Assembly (NCBI RefSeq): GCF_036373705.1
Contig: NC_089858.1
Span: 13,584,001 to 13,648,000, forward strand
Direction of reading: 5' to 3'
Origin: Amia ocellicauda
Lineage: Eukaryota; Chordata; Actinopteri; Amiiformes; Amiidae
DNA: 64,000 nt
Shown: in pieces, positions 1-64,000 of the stretch
Layout of the letters: the number at the start of each line of letters is the position of its first letter
Numbering within the stretch: position 1 is the first letter of the stretch
Program-made: the position numbers and the translations under genes
The notes under the pieces: model-generated
What the model saw: the letters and a program-made list of their open reading frames with translations, nothing else
Told to the model about the DNA's origin: nothing
Databases searched by the model: none

Positions 1-514
1 GTTTGCATACTATTTTCAAAACTGTTAAATTTAAAGTTCAAAACCTAACCTAACAACACACACAAAAAAATAGATTGCAATTTGCTATGGCTCCTTTTCT
101 CTAAACTCTACACACAAAACCCCAAAACACACACACAACATGCAAAACGTCACACATCTCTTGCAAAAGCAAGCACTTAATTAAACATTTTAACTCTTCT
201 CAAAATGGTGTTTTTGCATCAACACTCTACACACAAACCATCAAATGATTATTTCTTATACACGCCAACTACACACGAATGTGACAAATGTAAAAGACTA
301 CTATCTTGTGTCTTTTGCATGTTCAGTTTGCAGTGGAGTGCACGGCAGTTTGTCATAGCACTCACACGTTCATGTATGTTCACAAATATATACAGTATGT
401 ATGCTTATTCAGTATATATTTACACTATAAACTGAAATGCAAGGGGGGAAAAATAAAATTGATTTCCTTCTCAAATCATTGTATTTTCATCCAGACTTCA
501 GGATGAACAGTAAC

Positions 515-3500
515 AGACAAAGCAAATACAGTAGAAGATAAACAAGTAGGATGGTTACTATAAAGAAAAACAAATTACTGTGCATCCTGTCTCCTATTTG
601 GGTCTGACCACAGCACCTCATCAACAAAGATATTCTCTTTGGCTAAACAACTGGGGAAGTAGCGTATCCAAGCCCTGGCATGCCTCCTCGTCTATGTCAT
701 TACAGGCCTCCTCCATTGCCTGAAGAAGGGGTATGAAGGGGTTTAGAAATGGAGAATTTACAAAGGGACATTTACAATGGTGTCCTATGAGGTTTCTTCC
801 CCTATGTGGCTAGGTTAAAACTGACCTCATCAACGTAGACGAAATCATGATGCTCTGCAGCAGCATCTAGTTCGATAACTCTCTGAAACAGACAAGACAA
901 AACGTTATTGTATGACAGTATGAATAGATATAGAGTAGTCAACATATAGCACAATACAGTATCTGTGTCATCCCCACTCCACAATTCCACTGTTCACCAC
1001 CAGAGGTCTTCATCCCCCGAATTCTAACCTGTCTTTCTCATTCACCAGCATCACTCATCCAATTGACATTCCACAGCACCATGTGCACTTGCAACACTCA
1101 ACCTTTTCCCACAGATCCTGTTTGCCAGCTCTCGACCCTCATCTGTTTCAACTCTTCTTTGCCCCTCCGCACCTGGGTTCGTCCCTCCTGTGTCTGTCAT
1201 TACAGAAGACTTAGACACAATATGGACCCAGCGGAGGCTTCCTGCATCTGTTCGGCTATGGCTACCCAGGATGCACGACTGACCGAACATGACTTTAAGC
1301 TCCAGCAGATCGCGGATGCATTAAAATGCATTCTGCTTCATCTGCCACTGAGCACTGTAGCCAGTTTCTTTTTTATTGCAAAGAAGGATTGGGGGGGCTC
1401 AGGCCATGCATAGATTACTGAGGTCTCAATGACATTACAATCAAATATTGATACCCTCTGCCCTTGGCGTCCATGGCGTTGGAGCAAGTTCAAGGGGCTT
1501 GCTACTTCACCAAGCTGGATCTTTGCAAGTGCTTATAATCTCATACGCATATGCCAGGGAGATGAGTGAAAAACGTGCTTCATTACCCAGTCCGGGCATT
1601 ACGAGTATCTAGTAATGCCCTTTGGTTTGTCAACGCACCCTCAGTGTTTCAGGCATTCATCAATGAGGTCCTGAGAGATTTCTTGCAGTGATTTGTCATA
1701 GTTTACATTGACATTTTAATATTCTCCTCAATGCTGACAGAACATATAGCACATGTACACCAAGTATTAAGCTGCCTGTTGCAAAACGGACTATTTGTGA
1801 AGGGGGAAAAATGCGAGTTTCACCAACGGAGCATCCGGTTTCTAGGGTATGTCATTGATACGCAGGGGGTACACATGGATCACAATAAGGTCAGTGCTGT
1901 CACCAAATGGAACCAGCCACACATGGTCAAAGAGCTCCAGCAATTCCTTGGATTTGCCAACTTATACAGGCGATTTATTCACAACTTCAGCACGGTCGCC
2001 TCACTCCTCACTTCCCTCATGAAGGGGCACAAAGCGCTTTTTGGCCTGGACCACCTCTGCCACCCTGGCGTTTCAACAGTTAAAGACTCTGTTTTCCCCA
2101 TCTTGAAGCACCTGGATCCAGCACTTCCCTTTGTGGTCGAGGTCAACAGCACCTATCATGCCTCCATCATGCATCGTCCCCCCGTTCCCTGGGACATTAT
2201 GGTGCAGATCACTCAAGCCCTCGAATCAGACCCCGCTCTGCCTCAATGCCCAGCTTCTCGAATCTTTGTCCCAGTCTCCATGCGTCCCTGCCTGTTACAT
2301 TGGATACATGCATCTCCAGCTGCCGGGCATCCAGGTATACAGTGCATATTATCCCTTGCGAAGAACACATTCTGGTGGCCCATGATGATCAGGGATGTGA
2401 CTCAGTTCGTCAATGCCTGTGTGTCTTGCGCTCAGTCAAAACCTTCACGACAGCTCCCCACTGGCTTATTGGAACCTCTTCCCATCCCACATTGGCCCTG
2501 GTCCCACATGGCAGTAGACTTCATAACAGATCTACCCAGTTCTCAGGGATACACGGCCATCCTAGTGGCCATCGATCATTTTTCTAAGGCATGTAAACTG
2601 GTGCCCTTGAAGGGGCTTCCAACCGCCCTTGCTACAGCCAAATTTTTGTTTCACCATGTCTTTCGAGTGTATGGTCTGCCCGAAGACATTGTCTCTGACA
2701 GGGGACGGCAATTCACCTCACGTGTCTGGACTGCATTCTGTAAAGCACTTAACATCTCTGTTAGTCTTTCCTCAGGATACCATCCACAGTCAAATGGGCA
2801 GACGGAATGTCTCAATCAGGAGATCGGCCGGTTCCTGTGCTTTTACTGCAGTGACGACCAACAGGACTGGAGTCGGTTTCTGCCTTGGGCGGAATATGCC
2901 CAAAACTCCCTGATCAGCTCCTCCACTGGTCTGTCACCCTTTCAGTATGTCTTAGGGTACCAACTGCCTTTATTTTCAAGGCCAAAGTAGTCGTCAGATG
3001 TTCTGGCAGTGGATGACTGGCTTCATTGCAGCGTGGACCTTTGGCAGAGGGCTCATACGCATCTACAAAGAGCGATACGGCATCAGCGGACGCAAGCCAA
3101 TTGACACAGGCACCCGGCAGAGATCTGGCTCTCTACCAGGGACATCCGCCTCTGTCTTCCTTCAAAAAAGCTCAACCCACGCTTCATCAGCCCCTTTAAG
3201 GTACTGCGCCGCATAAATCCTGTTGCCTACTGGCTACACCTACCTCTGCATTACAGGATCTACCCAACTTTCCATGTGTCCTTATTGAAACCGGTGAACT
3301 CGGACCCTGCGCAGCCTCTCCCTCAGCCGGCTACTTCCAGTGGGACGCTTCCGCCTCCCTTGGATCTCGATGATGGACCAGCTTACTGGGTGAAATCCCT
3401 GCTACACTCCTGTCATCGGGGTGGTCGCCTCCAATATCTGGTCTATTGGGAGGGCTACGGTCTGGAGGAGCAGTCCTGGGTCCCAGCGCACGATGTCTTG

Positions 3501-4760
3501 GACTTGCCAGGATTGGCAATGGAATTGGCCTGTGGTGACATAGGTGTGGAGGGTTTTTCCCCTCTTGTCTGGCAAGGGACAACGTTGCCTGTGATGTGGA
3601 CAAAGTCCTCTGGCCGGACCCAGCACAAAGACATGATGCTGAGGCAGAATGAATCTCTCATTGACTTTGATTTTGCAGTTGCACAACATTTTTGAGTGTA
3701 CTGTAATGTGCTTTTCATTTAGAGTCTTCTTTGTTCTTTGGGCTTTTGGAGTTGGAATACTGTATTTTAGTGCTGAATACACAGACATTCAATACTGTAT
3801 TACTTACAGTACTTACAGTATACATTATATTCACTGTACTAAGTTGTGATTACCATACTTTTTTTTTCAATTACAAAATGCATTTACTATATACTGTAAC
3901 TGCATGCCCTGGACACGGTGTTCTCAATTTTTTGATGTAGTGTCTAAAGAATGCTCTGTAGTGTTTATATATTGACTGGTAGTGTGAATGTTCTAAAAGC
4001 ATTGAGTTTGAGCACCGATTAAATGGTTTTGAGGCAATTAATTTTGCCAGAAGAGTCGGGGGTTTTGTGAATGTAGTTTGAAGATTTGGTTTTGTGATTA
4101 AAGTTTTGAGAAAATGGGTGAAGGTTTCAAATGTGTCATGGCAATTGTGAAACACTGTATTTTACAGTGATGATGTGGTGTTGAAGTTGCTGTTGTTTGC
4201 TATGACCATATTCACTGTGTTGTTGCTGTGAACAGCCCATTTCTTCCTCCATTGAAGGGTCGTCTAGCAATTCTGCAAAAACATGATGTGAATGGTTAGG
4301 GTGCAAGATTTTTCAGTATAAAATTAAATGTTAATGTAGTGCTGTAAGTACAGTAGCATATTATAGAGGGTAGGTTTACTTGCCTATTCTCATTTCAAAA
4401 TGTCCAGATGACGCTTTCTGCAGTGTAGCGGCTCAGGTTGGCTGGACCATCTGCCCAGCCTCCCTGAAACTCAAACCATGGTTGACCACATGGTCAACCA
4501 AAGTGGCCCGGATCTCATCTATGATTGTTCTCCTTCCTCCTCCTCTTGTGTTTAGTGTTTTGCAAAAAGTGTTTTACAATTGCAATCTGAGTGTAAAGCA
4601 AATAATGTGCTTGCAGTTCTGCAGACTTGATCTGAAGATTAATTACATGAGTTAATGGTTTCATTGAGTGTGCCTCAAGTACCACTTTTAGTGTGTAAGT
4701 GATTGTAAATAAACTGTAACTGTTGTGCCAAGCTGCATGTTGGTAAAGAGAACTGTGAGG
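515..4760 (-). mobile_element. IS630-like (Tc1/mariner superfamily) DNA transposon, degenerate and interrupted
   Basis: Minus-strand pieces of one transposase are seen in order. An N-terminal helix-turn-helix region lies at about 4550-4385, including DEIRATLVDHVVNHGLSFRE, with a 1-base frameshift soon after. A second exon lies at about 4270-4160 after a probable intron. The catalytic-domain start FVYVDEVSFNL is at about 870-820 and the C-terminal part AMEEACNDIDEEACQG at about 720-660. Stops and frameshifts show it is dead. The middle is displaced by the gypsy element at about 1-3.7 kb. The outer limits are uncertain because I could not define clean terminal repeats; the sequence at 1-500 (rich in acacacaaa motifs) may be its 3' flank. 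Family assignment rests on the characteristic fish IS630/DDE_3 protein pattern. Confidence 0.6.
1050..3690 (+). mobile_element. Ty3/gypsy chromodomain retrotransposon remnant (no LTRs seen)
   Basis: A decayed pol region reads on the plus strand. A gag-like start MDPAEAS is near 1222. Broken reverse transcriptase follows at about 1490-2040, with several frameshifts and stops before 1731, then the connection motif [16 protein letters not shown]. The RNase H region is largely deleted. The integrase zinc region and core are at about 2290-2990, including [17 protein letters not shown] and the HPQSNGQTE motif typical of the family, followed by frameshifts. A C-terminal chromodomain ([17 protein letters not shown]) is at about 3430-3480. 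It cannot make a functional polyprotein. I found no LTR pair, so its borders are approximate. It sits inside the IS630-like element on the opposite strand. Confidence 0.85.
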
Positions 4761-4829
4761 AGTTTTGAAAAAGTGAACTGTGTGTATGGGAATGGGAAAA
4801 GTGACCATAGTTTACTTCACTGTATTACA

Positions 4830-6210
4830 GTACTATACGATATACATGTACAGACTTTTTCTGTCATCTTCCTTGACCATTTCATTATATCCACCCTGCT
4901 CTGGTGGCCAAGGAAGAGTCTTCAACACTGAACAGGAGGCACCCATTGTAGATACAGTGATTTCAAACAACTCAGTATGTTTGAAGGAGATCCAGACTAC
5001 AAATATACAAGAACATCAAATATTTCAGAATGTACAGTGTCAGTCTGGCAACTACTGACCAGGTCTTGAATCGACAACAACTAAGGATGAAACAGCTGTA
5101 CAGGTACTTGACAGGAACAGTGACAGAGTGAAGGAGAGTCTGTACAGGTCTGGGCTCATCGCAGTGATGAATTTCCTTATTTAATTGCACACAGTTATAA
5201 TGGCTACCCATGTTCATGTTGTGTGTCTCTTGAGGCAAAGATGTCACCACATGTATTCATATATGTGGATGAAGCAGGATTCAATTTGCCCAGAGTGAGC
5301 AGACTTGGGAGGAACATCATTGTTCACAGAGCCACAGTCACTGTTCAGGCCAGAGAGGTGGGAATATTGCCATGTATGCAGCATCTCAAGAGAAGGTGTT
5401 CTTTACTGTTGGCCCATACAATACAGCACACCTAACTGCATTCCCCCACCTCTTGTACAATACAATTGTGCGCCCTGAGGTGAGGCCTGATATGCCAAAC
5501 TTTGTAACAATTACACTTTTGGTTTGTGTGCTTTTTTATGTTATTTCTTTTTTTTTTTTTTGTAACCAGCTTGGTCCTGAGTATCTTCAGAGGACTTGAT
5601 TTATATTTACAATAAAGTATTTCCAGCTGCATTCAATGTATCAAGAACATTACTGTAACTTAATATAGTCAAATCTTTTGTCCAAAGTATTTTTTGCTGT
5701 TGAGTGAAATTGTTTCTGCTTTGTTCTTCTTGATATGAGTCAGAGAAAATTAATACAGCTCATGCTGGGGTGAAAATGTTTACTGACCATTTATGCTTAT
5801 TTTAGAAACAAGCTGAAGAAGACAAAGAGAGCATGTACATGGTTGACCATGTCATATTGATGCTTACAGTTAGTGTTTATTGTGCCATTGTGAACTTTTC
5901 ATTAAATGACAAATGTTATTGTTTTGATGGACTGATTTGAGTTTGTGATGTGTATTTGCTGTTTTCAGTGTCTGAGTGCATTTCGCATAGGATTTGTGTC
6001 ATTTTGACTAAATGTGTTTCAGTTTGGGGCGCAGTATTTGTTTTGAAAAAGTTCATTCTGTTTGGAGAAATGTGCTCAAGCAATCGAGAAAAACTGTAAG
6101 CAAGTTCAAACTTGTAGTAATATGCGATAATGCCATGCCCATTGAAATAGGTAATGTGTGTAACGAAGTGAAGCAAAAAATAACAAGTCTAGATGATTGA
6201 ATTGGCTTTT
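4830..6210 (+). mobile_element. Second IS630-like DNA transposon copy, degenerate, head to head with the first
   Basis: Plus-strand fragments of the same kind of transposase: GRVFNTEQEAPIVDTVISNN at about 4910-4970, a frameshifted linker resembling the family's RQQLRMKQLYR segment at about 5070-5105, then the catalytic start VFIYVDEAGFNL (about 5250-5290) followed by GRNIIVHRATVTV and GPYNTAHLTAF. Several stops and frameshifts break it. The N-terminal half is missing or lost at the junction with the inverted first copy. The AT-rich sequence to about 6210 probably holds its 3' end. It is not functional. Confidence 0.6.
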
Positions 6211-6740
6211 TATTAATATTACCTAATTATTAATACGTATTTTATTAATGCTGAGATACATAAAACAAGCGTTTGGGACAGTCATACAGTCATAATTTGC
6301 AGAGTCTGTTTGGATACACAGCCATCATCATGCAGGTGCAGATTTAAGTATCAGGGATTCAAATCAATGCACAACATTACCTGAACACAAACTACAAGCT
6401 TATTATGAACTGACACACCTCAGACAAAACCTGGCAACACTTGCTTCACTGCATCAGAATAGAGGATTGCACAGCCCTGTAGAAGAAAACATGCAGATTA
6501 AACTTAAATGCACAGTGAGAAAAAGATGGAGCATTGCTCAAGTGTCAGTATGATTGGAAACAATTCAGACCTGGTAGGTTTCACAAAGAGAGCAATGGTT
6601 GTCCTTGAACTGTTTATTTTTGTAGTTGAATTATTTGTTTTTATTTTATTTTCCATTATTATTTTTTTCCAGTACCACCCAAACTCCTATTTCCAGATCA
6701 GGACTATGTAATTATATTGTATTTCAGCTGAGCACACACT
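6211..6740. other. AT-rich spacer without recognised gene
   Basis: No convincing reading frame, splice pattern or known repeat could be recognised here; short frames show no family resemblance. Confidence 0.5.
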
Positions 6741-6749
6741 GGCTCTCCC

Positions 6750-6900
6750 AGTTTCTGTGTGTGCGTGGCATGTGTATATGTGTATGAGTGTGTGTGTGTG
6801 TGTGTTTATGTGTGTGCATGCGCACGTGCCTGTGAGTGTGAGTGCGTGAGTGTATGTGTGTGTATGTGTGTGTGTGGGTGTGTATGTGTGTGTCCTGTAG
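6750..6900 (+). repeat. (TG)n-rich microsatellite
   Basis: An imperfect TG/GTGT dinucleotide tract interrupted by atg and gcacgtg. A mirror-type CA-rich tract lies at about 7125-7200. Frames through it (CVCVCV) are low complexity and not genes. Confidence 0.95.
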
Positions 6901-7021
6901 ATGGTAAGAACTCAGTGAAGAAGGGAAGTGAGAGCAGCATATATTTCAGTGAAGTTGAAGTCCTCTGGCGTTCGCAGGGCTGTGGCAGTGTAAATTAACT
7001 GGATGAATTTCTTCCTCTGTT

Positions 7022-7027
7022 TTTATT
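7022..7027 (-). promoter_or_regulatory. Candidate polyadenylation signal for the GPCR gene
   Basis: AATAAA on the minus strand, about 320 bases past the receptor stop codon. Position fits a short 3' UTR. Not otherwise supported. Confidence 0.4.
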
Positions 7028-7124
7028 TGCACAGAAGAATACAACCGTCTCCAGGCAACAGCCTCACAGTCTTTATAGATGCTGGACTTTCAAATGTCAA
7101 ACACCATGGAAAGCATGCTTAAGT

Positions 7125-7205
7125 GCACGCACACACACACAAACACGCACACATATGAGCACGAGCACACGCACACACACACGCACGCATGCTTGCACGC
7201 ATGCA
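7125..7205 (+). repeat. (CA)n-rich microsatellite
   Basis: Imperfect cacacaca tract with acgc interruptions in the 3' flank of the GPCR gene. Confidence 0.9.
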
Positions 7206-7348
7206 CACTCTAGCCCCTATCTGAATCACACAAGGACAGTTTAGTTTATCCAGGTGCTTTCCACTCTTTCATCTCTGGATCTCTGTACCCACCCCGCTGT
7301 ACATCGAGGTGTTCAGGAGGACACAACCAAACCAAACCAAGACAGCTG

Positions 7349-8395
7349 CTAGGGCGGGGGGGCCGTGGAGTTGGCCACCCTGGTCATGCTCTGGCTGGTG
7401 GTGTCCAGCTCGTTCTCGGTGGGGCTTTGCTCCTCCAGCTGCACGCCTATCTTCCTCATGGAGCTGCGGAAGGCCTTGGTGAACTTCCTGGAGCCATAGC
7501 AGTAGATCAGAGGGTCCAGGCAGCAGTTGGCCCCGGCCAGGATCCATGAGACATAGTAGGCCGTCTCCACGCTCTGCAGCAGGGAGCAGCGGTCTCTGAA
7601 CACCTTCTGGAACACCACGCCCAGGGTCCTGGACACCTCCAGTGGGATAAAGCACAGTGTGAAGATGACCACACATATCGTGATCATGCGCAGGGACTTG
7701 GCCTTGACAGAGCGGCCCTTGGGGGTGCTGCTGTTGACCTTGGAGACGGAGCATGCCAGCAGGCTGTAGCAGGCTAGTGATACTCCGAAGGGCAGCAGGA
7801 AGCACGGCACCAGCAGCACGAAGCCTATGATGTAAGATTCCATCAGCTCCATCTGGAAGACGCTCAGGCACAGCGTGTGGTTTTGGCCGTGCTCTCTGCT
7901 CTCCGCCTGGCTGGTTTTGAACATGAGGAAGAACATCAGCCCCTTGAGCAGCAGCAGCAGCCACACCCCACAGCACAGCTTGCACACAAAGGCCCGGTTC
8001 TTCAGGCGTGAGCGCTGGTTATACAGCACCACAGTCACGTAGCGCTGCATGCTGATCAGGGTGAGGAAGAAGATGCTGCCATCCAGGTGTGTGCTGAGGA
8101 GGAACACCTTCATCTGGCACAGGAACTGCCCAAAAGGCCAGTGGCTGCCCAGAGACAGGTAGAACACCATGAAGGGGGCACTGGGGGTCATGAGAGCATC
8201 GCTCAGAGCCAGGTGGAACTGCAGGATTATGCCCGGGGTCCAGTGGTGCACCCGGAACCAGAACAACCACAAGCTAAAGCAGTTCAGCAGCAACCCACCC
8301 AGGAACACCAGGCAGAGGAACACACTGAGGACCGGGGACTGCGGCTCCACCATGCAGGGCTCTGCAGCACTGTCGTTCCTGACACTGCTGTTCAT
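7349..8395 (-). CDS. Class A (rhodopsin-like) GPCR of the P2Y-like group
   Basis: A 348-residue seven-helix receptor in one main coding exon, acting at the plasma membrane as a G-protein-coupled receptor. N-terminal NSS and NDS are possible N-glycosylation sites. Helix 1 has the LLLN asparagine, helix 2 has LALSDAL, and helix 3 begins after a conserved Cys (FLCQMK) and ends in GSIFFLTLISMQRY, so QRY replaces the usual DRY. Loop 2 carries the partner Cys (TLCLSVF). Helix 6 reads VIFTLCFIP, and helix 7 ends ANCCLDPLIY (DPxxY form). The GSIFFLT/ISxxRY and LDPLIY patterns recall P2Y and related delta-group receptors; the ligand cannot be told and I assign no symbol. A splice acceptor (pyrimidine tract, ctgcag) ends at 8400, four bases before this ATG, so an upstream exon exists; the 12818-12825 exon would join in frame and add four residues. 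Confidence 0.9.
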   Translation of the reverse strand: MNSSVRNDSAAEPCMVEPQSPVLSVFLCLVFLGGLLLNCFSLWLFWFRVHHWTPGIILQFHLALSDALMTPSAPFMVFYLSLGSHWPFGQFLCQMKVFLLSTHLDGSIFFLTLISMQRYVTVVLYNQRSRLKNRAFVCKLCCGVWLLLLLKGLMFFLMFKTSQAESREHGQNHTLCLSVFQMELMESYIIGFVLLVPCFLLPFGVSLACYSLLACSVSKVNSSTPKGRSVKAKSLRMITICVVIFTLCFIPLEVSRTLGVVFQKVFRDRCSLLQSVETAYYVSWILAGANCCLDPLIYCYGSRKFTKAFRSSMRKIGVQLEEQSPTENELDTTSQSMTRVANSTAPPP

Positions 8396-8479
8396 CACTC
8401 TGCAGAGGGAGGGAGTGTGTGAGAGAGGCCCAAGAGAACAAGGGAGACGTTCTGTGCATCTGGGGAGAGAGAGAGGAAA

Positions 8480-8531
8480 AATATTTTATATATATGTATG
8501 TGTGTATATATATATATATATATTTATATAT
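8480..8531. repeat. (TA)n tract at Tc1 insertion point
   Basis: A tatata run directly adjoining the first Tc1 element. Tc1 elements insert at TA, and a second such run (about 9401-9412) separates the two Tc1 copies. Confidence 0.85.
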
Positions 8532-9395
8532 CAGCCATATATGACCACCTGCCTAATATTGTGTAGGTCCCCCTTTTGCCGCCAAAACAGCCCTGAACCG
8601 TCGAGGCATGGACTCCACTAGACCTCTGAAGGTGTGCTGTGGTATCTGGTACCAAGACGTTAGCAGCAGATCCTGTAAGTTGCGAGGTGGGGCCTCCATG
8701 GATCGGACTTGTTTGTCCAGCACATCCCACAGATGCTCGATTGGATTGAGATCTGGGGAATTTGGAGGCCAAGTCAACACCTTGAAGTCGTGATTCATCA
8801 GACCAGGTCACCTTCTTCCATTGCTCCATGGTCCAGTTCTGATACTCACATGCCAATTGTAGGTACTTTTGGCAGTGGAAAGGGGTCAGCATGGGCACCC
8901 TGACTGGTCTGCGGCTACGCAGCCCCATACGCAACAAACTGCGATGCACTGTGTGTTCTGTCACCTTTCTATCAGAACCAGCATTCACTTTTTCAGCAAT
9001 TTGAGCTACAGTAGCTCGTCTGTTGGATCGGACCACACGGGCCAGCCTTCGCTCCCCACGTGCACCTTGGCCGCCCATGACCCTGTCGCCAGTTCACCGC
9101 TTTTCCTTCCTTGGACCACTTTTGACAGGTACTGACCACTGCAGACCGGGAACACCCCACAAGAGCTGCAGTTTTGGAGATGCTCTGACCCAGTCGTCTA
9201 GCCATCACAATTTGGCCCTTGTCAAAGTCGCTCAGATCCTTACGCTGCCCATTTTTCCTGCTTCAAACACATCAACTTTAAGGACAAAATGTTCACTTGC
9301 TGCCTAATATATCCCACCCACTGACAGGTGCCATGATAACGAGATTATCAGTGTTATTCACTTCACCTGTCAGTGGTCATAATGTTATGGCTGAT
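8532..9395 (-). mobile_element. Tc1-like transposon, internally deleted
   Basis: Inverted ends carry cagccata...atgacca at the left and the matching ggtcataatgttatggctg at the right. The minus strand encodes transposase pieces in two frames. The N-terminal paired-type DNA-binding part ([20 protein letters not shown] at about 9200-9140, then the segment with [17 protein letters not shown]) runs to VTWSDES with the first catalytic Asp. It then jumps directly to the C-terminal part [20 protein letters not shown] with the third catalytic residue. The central catalytic core, including the second Asp, is deleted, and a frameshift is also present near 9080. Non-autonomous. Lies in the intron of the GPCR gene. 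Confidence 0.9.
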
Positions 9396-9416
9396 CGGTG
9401 TATATATATATATTTA

Positions 9417-11005
9417 CAGTGTGGGAAAAAAGTATTTGATCCCCTGCTGATTTTGTACGTTTGCACACTGACAAAGAAATGATCAGTCTATAATTTTAAT
9501 GGTAGGTGTATTTTAACAGTGAGAGACAGAATAACAACAATTTTTTTTTTAAAAAAGCATTTCAAAAAAGTTATAAATTGATTTGCATGTTATTGAGGGA
9601 AATAAGTATTTGACCCCTTCGACTTAGTACTTGGTGGCAAAACCCTTGTTGGCAATCACAGAGGTCAGATGTTTCTTGTAGTTGGCCACTTGGTTTGCAC
9701 ACATCTCAGGAGGGATTTTGTCCCACTCCTCTTTGCAGATCCTCTCCAAGTCATTAAGGTTTCGAGGCTGACGTTTGGCAACTCGAACCTTCAGCTCCCT
9801 CCACAGATTTTCTATGGGATTAAGGTCTGGAGACTGGCTAGGCCACTCCAGGACCTTAATGTGCTTCATCTTGAGCCACTCCTTTGTTGCCTTGGCTGTG
9901 TGTTTTTGGTCATTGTCATGCTGGAATACCATCCACGACCCATTTTCAATGCCCTGGCTGAGGGGGAAGGTGGTTCTCACCCAAGATTTGACGGTACATG
10001 GCCCCGTCCATCGTCACTTTGATGCGGTGCAGTTGTCCTGTCCCCTTAGCAGAAAAACACCGCCAAAGCATAATGTTTCCACCTCCATGTTTGACGGTGG
10101 GGATGGTGTTCTTGGGGTCATTCCTCCTCCTCCAAATACAGCGAGTTGAGTTGATGCCAAAGAGCTTGATTTTGGTCTCATCTGACCACAACACTTTCAC
10201 CCAGTTCTCCTCTGAATCATTCAGATGTTCATTGGCAAACTTCAGATGGGCCTGTACATGTGCTTTCTTGAGCAGGGGAACCTTGCGGGCGCTGCAGGAT
10301 TTCAGTCCTTCACGGCGTAGTGTGTTACCAATTGTTTTCTTGGTGACTATGGTCCCAGCCGCCTTGAGATCATTAGCAAGATCCTCCCGTGTAGTTCTGG
10401 GCTGATTCCTCACCGTTCTCATGATCATTGAAACTCCACAAGGTGAGATCTTGCATGGAGCCCCAGACCGAGGGAGACTGACAGATATTTTGTGTTTCTT
10501 CCATTTGCGAATAATCGCACCAACTGTTGTCACCTTCTCACCAAGCTGCTTGGCGATGGTCTTGTAGCCCATTCCAGCCTTGTGTAGGTCTACAATCTTG
10601 TCCCTGACATCCTTGGGCAGCTCTTTGGTCTTGGCCATGGTGGAAAGTTTGGAATCTGATTGATTGATTGCTTCTGTGGACAGGTGTCTTTTATACAGGT
10701 AACGAGCTGAGATTAGGAGCACTCCCTTTAAGAGAGTGCTCCTAATCTCAGCTCGTTACCTGTATAAAAGACACCTGGGAGCCAGAAATCTTGCTGATTG
10801 ATAGGGGATCAAATACTTATTTCCCTCATTAACATGCAAATCAATTTATTACTTTTTTGAAATGCGTTTTTCAGGATTTGTTTGTTGTTATTCTGTCTCT
10901 CACTGTTAAAATACACCTACCATTAAAATTATAGACTGATCATTTCTTTGTCAGTGGGCAAACGTACAAAATCAGCAGGGGATCAAATACTTTTTTCCCT
11001 CACTG
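9417..11005 (-). mobile_element. Near-complete Tc1-like transposon with about 200-bp IR/DR ends
   Basis: 1,589 bp from CAGTG to CACTG, flanked by TA. The inverted ends are about 200 bp and each holds an outer and an inner copy of the box aagtatttgatcccc, the IR/DR layout of fish Tc1 elements. The minus-strand transposase starts at the ATG at 10638 ([17 protein letters not shown]) and ends at 9624 (ANKGFATKY). The paired-type HTH, AT-hook-like linker, WSDETKI (first Asp), [11 protein letters not shown] (second Asp) and DLNPIENLW (Glu, DD34E spacing) are all present. One frameshift between 9946 and 9980 breaks the frame just before the second Asp, so this copy is probably inactive. It lies in the GPCR intron beside the other Tc1 element. 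Confidence 0.95.
10686..10773. repeat. Near-perfect palindrome in Tc1 5' region with TATA motif on both arms
   Basis: Arms of about 36 bases (cttttatacaggtaacgagc...) surround a short centre ctttaag. Each arm contains TATAAAAG, one pointing at the transposase gene and the other at the terminal repeat. The same palindrome is at 30659-30747 in the second copy, with the centre inverted as expected from opposite orientation. Inferred role: core promoter of the transposase, possibly bidirectional. Confidence 0.85.
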
Positions 11006-12817
11006 TATATATATATAATTTCTTTATCCAAGGGAGACCAGGCCAAGGAGGAAGCAAAACATGACATCTCCCTCACAGACACACACGCTGTACTATAAAA
11101 ACGATTTTATTTGGAACTATGTTAACTATGTTAATCTTTATTTGTATCTCTCCAAACCCAACCCTTGCTCTGTGACTGAACTAGGAAAGGGAGGTTGGTC
11201 GGCGTCCCGAGGGTGAATGCTGCTCCCGCCATCGAGGCATTTAGAGGCCTTTGAGTCTGCAGGATATCAGGCAGGCATGGCACTAGCACACTTCTTCTCC
11301 ATCTCCCCCGACACAGCTACTATTTGTAACAAAAATGATTAGGTCTCCAATGCAAATAATGCAGCAAATATATATCTGTGTGACCTGTCAGGGGCGAGGT
11401 CACTGCATCCTGAGAAGATCAGATCAAGATCAGATCAGGCGGAAATAAGTGTGAGATTATAGATGTAAAAGAATTGAAAGAGAGATTAACACTTACAAGT
11501 TCGAGAGAAACAAGAAAGGGCACGGTGGTGAGCTTTTCTTAGCGTCTTGTGGTTGTAAAACATTTTAGAGCAGCTGTCACTTAAAATAGCGTTTCCCTCT
11601 GTAGCACTCTGTAGCTCACAGAACAGAGTTCGTTCCTCTATTGAGCAGCAGGAGACAGCGGCAGGATTACCAATCACAGTCAAAAGCAGAAAGCTGTTGA
11701 TGCAGATATCATACGACAAACATGACAATTGAACAAATAACTAAAAACAATGCATGATGAATAAGCAGTACACTGTGAGTACACTTATAATGTATGGACT
11801 AATGTATAAAGTGTACTGTTTCATAAGGAAATTGGTTCAAAAAAATATATGATATAAGATGTGTGTATACATTTTCTTTAAAAGTGCAGTTATGTACTGT
11901 GGATTGACTGTTCTCTTCTATATGTAGAGACCTGTTTAATGCTTTAAAAGATGTGTGAAGAACAATTACCACAAAATGCCCTTTCACTGCTACAATTCAG
12001 GACAGGAATTCCCCATCACACCAGCCCTCCCTCGCCCACTTCTCCTCGTTTCTTTGTTCTGATCAGCAACACCTTTAATTCTCCTGGTTAATCACTCACG
12101 AATGTCATACCAGACTACAGAAATGCTAACTGAAAAAATAATGGTTGATGGATTGTGACGTTTCGATTGACACAGGTAGCAGGTTGCCACTCGGACTGTC
12201 CTGTTCCACTGCACTCCAGCAGGAATTAGATTTGAGATTAATATATATATATATGCATGGACAAAGATTTCCAGCACACTTAATCTGGTGGTAATTTATT
12301 GTCAGTTTCATTGCATAAATACAGAAGTGTTTGATATTGAATTTATATATATATATATATCGAGAGAGAGAGAGAGAGAGAAAGATAGAGAGAGAGAGAG
12401 AGAGAAGAGGCTGTCCTTTTGTCCATTGAAAGCTTGTAGATAACAGGGATGATCATGAATAAATACTTATGACCTAACATTTGACCTCCTTCCCAATTCA
12501 AGCATTGATAAATAAAGAAAGGGACAGGCGGAAATTCTACTTTCTGCAGACAAGTAGAGGGGGGGAGACCAAGAAAAAAAAACTTGAATGAAGAGCATTC
12601 ATGATTTAAAGAAAATCATAAGGGTTTTCATTATTTAGGGAAAAAAAAAGTTTACAAAGAAAAATGTTAGTTAACAATAATATTTGAGACAAAGTGAGAC
12701 TGTGCTTAAAAAAACCCAACATATACATCTAAAATAAACATATGTTACAAACTAGGAAAAGTGGTCACATATAATAGACATAGTCTTTCGCGGCGTGTGC
12801 AGAGCAGCAGTACTCAC
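11006..12817. other. Intron remainder with (TA)n and (GA)n tracts
   Basis: No coding exon recognised. AT-rich, with tatata at about 12240-12254 and 12345-12360 followed by a (GA)n tract at about 12361-12405. Assigned to the GPCR intron only if the 12818 exon belongs to that gene. Confidence 0.5.
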
Positions 12818-12910
12818 CGGCGCATGTGGCGTGCTGTGCTGTGCCTCAGCTGGGGAAGTGAAGGGGCTCTTGTGCTCGGAGGGAGGGAGGCGCGGCGCGG
12901 CGAAAAGCCA
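12818..12910 (-). promoter_or_regulatory. Probable first exon and promoter of the GPCR gene
   Basis: A GC- and CpG-rich minus-strand block ends in a strong donor (CG|GTGAGTAC, donor at 12817-12816) after ATGCGCCG. Spliced to the acceptor at 8400 it reads ATG CGC CGA GTG ATG AAC, so the upstream ATG (12825-12823) would be in frame and give MRRV before the receptor's MNSSV. The extent of the 5' UTR is a guess. Phase agreement is the main support; it would occur by chance one time in three. Confidence 0.45.
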
Positions 12911-13179
12911 CGCTTACATCACAGAAAGGGGAAGAGATGGTTTTCAAATGAGGCAGGACTCTGTGGGTTCTCTATTCTTGTCAAAACAAAATGACAAAAT
13001 TCCTGATCTTGTCTGATTGTTTTTTAAGAGGTACCTGTTGTCTGGATTCAGAACAGGACATAGAAGAACAGCACACTGTGGTCTCTGTAGCAGGGAGTTT
13101 ATTATAAATATGCAGATGCCTGTGCACAGTCTATATACCATGACAGCAAGAATATGCTCAATAGATACATAAAAACAAC

Positions 13180-13700
13180 CACCTAAAATACATATGATAC
13201 ATAAATAAATACACACACACGTACACATAAGATAGACTCAATACATGAATTAATAAATACATACACACACATATATAAAATAAACAAATTCATAATACCT
13301 GCCTCTGCCTGGCAGTTCATTCGCAACAGGAATTCTGCAGCAATTTCTCATTCTATCCAGATATGGACGTTAAAATGGATTGCAACACAATCATCTGTAG
13401 TCCATAGCCATTACAAACACACCAACCAACCCCATGATTGTCATATTGGGTGTCATTCCCCACTGTCTCCTGTAGGCAGCGCTGCTTGGGTGTGTTCAGA
13501 GGATACCAGACAGCATTAACAACTCTGAGACGGGCTGCAATAGAAGTCCTTAAAAATGTATACAAACATACATAAATAAATAAAATACAAATAAATCAAT
13601 ATACATCAATAAATCCATATACATACATTAATTCATACATTTAAAAATAAGTAAATAAATGAATATATAAATCAGTATACAGACATGTATTCATTCATCC
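13180..13700. repeat. AT-rich (AAAT/ATAC)n low-complexity stretch
   Basis: Repeated cataaataaata and acatacat motifs with no coding signal. Confidence 0.7.
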
Positions 13701-14152
13701 ACGCAGAAGCACAATTTTTAAATGCAGGATGACCCATCCAGACTCTGATCTCTACTGGACACTTTAGGGAAATGGGTCATTTTTTTTGTTCTTGCCTCAC
13801 GTTTTATATGAACGTTCAGAGGGAATGATGTTACAGTAACAGGCTCAGGAAAACAAGCGCTGTCCGGCCGGTCACACTAGCACACAGTGTCCCTGCTGCT
13901 CTCTCAGTCTGAGCCCAGGCCAGGGCCTTCGAACCCAGGGCCGGACGAGCACACAGTCTTGCCTCCAGGCAGCAGCAAAGCTTGACTAGTGTACTGCAGT
14001 GGCAGAGTCTCCTTCAGTCTCTCTGTCAACCCAGAGTGTATAAATAAATACATAAATAAATGGGTGAATGAATTGATGGATGAGTGAATGAACAAACTGA
14101 ATTTTTTTCAAACTCTGCAGAGTCCAAGAACACAGACAGAACCGTTTGTGTG

Positions 14153-14157
14153 AGTGA

Positions 14158-14210
<53 letters not shown>

Positions 14211-14222
14211 TGTGTGTGTGCA
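14153..14222 (+). repeat. (GT)n microsatellite
   Basis: A gtgtgt tract of about 60 bases, almost pure. The open frames across it (VCVCVC or HTHTHT) are artefacts. Confidence 0.97.
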
Positions 14223-14460
14223 CATAAGAGTACTGGGAACGACATCTTGGACAACAACGCACAAAGCACAAGAACCAATTCGAGGGCGTCGGTGCACTCA
14301 GACAGGAGTGGTGTGAGAGGCGGGGACCCACCACCCTGCCGTCTCCAGGAACAGGACCGGCCTGCAGGGGTCCACAGGGGTCCACACTTCCAGCTCTTTC
14401 TTTGTACATTCCAATTCCTTGAACAGATTTCTCCTGCACATCTCTCTCTCTATCTGTCTC

Positions 14461-15536
14461 TCAGGCCTTCCTAACAATCCTCCCACTCTTCCTCCAGTCC
14501 CTCGCTCTCTCCATCCTCACAGGCTGGCTGCTGACCCTGGGGACCCCACGAGAGACTGCCCTCACGCTGCTAGTGAGAGAGAGAGTAAATAATTAGAGGA
14601 AGGTGTGTGTGAGAGAGAATAGGAGGAAGAGAAGACGAAGAGAAGAATGAGGGAGACAAGACAGAAGAGAGAAGAGGGGCAAGGGAAACATTTAAATGGC
14701 AAATACAAGTCAGACTTTAGGTATACATTTTTGGAAACATTGGTGAAAATAATCTACACTACCTGCTGCCTCCCACTTGCTTGTGTTCCCTATTGTAAAA
14801 AGTAATGCCGTTAGCATTACAATGTGTGATTATTAATTAAAGACTATGGCGATTATGTGAACTCCCATGAGAACCCTTTAGCAAATAAATATGAATACAA
14901 TACCGCCATCACCTCTATAGTCTGGTGTAAGGTTTAATCTTCTGCGGTTAAAAAAAGGGAACAACGAAAGAAAAATGAAGAACTATATCAAATGGATCAA
15001 TAAAACACGAATTTCCGCTTTTACTTATATCAGATATCGATGCATTGTATGCTCTGCTGTAAATGATTAAGGAAAAAACAAAAGCACAACAGGGATTATA
15101 ACCAGGCAGGAATCTGCGCTGTAATAAACGGTGCTCCTATTGTTTTGACCTCCTGTGGATACAAAACAAATTGAGAGGAGCCACAGCTTAACACGCACAG
15201 CAGTCTTAAATACACACAAACAACAATAATATATATAATATAAAATCCCTTTCACTTGCATATTAACCGGCAGGAGGTACGCTTTTGTGGTGTTACTCAC
15301 TGCTTTAATGATTTACTATTCATGATGGATTGAACGGCTGACATGCCAAGTCCTCTGTAATCCGACACGCTGTGGATGGGACCAGTGGGGCCCCCACGGT
15401 CAACTCACCCGGAGGTCCACACCGGCCCGGGCTGTTTGCGGGGCCTGGCCGCCTGCCTCCGGTACTGCACCCAGCCGACCACCAGCTCATGGGCTATCAT
15501 CACGTAGAGCAAGAAGATGAGCACGGCCGGGTCCAT
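14461..15536 (-). CDS. Candidate small single-pass membrane protein (two exons)
   Basis: Exon 1 (15536-15409) starts MDPAVLIFLLYVMIAHELVV and continues WVQYRRQAARPRKQPGPVW. This is a hydrophobic helix at the very N-terminus followed by a basic stretch, ending at a strong donor (GTGAGT) with two bases of a codon left. A fitting acceptor (ctagcag) precedes 14566; joined directly it gives 34 more residues (VRAVSRG...) to a stop at 14461. Another frame of that second exon reads as an acidic tail (CEDGESEGLEEEWEDC, stop at 14471), which looks more protein-like but needs a different phase, so a small middle exon may be missing. I do not recognise the protein. Exon 1 is the better-supported half. 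Confidence 0.4.
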
Positions 15537-15539
15537 ACT

Positions 15540-17760
15540 GTGCGCCAGAACAGCGGGAGAGAGAGGGTGGGGAGATGGAGACAGCGAGGGAGGGAGGGAG
15601 GGAGAGAGAGATGGAGAGAGACAGGGAGAGAGGGAATATTGATTTAAACGCGTGGGACGACCGATTTTCTACTGAGGGTTTTGTCTCAAAATGAACCTGG
15701 ATGAATAGTATTTTTTGTTATGTTTTGTGAAAATAAAAAATACTTCTCGCCACGCCGCCAATCGTGCCTCCACCCGCTCTCCGTGTGATGTGCCGTGTGT
15801 GTGCTGCTCCTCCGGGGGCAGGGGCGATGCTGGGCGATGCTGGGCGATGCTGGGCGATGCTGGGCTCCCGGGGGATGTGGGAAGCGCCGTGCCCAACCTG
15901 ACGCGCCACTGCAACATCTGGCGCAGTTCAAGAACGCAGCAAAAACATCTGTCTCGCTGCTGCTCATAGGCTGTTGGACGTGCGACTGATGTTTCTGCTA
16001 ACAGACTCACAGATACATTAAATAAATGGATGGATGAATATTTACATTCGGTGTGTACTGTATTGGAGTTTTTTGCTATTTCGTTGTATTCTCAATAGGA
16101 TTTGTGCATTTTCGGACATTTAATCAACTTCAGGTTTTGAAATTTAAATGAGCGCATCATAGAAACACCATCCGGGTATTCTGAGCAGAACTGCCAGGTA
16201 TTGTTTGTATAGTCAGTTTTCATTACACAGATCATAACAGATGTTTGTCGCATATGCAGTTTTCTTACATTTTTAATAAAGCTCATACATATTTAAATAG
16301 ACCAACATGTTAACAGAGGGGCAGGCATGTGAAAGCTGTTGGTGGGGTGTGTTACCGTTTTAAAAACAACACGCATATCCTTCCGAGAGGGGGGCAGTGG
16401 TGTTGAATAGCTCTGCCCACTATTGTACCGTTCACTCCGCACAGACACAAAGACGGCCCGTCGGCCTGCGGGCACAGCAACGCGGCTCTGGCCGGCAGGT
16501 ACCGCCTCGGGATGAAAGGCAACCGAGAAGAGGATGTTACCATGGAGACGCCAGACGTTGCTAGGGTGCTACATCGTCACAGTATCTTTAAATGTGTCTG
16601 CGGAACAGTGGCAACACGCCTGATTACAGGACGTGCTTTAAAACTAGACAGAAATTACTACCAGGCCTTGGAAAAGTGTTTTCTGCTGGATGTTAATTAT
16701 CAGCTATTATTGGATTGAATTCTTGTTTTTCCCCAGGGAGGTTCATGGTCACAAATGGTCTGTCGGGCTCATATTTGTATATTAATGGGTTGGTGTAAAA
16801 AAATGGGGGCGTTCGTAGGGGACAATAGTGAAGTATTTGGCCCATATAGTTTGTGTTTGTGTGTATAATACATGTTAACATTTTTACCGTGCTAAATAAC
16901 ACCGCACTTTTTTAAAAACGTTTTCTACCATGGTTAATGGAACAATGTACTTTACCATTCATTTACCATGAGTTTATCATGATTTTGCAACGTTTGTACA
17001 AAAACAGTAGAGGATTCTATCATGTTTTAACCACTATTTTAATACGATTTTAGCACGTTTTTACCACTGTACATTATATTTTACCATTATGTTATTATTT
17101 TTTAACCATTTTACACACACACGCACAGACCAGAGCTAAAACTAGCCATTATTACATGGGCCAGGGAGGAAGCAAGAATTAAATAGGTGATTCTTTGCGT
17201 GGGAGGAAATGTGGCTCTTTATCTTGTTTTTACGAGTTTGAGGTGTTGGAAGCCCTTTCCCCATCATGTGAGATTCATGCAGAGCATCAGAGTCGCTGCA
17301 GCCCCGCTGTACTGACACTCACACTGCACTTGTGAATGTGTGGGGTAGGTGGTGTCACAGGCTGAGGTCAGCCAGCATGAGCACGATAAAGACAATCAAT
17401 ACGAGTTACAAGAAGTCATTTTGTATGTTAGCCACATGGCTACAGAACCAAAAGCCGGTACCTGTAGTGTGAGAGAGAAAATGCACATGTATACGTTATA
17501 ATGGAACAATAACACCTTTAGCCCACTGTATTATTAACTATATCTGAAATATAATTAACACATGTTCTTACACAGCAATTTACGGCTTCTACAAGTGCTC
17601 AGTATTGTCGAAAGACATGGAATAAATGTGTGGACATCGCTTTCTAAATATCACTGTGTATTTTGATACAGGGCCTCTTTCATGACAGACTCGATGTGGG
17701 ACACCATGAAGAATCAATTTCGATTAATTCAAGTGGTCAAAGCCCTGGCAGTCATTCTGT
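15540..17760. other. Upstream region of the small gene, GC-rich then AT-rich
   Basis: (GGGA)n at 15565-15640 is followed by a CpG-rich block at 15740-15970 with a 10-bp repeat. A further GC-rich block lies at about 16380-16560 that could hold a promoter. From 16700 the sequence is AT-rich with recurring ttaccat words. No gene recognised. Confidence 0.4.
15821..15866 (+). repeat. 10-bp tandem repeat (TGGGCGATGC), about four copies
   Basis: Consecutive identical 10-base units are visible in the CpG-rich block; the first copy is imperfect. Confidence 0.9.
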
Positions 17761-17767
17761 TGCCTCT

Positions 17768-17900
17768 CTCGAAGTGATCTTTCAATGATTTAGAGACCTG
17801 CAAATGACTTCGTAACCAGTTTGAGATACCTTCAAACGACTTCCTGTTCATTTAGAGATATCTGCAAATCATTTCAAGAGATCTTCAAATGATATCCTGT
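17768..17900. repeat. Short-period repeat built from gagatatctgcaaatcattt words, left piece
   Basis: Degenerate units of roughly 20 bases (tttagagatatctgcaaatcatttc and variants) repeat here and again at 19268-19360. Both pieces look like parts of one interspersed repeat split by about 1.37 kb of other sequence. Confidence 0.6.
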
Positions 17901-19267
17901 ATTGTGGCCGAGGATGTGTGGCGATGACAAAGGGGGGAACAATTGCCATTGCCATGTGACCACACCACCCCTATTTTATTCCACTATCCCCCCCCTCTCC
18001 CCGCGCAGGCTTTATCAAGATCCCAATGTACACACCACAGAGTCAATATCTGGAATTACAACAAGTTTATTACGATGGTTGCCAGGCGGGGCACGAAGTC
18101 CGCCGGCCTAGAGGCCCTATTACCTACAATTAGAAATACTAAAACTGCCTTTAATAACAGGCAATTGCGCTAACAAAATCGATAAAGAAACAAGCAGAAA
18201 ATGTTTAAGAGACAGGCAAAATAAAATACTAAAAATTATCAAGAAAATCTCCAATAAAACTATGCTAAAAGTAAAGCCTGTCTTGGCCCCCCAAAGTCCA
18301 AGTCCCAGAATTAAGGTGCGAATCTGCTGCAAGGAGTCTTCGTCACCAGTGTCCATTCAAGTTCATGGCAGGTGGATTCCTAGGAGGCTTGGCAGTACGG
18401 GGTCCCCCTCCTACTGTGTCAGCCCCTGGGCCAGGCTCTGCAGTGCCACCAATCCTAGGCAGTGAGAGGAAAAAAGAAAGGTCATTCAGAGGGGACGCGT
18501 CATTGAGGCCGGGTAAGTGAAACCACACATGCTACAGTGGTTATTTTCACATTCAAGTCCCTCCACTATCCTTTTCCCCAGCGTGTCTCTCCACAGGTGC
18601 ACGGCTTTCCGTCTCAAGCCCAGCTGACCACCGGGGGACACTGTCTCTACCAGCCCGGTCAGAGAAGTAGGAAAAATAGGAAATCAGTCCAGGATCTATT
18701 CTCAAATTAACTTCTTTTTTCTCCTCAGGATACCACACTCATTACACAGAGGCAGCCAGGAAGGGTGCACAGCAATCAGCCAAAACTCATTCAAAACCAA
18801 GGAGAGTTTTCCCTTACGACATCAGAGTACTTATCCTGCCATGAACAATTCCCCTGTTCCCATCTGCAGCTTCCTCTGTTCCTTAAGGCTGTCTTCTAGT
18901 TTTGGTCCCCATTGTCACACACCCTCCTGCCTGGCTGGCTCCCCACAGTGCTGTCCTCCTTCCTTCTCAGTCCCAGGTCCTTCCTTCCTTCCTTCCTTAA
19001 TTGGTGTCTGCAGTTGGTGAGAATGTTGCCTTTAAGTGAAAACAATTAAGTGAAAAAACAAAGCAAATCAAGTGAAAATTAACAAGTAAAATAACAAATA
19101 CAAAAGTAATGACAAGTGAAAATAAAAAACCACAAACTCTGTAATAAAATAAACATAATAAATAACACCAATTAATAGGCAACACCAATCACCCCTCCCA
19201 GCACCTCTTGTAACATTTATCACTTCCTGTTTCCTCATTCAAGTTAACAGAAAGTGATCATCTTGCC
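17901..19267. other. Block without recognised gene, flanked by the split repeat
   Basis: Contains short open frames only, none with family resemblance. A (CCTT)n tract occurs at about 18981-18998, followed by AT-rich sequence. It could be a transposable element inserted into the repeat, but I see no terminal repeats or coding domain. Confidence 0.35.
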
Positions 19268-19360
19268 TAGGATATTTGAAGATATCTCGAAATCATTAAA
19301 AGATATCTCTAAAATAATTTCGAGATATCTGCAAATCATTTAGAGATCTCTAAATGTACT
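19268..19360. repeat. Short-period repeat, right piece
   Basis: Same gatatctgcaaatcattt words as at 17768-17900. Confidence 0.6.
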
Positions 19361-20600
19361 TTGAAGCTGAGCTGAGCTGAGGGACGCTGAGGGACGCTGC
19401 TCGAGACTCTCGCCCCTGGTACAGTACAACAGAGACTGTGATCCCTGGAAACACCCCCCACCCACTGTCCTCTGCAGGTCCCATCCACAATGCCTGTCAC
19501 AGTCTCACAGTGATCTCACTCTCTCACAGGTCCTCCAGGTAGCTCCTAAAACATTTCTAGGCTCATTTTCTCTCTTGTGAGGGACGCATTCCCTGACTGA
19601 CTGATACACACAGAATGATACACTGATTGACTGGTACACACACAGACTGGCTGACTACTTGTTGGGGTCAGTACTGTGCTGTCCTTGCAGTGCAGTGACT
19701 GTGAATGCAGAGAACTGGTGGATGAAGGTGCGAGATGGACAGGCCGCCTAGATTCTTTAGTAAATTAGCTATTTTTCGCTATGTCAGTGAAGTGAGGCTA
19801 TCTCTTCAACATGTCCAACAGGGTTACCACATTAAAATGGACAAGGGTCATTTCAGTGTGGAACTTTTTGAGCTAGGGGGGGTGGTGAGGAGATGTCTAT
19901 ACCTTTTGTAACCTTGGGTCACTGAAGTATTAGAATAGTGGTGAGTGGAGTTCAGGGCACCAGAGAGAACAAATGGCTAAACTTTGCTCTTGAAACACAG
20001 CTGGTGTCTAACATATCTGTACAATATCACCCCTATTCCTGTTTACTGTGCATGTTTCTCACACTTGTACTTGAGTCACTTATTTGCAAAAAAATTGTAA
20101 AACTAAAAAAAAAAAAGACACCCAGTTAAGAACTTCATAGAATTTATACTGAATATAATTGAGATGTTAGACAGGTTAAAAGTGCCTGACCGCTGGTTTT
20201 GTACTGGATTTTTGGCAATAACATTTCAATCATTAGGGAAACTAGTTTTGTGTTACTTGATAGAACCGTACAGCTCCCTGCAAAACCCCACCACGATGCT
20301 GAGAGCAGGACGTGCAGTTTCTAAAGCCCCTCTAGTGCCAGTGTTTTGGAATGACTGTGTAAACCGTTTTGGTGAAGTAAATTCTTAATAAAATTAAAAA
20401 ATATTTTACTATGCCGTTTTTGTATTCATAACTCATCCTTATCCCGTTATGTTTATTAATTTATTTTAAAAACTCTTCTCCTGTAAAAACATTTCTGTGT
20501 CTGCCCCATTCCATTTTCTCTATTTCTAGCCCATCTGTTTTTCTGCACCTGGTTGTTTTGGGTTGAAATAACAGCAACAACGTGTACCCCTATCTCAGTA
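19361..20600. other. Intergenic sequence without recognised gene
   Basis: AT-rich with short frames only; no splice-framed exon or known repeat identified. Confidence 0.4.
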
Positions 20601-21083
20601 AAGACCATGCTTGATTTACACACGATCCGGTGTAACTCTTGTGTGACTGTGTGTCCATCTGCGCCAGAGCGGGAGGGGTCACAGTGCATGGCAGGGGTCG
20701 CCTGGGGGTCAGCACAGCACCAGTGTTCTGGCAGTTCTTCGAGGTCATGCTGGAAGAGGAGCCCCAGGGGAGGTGCAAGAGATGGAGGTAGCCCCAGCCC
20801 CAACAGATAGCAGAGTAGGGGGCCAGAGTCAGCAGCCACAGGGGACCTCTGGGATTCCTAAAGCAGGGCATGCATTGGCCAGAGGAGAGGAGGAGGAGGA
20901 GAGACAGGAAAACTGTTTTCCTTCCCCAGAGCTGCAGGGATCCCCTGCCATGGAGCCAAAGGAAACAGGGCTGGACGGAAAACACCAGGATTTCTCGGGA
21001 TGCATTGGAGGGGAGATTCTTGGAGGTGCTGGGAGGGTGGCTGCTGGGACAGGGAGGCGAGGGGGGGTACAGAGCAGGCCTGA

Positions 21084-21377
21084 AGCGCCACCCCACTGCG
21101 GAAGGAGGAGGAGGACGACAACATACAGCAAGGAGCCAGGAATGCCCCTGGAGAGGTGGAGGAGGAGGCACTGACATTGGGGGCCGAGCATTACCGGAAA
21201 TCTGGTCCTGAGCCGAATCTCCCGGAGCCCCCACTCAGCAGCTGGGACCCCACGCTATTCAAGGTGACCTTCACCAGGAGAGACGCTAAGGGACGGCACA
21301 CAGAGACAGTGTCGCAGCACACAGGGGGGTCGAGGGACAGCAGAACAGCCCAGAGACAAACCCAGACTAACTAACCA
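21084..21377 (+). other. Possible plus-strand coding exon of unknown gene
   Basis: The frame is open from 21084 to a TAA at 21375. It begins with an acidic stretch (RKEEEDDN), then SGPEPNLPEPPLSSW, then a basic segment. An AATAAA lies at 21499-21504, which would fit a last exon. Other frames just upstream (from 20773) are also open and Glu/Pro-rich, so composition alone could explain this. The LPEPPLSSW patch recalls the SH3-binding-type motif LPxPPxxW of PNRC proteins, but nothing else matches. No identity is claimed. Confidence 0.2.
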
Positions 21378-21510
21378 CCCTCCCACCCCATCCCGAACTC
21401 TTTCACTGAATCCCACAGAGCCAATAGCTCCTAAATCTCTTGACATCGGCTCTATGACAACACACTGCGCAATGTTCACCCTCCTGTCAATTATTAAAAA
21501 TAAACATTAC

Positions 21511-21516
21511 TTTATT
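21511..21516 (-). promoter_or_regulatory. Candidate polyadenylation signal of nelfb
   Basis: AATAAA on the minus strand about 320 bases past the nelfb stop codon. Confidence 0.5.
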
Positions 21517-21837
21517 TACAGATTACAGGTTTGTCATCACACACGCACATCTCCAGTTACAGACAACACTGCCCTACATACTGAGATAAAAAACTCAAAC
21601 ACAAATTTCAACAATGCTTTTCTTTATATAAAAAAAAATAAAAATATTATACATATTTAAATTGACCCTTAGATAAGCCTCTGGAAACCCTTGATTGGGG
21701 AATAATAATTAGTCAGACAAGATTTGAAGGTGTGTTAAGGTAGTGATCGAATGAGCCACACCCATTTGCCATTCTTAGACAGTGGTGAGATCAATCCTCT
21801 TTAACACTCTCTCTCTCTCCCCCCTTTCCGTGCTCCC

Positions 21838-24800
21838 TCAAAGCGGGGGGGTGGTGGGCACAGCAGGGGGCACGGTGACAGGGTGCAGGCCCAGGTCCAG
21901 AGTGGGCGGCTCGGGAGCCGTGGGGGGGCTCTTCTTCTGGGAATCAAGTTTCTCGGTCAGCTGGGTGTACAGCTCCCTCACTGGTTCACTGCTCTGTGGG
22001 GGAGAAGGAGGTTTGAGACAGAGGCATGAGGACATGGACGGCGACAGGTATTGGGGGGCGGAGAGGGACAGAAAGGAGGGGAGATAACAGATGGACGTTG
22101 AGAAGTTGAGAGAAATAGGTGTTTAATAGTTGAAGATTTCATTTGAGAAGAGGAGGTGGGGGACAAAGCTGCTGAGAGATCTGTGGGACTATATATCTTC
22201 AGCTTCAAACTCTGCCCTGGACGCAAAGGCCAGTGCTCACTGGGTGCAGGTAAGCTCACCTGTTTGGGCGGCTCCAGGGTCTTGACGAGGGATTCCAGCC
22301 GGGACGGCAGCACTTTGCGGTGGAGATGCAGCAGCAGGCGCAGGGCGTGTCTGTGGACGTTCTCCTTACTGCACACAGAGCACAGCCTTTGACACTGACC
22401 ATACAGCTCAACACTCTCACGCTGACCGACAGACTCCCACACTCTCTCACTCCCCCACAGACACCCACCCACCCTCAGCATTGGTGCCGCTTATGGACTG
22501 ACCTGGAGAAGGAGGTAAGGAGGAAGCGGTCGAACACGGCACTGCAGAAATCCTCTGTGCCGAACTCCTCGGACAGCAGCGTCAGGTGACCCGTCAGCAG
22601 GTGCAGGAAGATGTCCCCAAAAGACATGTCATTGTGGGACTCCACTGGACAGAGAGAGAGAGAGAGATGAATATATGCATAAAGACAATCTAAGATGGAG
22701 AGGCAGGGGAGACAGAGATACAAAGAGAGAGGTATGAATATATGCAAAGACAATCTGAGATGGGGAGAGGAATGTGTAGATGAAGACATGGAAGGATACC
22801 GACAGGACTGGTCAGTGGGTGTGGGTGGAAGCGCAGGTCTCACCCAGCGCTGGCAGCAGCCTCTGCAGAGCGTTCTTGTTCCTGAGCTTGGCGATGTGCA
22901 GTGTGTAGTACAGGCCCATCTCACACGCCACACGGTTCTCCAGGAGCAGCCTGACACACAGAGAGAGAGACAGACATCACAGAAAAGCTCTTCTCCGATT
23001 TATGCTAGCACACAAGTCAGCCCATAAAGTACTGCAATCAGAATCTCCTACTGTACTTGGACACTCACGCAGATACACAAAAGTATCCATTACACACTGA
23101 CAGACTCTGACACTCACTCACACTTACAGAGAGACAGACAGAGACACAGAGACACACACAGAGTCAGAGGGGCCCTCACTTGCTGAAGGCCTCAGGTAGA
23201 GTGCTGGGGTAGGTCAGGCTGCTCTTCTCCTCGTTGGGCAGCTTCTGCTCCACAGTGAAGGTGTAGTCATCCACCACCACGGACAGCATGGCTGGCAGGA
23301 ACCGTGTCACCACCTCCAGATCCTGCACGGAGAGAGAAATAAATGAACAGAGAAAAAACAATTTATTGACTAAAGAACTGAACTTACTAGCCACCTAACC
23401 AGCTCTTGTGCCCAGTGCAGGCGGTGTTCTTACCAGGCGCGGCTCCTTGAAGACCTGGCTGTCAATCATGTCCCAGGCGCCCTGCCCCAAACACAGCATC
23501 CTGAGCAGCAGCAAGAGGTCTGGACTGTCCTGCACAGAGACACACACCCAAGGGATACACCATGAGGCATAGCACACGTGCAATACACTGTTTCCCTCAT
23601 CCCCTCTCCCTCCCTTCCTTCCATCCATCCATCTGCCCTCTACACCTGCCTCTCTCCCCACCCCTTCTCCATCCTCCTTGCTCCCTCCCACCAATCCCTG
23701 TCCCTGCCTTCCACTCTCACCCTGGGCAGCGCATCCTGGCCCAGCAGCTCCTGCAGGTTCCTCACAGTGCTCAGCACCAGTGTGTTACTGGCAAAGGGAT
23801 CACACAGGATCATGGACAGGTCCCTGCAGGGGAGAGAGAGACAGAGACACAAGTCACCCCTGGACATGGGGAGGGAGACAGCTATCCTCAACAGGGACAA
23901 GACTCCCACTGCATGGGATATGCTCATGAAACAAAAACAAATGTGTTTATATCTTTATGTATGCTCGTTTCACTCCGCCTCTTCTCCCCTCCCATCATCC
24001 GTCTCTCCACCAGGTTCATGTCAAAAGCCCACACCCGTGTCCACACTAATTCTGAAAGTTTTTCTTGACATAAGAGCAGTGAATGAGATGCTCTGTCTCC
24101 TCCTCTCTCTCTCTCTCTCTCTCTCTCACCCCAGCACTTGCTCCTGTCCTTTCTTCACTCCATCCAGGAAGCCCTGTAGCTCTCTCGCCCTCTTGGCGTC
24201 AACAAACTTCTCCCGGATACAGGCGTCCAGACACCAGGTGAACTTCAGAGGGGGTGACACACACACAGAGTTACACACTGTTTGTCATGAACTTTACAAA
24301 CGTGCACACATTCTACAGACATGAACAGGGAAGCAGATTTTCCTCTTCTACTCACAGGCTGACCTTATGGGACAGGGTCATCAGGGCAGGTCTACAGAAA
24401 GACACAGCAAGACACAGAAACATGCAGAGACATGAAGGGACCGACACAGATGCACACAGACGCAGGTTTGCGGCTCCCCGGCTGACCTTGTGGCAGGGGT
24501 CCACCGAGCAGATCTCGCTGATGTCCAGGTCGTGCAGAGACATCAGCAACTCGGCGCGCAGGGTGCAGTAGTGGACGTTGCGTGTGCGCAGGAAGAGTGT
24601 GCGCAGGAACTGCAGGACCATGTCGTACAGCTTCACGTTCTTCCCAATCATCTGTGTCAGCTTCAGCACCACCTGGTGGGCAGGAGACTTTACTTATAGC
24701 AGCTTGAGAGATAAGAGAGACTGTTGAGACACTGACACAGAGGCTGCAGAGAGAAACTCAAACCAAGACAATAACAAATTTAAAATAAATTAATTCACAG

Positions 24801-26568
24801 GCAGACATACATGTATACTTTGTATTTTATATTAATTGTACTTTTGTAATTCTTTAATTGAATGTTGTATGGATTTATAATACTGCACTTTTGTAATGCT
24901 TGTGTAAACTGTAAGTCAACCTGGAAAAAGCAATTATAATAACATGTACAACAAACACAGAGACACACAGAGACCCACGCACACAACCCCCCACTGACCT
25001 CCCCCTGGCGGCGAGTCTTGGGCGAGAGGCTGAAGAAGTTGTGCAGGACGGAGAGGTCGCTGCTGAACAGCGCCGCCTCCTTCTCTACGATGTACTGCTT
25101 GAGCAGGGGAGACACCTCGTCCCCAAACAGGGCCTGGTTATCCTGCCAGATCTGCCTCTTCACCTCCACCGCACACACGCTGTACAGCTCCTTGTCAGAC
25201 ATCACCTGCTTCAGCTTCTTCTCTGGGACCTGAGAGAGAGAGAGAGAACACAATTACTTATTTTGTAATTATGCTGATGTTGATGTAAGTGTGTGCGAGT
25301 TTGAGTGTGTGTCGGTTGGATTCGACAGATCTGTGTAATTCAAGAGCATAAAGACTTTCACTTCATATGCAGTGCGGTGGTTATCAGTTTTACATCTCAA
25401 GTATTGAATAACTTAAGCTTTAAACATACCAGTGTATATAGAGTAACCAGCCGCCAGACACGAGCATGCACAGGGGGTTATCTGCAGCCCCTTTTAACTG
25501 TTAGCCCAGGAGGTGTCCAGCACTCACCTTAGGCAGGTGTTTCATCACCTGCATGACGACTGGCTGTATCGATGGCATCTTCACCAGTGGGAAGCTTTTC
25601 TCCAGCAGCTCCTCCAGCTTACTGTACCTGAGAGAGAGGAGGGCAGGGGGAGACAGAGAGAAAACAGAAATATAATCTGAGCTCCGAACCCCTGCAGCTC
25701 TTGATACAGTCTGCTCCATGACAATGCATTTCGTTACTGTTATAATGAGACCTCAGCCTGAAGTCTTGATATTGACCATTTCAGTGCGTGCGGTGTCTCA
25801 GTTTCATCCAGCCTCATTTTGAGACCAGACTGGCCTAATTTCATCTCGTCCTGCTGTAGCGCCTCACCGATCCTCCTCCTTGCCCTCGGCGATGGTCGCC
25901 ACCCTCTCCATCAGCTTGTCCCGCAGCTCGTCGAACACGGACTGGTGGAACTCCAGGCGCGGCGTGCCGTGCAGGTCCAGGAAGGGCAGCGCGGACTGCA
26001 GCGACGGCAGCAGGACCCCATTCTCCGTCTACCGGGAAAACACACCGTTATCAACACGACACAGCGGGAACTAATGACCACAATAAGCAAAACTGCGTTG
26101 TCTTTTACGCTACCAAGTGCTGTGCTTGTCAATGCATGTTTGTGCAATATTGTTTTTAATTGTACGGTTTCTCCAGGCACGGTATAGTAAATAATGTGTA
26201 TTATTTAACCATACATGCATGCATTCAAGCATACACAAACATTTCAATACAGTGCCTATACCGGTGTGCATGCATGCATGTCGCCCTGAAACAAAAGTAC
26301 TGATAATTAGAAATAACTCGCACTTCACGGTAATCGTTTTCCCTTATTTTACCAATACTATATCCCCCTGCATGGCCGCATCGTTTCGTGCATGTCGCTA
26401 ACGTCCAGGCATCCCCTCTTGATGCGCACTGCTTATTTTATGATATTGTTACATTTCGGTGTGTACCTGAAACTGGTCTATGGCTTTCAGAGGCTCGGTG
26501 CAGTTGGTCAGGGTTTCCTTCAGGTCCTCGCCGTTCGAGATGCCCAGTTCGGGTAACCCAGCGAACAT
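21838..26568 (-). CDS. nelfb: Negative elongation factor B (NELF-B/COBRA1), 13 exons
   Basis: Encodes 582 residues (human NELF-B is about 580). NELF-B is the scaffold of the four-subunit NELF complex that, with DSIF, holds RNA polymerase II in promoter-proximal pausing in the nucleus. Coding exons on the minus strand: 26467-26568, 25868-26028, 25528-25627, 24999-25229, 24487-24672, 24130-24242, 23721-23823, 23434-23529, 23180-23322, 22844-22950, 22503-22644, 22260-22368, 21838-21993. All introns are GT-AG and every phase fits. Family landmarks: start MFAGLPELGISNGEDLKETL, then VKRQIWQDNQALFGDEVSPL, NVKLYDMVLQFLRTLFLRTR, GQGAWDMIDSQVFKEP, FGDIFLHLLTG, ENVHRHALRLLLHLH, and a Pro-rich C-terminus ending PAVPTTPPL. 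The start is the only ATG before the conserved N-terminus and lies in a GC-rich first exon. All introns are short, at most about 740 bases. Appears intact. Confidence 0.97.
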
Positions 26569-27717
26569 CTTGCACCACCGTCCCTCTTTCCCAACTTTGA
26601 AAGTATTAAACTCCCAAACAAAACAGAAAACAACCCTCTGTGTTTTCCCTCTCTCCCCAAATCAACTAAATAATCCCATTCAAAGAGTCAGCTCAAGTTC
26701 CGGTTCCGGTGTGCGCAGCGATAAACAGTCCCCTCCTCGCGTCCGCCCGTCTCTCTTCCCCAGCTGCACGAAGGCTTGGGAACTTCGGTTCCGCTTTAGT
26801 ACCGCAGGCGACCAATGCCGGCTGTGAACTCAACACGTCACTTCAGTGTGACATTTTAAGAGCCAGTTTAAATGCTGTCCGTTGAAAGACTCTGGATGGA
26901 TCTGGTATAAATCACAGTTGAAGCCACTGTCTTCCACAGTTAAATAGACAGGCACTAGCTCATGGATTTAGAATGACGTGGCTGGACTGGAGCACAAGCT
27001 CCGATTAATAGTTGACACCCCTGACTGCAACTTGAGGCTGTGAGAGCAGATATCAGCCGTGCATGTTGCTATTCCATGTAATTACTTTATGTGTAGAGCA
27101 CCTGTATGTGTTAATCTGATGAGAACAGATATCCATGCACCTGCAAATGTCAGGTCTGAATGGTTTAGTCGGTCACCTGGAATCTTTTCTACAAACAACA
27201 CACTTCAAAACGACATCAGTGATAACTAGGCAGAGTCTTATAAACAGCTTGCTAAACTAAACAGACTGATGAGTGTAACATTGTGTCAGTGCTAAGATTT
27301 TTGTCTGCGATCGCTATAGATGGCCAAAGCACAGAAAGATTCAATCGTTGTAGAGCGAAGTCACTCAACTTTTATTAACCAGGTCACTTCCCATATTTGT
27401 ATTGTCCCCTTTAAGAACACTAATTATAACACAGTACAGTATTCAGAGAAAAATACATACTGTTACAGCAAGTGGACTTGGACAACACACTTTGGCACTT
27501 TTGTTTTTGCTCTTTTTCATAATAATAATTATAACAGGAATTATAATAAATATCACAAAAATATACAGAAACATTTCAGATTAAGATTTATTTTCTCTCC
27601 TTTGTGTTAAACACATTTGAAAACAAAACCTAGAGTTCTCAGTGAGCCCTTTTGGGAACCCATTAGGGCAGAGATGTGCGAATCAGGCAGCTCAGTACAA
27701 AAAAAAAAAAAAAAAAA

Positions 27718-27750
<33 letters not shown>

Positions 27751-29328
27751 TTTCATAGGTCACAGCTCTCACACTGGCCACACAGGTGAAAAGACCTGAT
27801 AAAAACACCGCCCCAAAAATAATAATCCAAAGACAACTGTCATCTCCCATTACATACACTCAGACACAGAGTCAGTACTGGAGGGCTGGAGAGCTAAGGC
27901 CTGTAACACTGGTTTCATAACGAATCCCCAAGAAAGGCAGGGAGAGGACAGGACAGCTCCTGCAGTCCAGTACCAGGTGTGAAATACACAAACCCAAACC
28001 CCAAAGGCAGTGGTGAGCACCACAATGCGAGGACAGAACAGCACAGCACAATACAAGCCCTCGGAGGTCTATTCCAGCTGAGCTGTCCCATCATTGAGCC
28101 CCAACCATTTGTTTGCCAAAGTGCAGCAATTCAGCCCTGCTCCCAGGTTATAACGCAGGCTGGGGGAGGTAAGAGACCTTATAAGACCCGGAGGACTTTG
28201 ACCCTGCCCAGCTGTCCAGCCCTTCGGTCAATGCAGAAAGCCTCTGTAAGGCTCAATGCTGCAATGGAGCGACAGGACAGGAATGTGGCGCTGTGATGGG
28301 GTGAAGTGGAAACCAAAACAGGCCGGCGGTGTCCCTTTCCTAAACTGCTTCATTGATTTATATAAACCTCCTGGCTCCCACGGTGATTATCCAGAATTTT
28401 AATCCAGAAATCAAATTTTGCTTAAAACAAAATATACATATTTTACACATCTATCTATATATATTTATATCAAAGACTGGACTGGACAATTCCTGATTTG
28501 GAAAACAAAATGACAAAAGATAAACATGTTTTAGTGATATCAATAGTAGCAATAATTAAAAATAAATAAAAAATGTCGTGTTTTTTCTTTAGTACATGTG
28601 CAAAGACGTTCAATCTCTTTCTTTAGTACATGTGCAAAGACGTTCTCAGTTGGGGAACGATGAAGAACGATAGCGCTACCGTTCCCCTCCAGCTCCCTGG
28701 GTCAGAGAGTGGGCTTGGGCCCGCAGCACCACCAGACACTCTGTACTGGGGCAGGTCAGTTATGCATGGTGTGGTGTGCGTGTTTACTTTAGCGTGGCTC
28801 AGCACACACACTATTACATATTAAATACAGAGATATATAGTGTATATATGAAATAAAACAAGACCAAAGGGAAATATTGTGGCAGTAAGACAGTGCTGGC
28901 AGAGCCCTGCAGATCCACAAAATGCTGAGCTCCAACAACAGCCTGGCAATACTACTTACTGCTTTTATGATTGCATGTGCATGCTTATTAAATACAGTAC
29001 ATACGCATGCATGTGCCCAAAACTAAAAAAGTGTTGGGGGATCGGAGATGGAGGAATGGAAAGAAAAAAAAAAAAGAAAAAAAACACAGGAAAGAAAATA
29101 AATAAAATTTGTAAGAACTGACCTCAATGTAAAATGAAAAAGACAAAACCCCTTTTTGATTTTGGGCATTACTGCCCTACACGAACAGTAAACGTCACCG
29201 GGGAGGTCCTGTCTGTGCCAGCTTCAGAGGTGCCCACTTCCAAAGCCTCCTCTGGGCCCAGTCAGGGAACCAAATGACTCTACACAGGCTGCCCAAGGGC
29301 CCAGCTCTGCCTAGCAGCATGTGTGGCT
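26569..29328. other. Promoter side of nelfb and probable 3' UTR of the EDEM3-like gene
   Basis: A moderately CpG-rich nelfb upstream region (to about 26830) is followed by AT-rich sequence. Minus-strand AATAAA motifs near 27370 and 27590 could end a long EDEM3-like 3' UTR. A poly-A/(TA)n/poly-T tract lies at about 27699-27754. A 28-base piece (tttctttagtacatgtgcaaagacgttc) is directly repeated at about 28585 and 28619. No coding exon seen. Confidence 0.4.
27699..27754. repeat. Poly-A, (TA)n, poly-T tract
   Basis: Roughly 20 A, then alternating TA, then about 13 T: a self-complementary low-complexity run. Confidence 0.95.
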
Positions 29329-32300
29329 TCAGGGGTCAGGGTCAGAGACCTGTGAGGAGGAAGAGGAGGAAGGCTGGTGGTATGGCACGTCCGTTGGTCT
29401 GTCTGTACTTGATACCTGCTGTTGCTTTGCGCCCAGCTGTGACCCCTGTGGGTTCTGGGTGTCACTGTCCGAGCTGCTGAGCAGGGAGGGGGTCTCCTCG
29501 GGCCCCTGTTTTGCGGGAGCCTCCTCAGGGGGGGAGCAGTGGCCCAGCGGTGCTGGCACCCGCTCCTCCTCGTCCGTCTCCAGCAGCAGCTCGATGGTGG
29601 TGCTCTTGCCTGGCCCACCCTGCAGCCCCTCTGCCATCAGATCACTCTCGTCCGCCAGCCGGATCTTGATGTTCATTCCAAGCGGCCTCTCTGCCTTCCC
29701 CGCCTCTGCAAGGATGACACAGACAGGGCTGGAGACTGGGACATACCCACTGCCAACACACTGCCAACGCCAGTCCACATCCACTGCTGCATGCTCTCAG
29801 GCACTGGGCTGGTAGTGGCAGGCAGTGTATTTTCTATGGTTCAGTGGTTTCCACAAGAGTACCAAATTATGATGATGATCATAATAATAATCATCATAAT
29901 AATAGACAGATAGCTCCAAACAGGCGTCCAATATAATAATTAATAATCACCATCATTAATAAATCACCACATTAATAATCACCATCATTACTACTACTAC
30001 TACTAATAATAATAATAATAATCACAGCACCACCAGCATGTTGTCCTATGTAAAGGAGCGGTCAGTGTAGTGTTACCTCGGCCCAGATGGCGATCCCGGG
30101 GCAGCAGAAGGACGTCCACATTGCGGTGAGTGTCCAGCGCATCCAGCAGTATGGCGCCCTCACGCCTGAACAGAAAAAGCAGCGGCACAGTGATGTCCTC
30201 TGTCCCCCCGCCGTCCCCCACCATCTGGAACAGCGGTGTCTCTTCACTGCTGCTGCCCTCGCGGTGGTCTGGACAGCACAGGACAGGGTGTGAGACACAC
30301 ACACGCGACAACACAACCAGACAAGGCACACACCAGACACATGACACACAAAGTACAACACACTCAAGACGAGGCATTTCATAAAGAGTCTTTACAGAGG
30401 GGGCACCCTGACTAGTCGGTGGTACAGTGAGGGAAAAAAGTATTTGATCCCCTGATGATTTTGTACGTTTGCCCACTGACAAAGAAATGATCAGTCTATA
30501 ATTTTAATGGTAGGTGTATTTTAACAGTGAGAGACAGAATAACAACAAAAAAATCCTGAAAAACGCATTTCAAAAAAGTTATACATTGATTTGCATGTTA
30601 ATGAGGGAAATAAGTATTTGATCCCCTATCAATCAGCAAGATTTCTGGCTCCCAGGTGTCTTTTATACAGGTAACGAGCTGAGATTAGGAGCACTCTCTT
30701 AAAGGGAGTGCTCCTAATCTCAGCTCGTTACCTGTATAAAAGACACCTGTCCACAGAAGCAATCAATCAATCAGATTCCAAACTCTCCACCATGGCCAAG
30801 ACCAAAGAGCTGTCCAAGGATGTCAGGGACAAGATTGTAGACCTACACAAGGCTGGAATGGGCTACAAGACCATCGCCAAGCAGCTTGGTGAGAAGGTGA
30901 CAACAGTTGGTGCGATTATTCGCAAATGGAAGAAACACAAAATAACTGTCAGTCTCCCTCGGTCTGGGGCTCCATGCAAGATCTCACCTCGTGGAGTTTC
31001 AATGATCATGAGAACGGTGAGGAATCAGCCCTTGGACTTGGACTTGGAGAGGATCTGCAAAGAGGAGTGGGACAAAATCCCTCCTGAGATGTGTGCAAAC
31101 CTGGTGGCCAACTACAAGAAACGTCTGACCTCTGTGATTGCCAACAAGGGTTTTGCCACCAAGTACTAAGTCGAAGGGGTCAAATACTTATTTCCCTCAT
31201 TAACGTGCAAATCAATGTATAACTTTTTTGAAATGCGTTTTTCTGGATTTTTTTGTTGTTCTTCTGTCTCTCACTGTTCAAATACACCTACCACTAAAAT
31301 TATAGACTGATCATTTCTTTGTCAGTGTGCAAACGTACAAAATCAGCAGGGGATCAAATACTTTTTTCCCTCACTGTAAGTGTGGTCAGTCAGCTCGACC
31401 AGGCCTTACCGATGAAGATGATGCCGATGACCCCGGCCTCCTGCAGACGGCGAGCCTTGGCCGCGAACATGCAGTCCCCGCGCAGGGCCACACCCACACG
31501 GCCGTGCAGCTCCACCGCGTTCTCCAACACACTGCACGCACTGAACGGCACGCTACGTACCACACTGCCCTTCACCTACGGGGGGAGAGAGAGAGAGGGG
31601 TCAGAGGGTGAGGTCCCAGGGTCGTTGGGGGGGGGAGGTCAGGGGGCGAGGTAGAGGGCCTCTCACCCCGTGCTCCTGCTTGGTGAGGTCCATCCCAAAC
31701 TTGGCGGGTCCAGCGGTCAACACCGTCCTGCCCAGGAATGGGGGGGAGATGATCTGCACAGCAAGTGGCACCACTGCCTCCTCCTCCTCCTCGGTGGTCA
31801 CCTCCGCGATCAGCTTCACCCGGTACACCCCATTCTGAGAGGAGGAGGGCTCCTGTGATGTGAGGGAGAGAAGGGGGTAAGTGTGTGTTAGTGTGTGTGT
31901 GGGAACCCACATGTGGAGGCTGGGCGGTACTGGGTGGAGGTGCTGTACTCACCAGGGGCGAGCCTGAGCTGCTGACCCCCACGCTGCCGTCACTCAGTGG
32001 GGTCAGGGAGATGCCCATGCTCTTCAGGAATTCCATCGGCTCCATGCCATTGTCATGCAAGGGCAACTCAATCCCCCTGGAGAGGGAGAGGGCGGGACAC
32101 CATCAGTATTCAACATCAATCAAAATTAAACAAGCTGGGTGAGGAGAGCTGTGAGAGAGAAATACAGAGACAAGCAGACGCACACAGAGAGTCAGTGCAC
32201 GGTGCGTCTCTCCTCACCTGATCGGGGAAGAGGGCGGTGCAGCCCCGGCCCCTGTGAGGTATTTGTAGCTGTCACGGATGGTCTTGGCGAAGGAGGGGTT

Positions 32301-33308
32301 GTTGGGGAAGAGAGTCTGGGCGCTGGGGCAGGAGTGGGTGAACAGGTCGTCCTCCACAGCAGGGGGGCCATTCTGTGGTTGGGAAGGAGGGGGGTGGGTA
32401 AAGAACAGGACAGAACCGGGTCAGAGGCTGTCCCAGAGGACAGGCAGTGGGTTGGTTATCATTCTTTTACAGTCCCCTCACCGTGCGGTTGTGGCGGCAG
32501 GGCGACAGGGCGGTGGACAAGGACACGGGCAGCAGGTGGGCCTCAGTGGTGAAGACGTAGTGGTCGATGTCAATGGGCAGCTCACTCTTTTCCGAGAACA
32601 GCAGATACAGGTATTTGAACATCTCGGCCAGGAAGAACGAGTCCATCCTGGGGGGTTACATAACAGTTACCTCTTGCATAACCAGTGCATCACAGTGCGT
32701 CACAGTCAGGTTGTTCTGCCAATGCAGTGGCATTCATTTTGTAACTCTCGCAATCCTGATCCCTCCCCCTCCCCCTTCCCAGAAGGTGTTTTCCAGGTGT
32801 GTCTCCCTACCTGTCCTCATGTGTGCCGGTGCGGACGTCCTGCACGGCAGCAAAGCCACAGGGGACACGAGCGTGAGTGTTCAGCTTCTCCACAATGGAG
32901 CGGCCTACTCCCAGGTAGTGGGGGTCTCCGGTGGCCTGGGGGGAAGCACAGCGCACACTGACTCCTATCAGCCGGCCAACCTTGGTCAATTTACACTACA
33001 CGCACTTCTGACGCGGTTTAACTGTGGCCGTAACATTTGTCTTTACCACAGTTTCTCAGGGCTTCATTGTGCATTGCTACCCAGGACCATGGGAATAGCA
33101 CGGTGCGTCAATTTACACATCTCATTGATTGTGCTGTACTGATGCAGGAAAATCCAGCACGAGAAGACTGGACCACACAGACAGGAACTGCCATACCTTG
33201 TACAGGAAGTAGGTGCTCTCTGCAAACTCCGGCCTGAGGGGGTGCTGGCCCCAGTGAACTCTGAACTCTGTGGTGAAGGCCTGGCAGCAGACAGGTGGGA
33301 TTGGAGGA

Positions 33309-33339
<31 letters not shown>

Positions 33340-36300
33340 TTGAAGACTGGGGCATCACTAGCTGGGTTTGACCCACAGACCCATCCCACAGTCCAGCATG
33401 GCTGCCACCTCACCTCCGGCAGGAACTTGTGCTGCTTGGTGACTTGGTACAGCATCTCGTGCGTCTCTATAGCAGGCTTCAGATCCCCCCTCAGCACCTG
33501 AAACACAGACAGTCTGTTTAAGAGAGCTGGAGCTCCTAGCCTACCTTTCACAGCTCAGGCTAATTCCCTACAGGCAGTATTGGTCAAACAGCTCCATGAC
33601 AACCTGGAGAGTTTCTCTACAAAACTGAGCAGATGTGCAGTCTGGGAAAATCTCCAGCAAAAACACTTACTACTACTACTACTACTACTACTACTGTATT
33701 GATAGATTTATATTAATAATATTTATATCATAATAAGTCAGGTACCAGATTACTGTATCCATGATGACATTTTTTTTTACAAAGTAACTCAACATTCCAC
33801 ACACAGCATCACTGCAAAACACACACACAGATGCACATGCACATATGCATAAAGTAGTCACACATCATTATACACATAGATGGGTGTCTCTAGCAGGGAG
33901 CAGGCAGGGGGCCGGGGGGCTGTACCTGCAATCCGGGGAAAAAGGCGAGCAGAGAGTCCATCCAGCTGCGCACGCTGACCGTGGGGTTGTGCATGTGGAC
34001 GCTGAGCAGCAGGGGGGGCTGGCTGATGTACTTCATGATGGCAGCGTAGTGCTGGAGGAGAGAGATGCACAGAGACGGGGAGAGAGAGAGAGAGATTAAC
34101 AGGAGTAAGCGCATCACGCACTCCCTCCCTCCCTCCCAGTCTCCGTCACACATCTCTTTCTATTATGGTCTCTCACACAGGCTTGTTAAGTGAGAAAGGC
34201 TCTTGTTTAAGGAATAGGCCAGAAGAATTAAAAATGTCTGTAAACATCCCTGAGGAAACTTACAGTGTTGAATCTCTCCAGGTACACATCATCCCCCAGC
34301 AGGATGTAGGCCTTCATCAGGTACTCGTAGTACGAGTCAATGCCTGCTCCCACTCCACTGTCTGAGAAAGAGGGAGGGAGAGACAGAGAGAGAGAGAAAT
34401 AATACATCAGAAATGCCAGTGCACAGTACAATGCATTCATGTACAACCAAAAGCCCCTGGAGCAGAACTCAGACAAGAAGGAAAAAAAAAAAAAAAAAAA
34501 AAAGGCAAACCAAAAAATTAAATGTAGACGAATCAAAACTAGATAAGAAAATTAAAGAGTGAGAAGAGGAGTGGGGTGAAGGGGATGTGGCCTGTGCTCA
34601 CCCCTGCGGACCCAGTCCCCATTGTGGATGTTGATGACGGTGCCCACGAGGTCACTGCCCCTCTGTCTCTTCTCCCACAGCACATCCAGAGCCCTGCGTG
34701 CTTGTTCCTATCACATCAGCAGAACACACTGAGTCAATACTCCACGCACACAAACTGGCGCAATACACCACACACATGCACACATACATCCACCCACGCT
34801 GGGTCAACACACTATGCACACATGCACCCACACACAGATTTAACACACTACACTTTTGCAGGCACTCTCGCCTCGTGCGGTACCTCGAACACGCTCTCCC
34901 CTGATAGCCGGCTGAGCGCTGCGAACTCCAGGATCATGGTCCCTGCGCAGGCCGTGCAGGTGTCCGACTCCGTGCCTGTGCGGGACAGCGGGCTGAGGAC
35001 CCCGTGGCGCAGGTTCACCTGGAGAGCAGGGAGTACAGTGAGCACCTGGACAGCTGAGCACCTGTGTGATGCTGAATGTCCTACTAGGAGAGACTGAGGG
35101 AACTGAACCTTTTCACCCTGGAACAGAGGAAACTACGTGGGGACTTGATTCAAGTCTTTAAAATCATGAAAGCCATCGACCACATCAACCAGAGGAGTTT
35201 TTCCAGATCAGCAGGGACACACGCACAGCATTCAAGACGGAAAACAGGAGACACTTCTTCACACAGAGAGTTGTCACAATCTGGAACAAACTCCCCAGCG
35301 ATGTGGTTGAAGCTGAAAATTTGGGAACATTTAAAAATAGACTGGATAGGATCCTTGGATCACTTAGTTATTAATGGACACCAAACGAGCACAATGGGTC
35401 GAATGGCCTCCTCTCGTACGTAAACTTTATGTTCTTATGTCAGTGCAGAGCTCTCTCAGCCCCCCAGCTTTCACTTTCACAGACCCTCAGCGTTCGTCCC
35501 CGCCACCCCCACCCCCCACCCACACTCTCATACTCCATAACCGGCCAGTCCGCAGGGTGGAATCTTTCCCCATGTTCTCCTTAGGTCAGAATTGGGGGAT
35601 ATTTATGAATTTCTTAGCAGATGCCGTTATCCACGGCAAATTACAGTTTAGACAAGAATACCCACTACCATTCCTACTGCCACCCCCATTCCCACTATTC
35701 ACACCTCCTCCTCCCCTAACACCCCGCCCACCCCCCTAGAGTTACCCGAGGGTACGGCAGGCCGCTGGTGGTGTTGAAAGCGGGCAGCAGGCGGTGCCCC
35801 AACTCCCGGGCCATGTGCAGCAGCTCGTCCCGGTACCAGGCCATGTGCCCCTCTGCCCGCTTCCGCAGCATGTCTGCCATCACGTGCGCCCCCAGCAGGC
35901 CTCTGTGGGAACAGCAGGTCAGCCGGTTACTCCAGTCTGAGGCAGGTCAGCAGGGGGGCAATTTCATACCAGCGTGCAGGGAGAGGGCAAGGTCTCGATT
36001 TGGTTTCCAGAATGGACAAGCCTGGCAATGGAAGGTTTTAATAAGGTTGCGGCTGCGTTGCCACTGGGTTAACAGGATCGAGAGTTAGCTCTGTATGGGG
36101 CCTAGCTGGACATTGAGCTGTGGGCTGCGGTTGTGGTTCAAGGCTGCCGTTTGTGTTTAACATGGGGCCGGTAACGCACTGCTGTCACACAATGCTGTCT
36201 AGGTTTTGACAGAGACCCGGGACACTGGGATAACGCGAACACCTCGTACCCCAACACGCGGATGTTGGTCTCGAACACGGAGACCACAACGTCATTGTCC

Positions 36301-38549
36301 AGGCGCACCTCCTGCACCACTCGACGCACCCCCGCCTCAAACTCCTCCAGCTTATTCAAAACCTGAGGGAGAGGGAAAGGGAGACTGAGTGGTACACAAC
36401 AGTTACAGAGAAAAATAAATATACGTCATCTACAGCAGATAAGGAACAAGGACTCACCACTAATGTGTCCAGGGTGTCGATGAGGGTGAGAGAGAACCTG
36501 TGAGCACAGAATAGTTATTTTATGTATTATATTGTATGTATTGTACAGCAGCACATGGCACTGTACTGCACTGCACTGTACTACACCGGGAGGCTCTGTG
36601 GACGTACTTGCCAAGCGAGTCGTCAATGTCTCCACGGTTTGGCTCCAGCCCACGCACCCTCCCCCTGCAGCTCAGCGGCATGAGCTCGTCCGCTGGGTAA
36701 GCGTATTTCTGAGACACACAGAGAAACCAAGACAGAGAGAGAGAAACTTTAGAGTTTTTAATCAAACTTTATTAACAATGCATTACGAAAACAAACAAAA
36801 CACAAAAAGATACCCAACAAGCAAAACTAACCACTCACAAGAAAAAACACAAATGGGAGAGAAAGAGGAAGCAAGGAAGACAAAAAATTACAGAGAAAGT
36901 GAGTTTAGTAGGACTGTATTGTTGTTGTTAGTTATCAGGCAGATCACTCACCATGTAGCTGCCGTAGGCATGATCGAACATCTCCACAATCTGGTCCCTG
37001 AACACAGAAAAAAAAACACAAATCAAACCTTCCACAATCAACACCAATTGATCAATCAAAAACAAGCACCATCCTCTCAGAGATGCAATGTACAACACAG
37101 ACACTCCAGAGCCCTCGGGTTCACACAAGTCCTTAGGTTCCCCCCCCACCTCCTCCACAGGCACACGCACACAAACTCCAAGCACAGCTGACAGGAGATG
37201 AAAGCCTCTAAAAAGCCTCGTTCACAGCCTCTCCTGTCTCTTCTGCTGAGCATCTCCAGTAGGCCCTGCAGCTCACAGCACACATGGGCATCTGCACATG
37301 CAAGGACACTGGGCTTGGTGGGGGGGGAAGGGGGGGGCTGGCAGTCAAATGGAAACTGCAGGACCTCCACTTAAGGAGAAATCAAATTAAAATGATTGTG
37401 CATTTACACCACAAGCCTGTTTACAAATTGTTAATTTACTTCTTCGCATATAGTTTGTTTAAAAAGCATTCCTGTGCCCAACCACAGTCTGAATATCTCA
37501 GAGGTGCATGCTGTGCTGTGCTGTGTTGTTGCATTTGCTGTAATAGGACTTTTTTTCTTTGCTTGTGCTGCGGGGAAGGTGACTCAAACTTTGGGGAAGT
37601 CGCAGAAAGTTAAGTGGGGAAAGGGGATGCAACTGAAATAGCCTACAGTGCTAAAGCATGCCTGGCACTAGAACTCATAGAACGCCAGATACAGGCCGGA
37701 CACAGGACTCCTCGGCACACAGGACTCCTTGCAGGACCAAACCTGACAATCCCTACTTTCCGAGACATGAACACTCAGTACCGCAGATGTTCTCAGGCGA
37801 GCACAGACTAGCCCTGCCCAGCCTTCGATACCCTCTCAGCACTGCAGACTCAGACACACTACTTCACTCACAAACACAGGTCCAATCCCAGCTTCACTGA
37901 GACAGGTGCAGTCATTCTGTGCAGAAGCCAAAGTCAGCATGGTAGAGATTATAGACAAAAACTATCCCGTGAAACAGACATTCAGCCGTTTCCACTTCTT
38001 TAAGTGTGCAGCAGAGCAGAAAAGAACAGCTTGAGGACGGGCTGAGTGTTTTTAGCAGCAAACCAACAAACACAGACAGGCAGACAGGAGTGAGATAAGT
38101 CCTGCTGCCTTCAGCTACCCCCAGACTGCCCCTAAATGCCACAGCAGGATGCGGGGTGTTGTATACTCGCTCTTCCTTCATTGTACTCTTGTACTAATTG
38201 TACTAATCTCATGGTGTCCTGTTGTCCTCAGGCTGTACAAGCGCTACGAGATCGTGCTCAGCCTGAGAAAGGGCGCTATATGAAACTGGAAAAAGATCGA
38301 CTGGTTGAACAGCCTAGGTTTCTGGCAAATGGTTTAAAATGTAATTTCATATACCAAAAAATAAACAGAAGTATGTGTATACATGTGGCAAAATATGACG
38401 CACAATTCACACCTGATTAGTGGCCGGATATCAGGTTTCATGTCTTACCGGATTTTCGACTTCTCCTCCTTCGACATGGACCGGACCTGCAGCGGGCAGA
38501 CGGTGCACAGCGCGGAGACGAGCAGGACCCACTTCTCAAATACTCCCAT
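29329..38549 (-). CDS. EDEM3-like ER degradation-enhancing alpha-mannosidase, 20 exons
   Basis: Predicted 893-residue GH47 mannosidase of the EDEM3 type, which trims N-glycan mannose on misfolded glycoproteins in the ER and commits them to ERAD. Exons: 38449-38549, 36952-36997, 36608-36708, 36458-36497, 36250-36362, 35746-35902, 34884-35018, 34602-34707, 34264-34361, 33926-34051, 33414-33497, 33197-33280, 32811-32935, 32482-32647, 32218-32372, 31953-32076, 31667-31852, 31410-31575, 30077-30268, 29329-29705; all phases fit. A signal peptide starts [15 protein letters not shown]. The GH47 domain (about 36-490) includes [20 protein letters not shown] (catalytic Glu about 127), [18 protein letters not shown] and [21 protein letters not shown] protease-associated domain (about 620-755) includes [17 protein letters not shown] and [10 protein letters not shown]; this domain marks EDEM3 rather than EDEM1 or EDEM2. 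The tail is Ser/Pro-rich and ends SQVSDPDP with no KDEL, unlike human EDEM3 (932 residues, ends KDEL). Neighbours are 9q-type genes, so this is probably an EDEM3 ohnolog. Confidence 0.93.
29865..30025. repeat. (ATC/AAT/TAC)n trinucleotide-rich tract in EDEM3-like intron 19
   Basis: Interspersed ataataatcatcat, ccatcattaata and tactactactaataataata runs, low complexity. Confidence 0.9.
30425..31376 (+). mobile_element. Second copy of the Tc1-like family, internally deleted (952 bp)
   Basis: CAGTG...CACTG with TA on both sides (30423-30424 and 31377-31378). The inverted ends, inner and outer aagtatttgatcccc boxes and the TATA palindrome match the 9417-11005 copy. It is 637 bp shorter because the central transposase region is missing. 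It sits in EDEM3-like intron 18 (30269-31409), opposite to the host gene, 33 bases from the splice donor side of exon 18. Confidence 0.97.
30792..31169 (+). CDS. Shortened Tc1 transposase frame: DNA-binding part fused to C-terminus, no catalytic core
   Basis: 125 residues from [20 protein letters not shown]. The first helix-turn-helix ([20 protein letters not shown]) and the start of the second subdomain are kept up to [10 protein letters not shown]. The frame then joins to [17 protein letters not shown] and runs in frame to the natural end NKGFATKY. All three DDE residues are gone, so it cannot cut DNA. It still has a start, a promoter palindrome 10-130 bases upstream and a stop. Whether it is expressed is unknown; it may simply be a young deletion derivative. 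Confidence 0.75.
33669..33699 (+). repeat. (TAC)n microsatellite
   Basis: Perfect tactac run of about ten units in an EDEM3-like intron. Confidence 0.97.
35076..35441 (+). mobile_element. 3' end of a CR1/L2-type LINE
   Basis: A degenerate end of a reverse-transcriptase ORF reads [20 protein letters not shown], then (in other frames) the thrffrtRK-FFTQRVV and WNKLP-type pattern, followed by gaatggcctcctctcgt and ttatgttcttatgt, a 3' end I know from fish CR1/L2-like LINEs. Truncated at the 5' side as is usual. Lies in EDEM3-like intron 6, opposite to the gene. Confidence 0.75.
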
Positions 38550-40019
38550 GTCGGAGACCACACGTTCTCCCATCGGATTTGTCTTTTACAAACCCAAGAC
38601 ACGTCTGCCACTAAACTCTCTTCAATCTGGCAGCGATTCCTCACAATTGCTCCAAACGCAGCAGCGTCAATGGTTGTGTCGAGGTGATCCCGCACCTGTT
38701 CTCTAACTTGTGTTTACCGGTTTATGTTACTCAAATATATACACATACACATGCATCGCTATATGACGCCTACTTACACGAGTACATATAACTTCTGTCT
38801 TAGATTTCACTTACTGATTGTTTATAGTTGAAATACAACGGCGATGTGTAAACAGAACACAAGAATAAATACGCTATATTTACATATAACCTACTACAGG
38901 TGATACCAGTTCAACTCTAGACACAAAAAAACGATTAAGGTGCCAACACAAAAGACACGAAAAGGAATAATAACATGATTATTAGGGCTGGGGGTGAATG
39001 TAGCAGCAGAACCAACGCGTCCCCCTCCAGACTCACGGACACCGCGGCGAGCTCGCCCGTACACGTTGCAGTCCACCGGGCAGTTTCGGGATATACCCGC
39101 CTGCTATATGTATCAGGTCTGCAACTACCAGGGATCCCAGGACTGAACTGCCTCCAAACTCCATTATCAACTTCCCAACATTGCACAGCACAGAGGACCC
39201 AGTCTGGCCAGCAATAATGTCAGCATCCTCTCCTCTCTCCCCGAGCACCTCAGCCGAGCCCCCGATTCCCCCCACCACCCTCCAGCTGGGATCCAACTCC
39301 AAGAAGAAGAAGAAGAAGAACAACAACAACAACCCCCCACCCCCCGTGTCCCCCTGTACAGGAACACACTGGCTCCACTCGGAAGAAATGGACGTGTAGT
39401 TCATCAGCGCTGGGCAACTTCCTACATACGGGAACTTCGTTGAGAGAGCGGTGCATGCTGGGCGCTGTAGTCGTCATCCACTCACAGCTCACTCCCCCCC
39501 GGCCCCGGTGCTGTATTTAATTTTCTTGCTCAACCTGTCATTCACGTTTTCCGAAATTGTCTAAAAATAATGCAAGGCAATACACATCAAACAACTGCGC
39601 AGGAATAATATATTGCATGTTTTAAAATGTTTGTTAATGCTAAATGCAAATCAGGCAGCGGCATATTTTAAGAAATGAACACACAAGGTGGGAGACTCGG
39701 CCTGGAGGTCAGGGTGGGGATTTATTTAGTAGAAGAAAAACAAACATCTGGCGAGTAAGTACAGAATAGAAACAAAACCACACACACACACACACACACA
39801 CAAATGACATCTACAACTACATTTCCCAGATAGCTTTGCGACACACTCTGTAAACATCAAAGCGTCATGTGATCACAGACCTACTCCGTCCTCCAGATTG
39901 CTGGACGGGAGAAAGTTGAGAGCCACCCCGGAGCGCCGTGCATTGCAGGACGAGCCCCTCCAGCTGCCCCATGCGCGGTCGATTTCGTCTCTGGGAAAAA
40001 CGAGAAGATAAGAATAACG
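38550..40019. promoter_or_regulatory. Shared upstream region of the divergent EDEM3-like and slc31a2 genes
   Basis: About 1.47 kb separates the two start codons, which point away from each other. GC-rich parts lie at 39000-39110 and 39200-39520. No TATA box was convincing. An (AAG)n(AAC)n tract is at 39301-39331 and a (CA)n tract at 39778-39801. A bidirectional promoter arrangement is inferred from geometry only. Confidence 0.4.
39037..39164 (-). other. Possible alternative first exon upstream of the EDEM3-like gene
   Basis: An ATG at 39164 opens 42 codons (MEFGGSSVLGSLVVADLIHI...) ending at a consensus donor (CC|GTGAGTCTGG). The leftover phase (two bases) is the same as in exon 1 of the EDEM3-like gene, so it could splice in frame to exon 2 at 36997. 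The N-terminus is mildly hydrophobic. It could also belong to another gene or be chance. Confidence 0.25.
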
Positions 40020-40260
40020 ATGATGCCAGTGAGTCCTCTGTGTCTCTTATTTATGTCCTCGGCTGTAACGTTGCAGCTCCCAGTGTGACAGACCCATGCA
40101 TGTGCCGTCAGCTGTTTGCCAGCGTTGTTCACAGGGTCGGCTAAGGGTGTTGTATGTTTAGGGTGTGAAAAGTGCACAATAATTCACAGAGAGGAAGGGG
40201 AATGAAAAGCGGTGGTCATGCTGTATTTAATAGGAACTGGCCAGAACTGGTGCGTTACAG

Positions 40261-40292
<32 letters not shown>

Positions 40293-43200
40293 GGGGGGGG
40301 GGGGGCGCATATACCTCACTGCACTTATGCATATATTTTTTCTGCTGCAAAAGACCTCACATATTGGCTTGTAAGTGACCAAAATGCGAAGAGAAACGAC
40401 CCCCATGTTTGAGTCCAGTCGTGCTACCGCCCTCAGTCAGGGGGTATTTCAGCACTGCGATTAATAATCAACACCGTCCTGTGACTTTTGCATCTGCTGT
40501 TTCCTGACTTGTTGAATGTGAGTCACTTTAGACTCTTTCTGTAGCAGCTGAGCTAAAGTGTGACAATAAAAGTTACATGGGAGTTTTGTTATTGCATTAC
40601 TAAGAAACGAAATGCTATTAATAATAACAATAATAAGACTTTACGTGCATATATACTCTGCTGTATTGCAGCGTATTCACAATCTTTATTTTGCACGGTT
40701 AGCCAGCTCTGTACTGTAAGTAAATGCAGCAGCACTGCCATGTGACCTGAAACCATGTTAGTTTAGGCTTGTCGTATGTACAGCAAACACAACATGGCTG
40801 TTTTCTCGTTGTGTGATTATTGGAAGTGGGGGGAAAAATACTAGACTTTGTCAGACCCTGACGGACAGCAGTGCGGAGTAGTGGTCAGGGCTCTGGACTC
40901 TAGAGTGGGGGGCACAGCTGGTGTACCTTTTGAGAAAGATACTGTACCTAGATTGCTCAAGTGAGAAACCCAGCAGCATGTAAATATAATGTGATGTATT
41001 GTATCAATTGTATCTGTTATGAAATACAATATTATCAGTCTAGGTTACACTGTACACAACTGCAAAAGGTACAGAATGTTGACGTGACCTGAAACTATGT
41101 TGGTTCAGGCTTATCTTGTGTACAGCAAACATAATGTGGTTGATTCCTCATCGAGTGGTTATTTTGGGAGTGGGAAAACAAATTCTAGACTTCGTTACAC
41201 CATGACATTTTGAAATCACAAACCCTATTATCTAGATTATTCAAACAAAGACTAACAAAGCAATTCATGTGTATTGGTAGCATTGAACTCAGAGCTGATA
41301 TTTTAATAAGGGACTATAGAGGGTGGCTATGGGATCAACCATGGCTTCTGCTGCAGAGTCACTGACTGTACAACAGAATGTTGTTCTGACATGGCATCCA
41401 AAGGACAACATACATGCTAGTCTGGTCCGATTCAATCCAGTGCTGAACCCCACCCTGGTCCTGGAAAGACAAGCAGTGCTGCAATTTAGACCAATCATTT
41501 AAATAACGGGTTCAATTAAGCCACAGAAGAAACAGTACAGGTCTATACTGTACTAAAACCATAGCTGTCCAGGACCAGACCTGAGGAACACTGTCTTCAT
41601 CACTTCGTTGTGATTATACTAGTCAAGCCTTGCTTACAAAAACACTGGAGAATTCATATATATAATTGAATTTAAATTTTAAGAAGCTCTGATTAGTTCA
41701 GTTAACTAATTGAGCTCATTTTGAGACAAAATCAGCAGCCAAGCATCTACCCCAGGACCAGGGCTGTGAGCCCCTGCTGTAGTAGACGGAGACTGTGACA
41801 CACAACTTGGACTCTTCCTACAGGCAGCATAAGGACTGGGCTGCTAGCTTCAGGCCACCCTACACTGTTGCCTCCCTCCCTCTGTGGCTCAGCCGCTCAC
41901 ACCTGTGCTGGCCTGCCTCCCAATTGGAAACCTGACAGGCCCACAGTGCCGCTGCCTCCCTCTAGACAAACAGAACCCCGTTTGCAAGGAAAAAGCACCA
42001 GGGGCTTGCACAGTAAAGCACAAGCGATCGCCAATGATCTCAAAGAGCTCCAGAGAACTGCTGTTTGGTTTTCATGGCATTCAGGGGTGAGGGGTGGAGA
42101 GAGCAGCACACACATACACCCAGACACAGAGATGCACCTGCACACAGACGCGCACGCAGTCGCTCACTTGCACGCTCTCACACACGCATGCACACAAACA
42201 CAGACACTGTCTTAACACTCTTTCATACACGTGCACAGATATTAACCAATCTTGTGGCCAACAGGGTTAAAACATGCGTCTGTAATTGTTTCTTGGCAGG
42301 GTTTGGTTTCCTGCATGTTTTGAGTGAGAGAGAGTGTGTGTGAGTGAGAGCAAGAGAGCGTGTGTGAGTATAATGCATTATTATTTTTAGTTTGTTCGTT
42401 TAGTTTAGTTTTGTTGGGTGTCGATACGGCCTGGAGCACTAGCGCATGTGACCCTGACTCCAGTCTGGTTCCGTTTCTGACTACGTCTCTCTGTCTCTCT
42501 CCCTTTGTGCTCATCTGTTTTTCAGATGCATTTCGAGGATTCCAGTAGCGTGACGCTGCTGTTTGATTTTTGGAATGTCCACGGGCCTGGAGGTACGACC
42601 CTTTTCCCTCCTGTGCGAATTACACAGCAGCCGGACAGGGACAGGGACAGAGACAGAGAGAGAGATGGACCCTGCCACCTATTACACACTGGACAGTTCA
42701 GATTTCAGGTTACTTGTGAAATGTTATAGATCATAATATCCCTCCTCTTACACTTTTTAACCAAGAGCAGGAAATGTACTTTAGTCTGTTTAAGACATCA
42801 CTTTGCTTCAATTAAAGGCCTCAGTTAAGCCAATTAAGAGCTCAGCTGTGGGGGTGGGGCTGTGGGTGCTAGAACAGACACTGTGGCCTGGGGGGGTGGG
42901 GGAGAGAACAGAGGCCCTACATGCAAATTAAAAGGAGAAATTTATATATTAACACTGAGAGGGGAAGGACTGCCTTCTGCCTACAGAAGCCATCTAAAAT
43001 CACAAGGAGCAGCATGCCACTGTTTAAGAAGGATGTCAGCCAGTCACATGCAGCACCCCCTCCCGCCCCCCAGAGGCAGAGCAGTGTGTCAGTTCGGTTC
43101 TTCCTCTATTGTGAAACCTGCGCAATCCTAACTCGCACACAGTTCAGCGAGGAAGCCAGCTCCTGTTATTGGTGTTACTGTGCTGATGTTGTACAGACTG

Positions 43201-43811
43201 ATAGATCCGTCTCTTTGTGTGCATGTCTCTGTGTTGTTTTTATCCCTTTCGGTGTGTGCATCTCTATGTTGTCTGCGTTTTCCCAGGCATGCTGCTGTCA
43301 GTGTTCGTGGTGCTGCTCTTCACAGTGCTGTACGAGCTGCTGAAGGTGTGGAAGCTGTGGTTGATGGAGAGGTCCCTGGCTAGCAACCCGGCCTCGCCCC
43401 AGGGCAGCAACACCGCCCTCACCCAGGCCACCTCCGAGACCTCCCTGCCTCCCGCCGGACACAAGTACAGGTCAGTATAACACAGGGCAGTGTAATATAG
43501 TACAAGTAGGCTCCAATCCAGTGCAGAACAAGACTGTACAGTGTGGTGTAGTGCAGGAAAATCGAGTGCAGTACTGCATTACAGGCGAGTCTGTCAGTAA
43601 CAGAATGCTGTGTGCACATCTGTGCGTCTGTCTGTGCTGCAGGTGGGTGCTGCTGTACTCCCTGCAGGCGGCGGTCCACGTGGTGCAGGTCACTCTGGGC
43701 TACATGCTGATGCTGTGCGTGATGTCATACAACGTATGGATCTTCCTGGGCGTCATCGTGGGCTCTGGGCTCGGCTACTTCGTGGCCTTCCCCCTCCTGC
43801 GTCTGCCCTGA
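40020..43811 (+). CDS. slc31a2: Low-affinity copper transporter 2 (SLC31A2/CTR2), four exons
   Basis: 142 residues (human 143). CTR2 is a small three-helix copper transport protein of endosomes and lysosomes that affects copper release and the processing of its partner CTR1. Coding exons: 40020-40028 (MMP, nine bases), 42526-42592, 43287-43470, 43643-43811; phases agree. The N-terminus is short (MHFEDSSSVTLLFDFWNVHG) without the Met/His-rich copper-binding repeats of CTR1, as expected for CTR2. Helix 1 follows at GGMLLSVFVVLLFTVLYELL. Helix 2 holds the MxxxM motif (MLCVM in GYMLMLCVMSYNVWIFLG). Helix 3 has the packing motif GSGLG, ending FPLLRLP. The loop between helices 1 and 2 is Ser/Thr-rich. 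A second ATG directly follows the first, and a third begins exon 2, so initiation could also occur at MHFED if exon 1 differs. Confidence 0.95.
40262..40306 (+). repeat. (TG)n followed by poly-G
   Basis: tgtgtg run merging into about 13 G in slc31a2 intron 1. Confidence 0.95.
40741..41206 (+). repeat. Pair of diverged direct repeats in slc31a2 intron 1
   Basis: About 125 bases at 40741-40865 (gtgacctgaaaccatgtta...) recur at 41084-41206 (gtgacctgaaactatgttg...), including tacagcaaaca and tctagacttngt blocks. The copies are clearly related but diverged, about 343 bases apart. Confidence 0.85.
41438..41593. mobile_element. MITE-like element with inverted ends
   Basis: Starts cagtgctgaacccc...ctggtcctgga and ends tccaggaccag...gaggaacactg, imperfect inverted repeats around about 100 AT-rich bases. 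No coding capacity. A partial related end (ccccaggaccagggctgtgagcc) is at about 41753. The pattern is one I know from fish interspersed repeats; no family name is given. Confidence 0.6.
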
Positions 43812-46800
43812 GGCGGAGGTATAGAGAGAGAGAAGAATTTTGAATACACTACAAGAAGGCTTTTGGATTCCCTGTCTCTGCGTCTTACCCTGTGCGTGTC
43901 TCTCTCTCTCTTTCTGCTGGACAGACAGCCTCTTGTACCAGTAGGAGGCTGGAAAAGGTCTCTCCCTGTCCTTTTTCTGCAGAATCTCTGTGCGCCACGT
44001 CATACTGATTGACAAGGCAAGGCACAGCGGGGTGTCAGGTTAGACTCCACAGGCGAAACAAACATGCAGAATTTAAGCCAAGCAATAGGGTGTGTGTGTT
44101 AGCACACCCTGCTCTTCCTCTTTTTTCAATGAACTAATGTGTGGGTGTGGGTAAACAACTCCCTTACCTAATAACCCATCCCCCCCCACCCCATCATCTT
44201 CAGCCACTTCCCTGCCTCTTGCAAAGCTGCCAGGAAAGAAAATAGTTCAGCCAATCTAAATATAAACAAACCTGCAGGTGTGTGACATGCGAGTGTCAGT
44301 GTGAGAGTTTGAGTGTGAATGTGCGTGTAACACAAACCCCAACTACGTGGTCTGCGAGTCATCTTCCCACCCCGGGACGGTGACATAGCCGCGAGCCCAT
44401 GCCGTAATTAGACCAGAGCGTCACGTCTGTTTGCTGCCCGCAGATCCCTGTAAGTGCTGCCTGACCAGTACTTTTGTGGTCATGTGGTTCCCCGAGGCCC
44501 AGGCGTCCAGCGTTGAGGTCAGGGCGAGATGAAGGACTGGTCTGATTTGCGGCTGTCTGGGCGACTGCAAAAACAGGCCCTCCAGCCCTGGTCATCGTAG
44601 TGGCAAAACAGACCATGACGTTTAAAAAAGTTATACAGGTACATTTTCTTTTTTTTTTTACCATAGCATCCGTTTCTTTAGAAGGGTGTGTATTGTTATT
44701 TTTTCTTCCTTTCTTAAACCTGCTTTGTACTTTGAACCTCTCTGAAGTGATTACATGTGCTTTTCCCAGATTATAAGGCTCAGCTCAGTTTGGCCGGAGT
44801 AAAATTACTGGCTACTGTGAACTATGAAGTAGACAGTTTGGGAGCTGGGGGTGGGGGGGCACAGAAATGAGCTGTTTGACTGTCCTCAGCCTCTCTGTGC
44901 CTTATGAATCAGTTACCACCCTCAAGGTCAAGATTTTTTTGTTTTTTTGTTTTTTTTTTACTACTTGCATTGATGTGCAATATAAATCATGTGGATCTAT
45001 AAAATGTTTTGAAGAAACACAGGGGGAGGGGGAGTGGAGAATCTGCAGGAGTGCTTGCAGCAGCATCTTTACATAATGTTTATCCTCCTCCGGGGGGGCT
45101 GTGTGGTTCTCTCTGTCCCTGAAGCTGCACACTAGCCACAAACAGCTTCAATGATTTTATTTTGAATAAATTTTTACATTTCAATGTGACTGGAGTGAAA
45201 CTTGTCTTTTGAGACCTGACAATCGCCCCCCCACCCAAGCAGAGACTTAATATCAGGCAGCCACTAGTCTGCACTGGTTCATTGCAGTTGGATTGAATAC
45301 TTTAGCCCCGATTAGATCACATTTATTTTGACCTACTTGCCAACACAACAATAAAGAGTTCCAGCAATTAATTATAAATAATGATTATAATAATTACATA
45401 ACACCAACCAACTTCATTTAATCCATAACAATTTATTATTTATAAGTATATTTGTGTAGCATATTTAATAAAGTATTTTCAAGGGGAACTTGAGCACTCA
45501 AAGAAAAAAAAAAAAATCTCCAAAAATAAAAAAATATATATATAGGGAAAAGAATGACAGTGCAGAAAATGCAGGAATGCTAATTGTAGCATGGAATTAC
45601 ACTGTAATAAATAAAGGTAACAGACTACAATGACAACCTGCAGGGAGGCTGGCGTACGGAACAGAACCAGGGCCACGGAGCAGCTGCGGAGGCGGTAAGG
45701 GACAGAAACAGAAAAGCCAAGGTTTGAGTGCGTCAGTTGCTCTAGAAGTGCTCCTCTCCACCCCCCACCCCACATTTTCTGTACATGGTCTCTTCTCACA
45801 ATAAAGCACTGGAATCTGGCCCGTGTGCGAGATCAGCAATTGCATGATATTCACAGGCATAACACGGGCACACACTGAGGACTGTATAGAGAACCAGGTA
45901 TACTGTGTAGCGCACTGCATGCTGGTCCTTGCCGATAATGCTCCACAGATACAGCACTGCCCTACCGCTCAGGACAACCAACACAGCCAGATGAGAAGGC
46001 TGAGAAAACGGGACTCAATTACTCAGCATTTCAATTAAGCTCTATGGACACCTTTCCCTGTCTGTCCTTCACTAGCCAGCACTCTGAACCCTGAGCCACT
46101 CCACTCAGGCTGTGGTTTTAATTTTAGTGGACGATAACAACAATCGTCCTAATCGTGATAAACACTCTCAGGCCCCATTCCTTCCATGAAAGACCCTTCC
46201 CCCACTCTGTCCTCGGGCCTGCACTGCGAGGCCCACACATCACGCTGCTTCAGACACCGTATTTCAGATTTCAGTATTTCGAAATTGGAAACTGTCGAGG
46301 GCTTCTATACAGTTCTATCTGAAGACCTGGCCAGGCCGAATTTGGAAGGCAATCTGCGTGTGAAGGATAATCAGGATCTCTGGGCTCCAAAACAAACAAA
46401 ACCACACATTTGCAAAACTTTAATTTCTACACAAAGCCACCCCTGTTACCCAGAAGCACAGATAAAGGCAGGCTCAGATAGGTGCGAGCTGTGCCACTGT
46501 CACCATCACGGTCGCTGCCAGAGGCGCTGCAGCACAGAGTGTATCCGGGAGCCTCATCAGGATCAATGTACCAGCTGCTCACCAAATGGGACACCCACAC
46601 TCTACAAAGCTGCAACACCCTTAAAACCCACTGACTGACACACCTCCCTCGCTCTCTCTCTGCCCACCAGTCTGTAAAAAAAAAAAAACTACAGCATCAA
46701 GGAACTGTGCACTGACGACAGGACACTTACCACCTGACTTTCTAATGAACCTGTCATGATACCCTCTTCATAAGAACACAAACTGTGGCTACCAACTAAC

Positions 46801-49337
46801 AAAGACCCAAATCCCTACCACTCCCAATCGCTGCCTATGAGAAAAAGGGGGGAGGGGGGGGGTTTGGTCAAACTAGCGCAAACAAACGACCGACCACACC
46901 TGACCAACCGAAAGCTACAGCAGGGCTTCACACTTGCACGCTGGCAGATCGGCAGACTGTTCAAGCAATGCTGTCCCAGAATGCACAGCACCAGGTACCA
47001 TTGCACAGCCTGTTAGTCAAGCTGGGCTACACTGCTCACTGGACTGCAGGAGAGCATGGCAGACAGATTCCCAGGACACCTAACACATCGGCGCCACACG
47101 ATTGTTGGATTGGTATGTTTTTTTTCCCCCCAGAACAGAAAGTCATGGAGCAATTCTAGAGCCACTGGTCCCTATTAGACAGTTTCTCAGGAAGGAAAAG
47201 AACAAGGAAAAAAATGATATGCATCAATGCACATGAACACACAAATATCAATTGATCTTTTTAAAATACAAATTTAAAAATTAGTTTTGAACTGTCCCAT
47301 CAAAACCCAGCAGCCCTGTGAGGAGCAGATCGTGGGCGACTCGCATCCCCGGGTAGCACCTGGGAATCAATAGCCCACATACATAAGGCTTTTAAGAAGC
47401 AGGAATGGTGAAGCTCTCAGAGTGCGTTAGTGTGAAATCTGCAGGAAGAGTGAGCACGGATGAAATCGGTCAGTTGCATTGAAATCCCCTTAATTTACAT
47501 ATTCCGTGTGCCTCTCCCCAAGTGTTCTTTGTAAGAGTGATAGAAGATACCAGCTTAATGTGATGAAATCCTTAAACCCCCACACCACAAGTGGTTGGTC
47601 ATTAATATACTGAAGGGTGAACATGTTTTGTGCAAACAGATGCCTGGTTTCTGGTCTAGGAGGTGCCCTGGTCACTAGTGTTTTTAATCCTTGATCTAGC
47701 TGTTGATAAACAGACCCCCCACCTCCCACCAAGTGATTCAAGTGAGCAAAGCTAAGATGTAAATATACGTCTGCAAAAAATCAGCACAAAAAAGGTTTTT
47801 GCAATCTTGCTTCATAAATTTACACAACGTCTGAGGGTTTGAGAGGGGTTGGGGACCCCCCCAAAAAAAAAAAAAAAAACTCCCATGGTGGGTAAACACT
47901 GTACACCAAGTTGAAAAAGAAAAAAAGCAAAAGGCCCTCTGTTGGCAGAGATGTGAATGCATCAGCCCAGCACACAGCCCAGCACACGCTCCTCCAGCTC
48001 TCGGCTGCACGGACACACCGAGGATCCCCACTGCCCGGGCCTTGGCATCATCATCATCATCATAACAGGAGGAGACAATCTCCTTCTTCCACCCCCCCAC
48101 CCAGTCTATTCTGTAATCATTTGGGTAACCGAGCCCGGTCTCCCAAGGTACACGTAGCATTTCACCAGTGACAGGTTCCATTACACAGTGACACCACATG
48201 CACTATAGCGTGTTAGTGTTACACTCCCCCAGGGTCCACCGGCACTCCCCTAACCCTGCTGCGCCCCGCCGTGTTAGTGCATCGGAGGGGCCGTGGAGTC
48301 AGTTGTCATGGTGCACAGTTACCCTCCCAACTATAATCCTACTGACTGTTACAGTATAGACAGATCCATTTTCTTAAAAGAAAAAAAAAAAATTGAAACT
48401 ATTCATTTTGCTTCTCCTTCTGCACCCCTGGTGGCCCGAGTCACCGCCGGTGTGCGGACAGGCTCCTGCACGCCTCTCCCCCGCCTGGGAGCGTCGTTTG
48501 GCAGACAGAGCAACCAGGCAGGCAGGCAGACAGACAGGTTGGGGTTAAAATAATCATCTTACATCGGAACAGTGTCCTCTGGAGCACAGCTGCTGGGACA
48601 GGCAGGCAGCGACCACCCAGTGCCACCACCCAGCAGGAGGCAGGAAAGCCCCCCTCGCAGGACTCACGCACACATCTCTTCCTGATAGTGTCCCATTCCA
48701 GCTGAGTGACAACAGGCAAGGTAGGAGAAACAGGAGCAAGAGAGGGAGAAAGGAGGAAGGTGACCTGTGTGTTGTCCATATTAGTCTCTCTCTCTGGTCA
48801 CACTCCACTGCACTGCAATGCATTCCTGGTCTGCTGGTATCGGCCAGGCGGGCTCTGCCACTCGCATCACCCTGAACAGCAGGAGAAAAGATCGAGGGGT
48901 ATATAGTGTATAGTGCTATAAAAGAAAAAAAAAAAAAAAAAAAGTAAAACTTCCTCTCCTCAAGTCAGCTCTGCTTACACAAACCCCCCCCGGGGGAGCC
49001 TAGGAGAATAGGAGAGTGGATCCTGCTGCACTGAAGCAAGGGTCAAAGTGATTTCTGTTAATAAAATAATTATAATGATTAAAAAAAGAGGAAGGAAAAA
49101 AAAACCTAACGAGAAAAACGGAAACGGAAACCAATTCATCCATCTGTAAGTTGACCCTCCAGAACGTCACTCTGCGATTAATAAAAATGCATAAAAAATA
49201 GAATAAACCTTTCCTCTTTTCCTTTCTTTCCTGCTCATTTGCCTTAAAAAAATCTAAACAAAAAAATAAAGCATTTAATTGTTTTATTCCTCCATTTCTT
49301 CGTCTGTTATCCTTTCCTCTCGTTAATGTTGCTCGTC
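43812..49337. other. Intergenic region between convergent slc31a2 and niban2
   Basis: No coding exon recognised. Candidate slc31a2 polyadenylation signals are AATAAA at 45165-45170 and further motifs near 45350 and 45786. A (CAT)n run is at about 48046-48063. Poly-A runs lie at about 47862-47879 and 48925-48943. The niban2 minus-strand AATAAA at 49283-49288 is only about 50 bases past its stop, so a farther site may be used. Confidence 0.4.
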
Positions 49338-52300
49338 TTAAATGGTGGTTGGCTGCACTGGCTCGCACTCCGGCGGACTCCCTTTCCCAGAATCCTCCGC
49401 TCCGGTCTCCACTTCCTTGGGCTCCAGTGTCACTTCCACATTGGCTGGGTCCACAATGGTATCTCCCGCCCCCTGAGGGGCTTTGCTGACTGTCTGAGCC
49501 TGTTCCTCCACCTCCACGCTGGCGGGGGACTGGAATTCGCTGTCATCGTGGTGATGGTGGGAGGAGCTGGAATCGGCAGGGGCAGGCTGTGACAACTCGG
49601 CAGGGGAGTCTACCAACACCTCAGCGGACTCCTCTCTCTCCCTCTCTTTCTCCTGTTGCTGTTGTTCTTGTTCCTGACTGGGTGGTACTGTTGCCTCATG
49701 CTCCTGTGCCACACTCTCTGCAGATGGTATGCTCTGGGCCACTTCCTGCACCACCTCCTTCACCAGTGGTTCGGTCTTTGCCACTTTCTGGACTGGGGAC
49801 TTGGTGGGCGGCACGGCGCCATCCGTGGCTTCCTGCAGCAGGTTTCCATTGGCGAGATGAGGGACGTCAGCGCTCAGCAAGGACACCTGTACCTCCACTT
49901 TAGGGCTGATGAGGTTGCGGATCTCGTGCAGACAGTCGGGGGACTTGGGGTGCTCGGTGTCCTCGCTTGGAACCCCACCTCCACTCTGTGGCCCCATTTC
50001 CTGCTCCTCCGGGATGCCCTCCACCCCGGGCACCTCCATGCAGGACTCATTGGGCAGCCCAGTACCCTCCAGCTGGATCATGGACACCACCTGCTTGCCA
50101 CGCCTCCTGCGGCCATGTTCGCTGCCATGCCCCGCCGCCTCCTCTTCCGCCGCGAACTCCGCCCCCCAGTCGATGGACGACCCCTCGGCCAGCAGGTGCA
50201 GGTTGGGGTCACTGTTGGTCAGGACGATGCTGTCGCGATACAAGTTGTGCCTCCTCTGCACTGCCGCCTCCTTCACCGCTGTAGGGAGAGAGGTGAGAGG
50301 AGAGAGACAGTTACAAATCAACCAGCAGTACACAGCCCTGCTACTGGAGAAAGAGAGAGACAGACAGAGCTGGGCAGCTATAGGTGCCAATCAAATCGCT
50401 TGCTCTCTCACTCACCCTGCATAATGTCCTTCATCACAGACTGCAGCACCACCTCCTCAAAAATGTTCTCCAGCAGGATATACTTAGAGAAGTCCTCGAA
50501 AATCAGCTCCTGGAAGTGAGCGAAATCCTGGAGGGAGGAGGAGGGGAGAGAGGATTGTTGTGATTACCGAGTAAAGGCAGCTGTTGATAAATACAAAGAA
50601 TGGTTCATTCATTATAGGGAGTTCAGCCCAACATTTGAAAACAGTGTTTCTCTGTCGCTCTTACAGGCTTGCAGGTGGGGGAGAGCTGCTTCAGCATGTA
50701 GGGGATGATGATCTGCAGCAAAGCCTCTCTGAAGAACTTCTTGCGCACAGTGCTGCTGTCATAGTCATATTTCTGCCATTGAGAGGGAGAGGGGAAAAGA
50801 TGGGAAAAATAATGAATAACAAGGAATACAAAAAATACATCAATACTTTTGCAGAAACCTTTCCTATCTATACCCCAGCACACTCTACAGCCCCTCACCT
50901 TGAGGACTCTCTCCTGGCAGCGCTGGATGCTCTTGCACAGTTCCTCCCCCCCCTGGCTCTCCAGGCTCTGGTGCAGCAGCTGCTCGAAGGTGTACATGGC
51001 ATTGTCCATTTGCTGTGGACAGACAGAGAGGTATCGCAAAGTTATTACAAATGCCCTGAGAGATCATTACCACAATCCGCCACAAGAGGGCGATAGTGCT
51101 TTTCTTATAGACTGTAACCAGGCTGTGTAGATGCAGTACAGTGCAGTTCAGTGTAGGGCAGGGTAAGACGGGCCTGCCAAGTCCTGCCCCCCCCGCTCTC
51201 ATCAGCCAGTTCCCTCTGCGGCCCAAAGGCGAGTCTGCATTACACATCTCAGACCTTTACCACCGTCAGGGTGTCTTAACCTCCCCACGACCCGCAGCCC
51301 CTGACCTGCGCAGCCCTGCAGTTTCCAAAGGCAAACAGCAACACGTCCTCATATTAGACTCTCCAAGAGGGAGGATGATTCTACTGCAGTTTCAATCCAG
51401 GGCTGCAGACCCTGCTGTGCTGAACTCTTTTGCCAGTCATGGACTTGGGTTCACGGGGGTTCAGGGTTCAAGGTTCACCTCTCTCATGAGGATCTGGGCT
51501 CTCTGCATGAACACTGAGGGGCTGGACACATCGAAGCGCTGCTGCAGCCCCTCCAACTTCAGCTCCTCCATTTTCTCATAGCAGCTCTGCATCTTCACCG
51601 GGTGGAACGCCAGCATGGACGCCTTCTCCATGTGCTGGACAGAGGGAGGGAGAGGGTTAGAAAGACATAGGATGAGCCCTGATGGGAAGAGGGGGAGGTT
51701 GGGGAAAATGCAGAGAGGAGAAAGAGAGAGAGATGGAAGGAGCAAGAGAGGCAGTCTACAAGAACAGAGACCAAAGTTCCCTCTCCCCACTCACCTCCCC
51801 CAGCTTCTCCCGGCTGCCGTCGTTCAGCACGTTCTTGCTCATGTCCACCAGCTCCCTGAAGAAGACGTCCCTGACCTCGGCGAAGCCCCGGCTCGTGGGC
51901 TCCATCAGCGCATCCAGGATGGACGACACATATGGCTGCACACTGAGCTTCAGCAGCTGCTCGGCCCGCGGCAGCACCAGGGCTGCAGGGACACAAGGAC
52001 AGAGGGACACCGTCAGGCAGAGAAAGACGCACGGTCACACAGCGGGTGATCGGGGCGAGAGACGAGGACGAAGAAACCGGGATGGAGAGACGGGCATCCT
52101 ATACTAAAGGAAGTCCCATTTATTTGTCAGAAGTACAGCTCCGATGGCTTTTAAGTTTAAGTTAACTCATTTCGTCCCAGGAGCATGGGTGAGGTGGGGC
52201 GGGGCATGGGCGGAGCTAATCAATGACATCACACAGCCGGCACCCACATGTCTGTGAGGGGGAATGCAGCTCTTCTGCATTCCTGCTGGCAGTGAAAACA

Positions 52301-55300
52301 AAGAAGGACAAACGCATGGTAACACTCACACGTATAAATCCCCTGATGGTCCGAAACCAAGTCTCCTCGAGTGCCGCAGGAGACGAGACGAAGGACAGGT
52401 GGAGCATGTTCGATCTCACTGGCCAAATGCCATGACAAAGTATGTGACTTCTGTAGAAGCTTTACCACCCCCTCTTTCCCTTATTTCTCAAACCTGTGCA
52501 TATTTTATTTTATTTCATTTTTTTTACCTAAAAAGGCTGCCATGTCCTCGCTCGTGAGTTTGAGTAAATGCATGTGTTAGTGTGGTGCACAGAAAGGGAC
52601 AGAAGGAGACTACAAGCAGTCTGCCATGGCAGGCGGTAGGGGGCAGGTACCCCGGATCTTGTTGGCCACATGCTCCTTGGAGGTGATGATCTGGTCCATG
52701 TCTGTGCGGATGGAGGCCTCCAGCGGGGGGCGCTCTGCCTCGCACAGCTGCAGCACCGCGGTGTACTGAGCATTCGCCTGATTCTGCACCATAGAGTACA
52801 CTGCATCAGAGATCTGCAGGGAGAGAGGGTCAGTAAAAGAGTTGTGTAATACAGCCAGGAGAGATTTTTGACTTCAAACTTTGTTTTTCTCGTTTATATT
52901 CATTAGCAAAAGTGGGGAGACGCTAATGGTTCAGTTGGGAACTGAGAGGGATAGATGTTTTATGGTTTAATTCAGTGTTTTCCATCCTTATTTATAGATT
53001 ATTTTATAGCCTCACTCCTGTGCAGTAATGCATTTTGAAAGCTTTGGCTATACTGGAGCATTCCGGGCATGCCTATGAAGCTCATTTGAATTTTAATTTG
53101 ATTTGAGAGATCGAGGGAAAAGGGTGGGAGAGAAGCAGAGAGACACAGAGAAAGGGAGGGTTGTGTCCACTTGCCAGCATCCAGTTCCTCTGCCTCTCTG
53201 TGCTCTTGCCCTTCAGCCTGGGGCCAATCAGGCCTCTCAGCTCGGGCTGCAGATCCTCCATCACTAGGTTGGCTAGAATCTGTGGACATAAGTGGGACAC
53301 AGACACTGAACACATGCAGCCACTGCCAGGGGGCACAGACACACACATTGGTTGGTTCTTTTGGAGGAGGGCAAAGTCTTGCCATTGTTGGAGAGAAAGA
53401 GTGAGCGAGCACAAGTGAGCGCATGTGTGAGAATGAAAGTGACTGTTTACAAAGAATGCCTGCCCAGTGACCCACAGTCAGAGGACATCCCTCCCCCTGC
53501 TCTCCCTCCATCTCTCAATGAGATTTGAGAAGTGGTTGTGCAGGCTGTTCCTATAGGCACCTATGCTGTTCTATATATGTATGCATGTGTGTTTTTTATT
53601 ATTTGATTTGTCAGCTGTTCAGTTTTCCATCCCCAGCTCATTAGCTGCAGTATTGACAGTGAGGGCTGGAGAGAAGTGGAGAAGAGACCAGGAGAGGTTA
53701 TATTAGCCCTAATGCAGAATGAACTGTAACAAACGACACCCCTACCCACAGTACTGGTTTACTGCACATTGTACTGGTTTTAAAAGTGCGCCTATTCCAG
53801 GACTAAACACTCTCACATGATTGCATTTACAGAGGCTCTGACAGTAACATATTAATACACACGGACATACAACACACACACACACACACACACACTGAAG
53901 CAGGATGTTTGCACAACCTGTGTGGAGAACTCAGTACAGCAAAAACCTAAATAAATAAACACCCATGACCTGAGGAGTCTCATGACACAGCTTCATCAGT
54001 GAAAGGACGCCAATACGCCCTAGGCCTTACACAACCTCCTCTACCACACAGTATCACACCACACCGCACGTCTATTAAAAGTGAAGTCCTGTGCTTCAAA
54101 CGGACCTCCTGTCCGGACAGGTTCACAATGACAGCCTTGCGGTCACCATAGTCACCCCCTCGCACACAGGACCTCAGCTCTCCTGCTCCCACCCAGTAAG
54201 AGCAGGACAGACCCACGCAGATCCACCCAGCCCTGGCAGAGAGGGCGGGCACCACAGACTGACAAAGTGGTTTAGTTGGTCAGAGAGTTAGCTGTTCGCA
54301 TGGTTATCTAGGTTTGTTAGGGTCACTGGCAAGGCTGAGAGAAGTCAGTCTCTCTCGCTCTCTCGCTTGCTCTCTCGCTTGCTCTCTCGCTTGCTCTCTC
54401 GCTTGCTCTCTCGCTTGCTCTCTCGCTTGCTCTCTCTCGCTCGGCAGTGTAACTCTCGACTGATATCCACAGTGTGCCTTACAGTGTTCAGAACCACACA
54501 GAGCTGTGCCAGGCCGTACTAGCGCTGGCATGTCCCTGTGGGTTTGACTGGGCACAGTGCTGTTCACCAATCACTGCCACAGATTCATTTATTCCTTTAA
54601 ATTTAGTTATTTAAAAAGTGCAGCACACAGCTCTGACCTCAGCACTTCCCTCTTCCCTGAGTCTCAACATCCCGTGCACACAACCACAAAACCCCCCACC
54701 CTCCCTCACCATCTAGCAACCCCAACCATGAGGTCACTCTGAGATGGCATGACTGATGAGTCACAAGGCCTATTTCAGGAGAATGAGCTAATGTACTATA
54801 ACTATAGGGATTTTTCTTTTCTTTCTCTGCCCCCCCTTCCTCTTTAACGCAAAAGAGAGCTGCCCTGCTCACCCCCTGAATACTGGCGATACCAGCTCAT
54901 CTCGCCATTTCACTTCAGTCATTTACCTTCCGCACCGTTTGCTAGCTTTAAAAGAATACTGCACTGCATTCTATAATATCATTGTGAATAGCTAGGTGCT
55001 GGGTTGTCTCTGGTCCCAATGCTGCGGCGAATGCAGGGGGTTAACAGCAGCGCAGAGCAGCGCAGCTCTGGGATCACGCAGGTATGAAATGGCGCCTGCA
55101 GATTGACTATGTTTTTGGAACGGCACGCCAAGAACCGGAATGCGCAGAGGTCAGAGTTGTGCATTCCACATTCCACTGATACCTGTCAGCCTCGCATCAC
55201 TGCCTGCACTCACTCTCCCACACACACAACTTAAACACTCCCCCCCTCAACACTGGCCAGTGAGATACAATGGGCTGCATTGAGAAGACTTTGTTAGCAC

Positions 55301-58300
55301 CTGTTTTTTTCTGCTCATTAGGAAACGGTCAAATAACACTTCCCAGAGTGTCAATTTTCAGTCCAAGTGATTGAAATGCTTCAGTGTAATGTCTCTATTT
55401 CTCTCGATTTACCATGTTTAAGTTTTATTTCTAAGCATCCCCGGAGTGCAGGAGGACGGAAGGTCTGTCGTCATACCAGTAGCGTTCTAGAACACCCTGG
55501 CTCCCTGCGCCAGGCTGAGCTGGGCATGGCAGAGCACCCACAGCCCACTGAGAGACTGCATGTGTCACTACACTGCCACTGCTGTCGGACACAGCACTTC
55601 ACAACACACAGGTACACAGAGAGGGAGAGGGAGAGAGGATTCCTCTATTTGGAAACTGCACACGTGTGAGTGAGTTTGAGTGCAGGCATTTTATCTTTTC
55701 ACAAAAGCAGTTGGGCTTTTCTTACTGCATTTTAATATGAATATAAATCTCAGTGCACTACACATGAATGTGTATTCTCTCTCATGTCCCGAGGCTCACC
55801 ACGCTACCCTCACCACCTCGCTCTGCCTCTCCCCCTCATGTAAACCAACAGGTAGCACAAATGGGGTCCCGAGCCGGCAGGATTCCTTCAACCAGGAAGT
55901 GAAACGCAGAGTCATTGTCTGAATCATAGTTTCCCTAAAGCACACATGAGAAACCTGTCGAAAGCCACAGGCCGGCGACTGCATGTCTGAGTCCTCTTCA
56001 GGCTCAGGTGACCAACGGGTGGAAGAACACCAAAACAATAAGTCTAGTTCTGCAAAGCCTCACCCTGTGATGGATCGCACTCGCTGCGGTCACCGTGGCA
56101 GCTGAACTCAGCAGGAGGAGAGGCCGGTACAGCGGACCTCGCCACGGCTCAACACAGGAGCTCCACTGAGACACGCGTCCGGTTACTCTGCCCGAGTGTG
56201 CGTAGCTGTGATTGTGTGCCTATGTGTGTGTGGCCGTCTGTGTTCTGTCCGATTTCCATCTGTCAGCCAGCTACGGCCCTTACCTGTGTGGCATCTCCAC
56301 ACATCATATCCCACGTGCCATACTGGTCCTTGGCCTGCCGGTAGAGCCGCACAGCGTCTGTAAAGGCGGGTGTCTGAACCTTGCACTCCTCCGACAGCCC
56401 TGCAGGGGGATGCAGAGAGCAGGGGTTACACAGAGCACAGTACAGTACAGTCCAGTCACACTGGGCCTACAATACAGTACAGTCCCAGAGTGTGCAGTAG
56501 CATACAGACCACAGCATGAAAGCTCATTAACCCTCACTAAAAACTCATAAATCTGTTTAATATCTGTGCAGCCATCAGCTTCTTTTATTTGTCATATAAA
56601 TACTGTATATGTATATGTGCATGTATATTTTTTTTTTCCTCTTTTTCTCTCAACCACGAACACCAAACCACTGAACAGGAAGTGCCTCACCCCTAACCCC
56701 CCCACTGCCGGAACACCCTCGGTTGCCATGGCCACCTCTCTGGCTGATAACAATAGCAGACTTGCAGCAAATTACAGAAAAAAAACTATGAAACAAGCAA
56801 AATAAAATTTCAGGAAGCCCATGCTTCTGTGTGGGTTAGTTATACAGCAGGGAAAGAAATGCCCTGAAGGGACAGAATTTCCTAAAATTAGACATGTACT
56901 TTTGTTTAGTCCCAACTGCTCTTGAGCTGGTTGTCGACGATTTTGCGTTGTGCGATTGTATTGCCTCACGTGCAGAGGTTATTGTGTACAGCCGAGACAC
57001 GAACCCCCCCAACAGACACCGAGTTTACTTTTTTTGTGTGTGCGTGTTTTGCAGTCTGTATCCGCTGACCTTGGAATTACAGGAAAGGCCAGTGGGTATT
57101 TTGATTGCTCCCTGTATATCAGCATATGCTCTCTGGTACCTGGGGGTCTGTGTGATTTTCTCTCTTTTCCTATCAGTCTGATATAGTTGAAGGTCTGGAC
57201 ACTTAGGCTATCCTAGTGGGGGTGTAACTCAGCACACACTTGCATGTCAGCAGCTGGGGACAGTTGGGTCCTGGTGGCGGTTATTACTGGAATATTCAGA
57301 AAAATCGGTAGGCTTGAATATACCTGCCTTATGCTTGACTCAGCCACAACCATCATAGTATCTTAGTCAGCGAAACGAGAGAGGAAGACCTCTACAGTCC
57401 GCCACCCCCCCTCCCCCAAAACACAGACAGACTACACCCCCAACCAAGACACAGCCCCCTCTACGCTTTAGACACAGTGACGCGCTTTTCCACAGAGCAG
57501 AGGGGGGAAAATAAGAAGTACGAGTAAATAAATGCTGTGTTTTTCTTGGCTCCCTCTCATGAGAACATATTTGTGGTTAAAGAAAGAAAATGTCCAGGGC
57601 TGACTGACCCTCATATTAAAATAAGGGGGGGAAGGGTATTTGGGAAAAATAAGAAAAATAAATGGCCCTGGTTTTATTTCCTCCAAGAACACCATCTCTT
57701 ACATCACTTTCTCCCCCTGGGGGAACTGGGGCATTGTGCTCACTTCCGGAGTTGTCACACACACACACTCGCATGCTCCAACACAAAACAATACGCAGCA
57801 CAACAATACTGCAACCAAACATGTGGTTCATGAGCACAGCACAGATAGACACGCACAGAGTCCGAGATGCTCACAGTCCGAGAGGTAAGTGATGAGGCTA
57901 GACTGGAGAAGCTCCTGGGCCGAGCAGCCTGCTGCAGGCGCCTCACACTTGGAAGCACTTAACATACTTGGAATTACTGTGTGTGTTACACTCAGTACTC
58001 AAGTGATTCCTGCACCCCCCATCAGCCCCTTGTTCACCACGCTAAATTGGCATGTCGATCTTGTAGATTTCTTTGCCCGCCTGCCCGCCCCCCCAAAACA
58101 GCTAGGGTTAGAACATATATACTCTAACATGCATCTTCCTCCCAGGGCTGTAACCGTGTCTGTGGTTCACCTGCATCTCACCATTCTCTGCCCTGCTCTG
58201 ACCCCAGTATACACAGCCCACTCCTCCAATACCCATTCATTAGGTCAATGGGTCTCTCCCCCTTCCCCGACAGGACAGCCTCACTCCTACACCAAGGCAA

Positions 58301-61300
58301 GCATGGGAAGGCGCTATATTGCCATGCCAGCAGTCATTCACAGCAGTGGAACAGTGATCCCGTTCCGACGTCTTAAAGTTCGACACCTCCAGCTCACCTC
58401 CCAGTTGGCACGTGGGGGCAGATGACACTCCGCGATCTGCCTCCTAGCCAGTGTGGCACGACACTGTGCGATAGTGGAAAGGTTGGTCTACTGCTCGAGA
58501 GGCACGGATAACGGGAACGGTGGTGCTGCTCGAGTTTTGCCACATCACCGGGGTTGGCCGCCAACTTCCATGGAAGGCCAACACCCCCTTTGAGTCAGTT
58601 TCCACGATTTCACGACAACAAGGAGAATTTCTGGCCCAAGAAAGCTCTAGCTCCAGTTTCTAAGTCAATCTCAGAGTAAATGCCAGCTCAATTTCCCAGA
58701 ACTAAAACCAGAGTGAGTCTGAGTGCGTGTATAGGAGTGTGTGTGTCCATCTGTATACACATCTATATTTACGTGCGTCTGCGTGTTCATGAAACACTTG
58801 TGTGTGCAAGATGCAGCCCTGTGGTCATGCATGGATGACAACTGGATCTGAGGTGGACAGGGAGGGGGGGGCGTAAGTGTGTGCATCTGTCTGTGTGCAT
58901 TTGGTGGTGGTGGTGGGGGGGGGGATAATTAATTACAGCCGCATTCCAGACTTTATTGAGCCGCTAGTCTAAACACACTCTCCGCTGTAATATCTGCCTC
59001 CCAGCCAGACGCCAAGGACTCCCTTCCTCCAGGAATGTGGGGAAGCCAGTCACACGACGCGGTTCTCTCTCCTCTACAGTGCCGGCTGGGTCCTGCCCAC
59101 TCCGAGCTCCCGACACACAGCCGGCCGAGAACGTTCAGTGCCTCACTTTCTCAAGTACTCGATCACCAACGAGTCATACACCATGAAATTAAATTAATAA
59201 ATTAATTAATTTTAAAAAGTCAGCTCTTCTCCAAGCTCAGGCAAAAATAAATTAATTTAAAAAGAAAAAAAAAAAAAAAAAAACTGCAGACTGGGCTATA
59301 TAATAAAATACAAAGATAATTCAAATCAAATGTCAGTCTGGTCCTCAGCTGGTTCCGCCTCATTCCGCTCCAGCACCACTGTTCTGAGGTCAGACCCGTG
59401 GGCAGCGGTGTGACTTCACTTGGGTCACTGTAACTGACCAGTGATTAATGCCACGGACACACCAGCTCTATCATCGTTTTAAAATGAGTCTCCCGGTCAG
59501 TACAGATGCTGCCGATCCTGCCATGGGCTGCCCTTCCTACAGCCATTTCACCGTGGGAGCAAAGAATGACAAACTCCGTCTGCAGGAAGGTATTTGTAGA
59601 CTGTTACAATAAAATCTGACTCAGTTTTTATTTTTTTAACCTCAGGGGCAGAACTGTACAGTAATTGTGTGTGCAACTCTCCAGTCTCTACATACCCACC
59701 CATATAAGGTTAAAAACACACTGTAATCAAAATGCCATTTAATAAAACAAACAAAAACAAAAATGTGCTTAACTCCTCTAAACGGTAGACTTGGGGCCCG
59801 ATGGAATGCCCAGATAGACTACAGCACCTTCTAGAACACAGAGCCAACACCCTGAGGAGGGGTTCCACCGACAACCCCAGTGAAACTGAACAGCGAGCTG
59901 CTCCAGAGCCCCCCCACCAGCTCAGCATGGGAGAAAACATGGCCACACAACTCTACACAAATAATAAACAAGAGAATGTTATTAAAATAAGGGTTTTAAA
60001 TAATTATAATAAAGTGAAGATCAGAGTACATTCAAGTCCTGCACAGGTAGAAACATGTAGGTCCAGAATGTGGAAACGGCACTTAAAGCAACAACAGGTG
60101 GTGCTGTTAGCATTGGGGGTGGCTCTACCATTGATAGAAAGATAGAAACATTAATCCCTTCATTCAAATATTGATGAAGCAATCCATTAAAAGGGCCAAG
60201 TCAGCCGATTGGTCAAAAGTTTGTTTGGGCTCGATGGAACGGCCCTGAAAGGTCCCCCCACCCCAGGACGGCACAAGTGACAGCACCTGAACATCAAGCG
60301 CGTGTTGAGTGTTTACGCAGCCCATCACTATGGCGACCGAGGCTCGCAGCACTAACCTCACTCTGCAGGTATTCGAGTCCCAAAAGGAAAAACACGCACC
60401 ACGCACACTCTTTCACAGAGTAATCTCGCAGGCGTGTGCTCTGTGCTGGATTGACTGCGTGCCACAGGGCCCGTCAGTCACCTCGACCAGGGCTCTGAGC
60501 TCAAGGACGCTGGGTGGTGAAGGGTGCGGTGTGCTCTGGGACCTCAGGGCAGTGTGTGAATGGAGTATTGTCAAGTCTTGAGGGCTTATCACGTCCCCAC
60601 AGCGCTCACCTGATGCCCCGGCCTGCTACACCGACACACCTCCTTTGCATACGGCCAAGGTGCAACCAGGTAAAATAAAATGCAAAGAGAGCGCCGCAAC
60701 CCTGCCACAACCTGGCACAGTACTTTACTATTTACTTTAGTGATGGCTTATCTTTGCATTGAACCAGCGGTCTAATAAATTGAGGTTTGTGAAGAGCTCA
60801 ACAGCATGCACCCCCACACACACACACACACAAACACAATATAAATAATTTATGAATTAGCACCACACAATTCATGACTAAAGTCACAAAACACTAGCAT
60901 CACGCAGCCACTCCACGAGCTGCAGTGTGGTTGTTTATGCCCACCCTCTCACCACTACCACCATAAGGCTCTAGCTCAGACAGCCTCCTGGACAGTGCAG
61001 CCCCTTTAACTGCTGCGGTCTGCTCTCCCCTCCCCCGGCTCAGAGGAGCTGTCCTGTTTGAGTTATGACCCCCGCCTCATTGCTCAGGGCAGTGTTGAGA
61101 AGCTCTGGGATGTGGCCAGCCTGCCCCTGCCCCCTGCCCTACAGATGTGCGTCTGTTCTGGTGGAGGGGAACAGCAGGAACGCATGTCCTGAGATGAAAA
61201 GAAAGCTGCAGCAGTTTTTTTTTTTTTTTTTTTTTTTCCCCTCTTCCTCACTGTATCTAACCCCCCTCCCTCTGCCCTCCGTGCACATCTCCCCCTCATC

Positions 61301-63259
61301 CACAGAAACCAGCTCACACACTGCAGAGTCGTGGGTTCTGTTTCTACTCAAGGTAACAGAGTGTAGTGAGGGAGGGTGTCTCTCCGTCAGTGTGACCATG
61401 GCCCAGTTCCTCAGGGCACTAGTCTCTGTGTCAGTGCGTCCCGTCTCGGTCTCTCTGTGCTTTGGCTTGTGTGTGTGTTCGTGCAGCTCACCGTTGTTGG
61501 CATGTCGGACGCAGTCCTGGAACACAGCGTACCACTTCTGCTGCTCCTTCTCCGTCATCACGCAGAAGTAATAGTGCCGTGCGTATGGGTGCCAGAGGAT
61601 GATGGGAAACTGGGTGGCACACTTCAGGAAGGGGGAGCTGCCCGCCTTCACCTTCAGACCTGAAGGAAGGACAGAGACACATTAAATGATCAACTTACTG
61701 CATAATGAAGGGTCATTTGGTTGAGGTCACATATCTGGTCTCCTCTGAGGACTCACCTGGCAGGCTGCTGTTGATCAGTTCGGTGTACTGCTCCATAGCA
61801 GTCAGCACTTTGTACCCAGCACAGCTGATGGTTCCCTTGGGTTGTATCCCTCTCTCGTAGGCCTGGATCAGGAAGAGAGAGAGAGGAAGGAAGAGAAAGA
61901 GGGATGAGACTGCAAGAAGCCTCCTGCAGTGAATGTTTGTGAATCCCCAAAGTCAAAGGAAGACAAACAACAAGTGTGTGTTTTTGGTCAGAACTGGGGT
62001 GCCAGAACTCACCAGCCGGGTCTCATAGTAGGTGATGACATAGGAGTCCGGCACAAAGAAGAATCTGTTCCGCCATTTCTTGTTCTCCTCCAGAAACTGG
62101 AAGAGCAGACCTGAGAATATGGACTTATCCTCCAGAGGCACCTGGACCAGGGTGAGAGAGAGAGAGAGAGAAGGTGAGAGAGGAGGGGCAAAGCAAGGTA
62201 AAGCAGCCAGGGAGGGGGAAAGAGATGTGGACCAGGAGTTAGAGGGTGAGGGGAGTGATAGAGGGATAAAGAAGGGAAAGAGGCAAAATAAAGGAGGGGG
62301 GGAGGGAGGGAGTGAAAGTGTAAGGTAGAGACAGAGGGGCAGTGAGGGGAGTGAGTGAGAAAGGAGAGAGATGAGGGGGGAGTGGGTCATGTGCAGCATG
62401 CAAGCTTACTAGTTAAATCAGTGGTGGTTATGAATGGGCGGGGCTTAGAAAGAGAGAAGGAAGATTCCAAATTAACAAAATGCAAATAAATTAAATGAAC
62501 TTCAGTCGGTTCTCTTCCCAAAAACCCTCCACATGACCTATAAGCAGTGTAGCTGCAATTGCAGTGGTACCTGGCATTTCCAGGCACAATGGTCCTCTTG
62601 TTTTTATTTTTATACTAAAATATGTTTTGGACACCCCAAACCTCCACGGTTTCTGAGTCTTCTCCAGCCTCTTGTTCAGGGCAGCACATGACTCTACACA
62701 TCTTCGCTGGGCTGAGCAGGCGAGAACAGAGGACACTTTTCACCACAGAGCAGCCTGAAGCGCTCCGATCAGCTGATTCTCCTGACTTCACAGACAGGAC
62801 TGCGTGATAGCGGGCCTGGTGCTCGATTATTGAGATTGTTATCGTGATTGCTGCTAATATTATTTAAATAGTGAGAGTGAGAACAAAGATAGGTGGAGGT
62901 TTGGGAAAACAAAAACTAGAGAAGAGTGAAGCATGAGGGACAGGATAGTGCAAGGGAATAGGAGAGAGTGAGTGGTGATGAAGAGGAGGAAGAAAAGGAA
63001 GAGGAGTGATGTGTGGGCAAAGAGAGCAAAAGAACAGAGAGAGAGAGAGGGCGAGTGAAGGAAGGAGACTATTATAGACAGAAGGGTGGAGTGGAGAGAC
63101 CTAGGGATGGAGAGATGGGGTTTCTTGCCTTGCGGTGCAGGAGCTGCGGCTGGGGCGCCCCGCTGCCCTCGATCTCAAAGCGCACGCTGTTGAAGAGTGC
63201 CACGCTGTACTGCTGCTTGTACAGCCGGCCCACCTCCCCCATCACCTCCGCTGTGCGCG
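49338..63259 (-). CDS. niban2: Niban-like protein 2 (NIBAN2/FAM129B), 5' end outside window
   Basis: About 845 residues visible in 13 exons; the first coding exon lies beyond the right edge. Exons: 63129-63259, 62013-62141, 61757-61862, 61492-61659, 56284-56399, 53175-53279, 52651-52813, 51795-51982, 51479-51634, 50899-51012, 50665-50772, 50416-50527, 49338-50278; phases agree. Niban proteins are cytosolic or membrane-associated with an N-terminal PH domain; NIBAN2 sits at cell-cell junctions and is linked to growth-factor signalling and survival. Landmarks: QQYSVALFNSVRFEIEG, ENKKWRNRFFFVPDSY and FPIILWHPYARHYYFC in the PH region; then RTDMDQIITSKEHVANKIR, VQPYVSSILDALMEPTSRGF, KYDYDSSTVRKKFFREALLQ, AAVQRRHNLYRDS and NSDPNLHLLAEGSSIDWG. 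The last two favour NIBAN2 over NIBAN1. The 313-residue last exon ends in a Glu/Gln/Pro-rich disordered tail (CEPVQPTTI), longer than in human (746 residues in all). Exons 63129 and 53175 end at GC donors. The intron between 56399 and 61492 is 5.1 kb. Confidence 0.95.
53868..53895 (+). repeat. (CA)n microsatellite in niban2 intron
   Basis: acacacac run within the intron between the 56284-56399 and 53175-53279 exons. Confidence 0.9.
54350..54442 (+). repeat. 12-bp minisatellite GCTCTCTCGCTT, six full copies plus ends
   Basis: Perfect 12-base units in tandem in a niban2 intron. The period is a multiple of three, so the minus strand gives an open frame of EQAR repeats that is not a gene. Confidence 0.97.
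56400..61491. other. Large niban2 intron without recognised gene
   Basis: Short open frames only. A (GGTGGT)/poly-G patch is at about 58903-58923 and a poly-A run at about 59262-59284. A CpG-poor, C-rich stretch at 57395-57460 shows no exon. No transposon ends were identified. Confidence 0.5.
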
Positions 63260-63622
63260 CTGCAGGGACAAGAGCACAGGTCAGCAATGAAACAACACAC
63301 CACACTCTCCCGACACAGGGAACAAGAAACCGTTGTTTCACGCAGTGCAGGAATATCGAGGCATACAGAGCAGACCTTCAGTAGAGACTTTGTACAACAT
63401 TAACACCTTTACAGGATGTGTCACACTGGAACAGACACTCTACCTTCCTGTGTCTACCACCCCGCCAACCCCCCACACACAATATAACACCCGTCTCTGT
63501 TGACTCAGGGACTCCTCACCCAGCTGACCCCCCTGGCAGCAACAGCACTTGTATAGCCTGGAATGGGAGGCCCCTATTGGCATGACTAAGAACAGACGAG
63601 CACTCACTGCCACTGCAAATCA

Positions 63623-63623
63623 G

Positions 63624-63663
<40 letters not shown>

Positions 63664-63664
63664 C
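63623..63664 (+). repeat. (CCTG)n microsatellite
   Basis: About ten cctg units followed by a short (TG)n tract. Confidence 0.97.
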
Positions 63665-63901
63665 GCGTGCGTGTGTATACAGTGTATGTGTGTGTGTGCA
63701 TACAGCATGTGTGAGTGTTTCTTCATTATCAGCAGCTGTTTAGCAGAGGAAGAGTGTCTGCCACAGAGCTGCTAGTCCGGTCGAGCCACTATCGCCTCGT
63801 GTGCAAAAACAAAAAATAAAAAAGGGGTGGGGGGTGTAGAATAGTTTGGCAGCTCCCTCCTGCTCCCTCTCTCCCTCCCTCCCCTCCCTCCCCTGCCCAC
63901 A

Positions 63902-64000
63902 GTGCAGCTCTTTCAGTGTGGGAGGCAGCCCGTATCACTGTGAAAACGGCCTCCAACAGCATCACGCTGGCCGTGGCCTCCAACAGCGCTGTGCTCAGTG
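63902..64000 (+). other. Possible plus-strand exon running off the window
   Basis: A long pyrimidine tract (about 63850-63897) ends in cccacag at 63901, a textbook acceptor on the plus strand. Behind it two frames stay open to the edge; one reads SVWEAARITVKTASNSITLA, the other CSSFSVGGSPYHCENG. I do not recognise either. The tract could also be mere low complexity in the first niban2 intron. Confidence 0.25.

Follow-up and report, generated by a model that had tools for sequence, protein, structure and literature searches.

The genome of the bowfin Amia ocellicauda carries, besides an EDEM3 gene on a chromosome resembling human 1q25, a second gene of the same class in the 64,000-nucleotide stretch analysed here (the window). 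We call it EDEM3L, and put the probability at about 0.86 that it is a working second EDEM3 and the 9q34-side ohnolog of EDEM3, derived from the early vertebrate genome doublings. An earlier note on this DNA had proposed an EDEM3-like gene paired with NIBAN2 and dating from those doublings; its facts were right and so, very probably, was the origin that it gave, which is backed by the second copy on chromosome C25, by the paralogon and by four hox13 loci.

EDEM3L lies on the minus strand between an ATG at 38549 and a TGA at 29329, as an intact gene of 20 exons and 893 amino acids. The exon limits in Table 1 were picked by eye from the sequence; the exons read as one stop-free frame, with GT-AG at 19 of 19 introns. 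Pfam finds GH47 at residues 40 to 480 (E = 1e-120) and, after it, PA at residues 650 to 744 (E = 3e-10; PF02225 at 40.5 bits versus a cut-off of 23.9), so that the EDEM3-type gene with a PA domain read earlier from the letters stands, over exactly this ATG-to-TGA span. In an alignment to human MAN1B1 chains, E127, D275, E387 and T473 of EDEM3L fall on a glutamate, an aspartate, a glutamate and a threonine of MAN1B1, of which we take the first three positions to be catalytic and the threonine to serve calcium. Both cysteine pairs described for EDEM3, C83-C442 and C226-C229 in the accessible text of PMC7926307 (section 2.2), are kept as C63-C423 and C207-C210. Intron 18 contains, at window 30400-31400, what looks by eye like the remnant of a Tc1/mariner-type transposon, with a related copy at about 9600-10800.

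Table 1. EDEM3L and its neighbours, in window coordinates
Feature	Position	Strand	Remarks
EDEM3L exons 1-5	38549-38449, 36997-36952, 36708-36608, 36497-36458, 36362-36250	-	
EDEM3L exons 6-10	35902-35746, 35018-34884, 34707-34602, 34361-34264, 34051-33926	-	
EDEM3L exons 11-15	33497-33414, 33280-33197, 32935-32811, 32647-32482, 32372-32218	-	
EDEM3L exons 16-20	32076-31953, 31852-31667, 31575-31410, 30268-30077, 29705-29329	-	
EDEM3L exon 1	38449..38549	-	Signal-peptide-like N-terminus, by-eye reading of the translation
EDEM3L exons 2-14, GH47 mannosidase domain, aa 40-480	32482..36997	-	Pfam PF01532
EDEM3L exons 15-17, intermediate (IMD) region	31667..32372	-	Strongly diverged from the C25 copy
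EDEM3L exons 18-19, PA domain, aa 650-744	30077..31575	-	Pfam PF02225
EDEM3L exon 20, terminal	29329..29705	-	Ends ...SDPDP, without KDEL
nelfb (COBRA1), tandem downstream neighbour of EDEM3L	22842..26568	-	Starts at the ATG at 26568; lowest family match taken as lower end
slc31a2-type copper transporter, frame with the C-terminal end	43365..43811	+	Pfam PF04145 (Ctr)
niban2, upstream neighbour of EDEM3L, same strand	49338..62405	-	Limits approximate

The class of the gene is given by a protein search of the genome. Among the 44 exon matches, those past query residue 485 lie only in the window and at C25:26585758-26592992, which assigns EDEM3L to EDEM3 and not to EDEM1 or EDEM2, and at the EDEM1-, EDEM2- and MAN1B1-type loci nothing but the GH47 part is matched. 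The names of these other loci (EDEM1-type on C3, EDEM2-type on C4, MAN1B1-type on C9 at 13.19 Mb) are our assumption. A GH47 family search returned 43 matches at 8 loci or more; such searches score the best candidates only, so all copy numbers from them are lower bounds. The gene on C25 encodes, in 21 exons, 899 amino acids with a KDEL end. It is 64% identical to EDEM3L across 757 aligned positions; introns 1-19 of the two agree in order and phase in 19 of 19 cases and 12 of 18 internal exons are equal in length, making EDEM3L a DNA-level duplicate. EDEM3 (at 1q25.3 in human, on C25 here) and EDEM3L share the domain order GH47, intermediate region, PA and acidic tail, but EDEM3L is on the 9q34-type chromosome, lacks KDEL, closes with a single last exon in place of the two of C25, and is without the second intermediate-region cysteine that is present in C25 EDEM3 and in the human EDEM3 sequence used here. 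EDEM2 and EDEM1 are likewise GH47 mannosidases of ER-associated degradation (ERAD) and are also not known to end in KDEL, but on C4 and C3 the PA part is unmatched in the genome search and their sequence is distant from that of EDEM3L. None of 16 PDB sequences examined bears the EDEM3 name, and pattern scans of viral and genome contig collections (2, 87 and 81 pattern matches) confirmed no EDEM3 relative there, which limits the trees below to five sequences.

How EDEM3L has changed differs by region. In GH47, 357 of 463 columns are identical between EDEM3L and C25 EDEM3 and 386 of 463 between C25 and human EDEM3; in PA the counts are 88 of 154 and 116 of 154, and in the IMD 36 of 120 (30%) and 93 of 120. 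The human sequence in these counts and in the trees was not taken from a database record, and is the only EDEM3 used from another named species. Over 737 columns with that sequence, EDEM3L is the distinct one in 162, human in 48 and C25 in 27; 433 are identical and in 67 all three differ. A KDEL-bearing exon for EDEM3L was sought downstream as far as nelfb and not found. One KDEL end at 20426 was rejected as too far out, past nelfb, and a stretch at 27239-27222 that matches six residues of C25 exon 20 as chance, since a stop closely precedes it in frame and no splice acceptor adjoins it. According to the accessible text of PMC7926307, the mannosidase domain of EDEM3 requires the IMD, both PA and the disordered tail have a modulating effect on degradation, and KDEL dictates ER retention. 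Set against these roles, the kept GH47, the diverged IMD and the missing KDEL indicate that EDEM3L retains the enzyme and alters the parts that steer it. What is new here is that EDEM3L has no KDEL end, barring an unseen splice form, and that its intermediate region is strongly diverged.

The neighbours nelfb, slc31a2 and niban2 had been named already in the earlier note, and each is recovered, by COBRA1/NELFB, by the Ctr copper transporter family and by niban2 pieces. That the transporter is slc31a2 rather than slc31a1 is our presumption, and niban2 is a name we carry over from the human protein. In the genome search the niban2 pieces match the window locus best, then C25, then C7; a fourth match on C23 (E = 0.71) was set aside as weak and containing internal stops.

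Chromosome C9, which contains the window, is 9q34-like, in accord with the 9q-like, niban2-linked neighbourhood claimed earlier. On it are all seven COBRA1 matches among those listed, an SLC31A2-type gene, niban2, a MAN1B1-type gene, a COLGALT-family gene at 10.9 Mb and, 194 kb from EDEM3L, npdc1, with all three NPDC1 matches among those listed. Chromosome C25 is 1q25-like: it has niban1 pieces at 19.16-19.17 Mb, rnf2 at 19.188-19.192 Mb (which PDB names RING2), a TRM-family gene at 19.195 Mb, npl adjoining EDEM3 (PDB 6arh, E = 2e-23) and a COLGALT-family gene 48 kb from EDEM3. We take human 1q25.3 to carry NIBAN1, RNF2, TRM-family, NPL and COLGALT-family genes, with EDEM3 and NIBAN1 as neighbours. 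The C7 set is 19p13-like: a third niban, matched by just one piece of 49 aa (E = 3e-4), the third COLGALT-family locus, which lies 28 kb from that niban, and, at 0.35 Mb, the second of the TRM genes. The niban and COLGALT families thus have members on C25, C9 and C7 and the TRM family on C25 and C7, these genes being paired with human names by their position and by what is known of the human genes rather than by trees. In the accessible part of PMC1578592, 1q-9q is the largest paralogy region of the human genome, within a 1q/6p/9q/19p set. Given this paralogy and the gene sets of C25 and C9, two members of a single paralogon each carry EDEM3 in linkage with NIBAN.

The earlier prediction of a second EDEM3 near niban1 and rnf2 held in part: the gene exists and shares their chromosome, but is not adjacent to niban1. 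C25 EDEM3 is at 26.59 Mb and niban1 at 19.16 Mb, 7.4 Mb apart, and EDEM3-npl is kept as in tilapia, where the accessible text of PMC3276181 gives the LG23 order RGL1-GLT25D2-C1orf21-EDEM3-NPL. For other fish, PMC5297860 gives, in its accessible part, the synteny edem3-npdc1-pou5f3-fut7a-clica, and places human NPDC1 and FUT7 on chromosome 9. We take this npdc1-linked fish edem3 to be EDEM3L, by its map position. A search of the window for a POU domain found none, giving two weak matches only (E = 0.20 and 0.43).

Three other accounts of EDEM3L have to be weighed, the most distant being a teleost-specific (third-round) duplicate. Many fish genes are of that kind, but here the chance is close to nil. 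Teleosts have more hox13 genes owing to their extra duplication. With a HOX13 homeodomain query not taken from a database record, and with 150 of 157 candidates scored, this genome has hox13 at four loci on four chromosomes (C10, C7, C3 and C22; 81-97% identity), the next match being at 60%, which rules out the teleost duplication as the source of EDEM3L; the genome is probably that of a ray-finned fish without it. No extra pairs are seen, with at least 3 loci for niban, 2 for TRM, 1 for COBRA1, 1 for NPDC1, 3 for COLGALT and 8 for GH47, and the two EDEM3 chromosomes are of different types, C9 9q-like and C25 1q-like. For npdc1, both duplicates are kept in the teleosts analysed, according to the accessible text of PMC9492771, and one locus was found in the bowfin among the matches listed. 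It is also highly improbable that EDEM3L is a decaying pseudogene or makes no working enzyme. Its branch is long, its IMD has little in common with the C25 copy and the KDEL end is gone, but 893 stop-free residues, 19 GT-AG introns, the conservation of GH47, the catalytic positions, both cysteine pairs and a dN/dS of about 0.33 to EDEM3 (dS being rough) argue against decay.

It is unlikely that EDEM3L arose from EDEM3 by a later, lineage-specific duplication in ray-finned fish and came to lie beside niban2 by chance. The raw dS of EDEM3L and EDEM3 is 0.82, below the values of the calibration pairs, which are MAN1A-type pairs taken as 2R pairs by assumption (1.67, 1.72 and 2.61, a fourth not computable). 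Dating by raw dS was dropped because GC3 is high in both genes (0.82-0.88), and codons were permuted within residues instead. On this measure the synonymous identity of EDEM3L and EDEM3 is 0.14 above chance (z = 4.3), where the MAN1A-type pairs have excesses of 0.17, 0.02 and 0.09 and the six values obtained against older genes (EDEM1, EDEM2 and MAN1B1) range from -0.07 to 0.10. The pair is near saturation, the permutation hints that it is not older than the calibrators, and synonymous divergence leans, in part and faintly, toward a younger age. The AU, KH and SH tests reject no topology in any tree run, the lineage-specific one included. With the bowfin EDEM1 and EDEM2 as outgroups, a tree from 453 GH47 columns favours (EDEM3L,(C25,human)) at AU 0.94 versus 0.096 and 0.07. 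Earlier trees, now superseded, had C25 outermost, as (C25,(human,EDEM3L)), with a FastTree support of 0.89 and AU values of 0.89 and 0.905 on two column sets; their outgroups were mapped through the C25 query alone, and the 1000 resamplings behind the two AU values are too few according to the program. The origin case for EDEM3L stands on the synteny and the hox13 count. A lineage-specific copy would have to land within about 11 kb of NIBAN, on the same strand and with EDEM3 downstream, as in the human order, and to carry the same introns as C25 EDEM3. The 9q-linked edem3 of the teleost maps in the accessible part of PMC5297860, if the same gene, would also make EDEM3L older than the split between teleosts and bowfin.

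For the ohnolog reading that we prefer, the history would begin with a COLGALT-EDEM3-NIBAN block before the doublings. All three members would have survived on the 1q25-type copy (a COLGALT gene, EDEM3, NIBAN1) and on the 9q34-type copy (a COLGALT-family gene, EDEM3L, NIBAN2), and two of them, a COLGALT gene and NIBAN3, on the 19p13-type copy, which has no EDEM3. EDEM3L would then have been retained in ray-finned fish and be absent from mammals, an absence based on humans having, to our knowledge, EDEM1-3 only. As to function, EDEM3L presumably enters the endoplasmic reticulum, where its GH47 domain may trim alpha-1,2-mannose off misfolded glycoproteins and so mark them for degradation, with the PA domain binding substrates or partners; from its sequence we infer this trimming and feeding of ERAD. 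Without KDEL it might be held by a partner, or act further along the secretory pathway. TXNDC5/ERp46 binds EDEM3 covalently and activates it, according to the accessible text of PMC11049379, and by analogy a partner such as TXNDC5 could keep EDEM3L in the ER. A bolder proposal, which we consider doubtful, is that EDEM3L is a second EDEM3 class, lacking KDEL-based ER retrieval and with its IMD rebuilt, that would perform mannosidase quality control beyond the ER or be secreted, a role lost in mammals.

Parallel cases from this paralogon set are POU5F3/POU5F1 and NPDC1/NPDC1L: in the accessible parts of PMC3665618 and PMC9492771 they include, like EDEM3L, 9q34.3-linked members of unevenly lost pairs, but they are different genes and, unlike the second EDEM3, have a published history. 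In a literature search on EDEM3, no title or visible abstract start mentions two EDEM3 genes. EDEM3L is very probably an unremarked ohnolog, a sound but ordinary kind of finding to which the lost KDEL adds some interest. It would be one further uneven loss in the 1q/9q/19p paralogon and, as a naturally KDEL-less EDEM3 whose intermediate region differs, would offer a direct way to probe the roles of those parts. If the finding is true of fish in general, the EDEM genes of ray-finned fish number four and not three, so that fish ERAD experiments on 'edem3' may hit either of two genes. Elsewhere in the window, positions 1692-3695 have open frames that look by eye like a Gypsy-type retrotransposon polyprotein, and positions 7349-8485 on the minus strand hold a single-exon rhodopsin-type GPCR frame of 348 amino acids from its ATG (Pfam 7tm_1).
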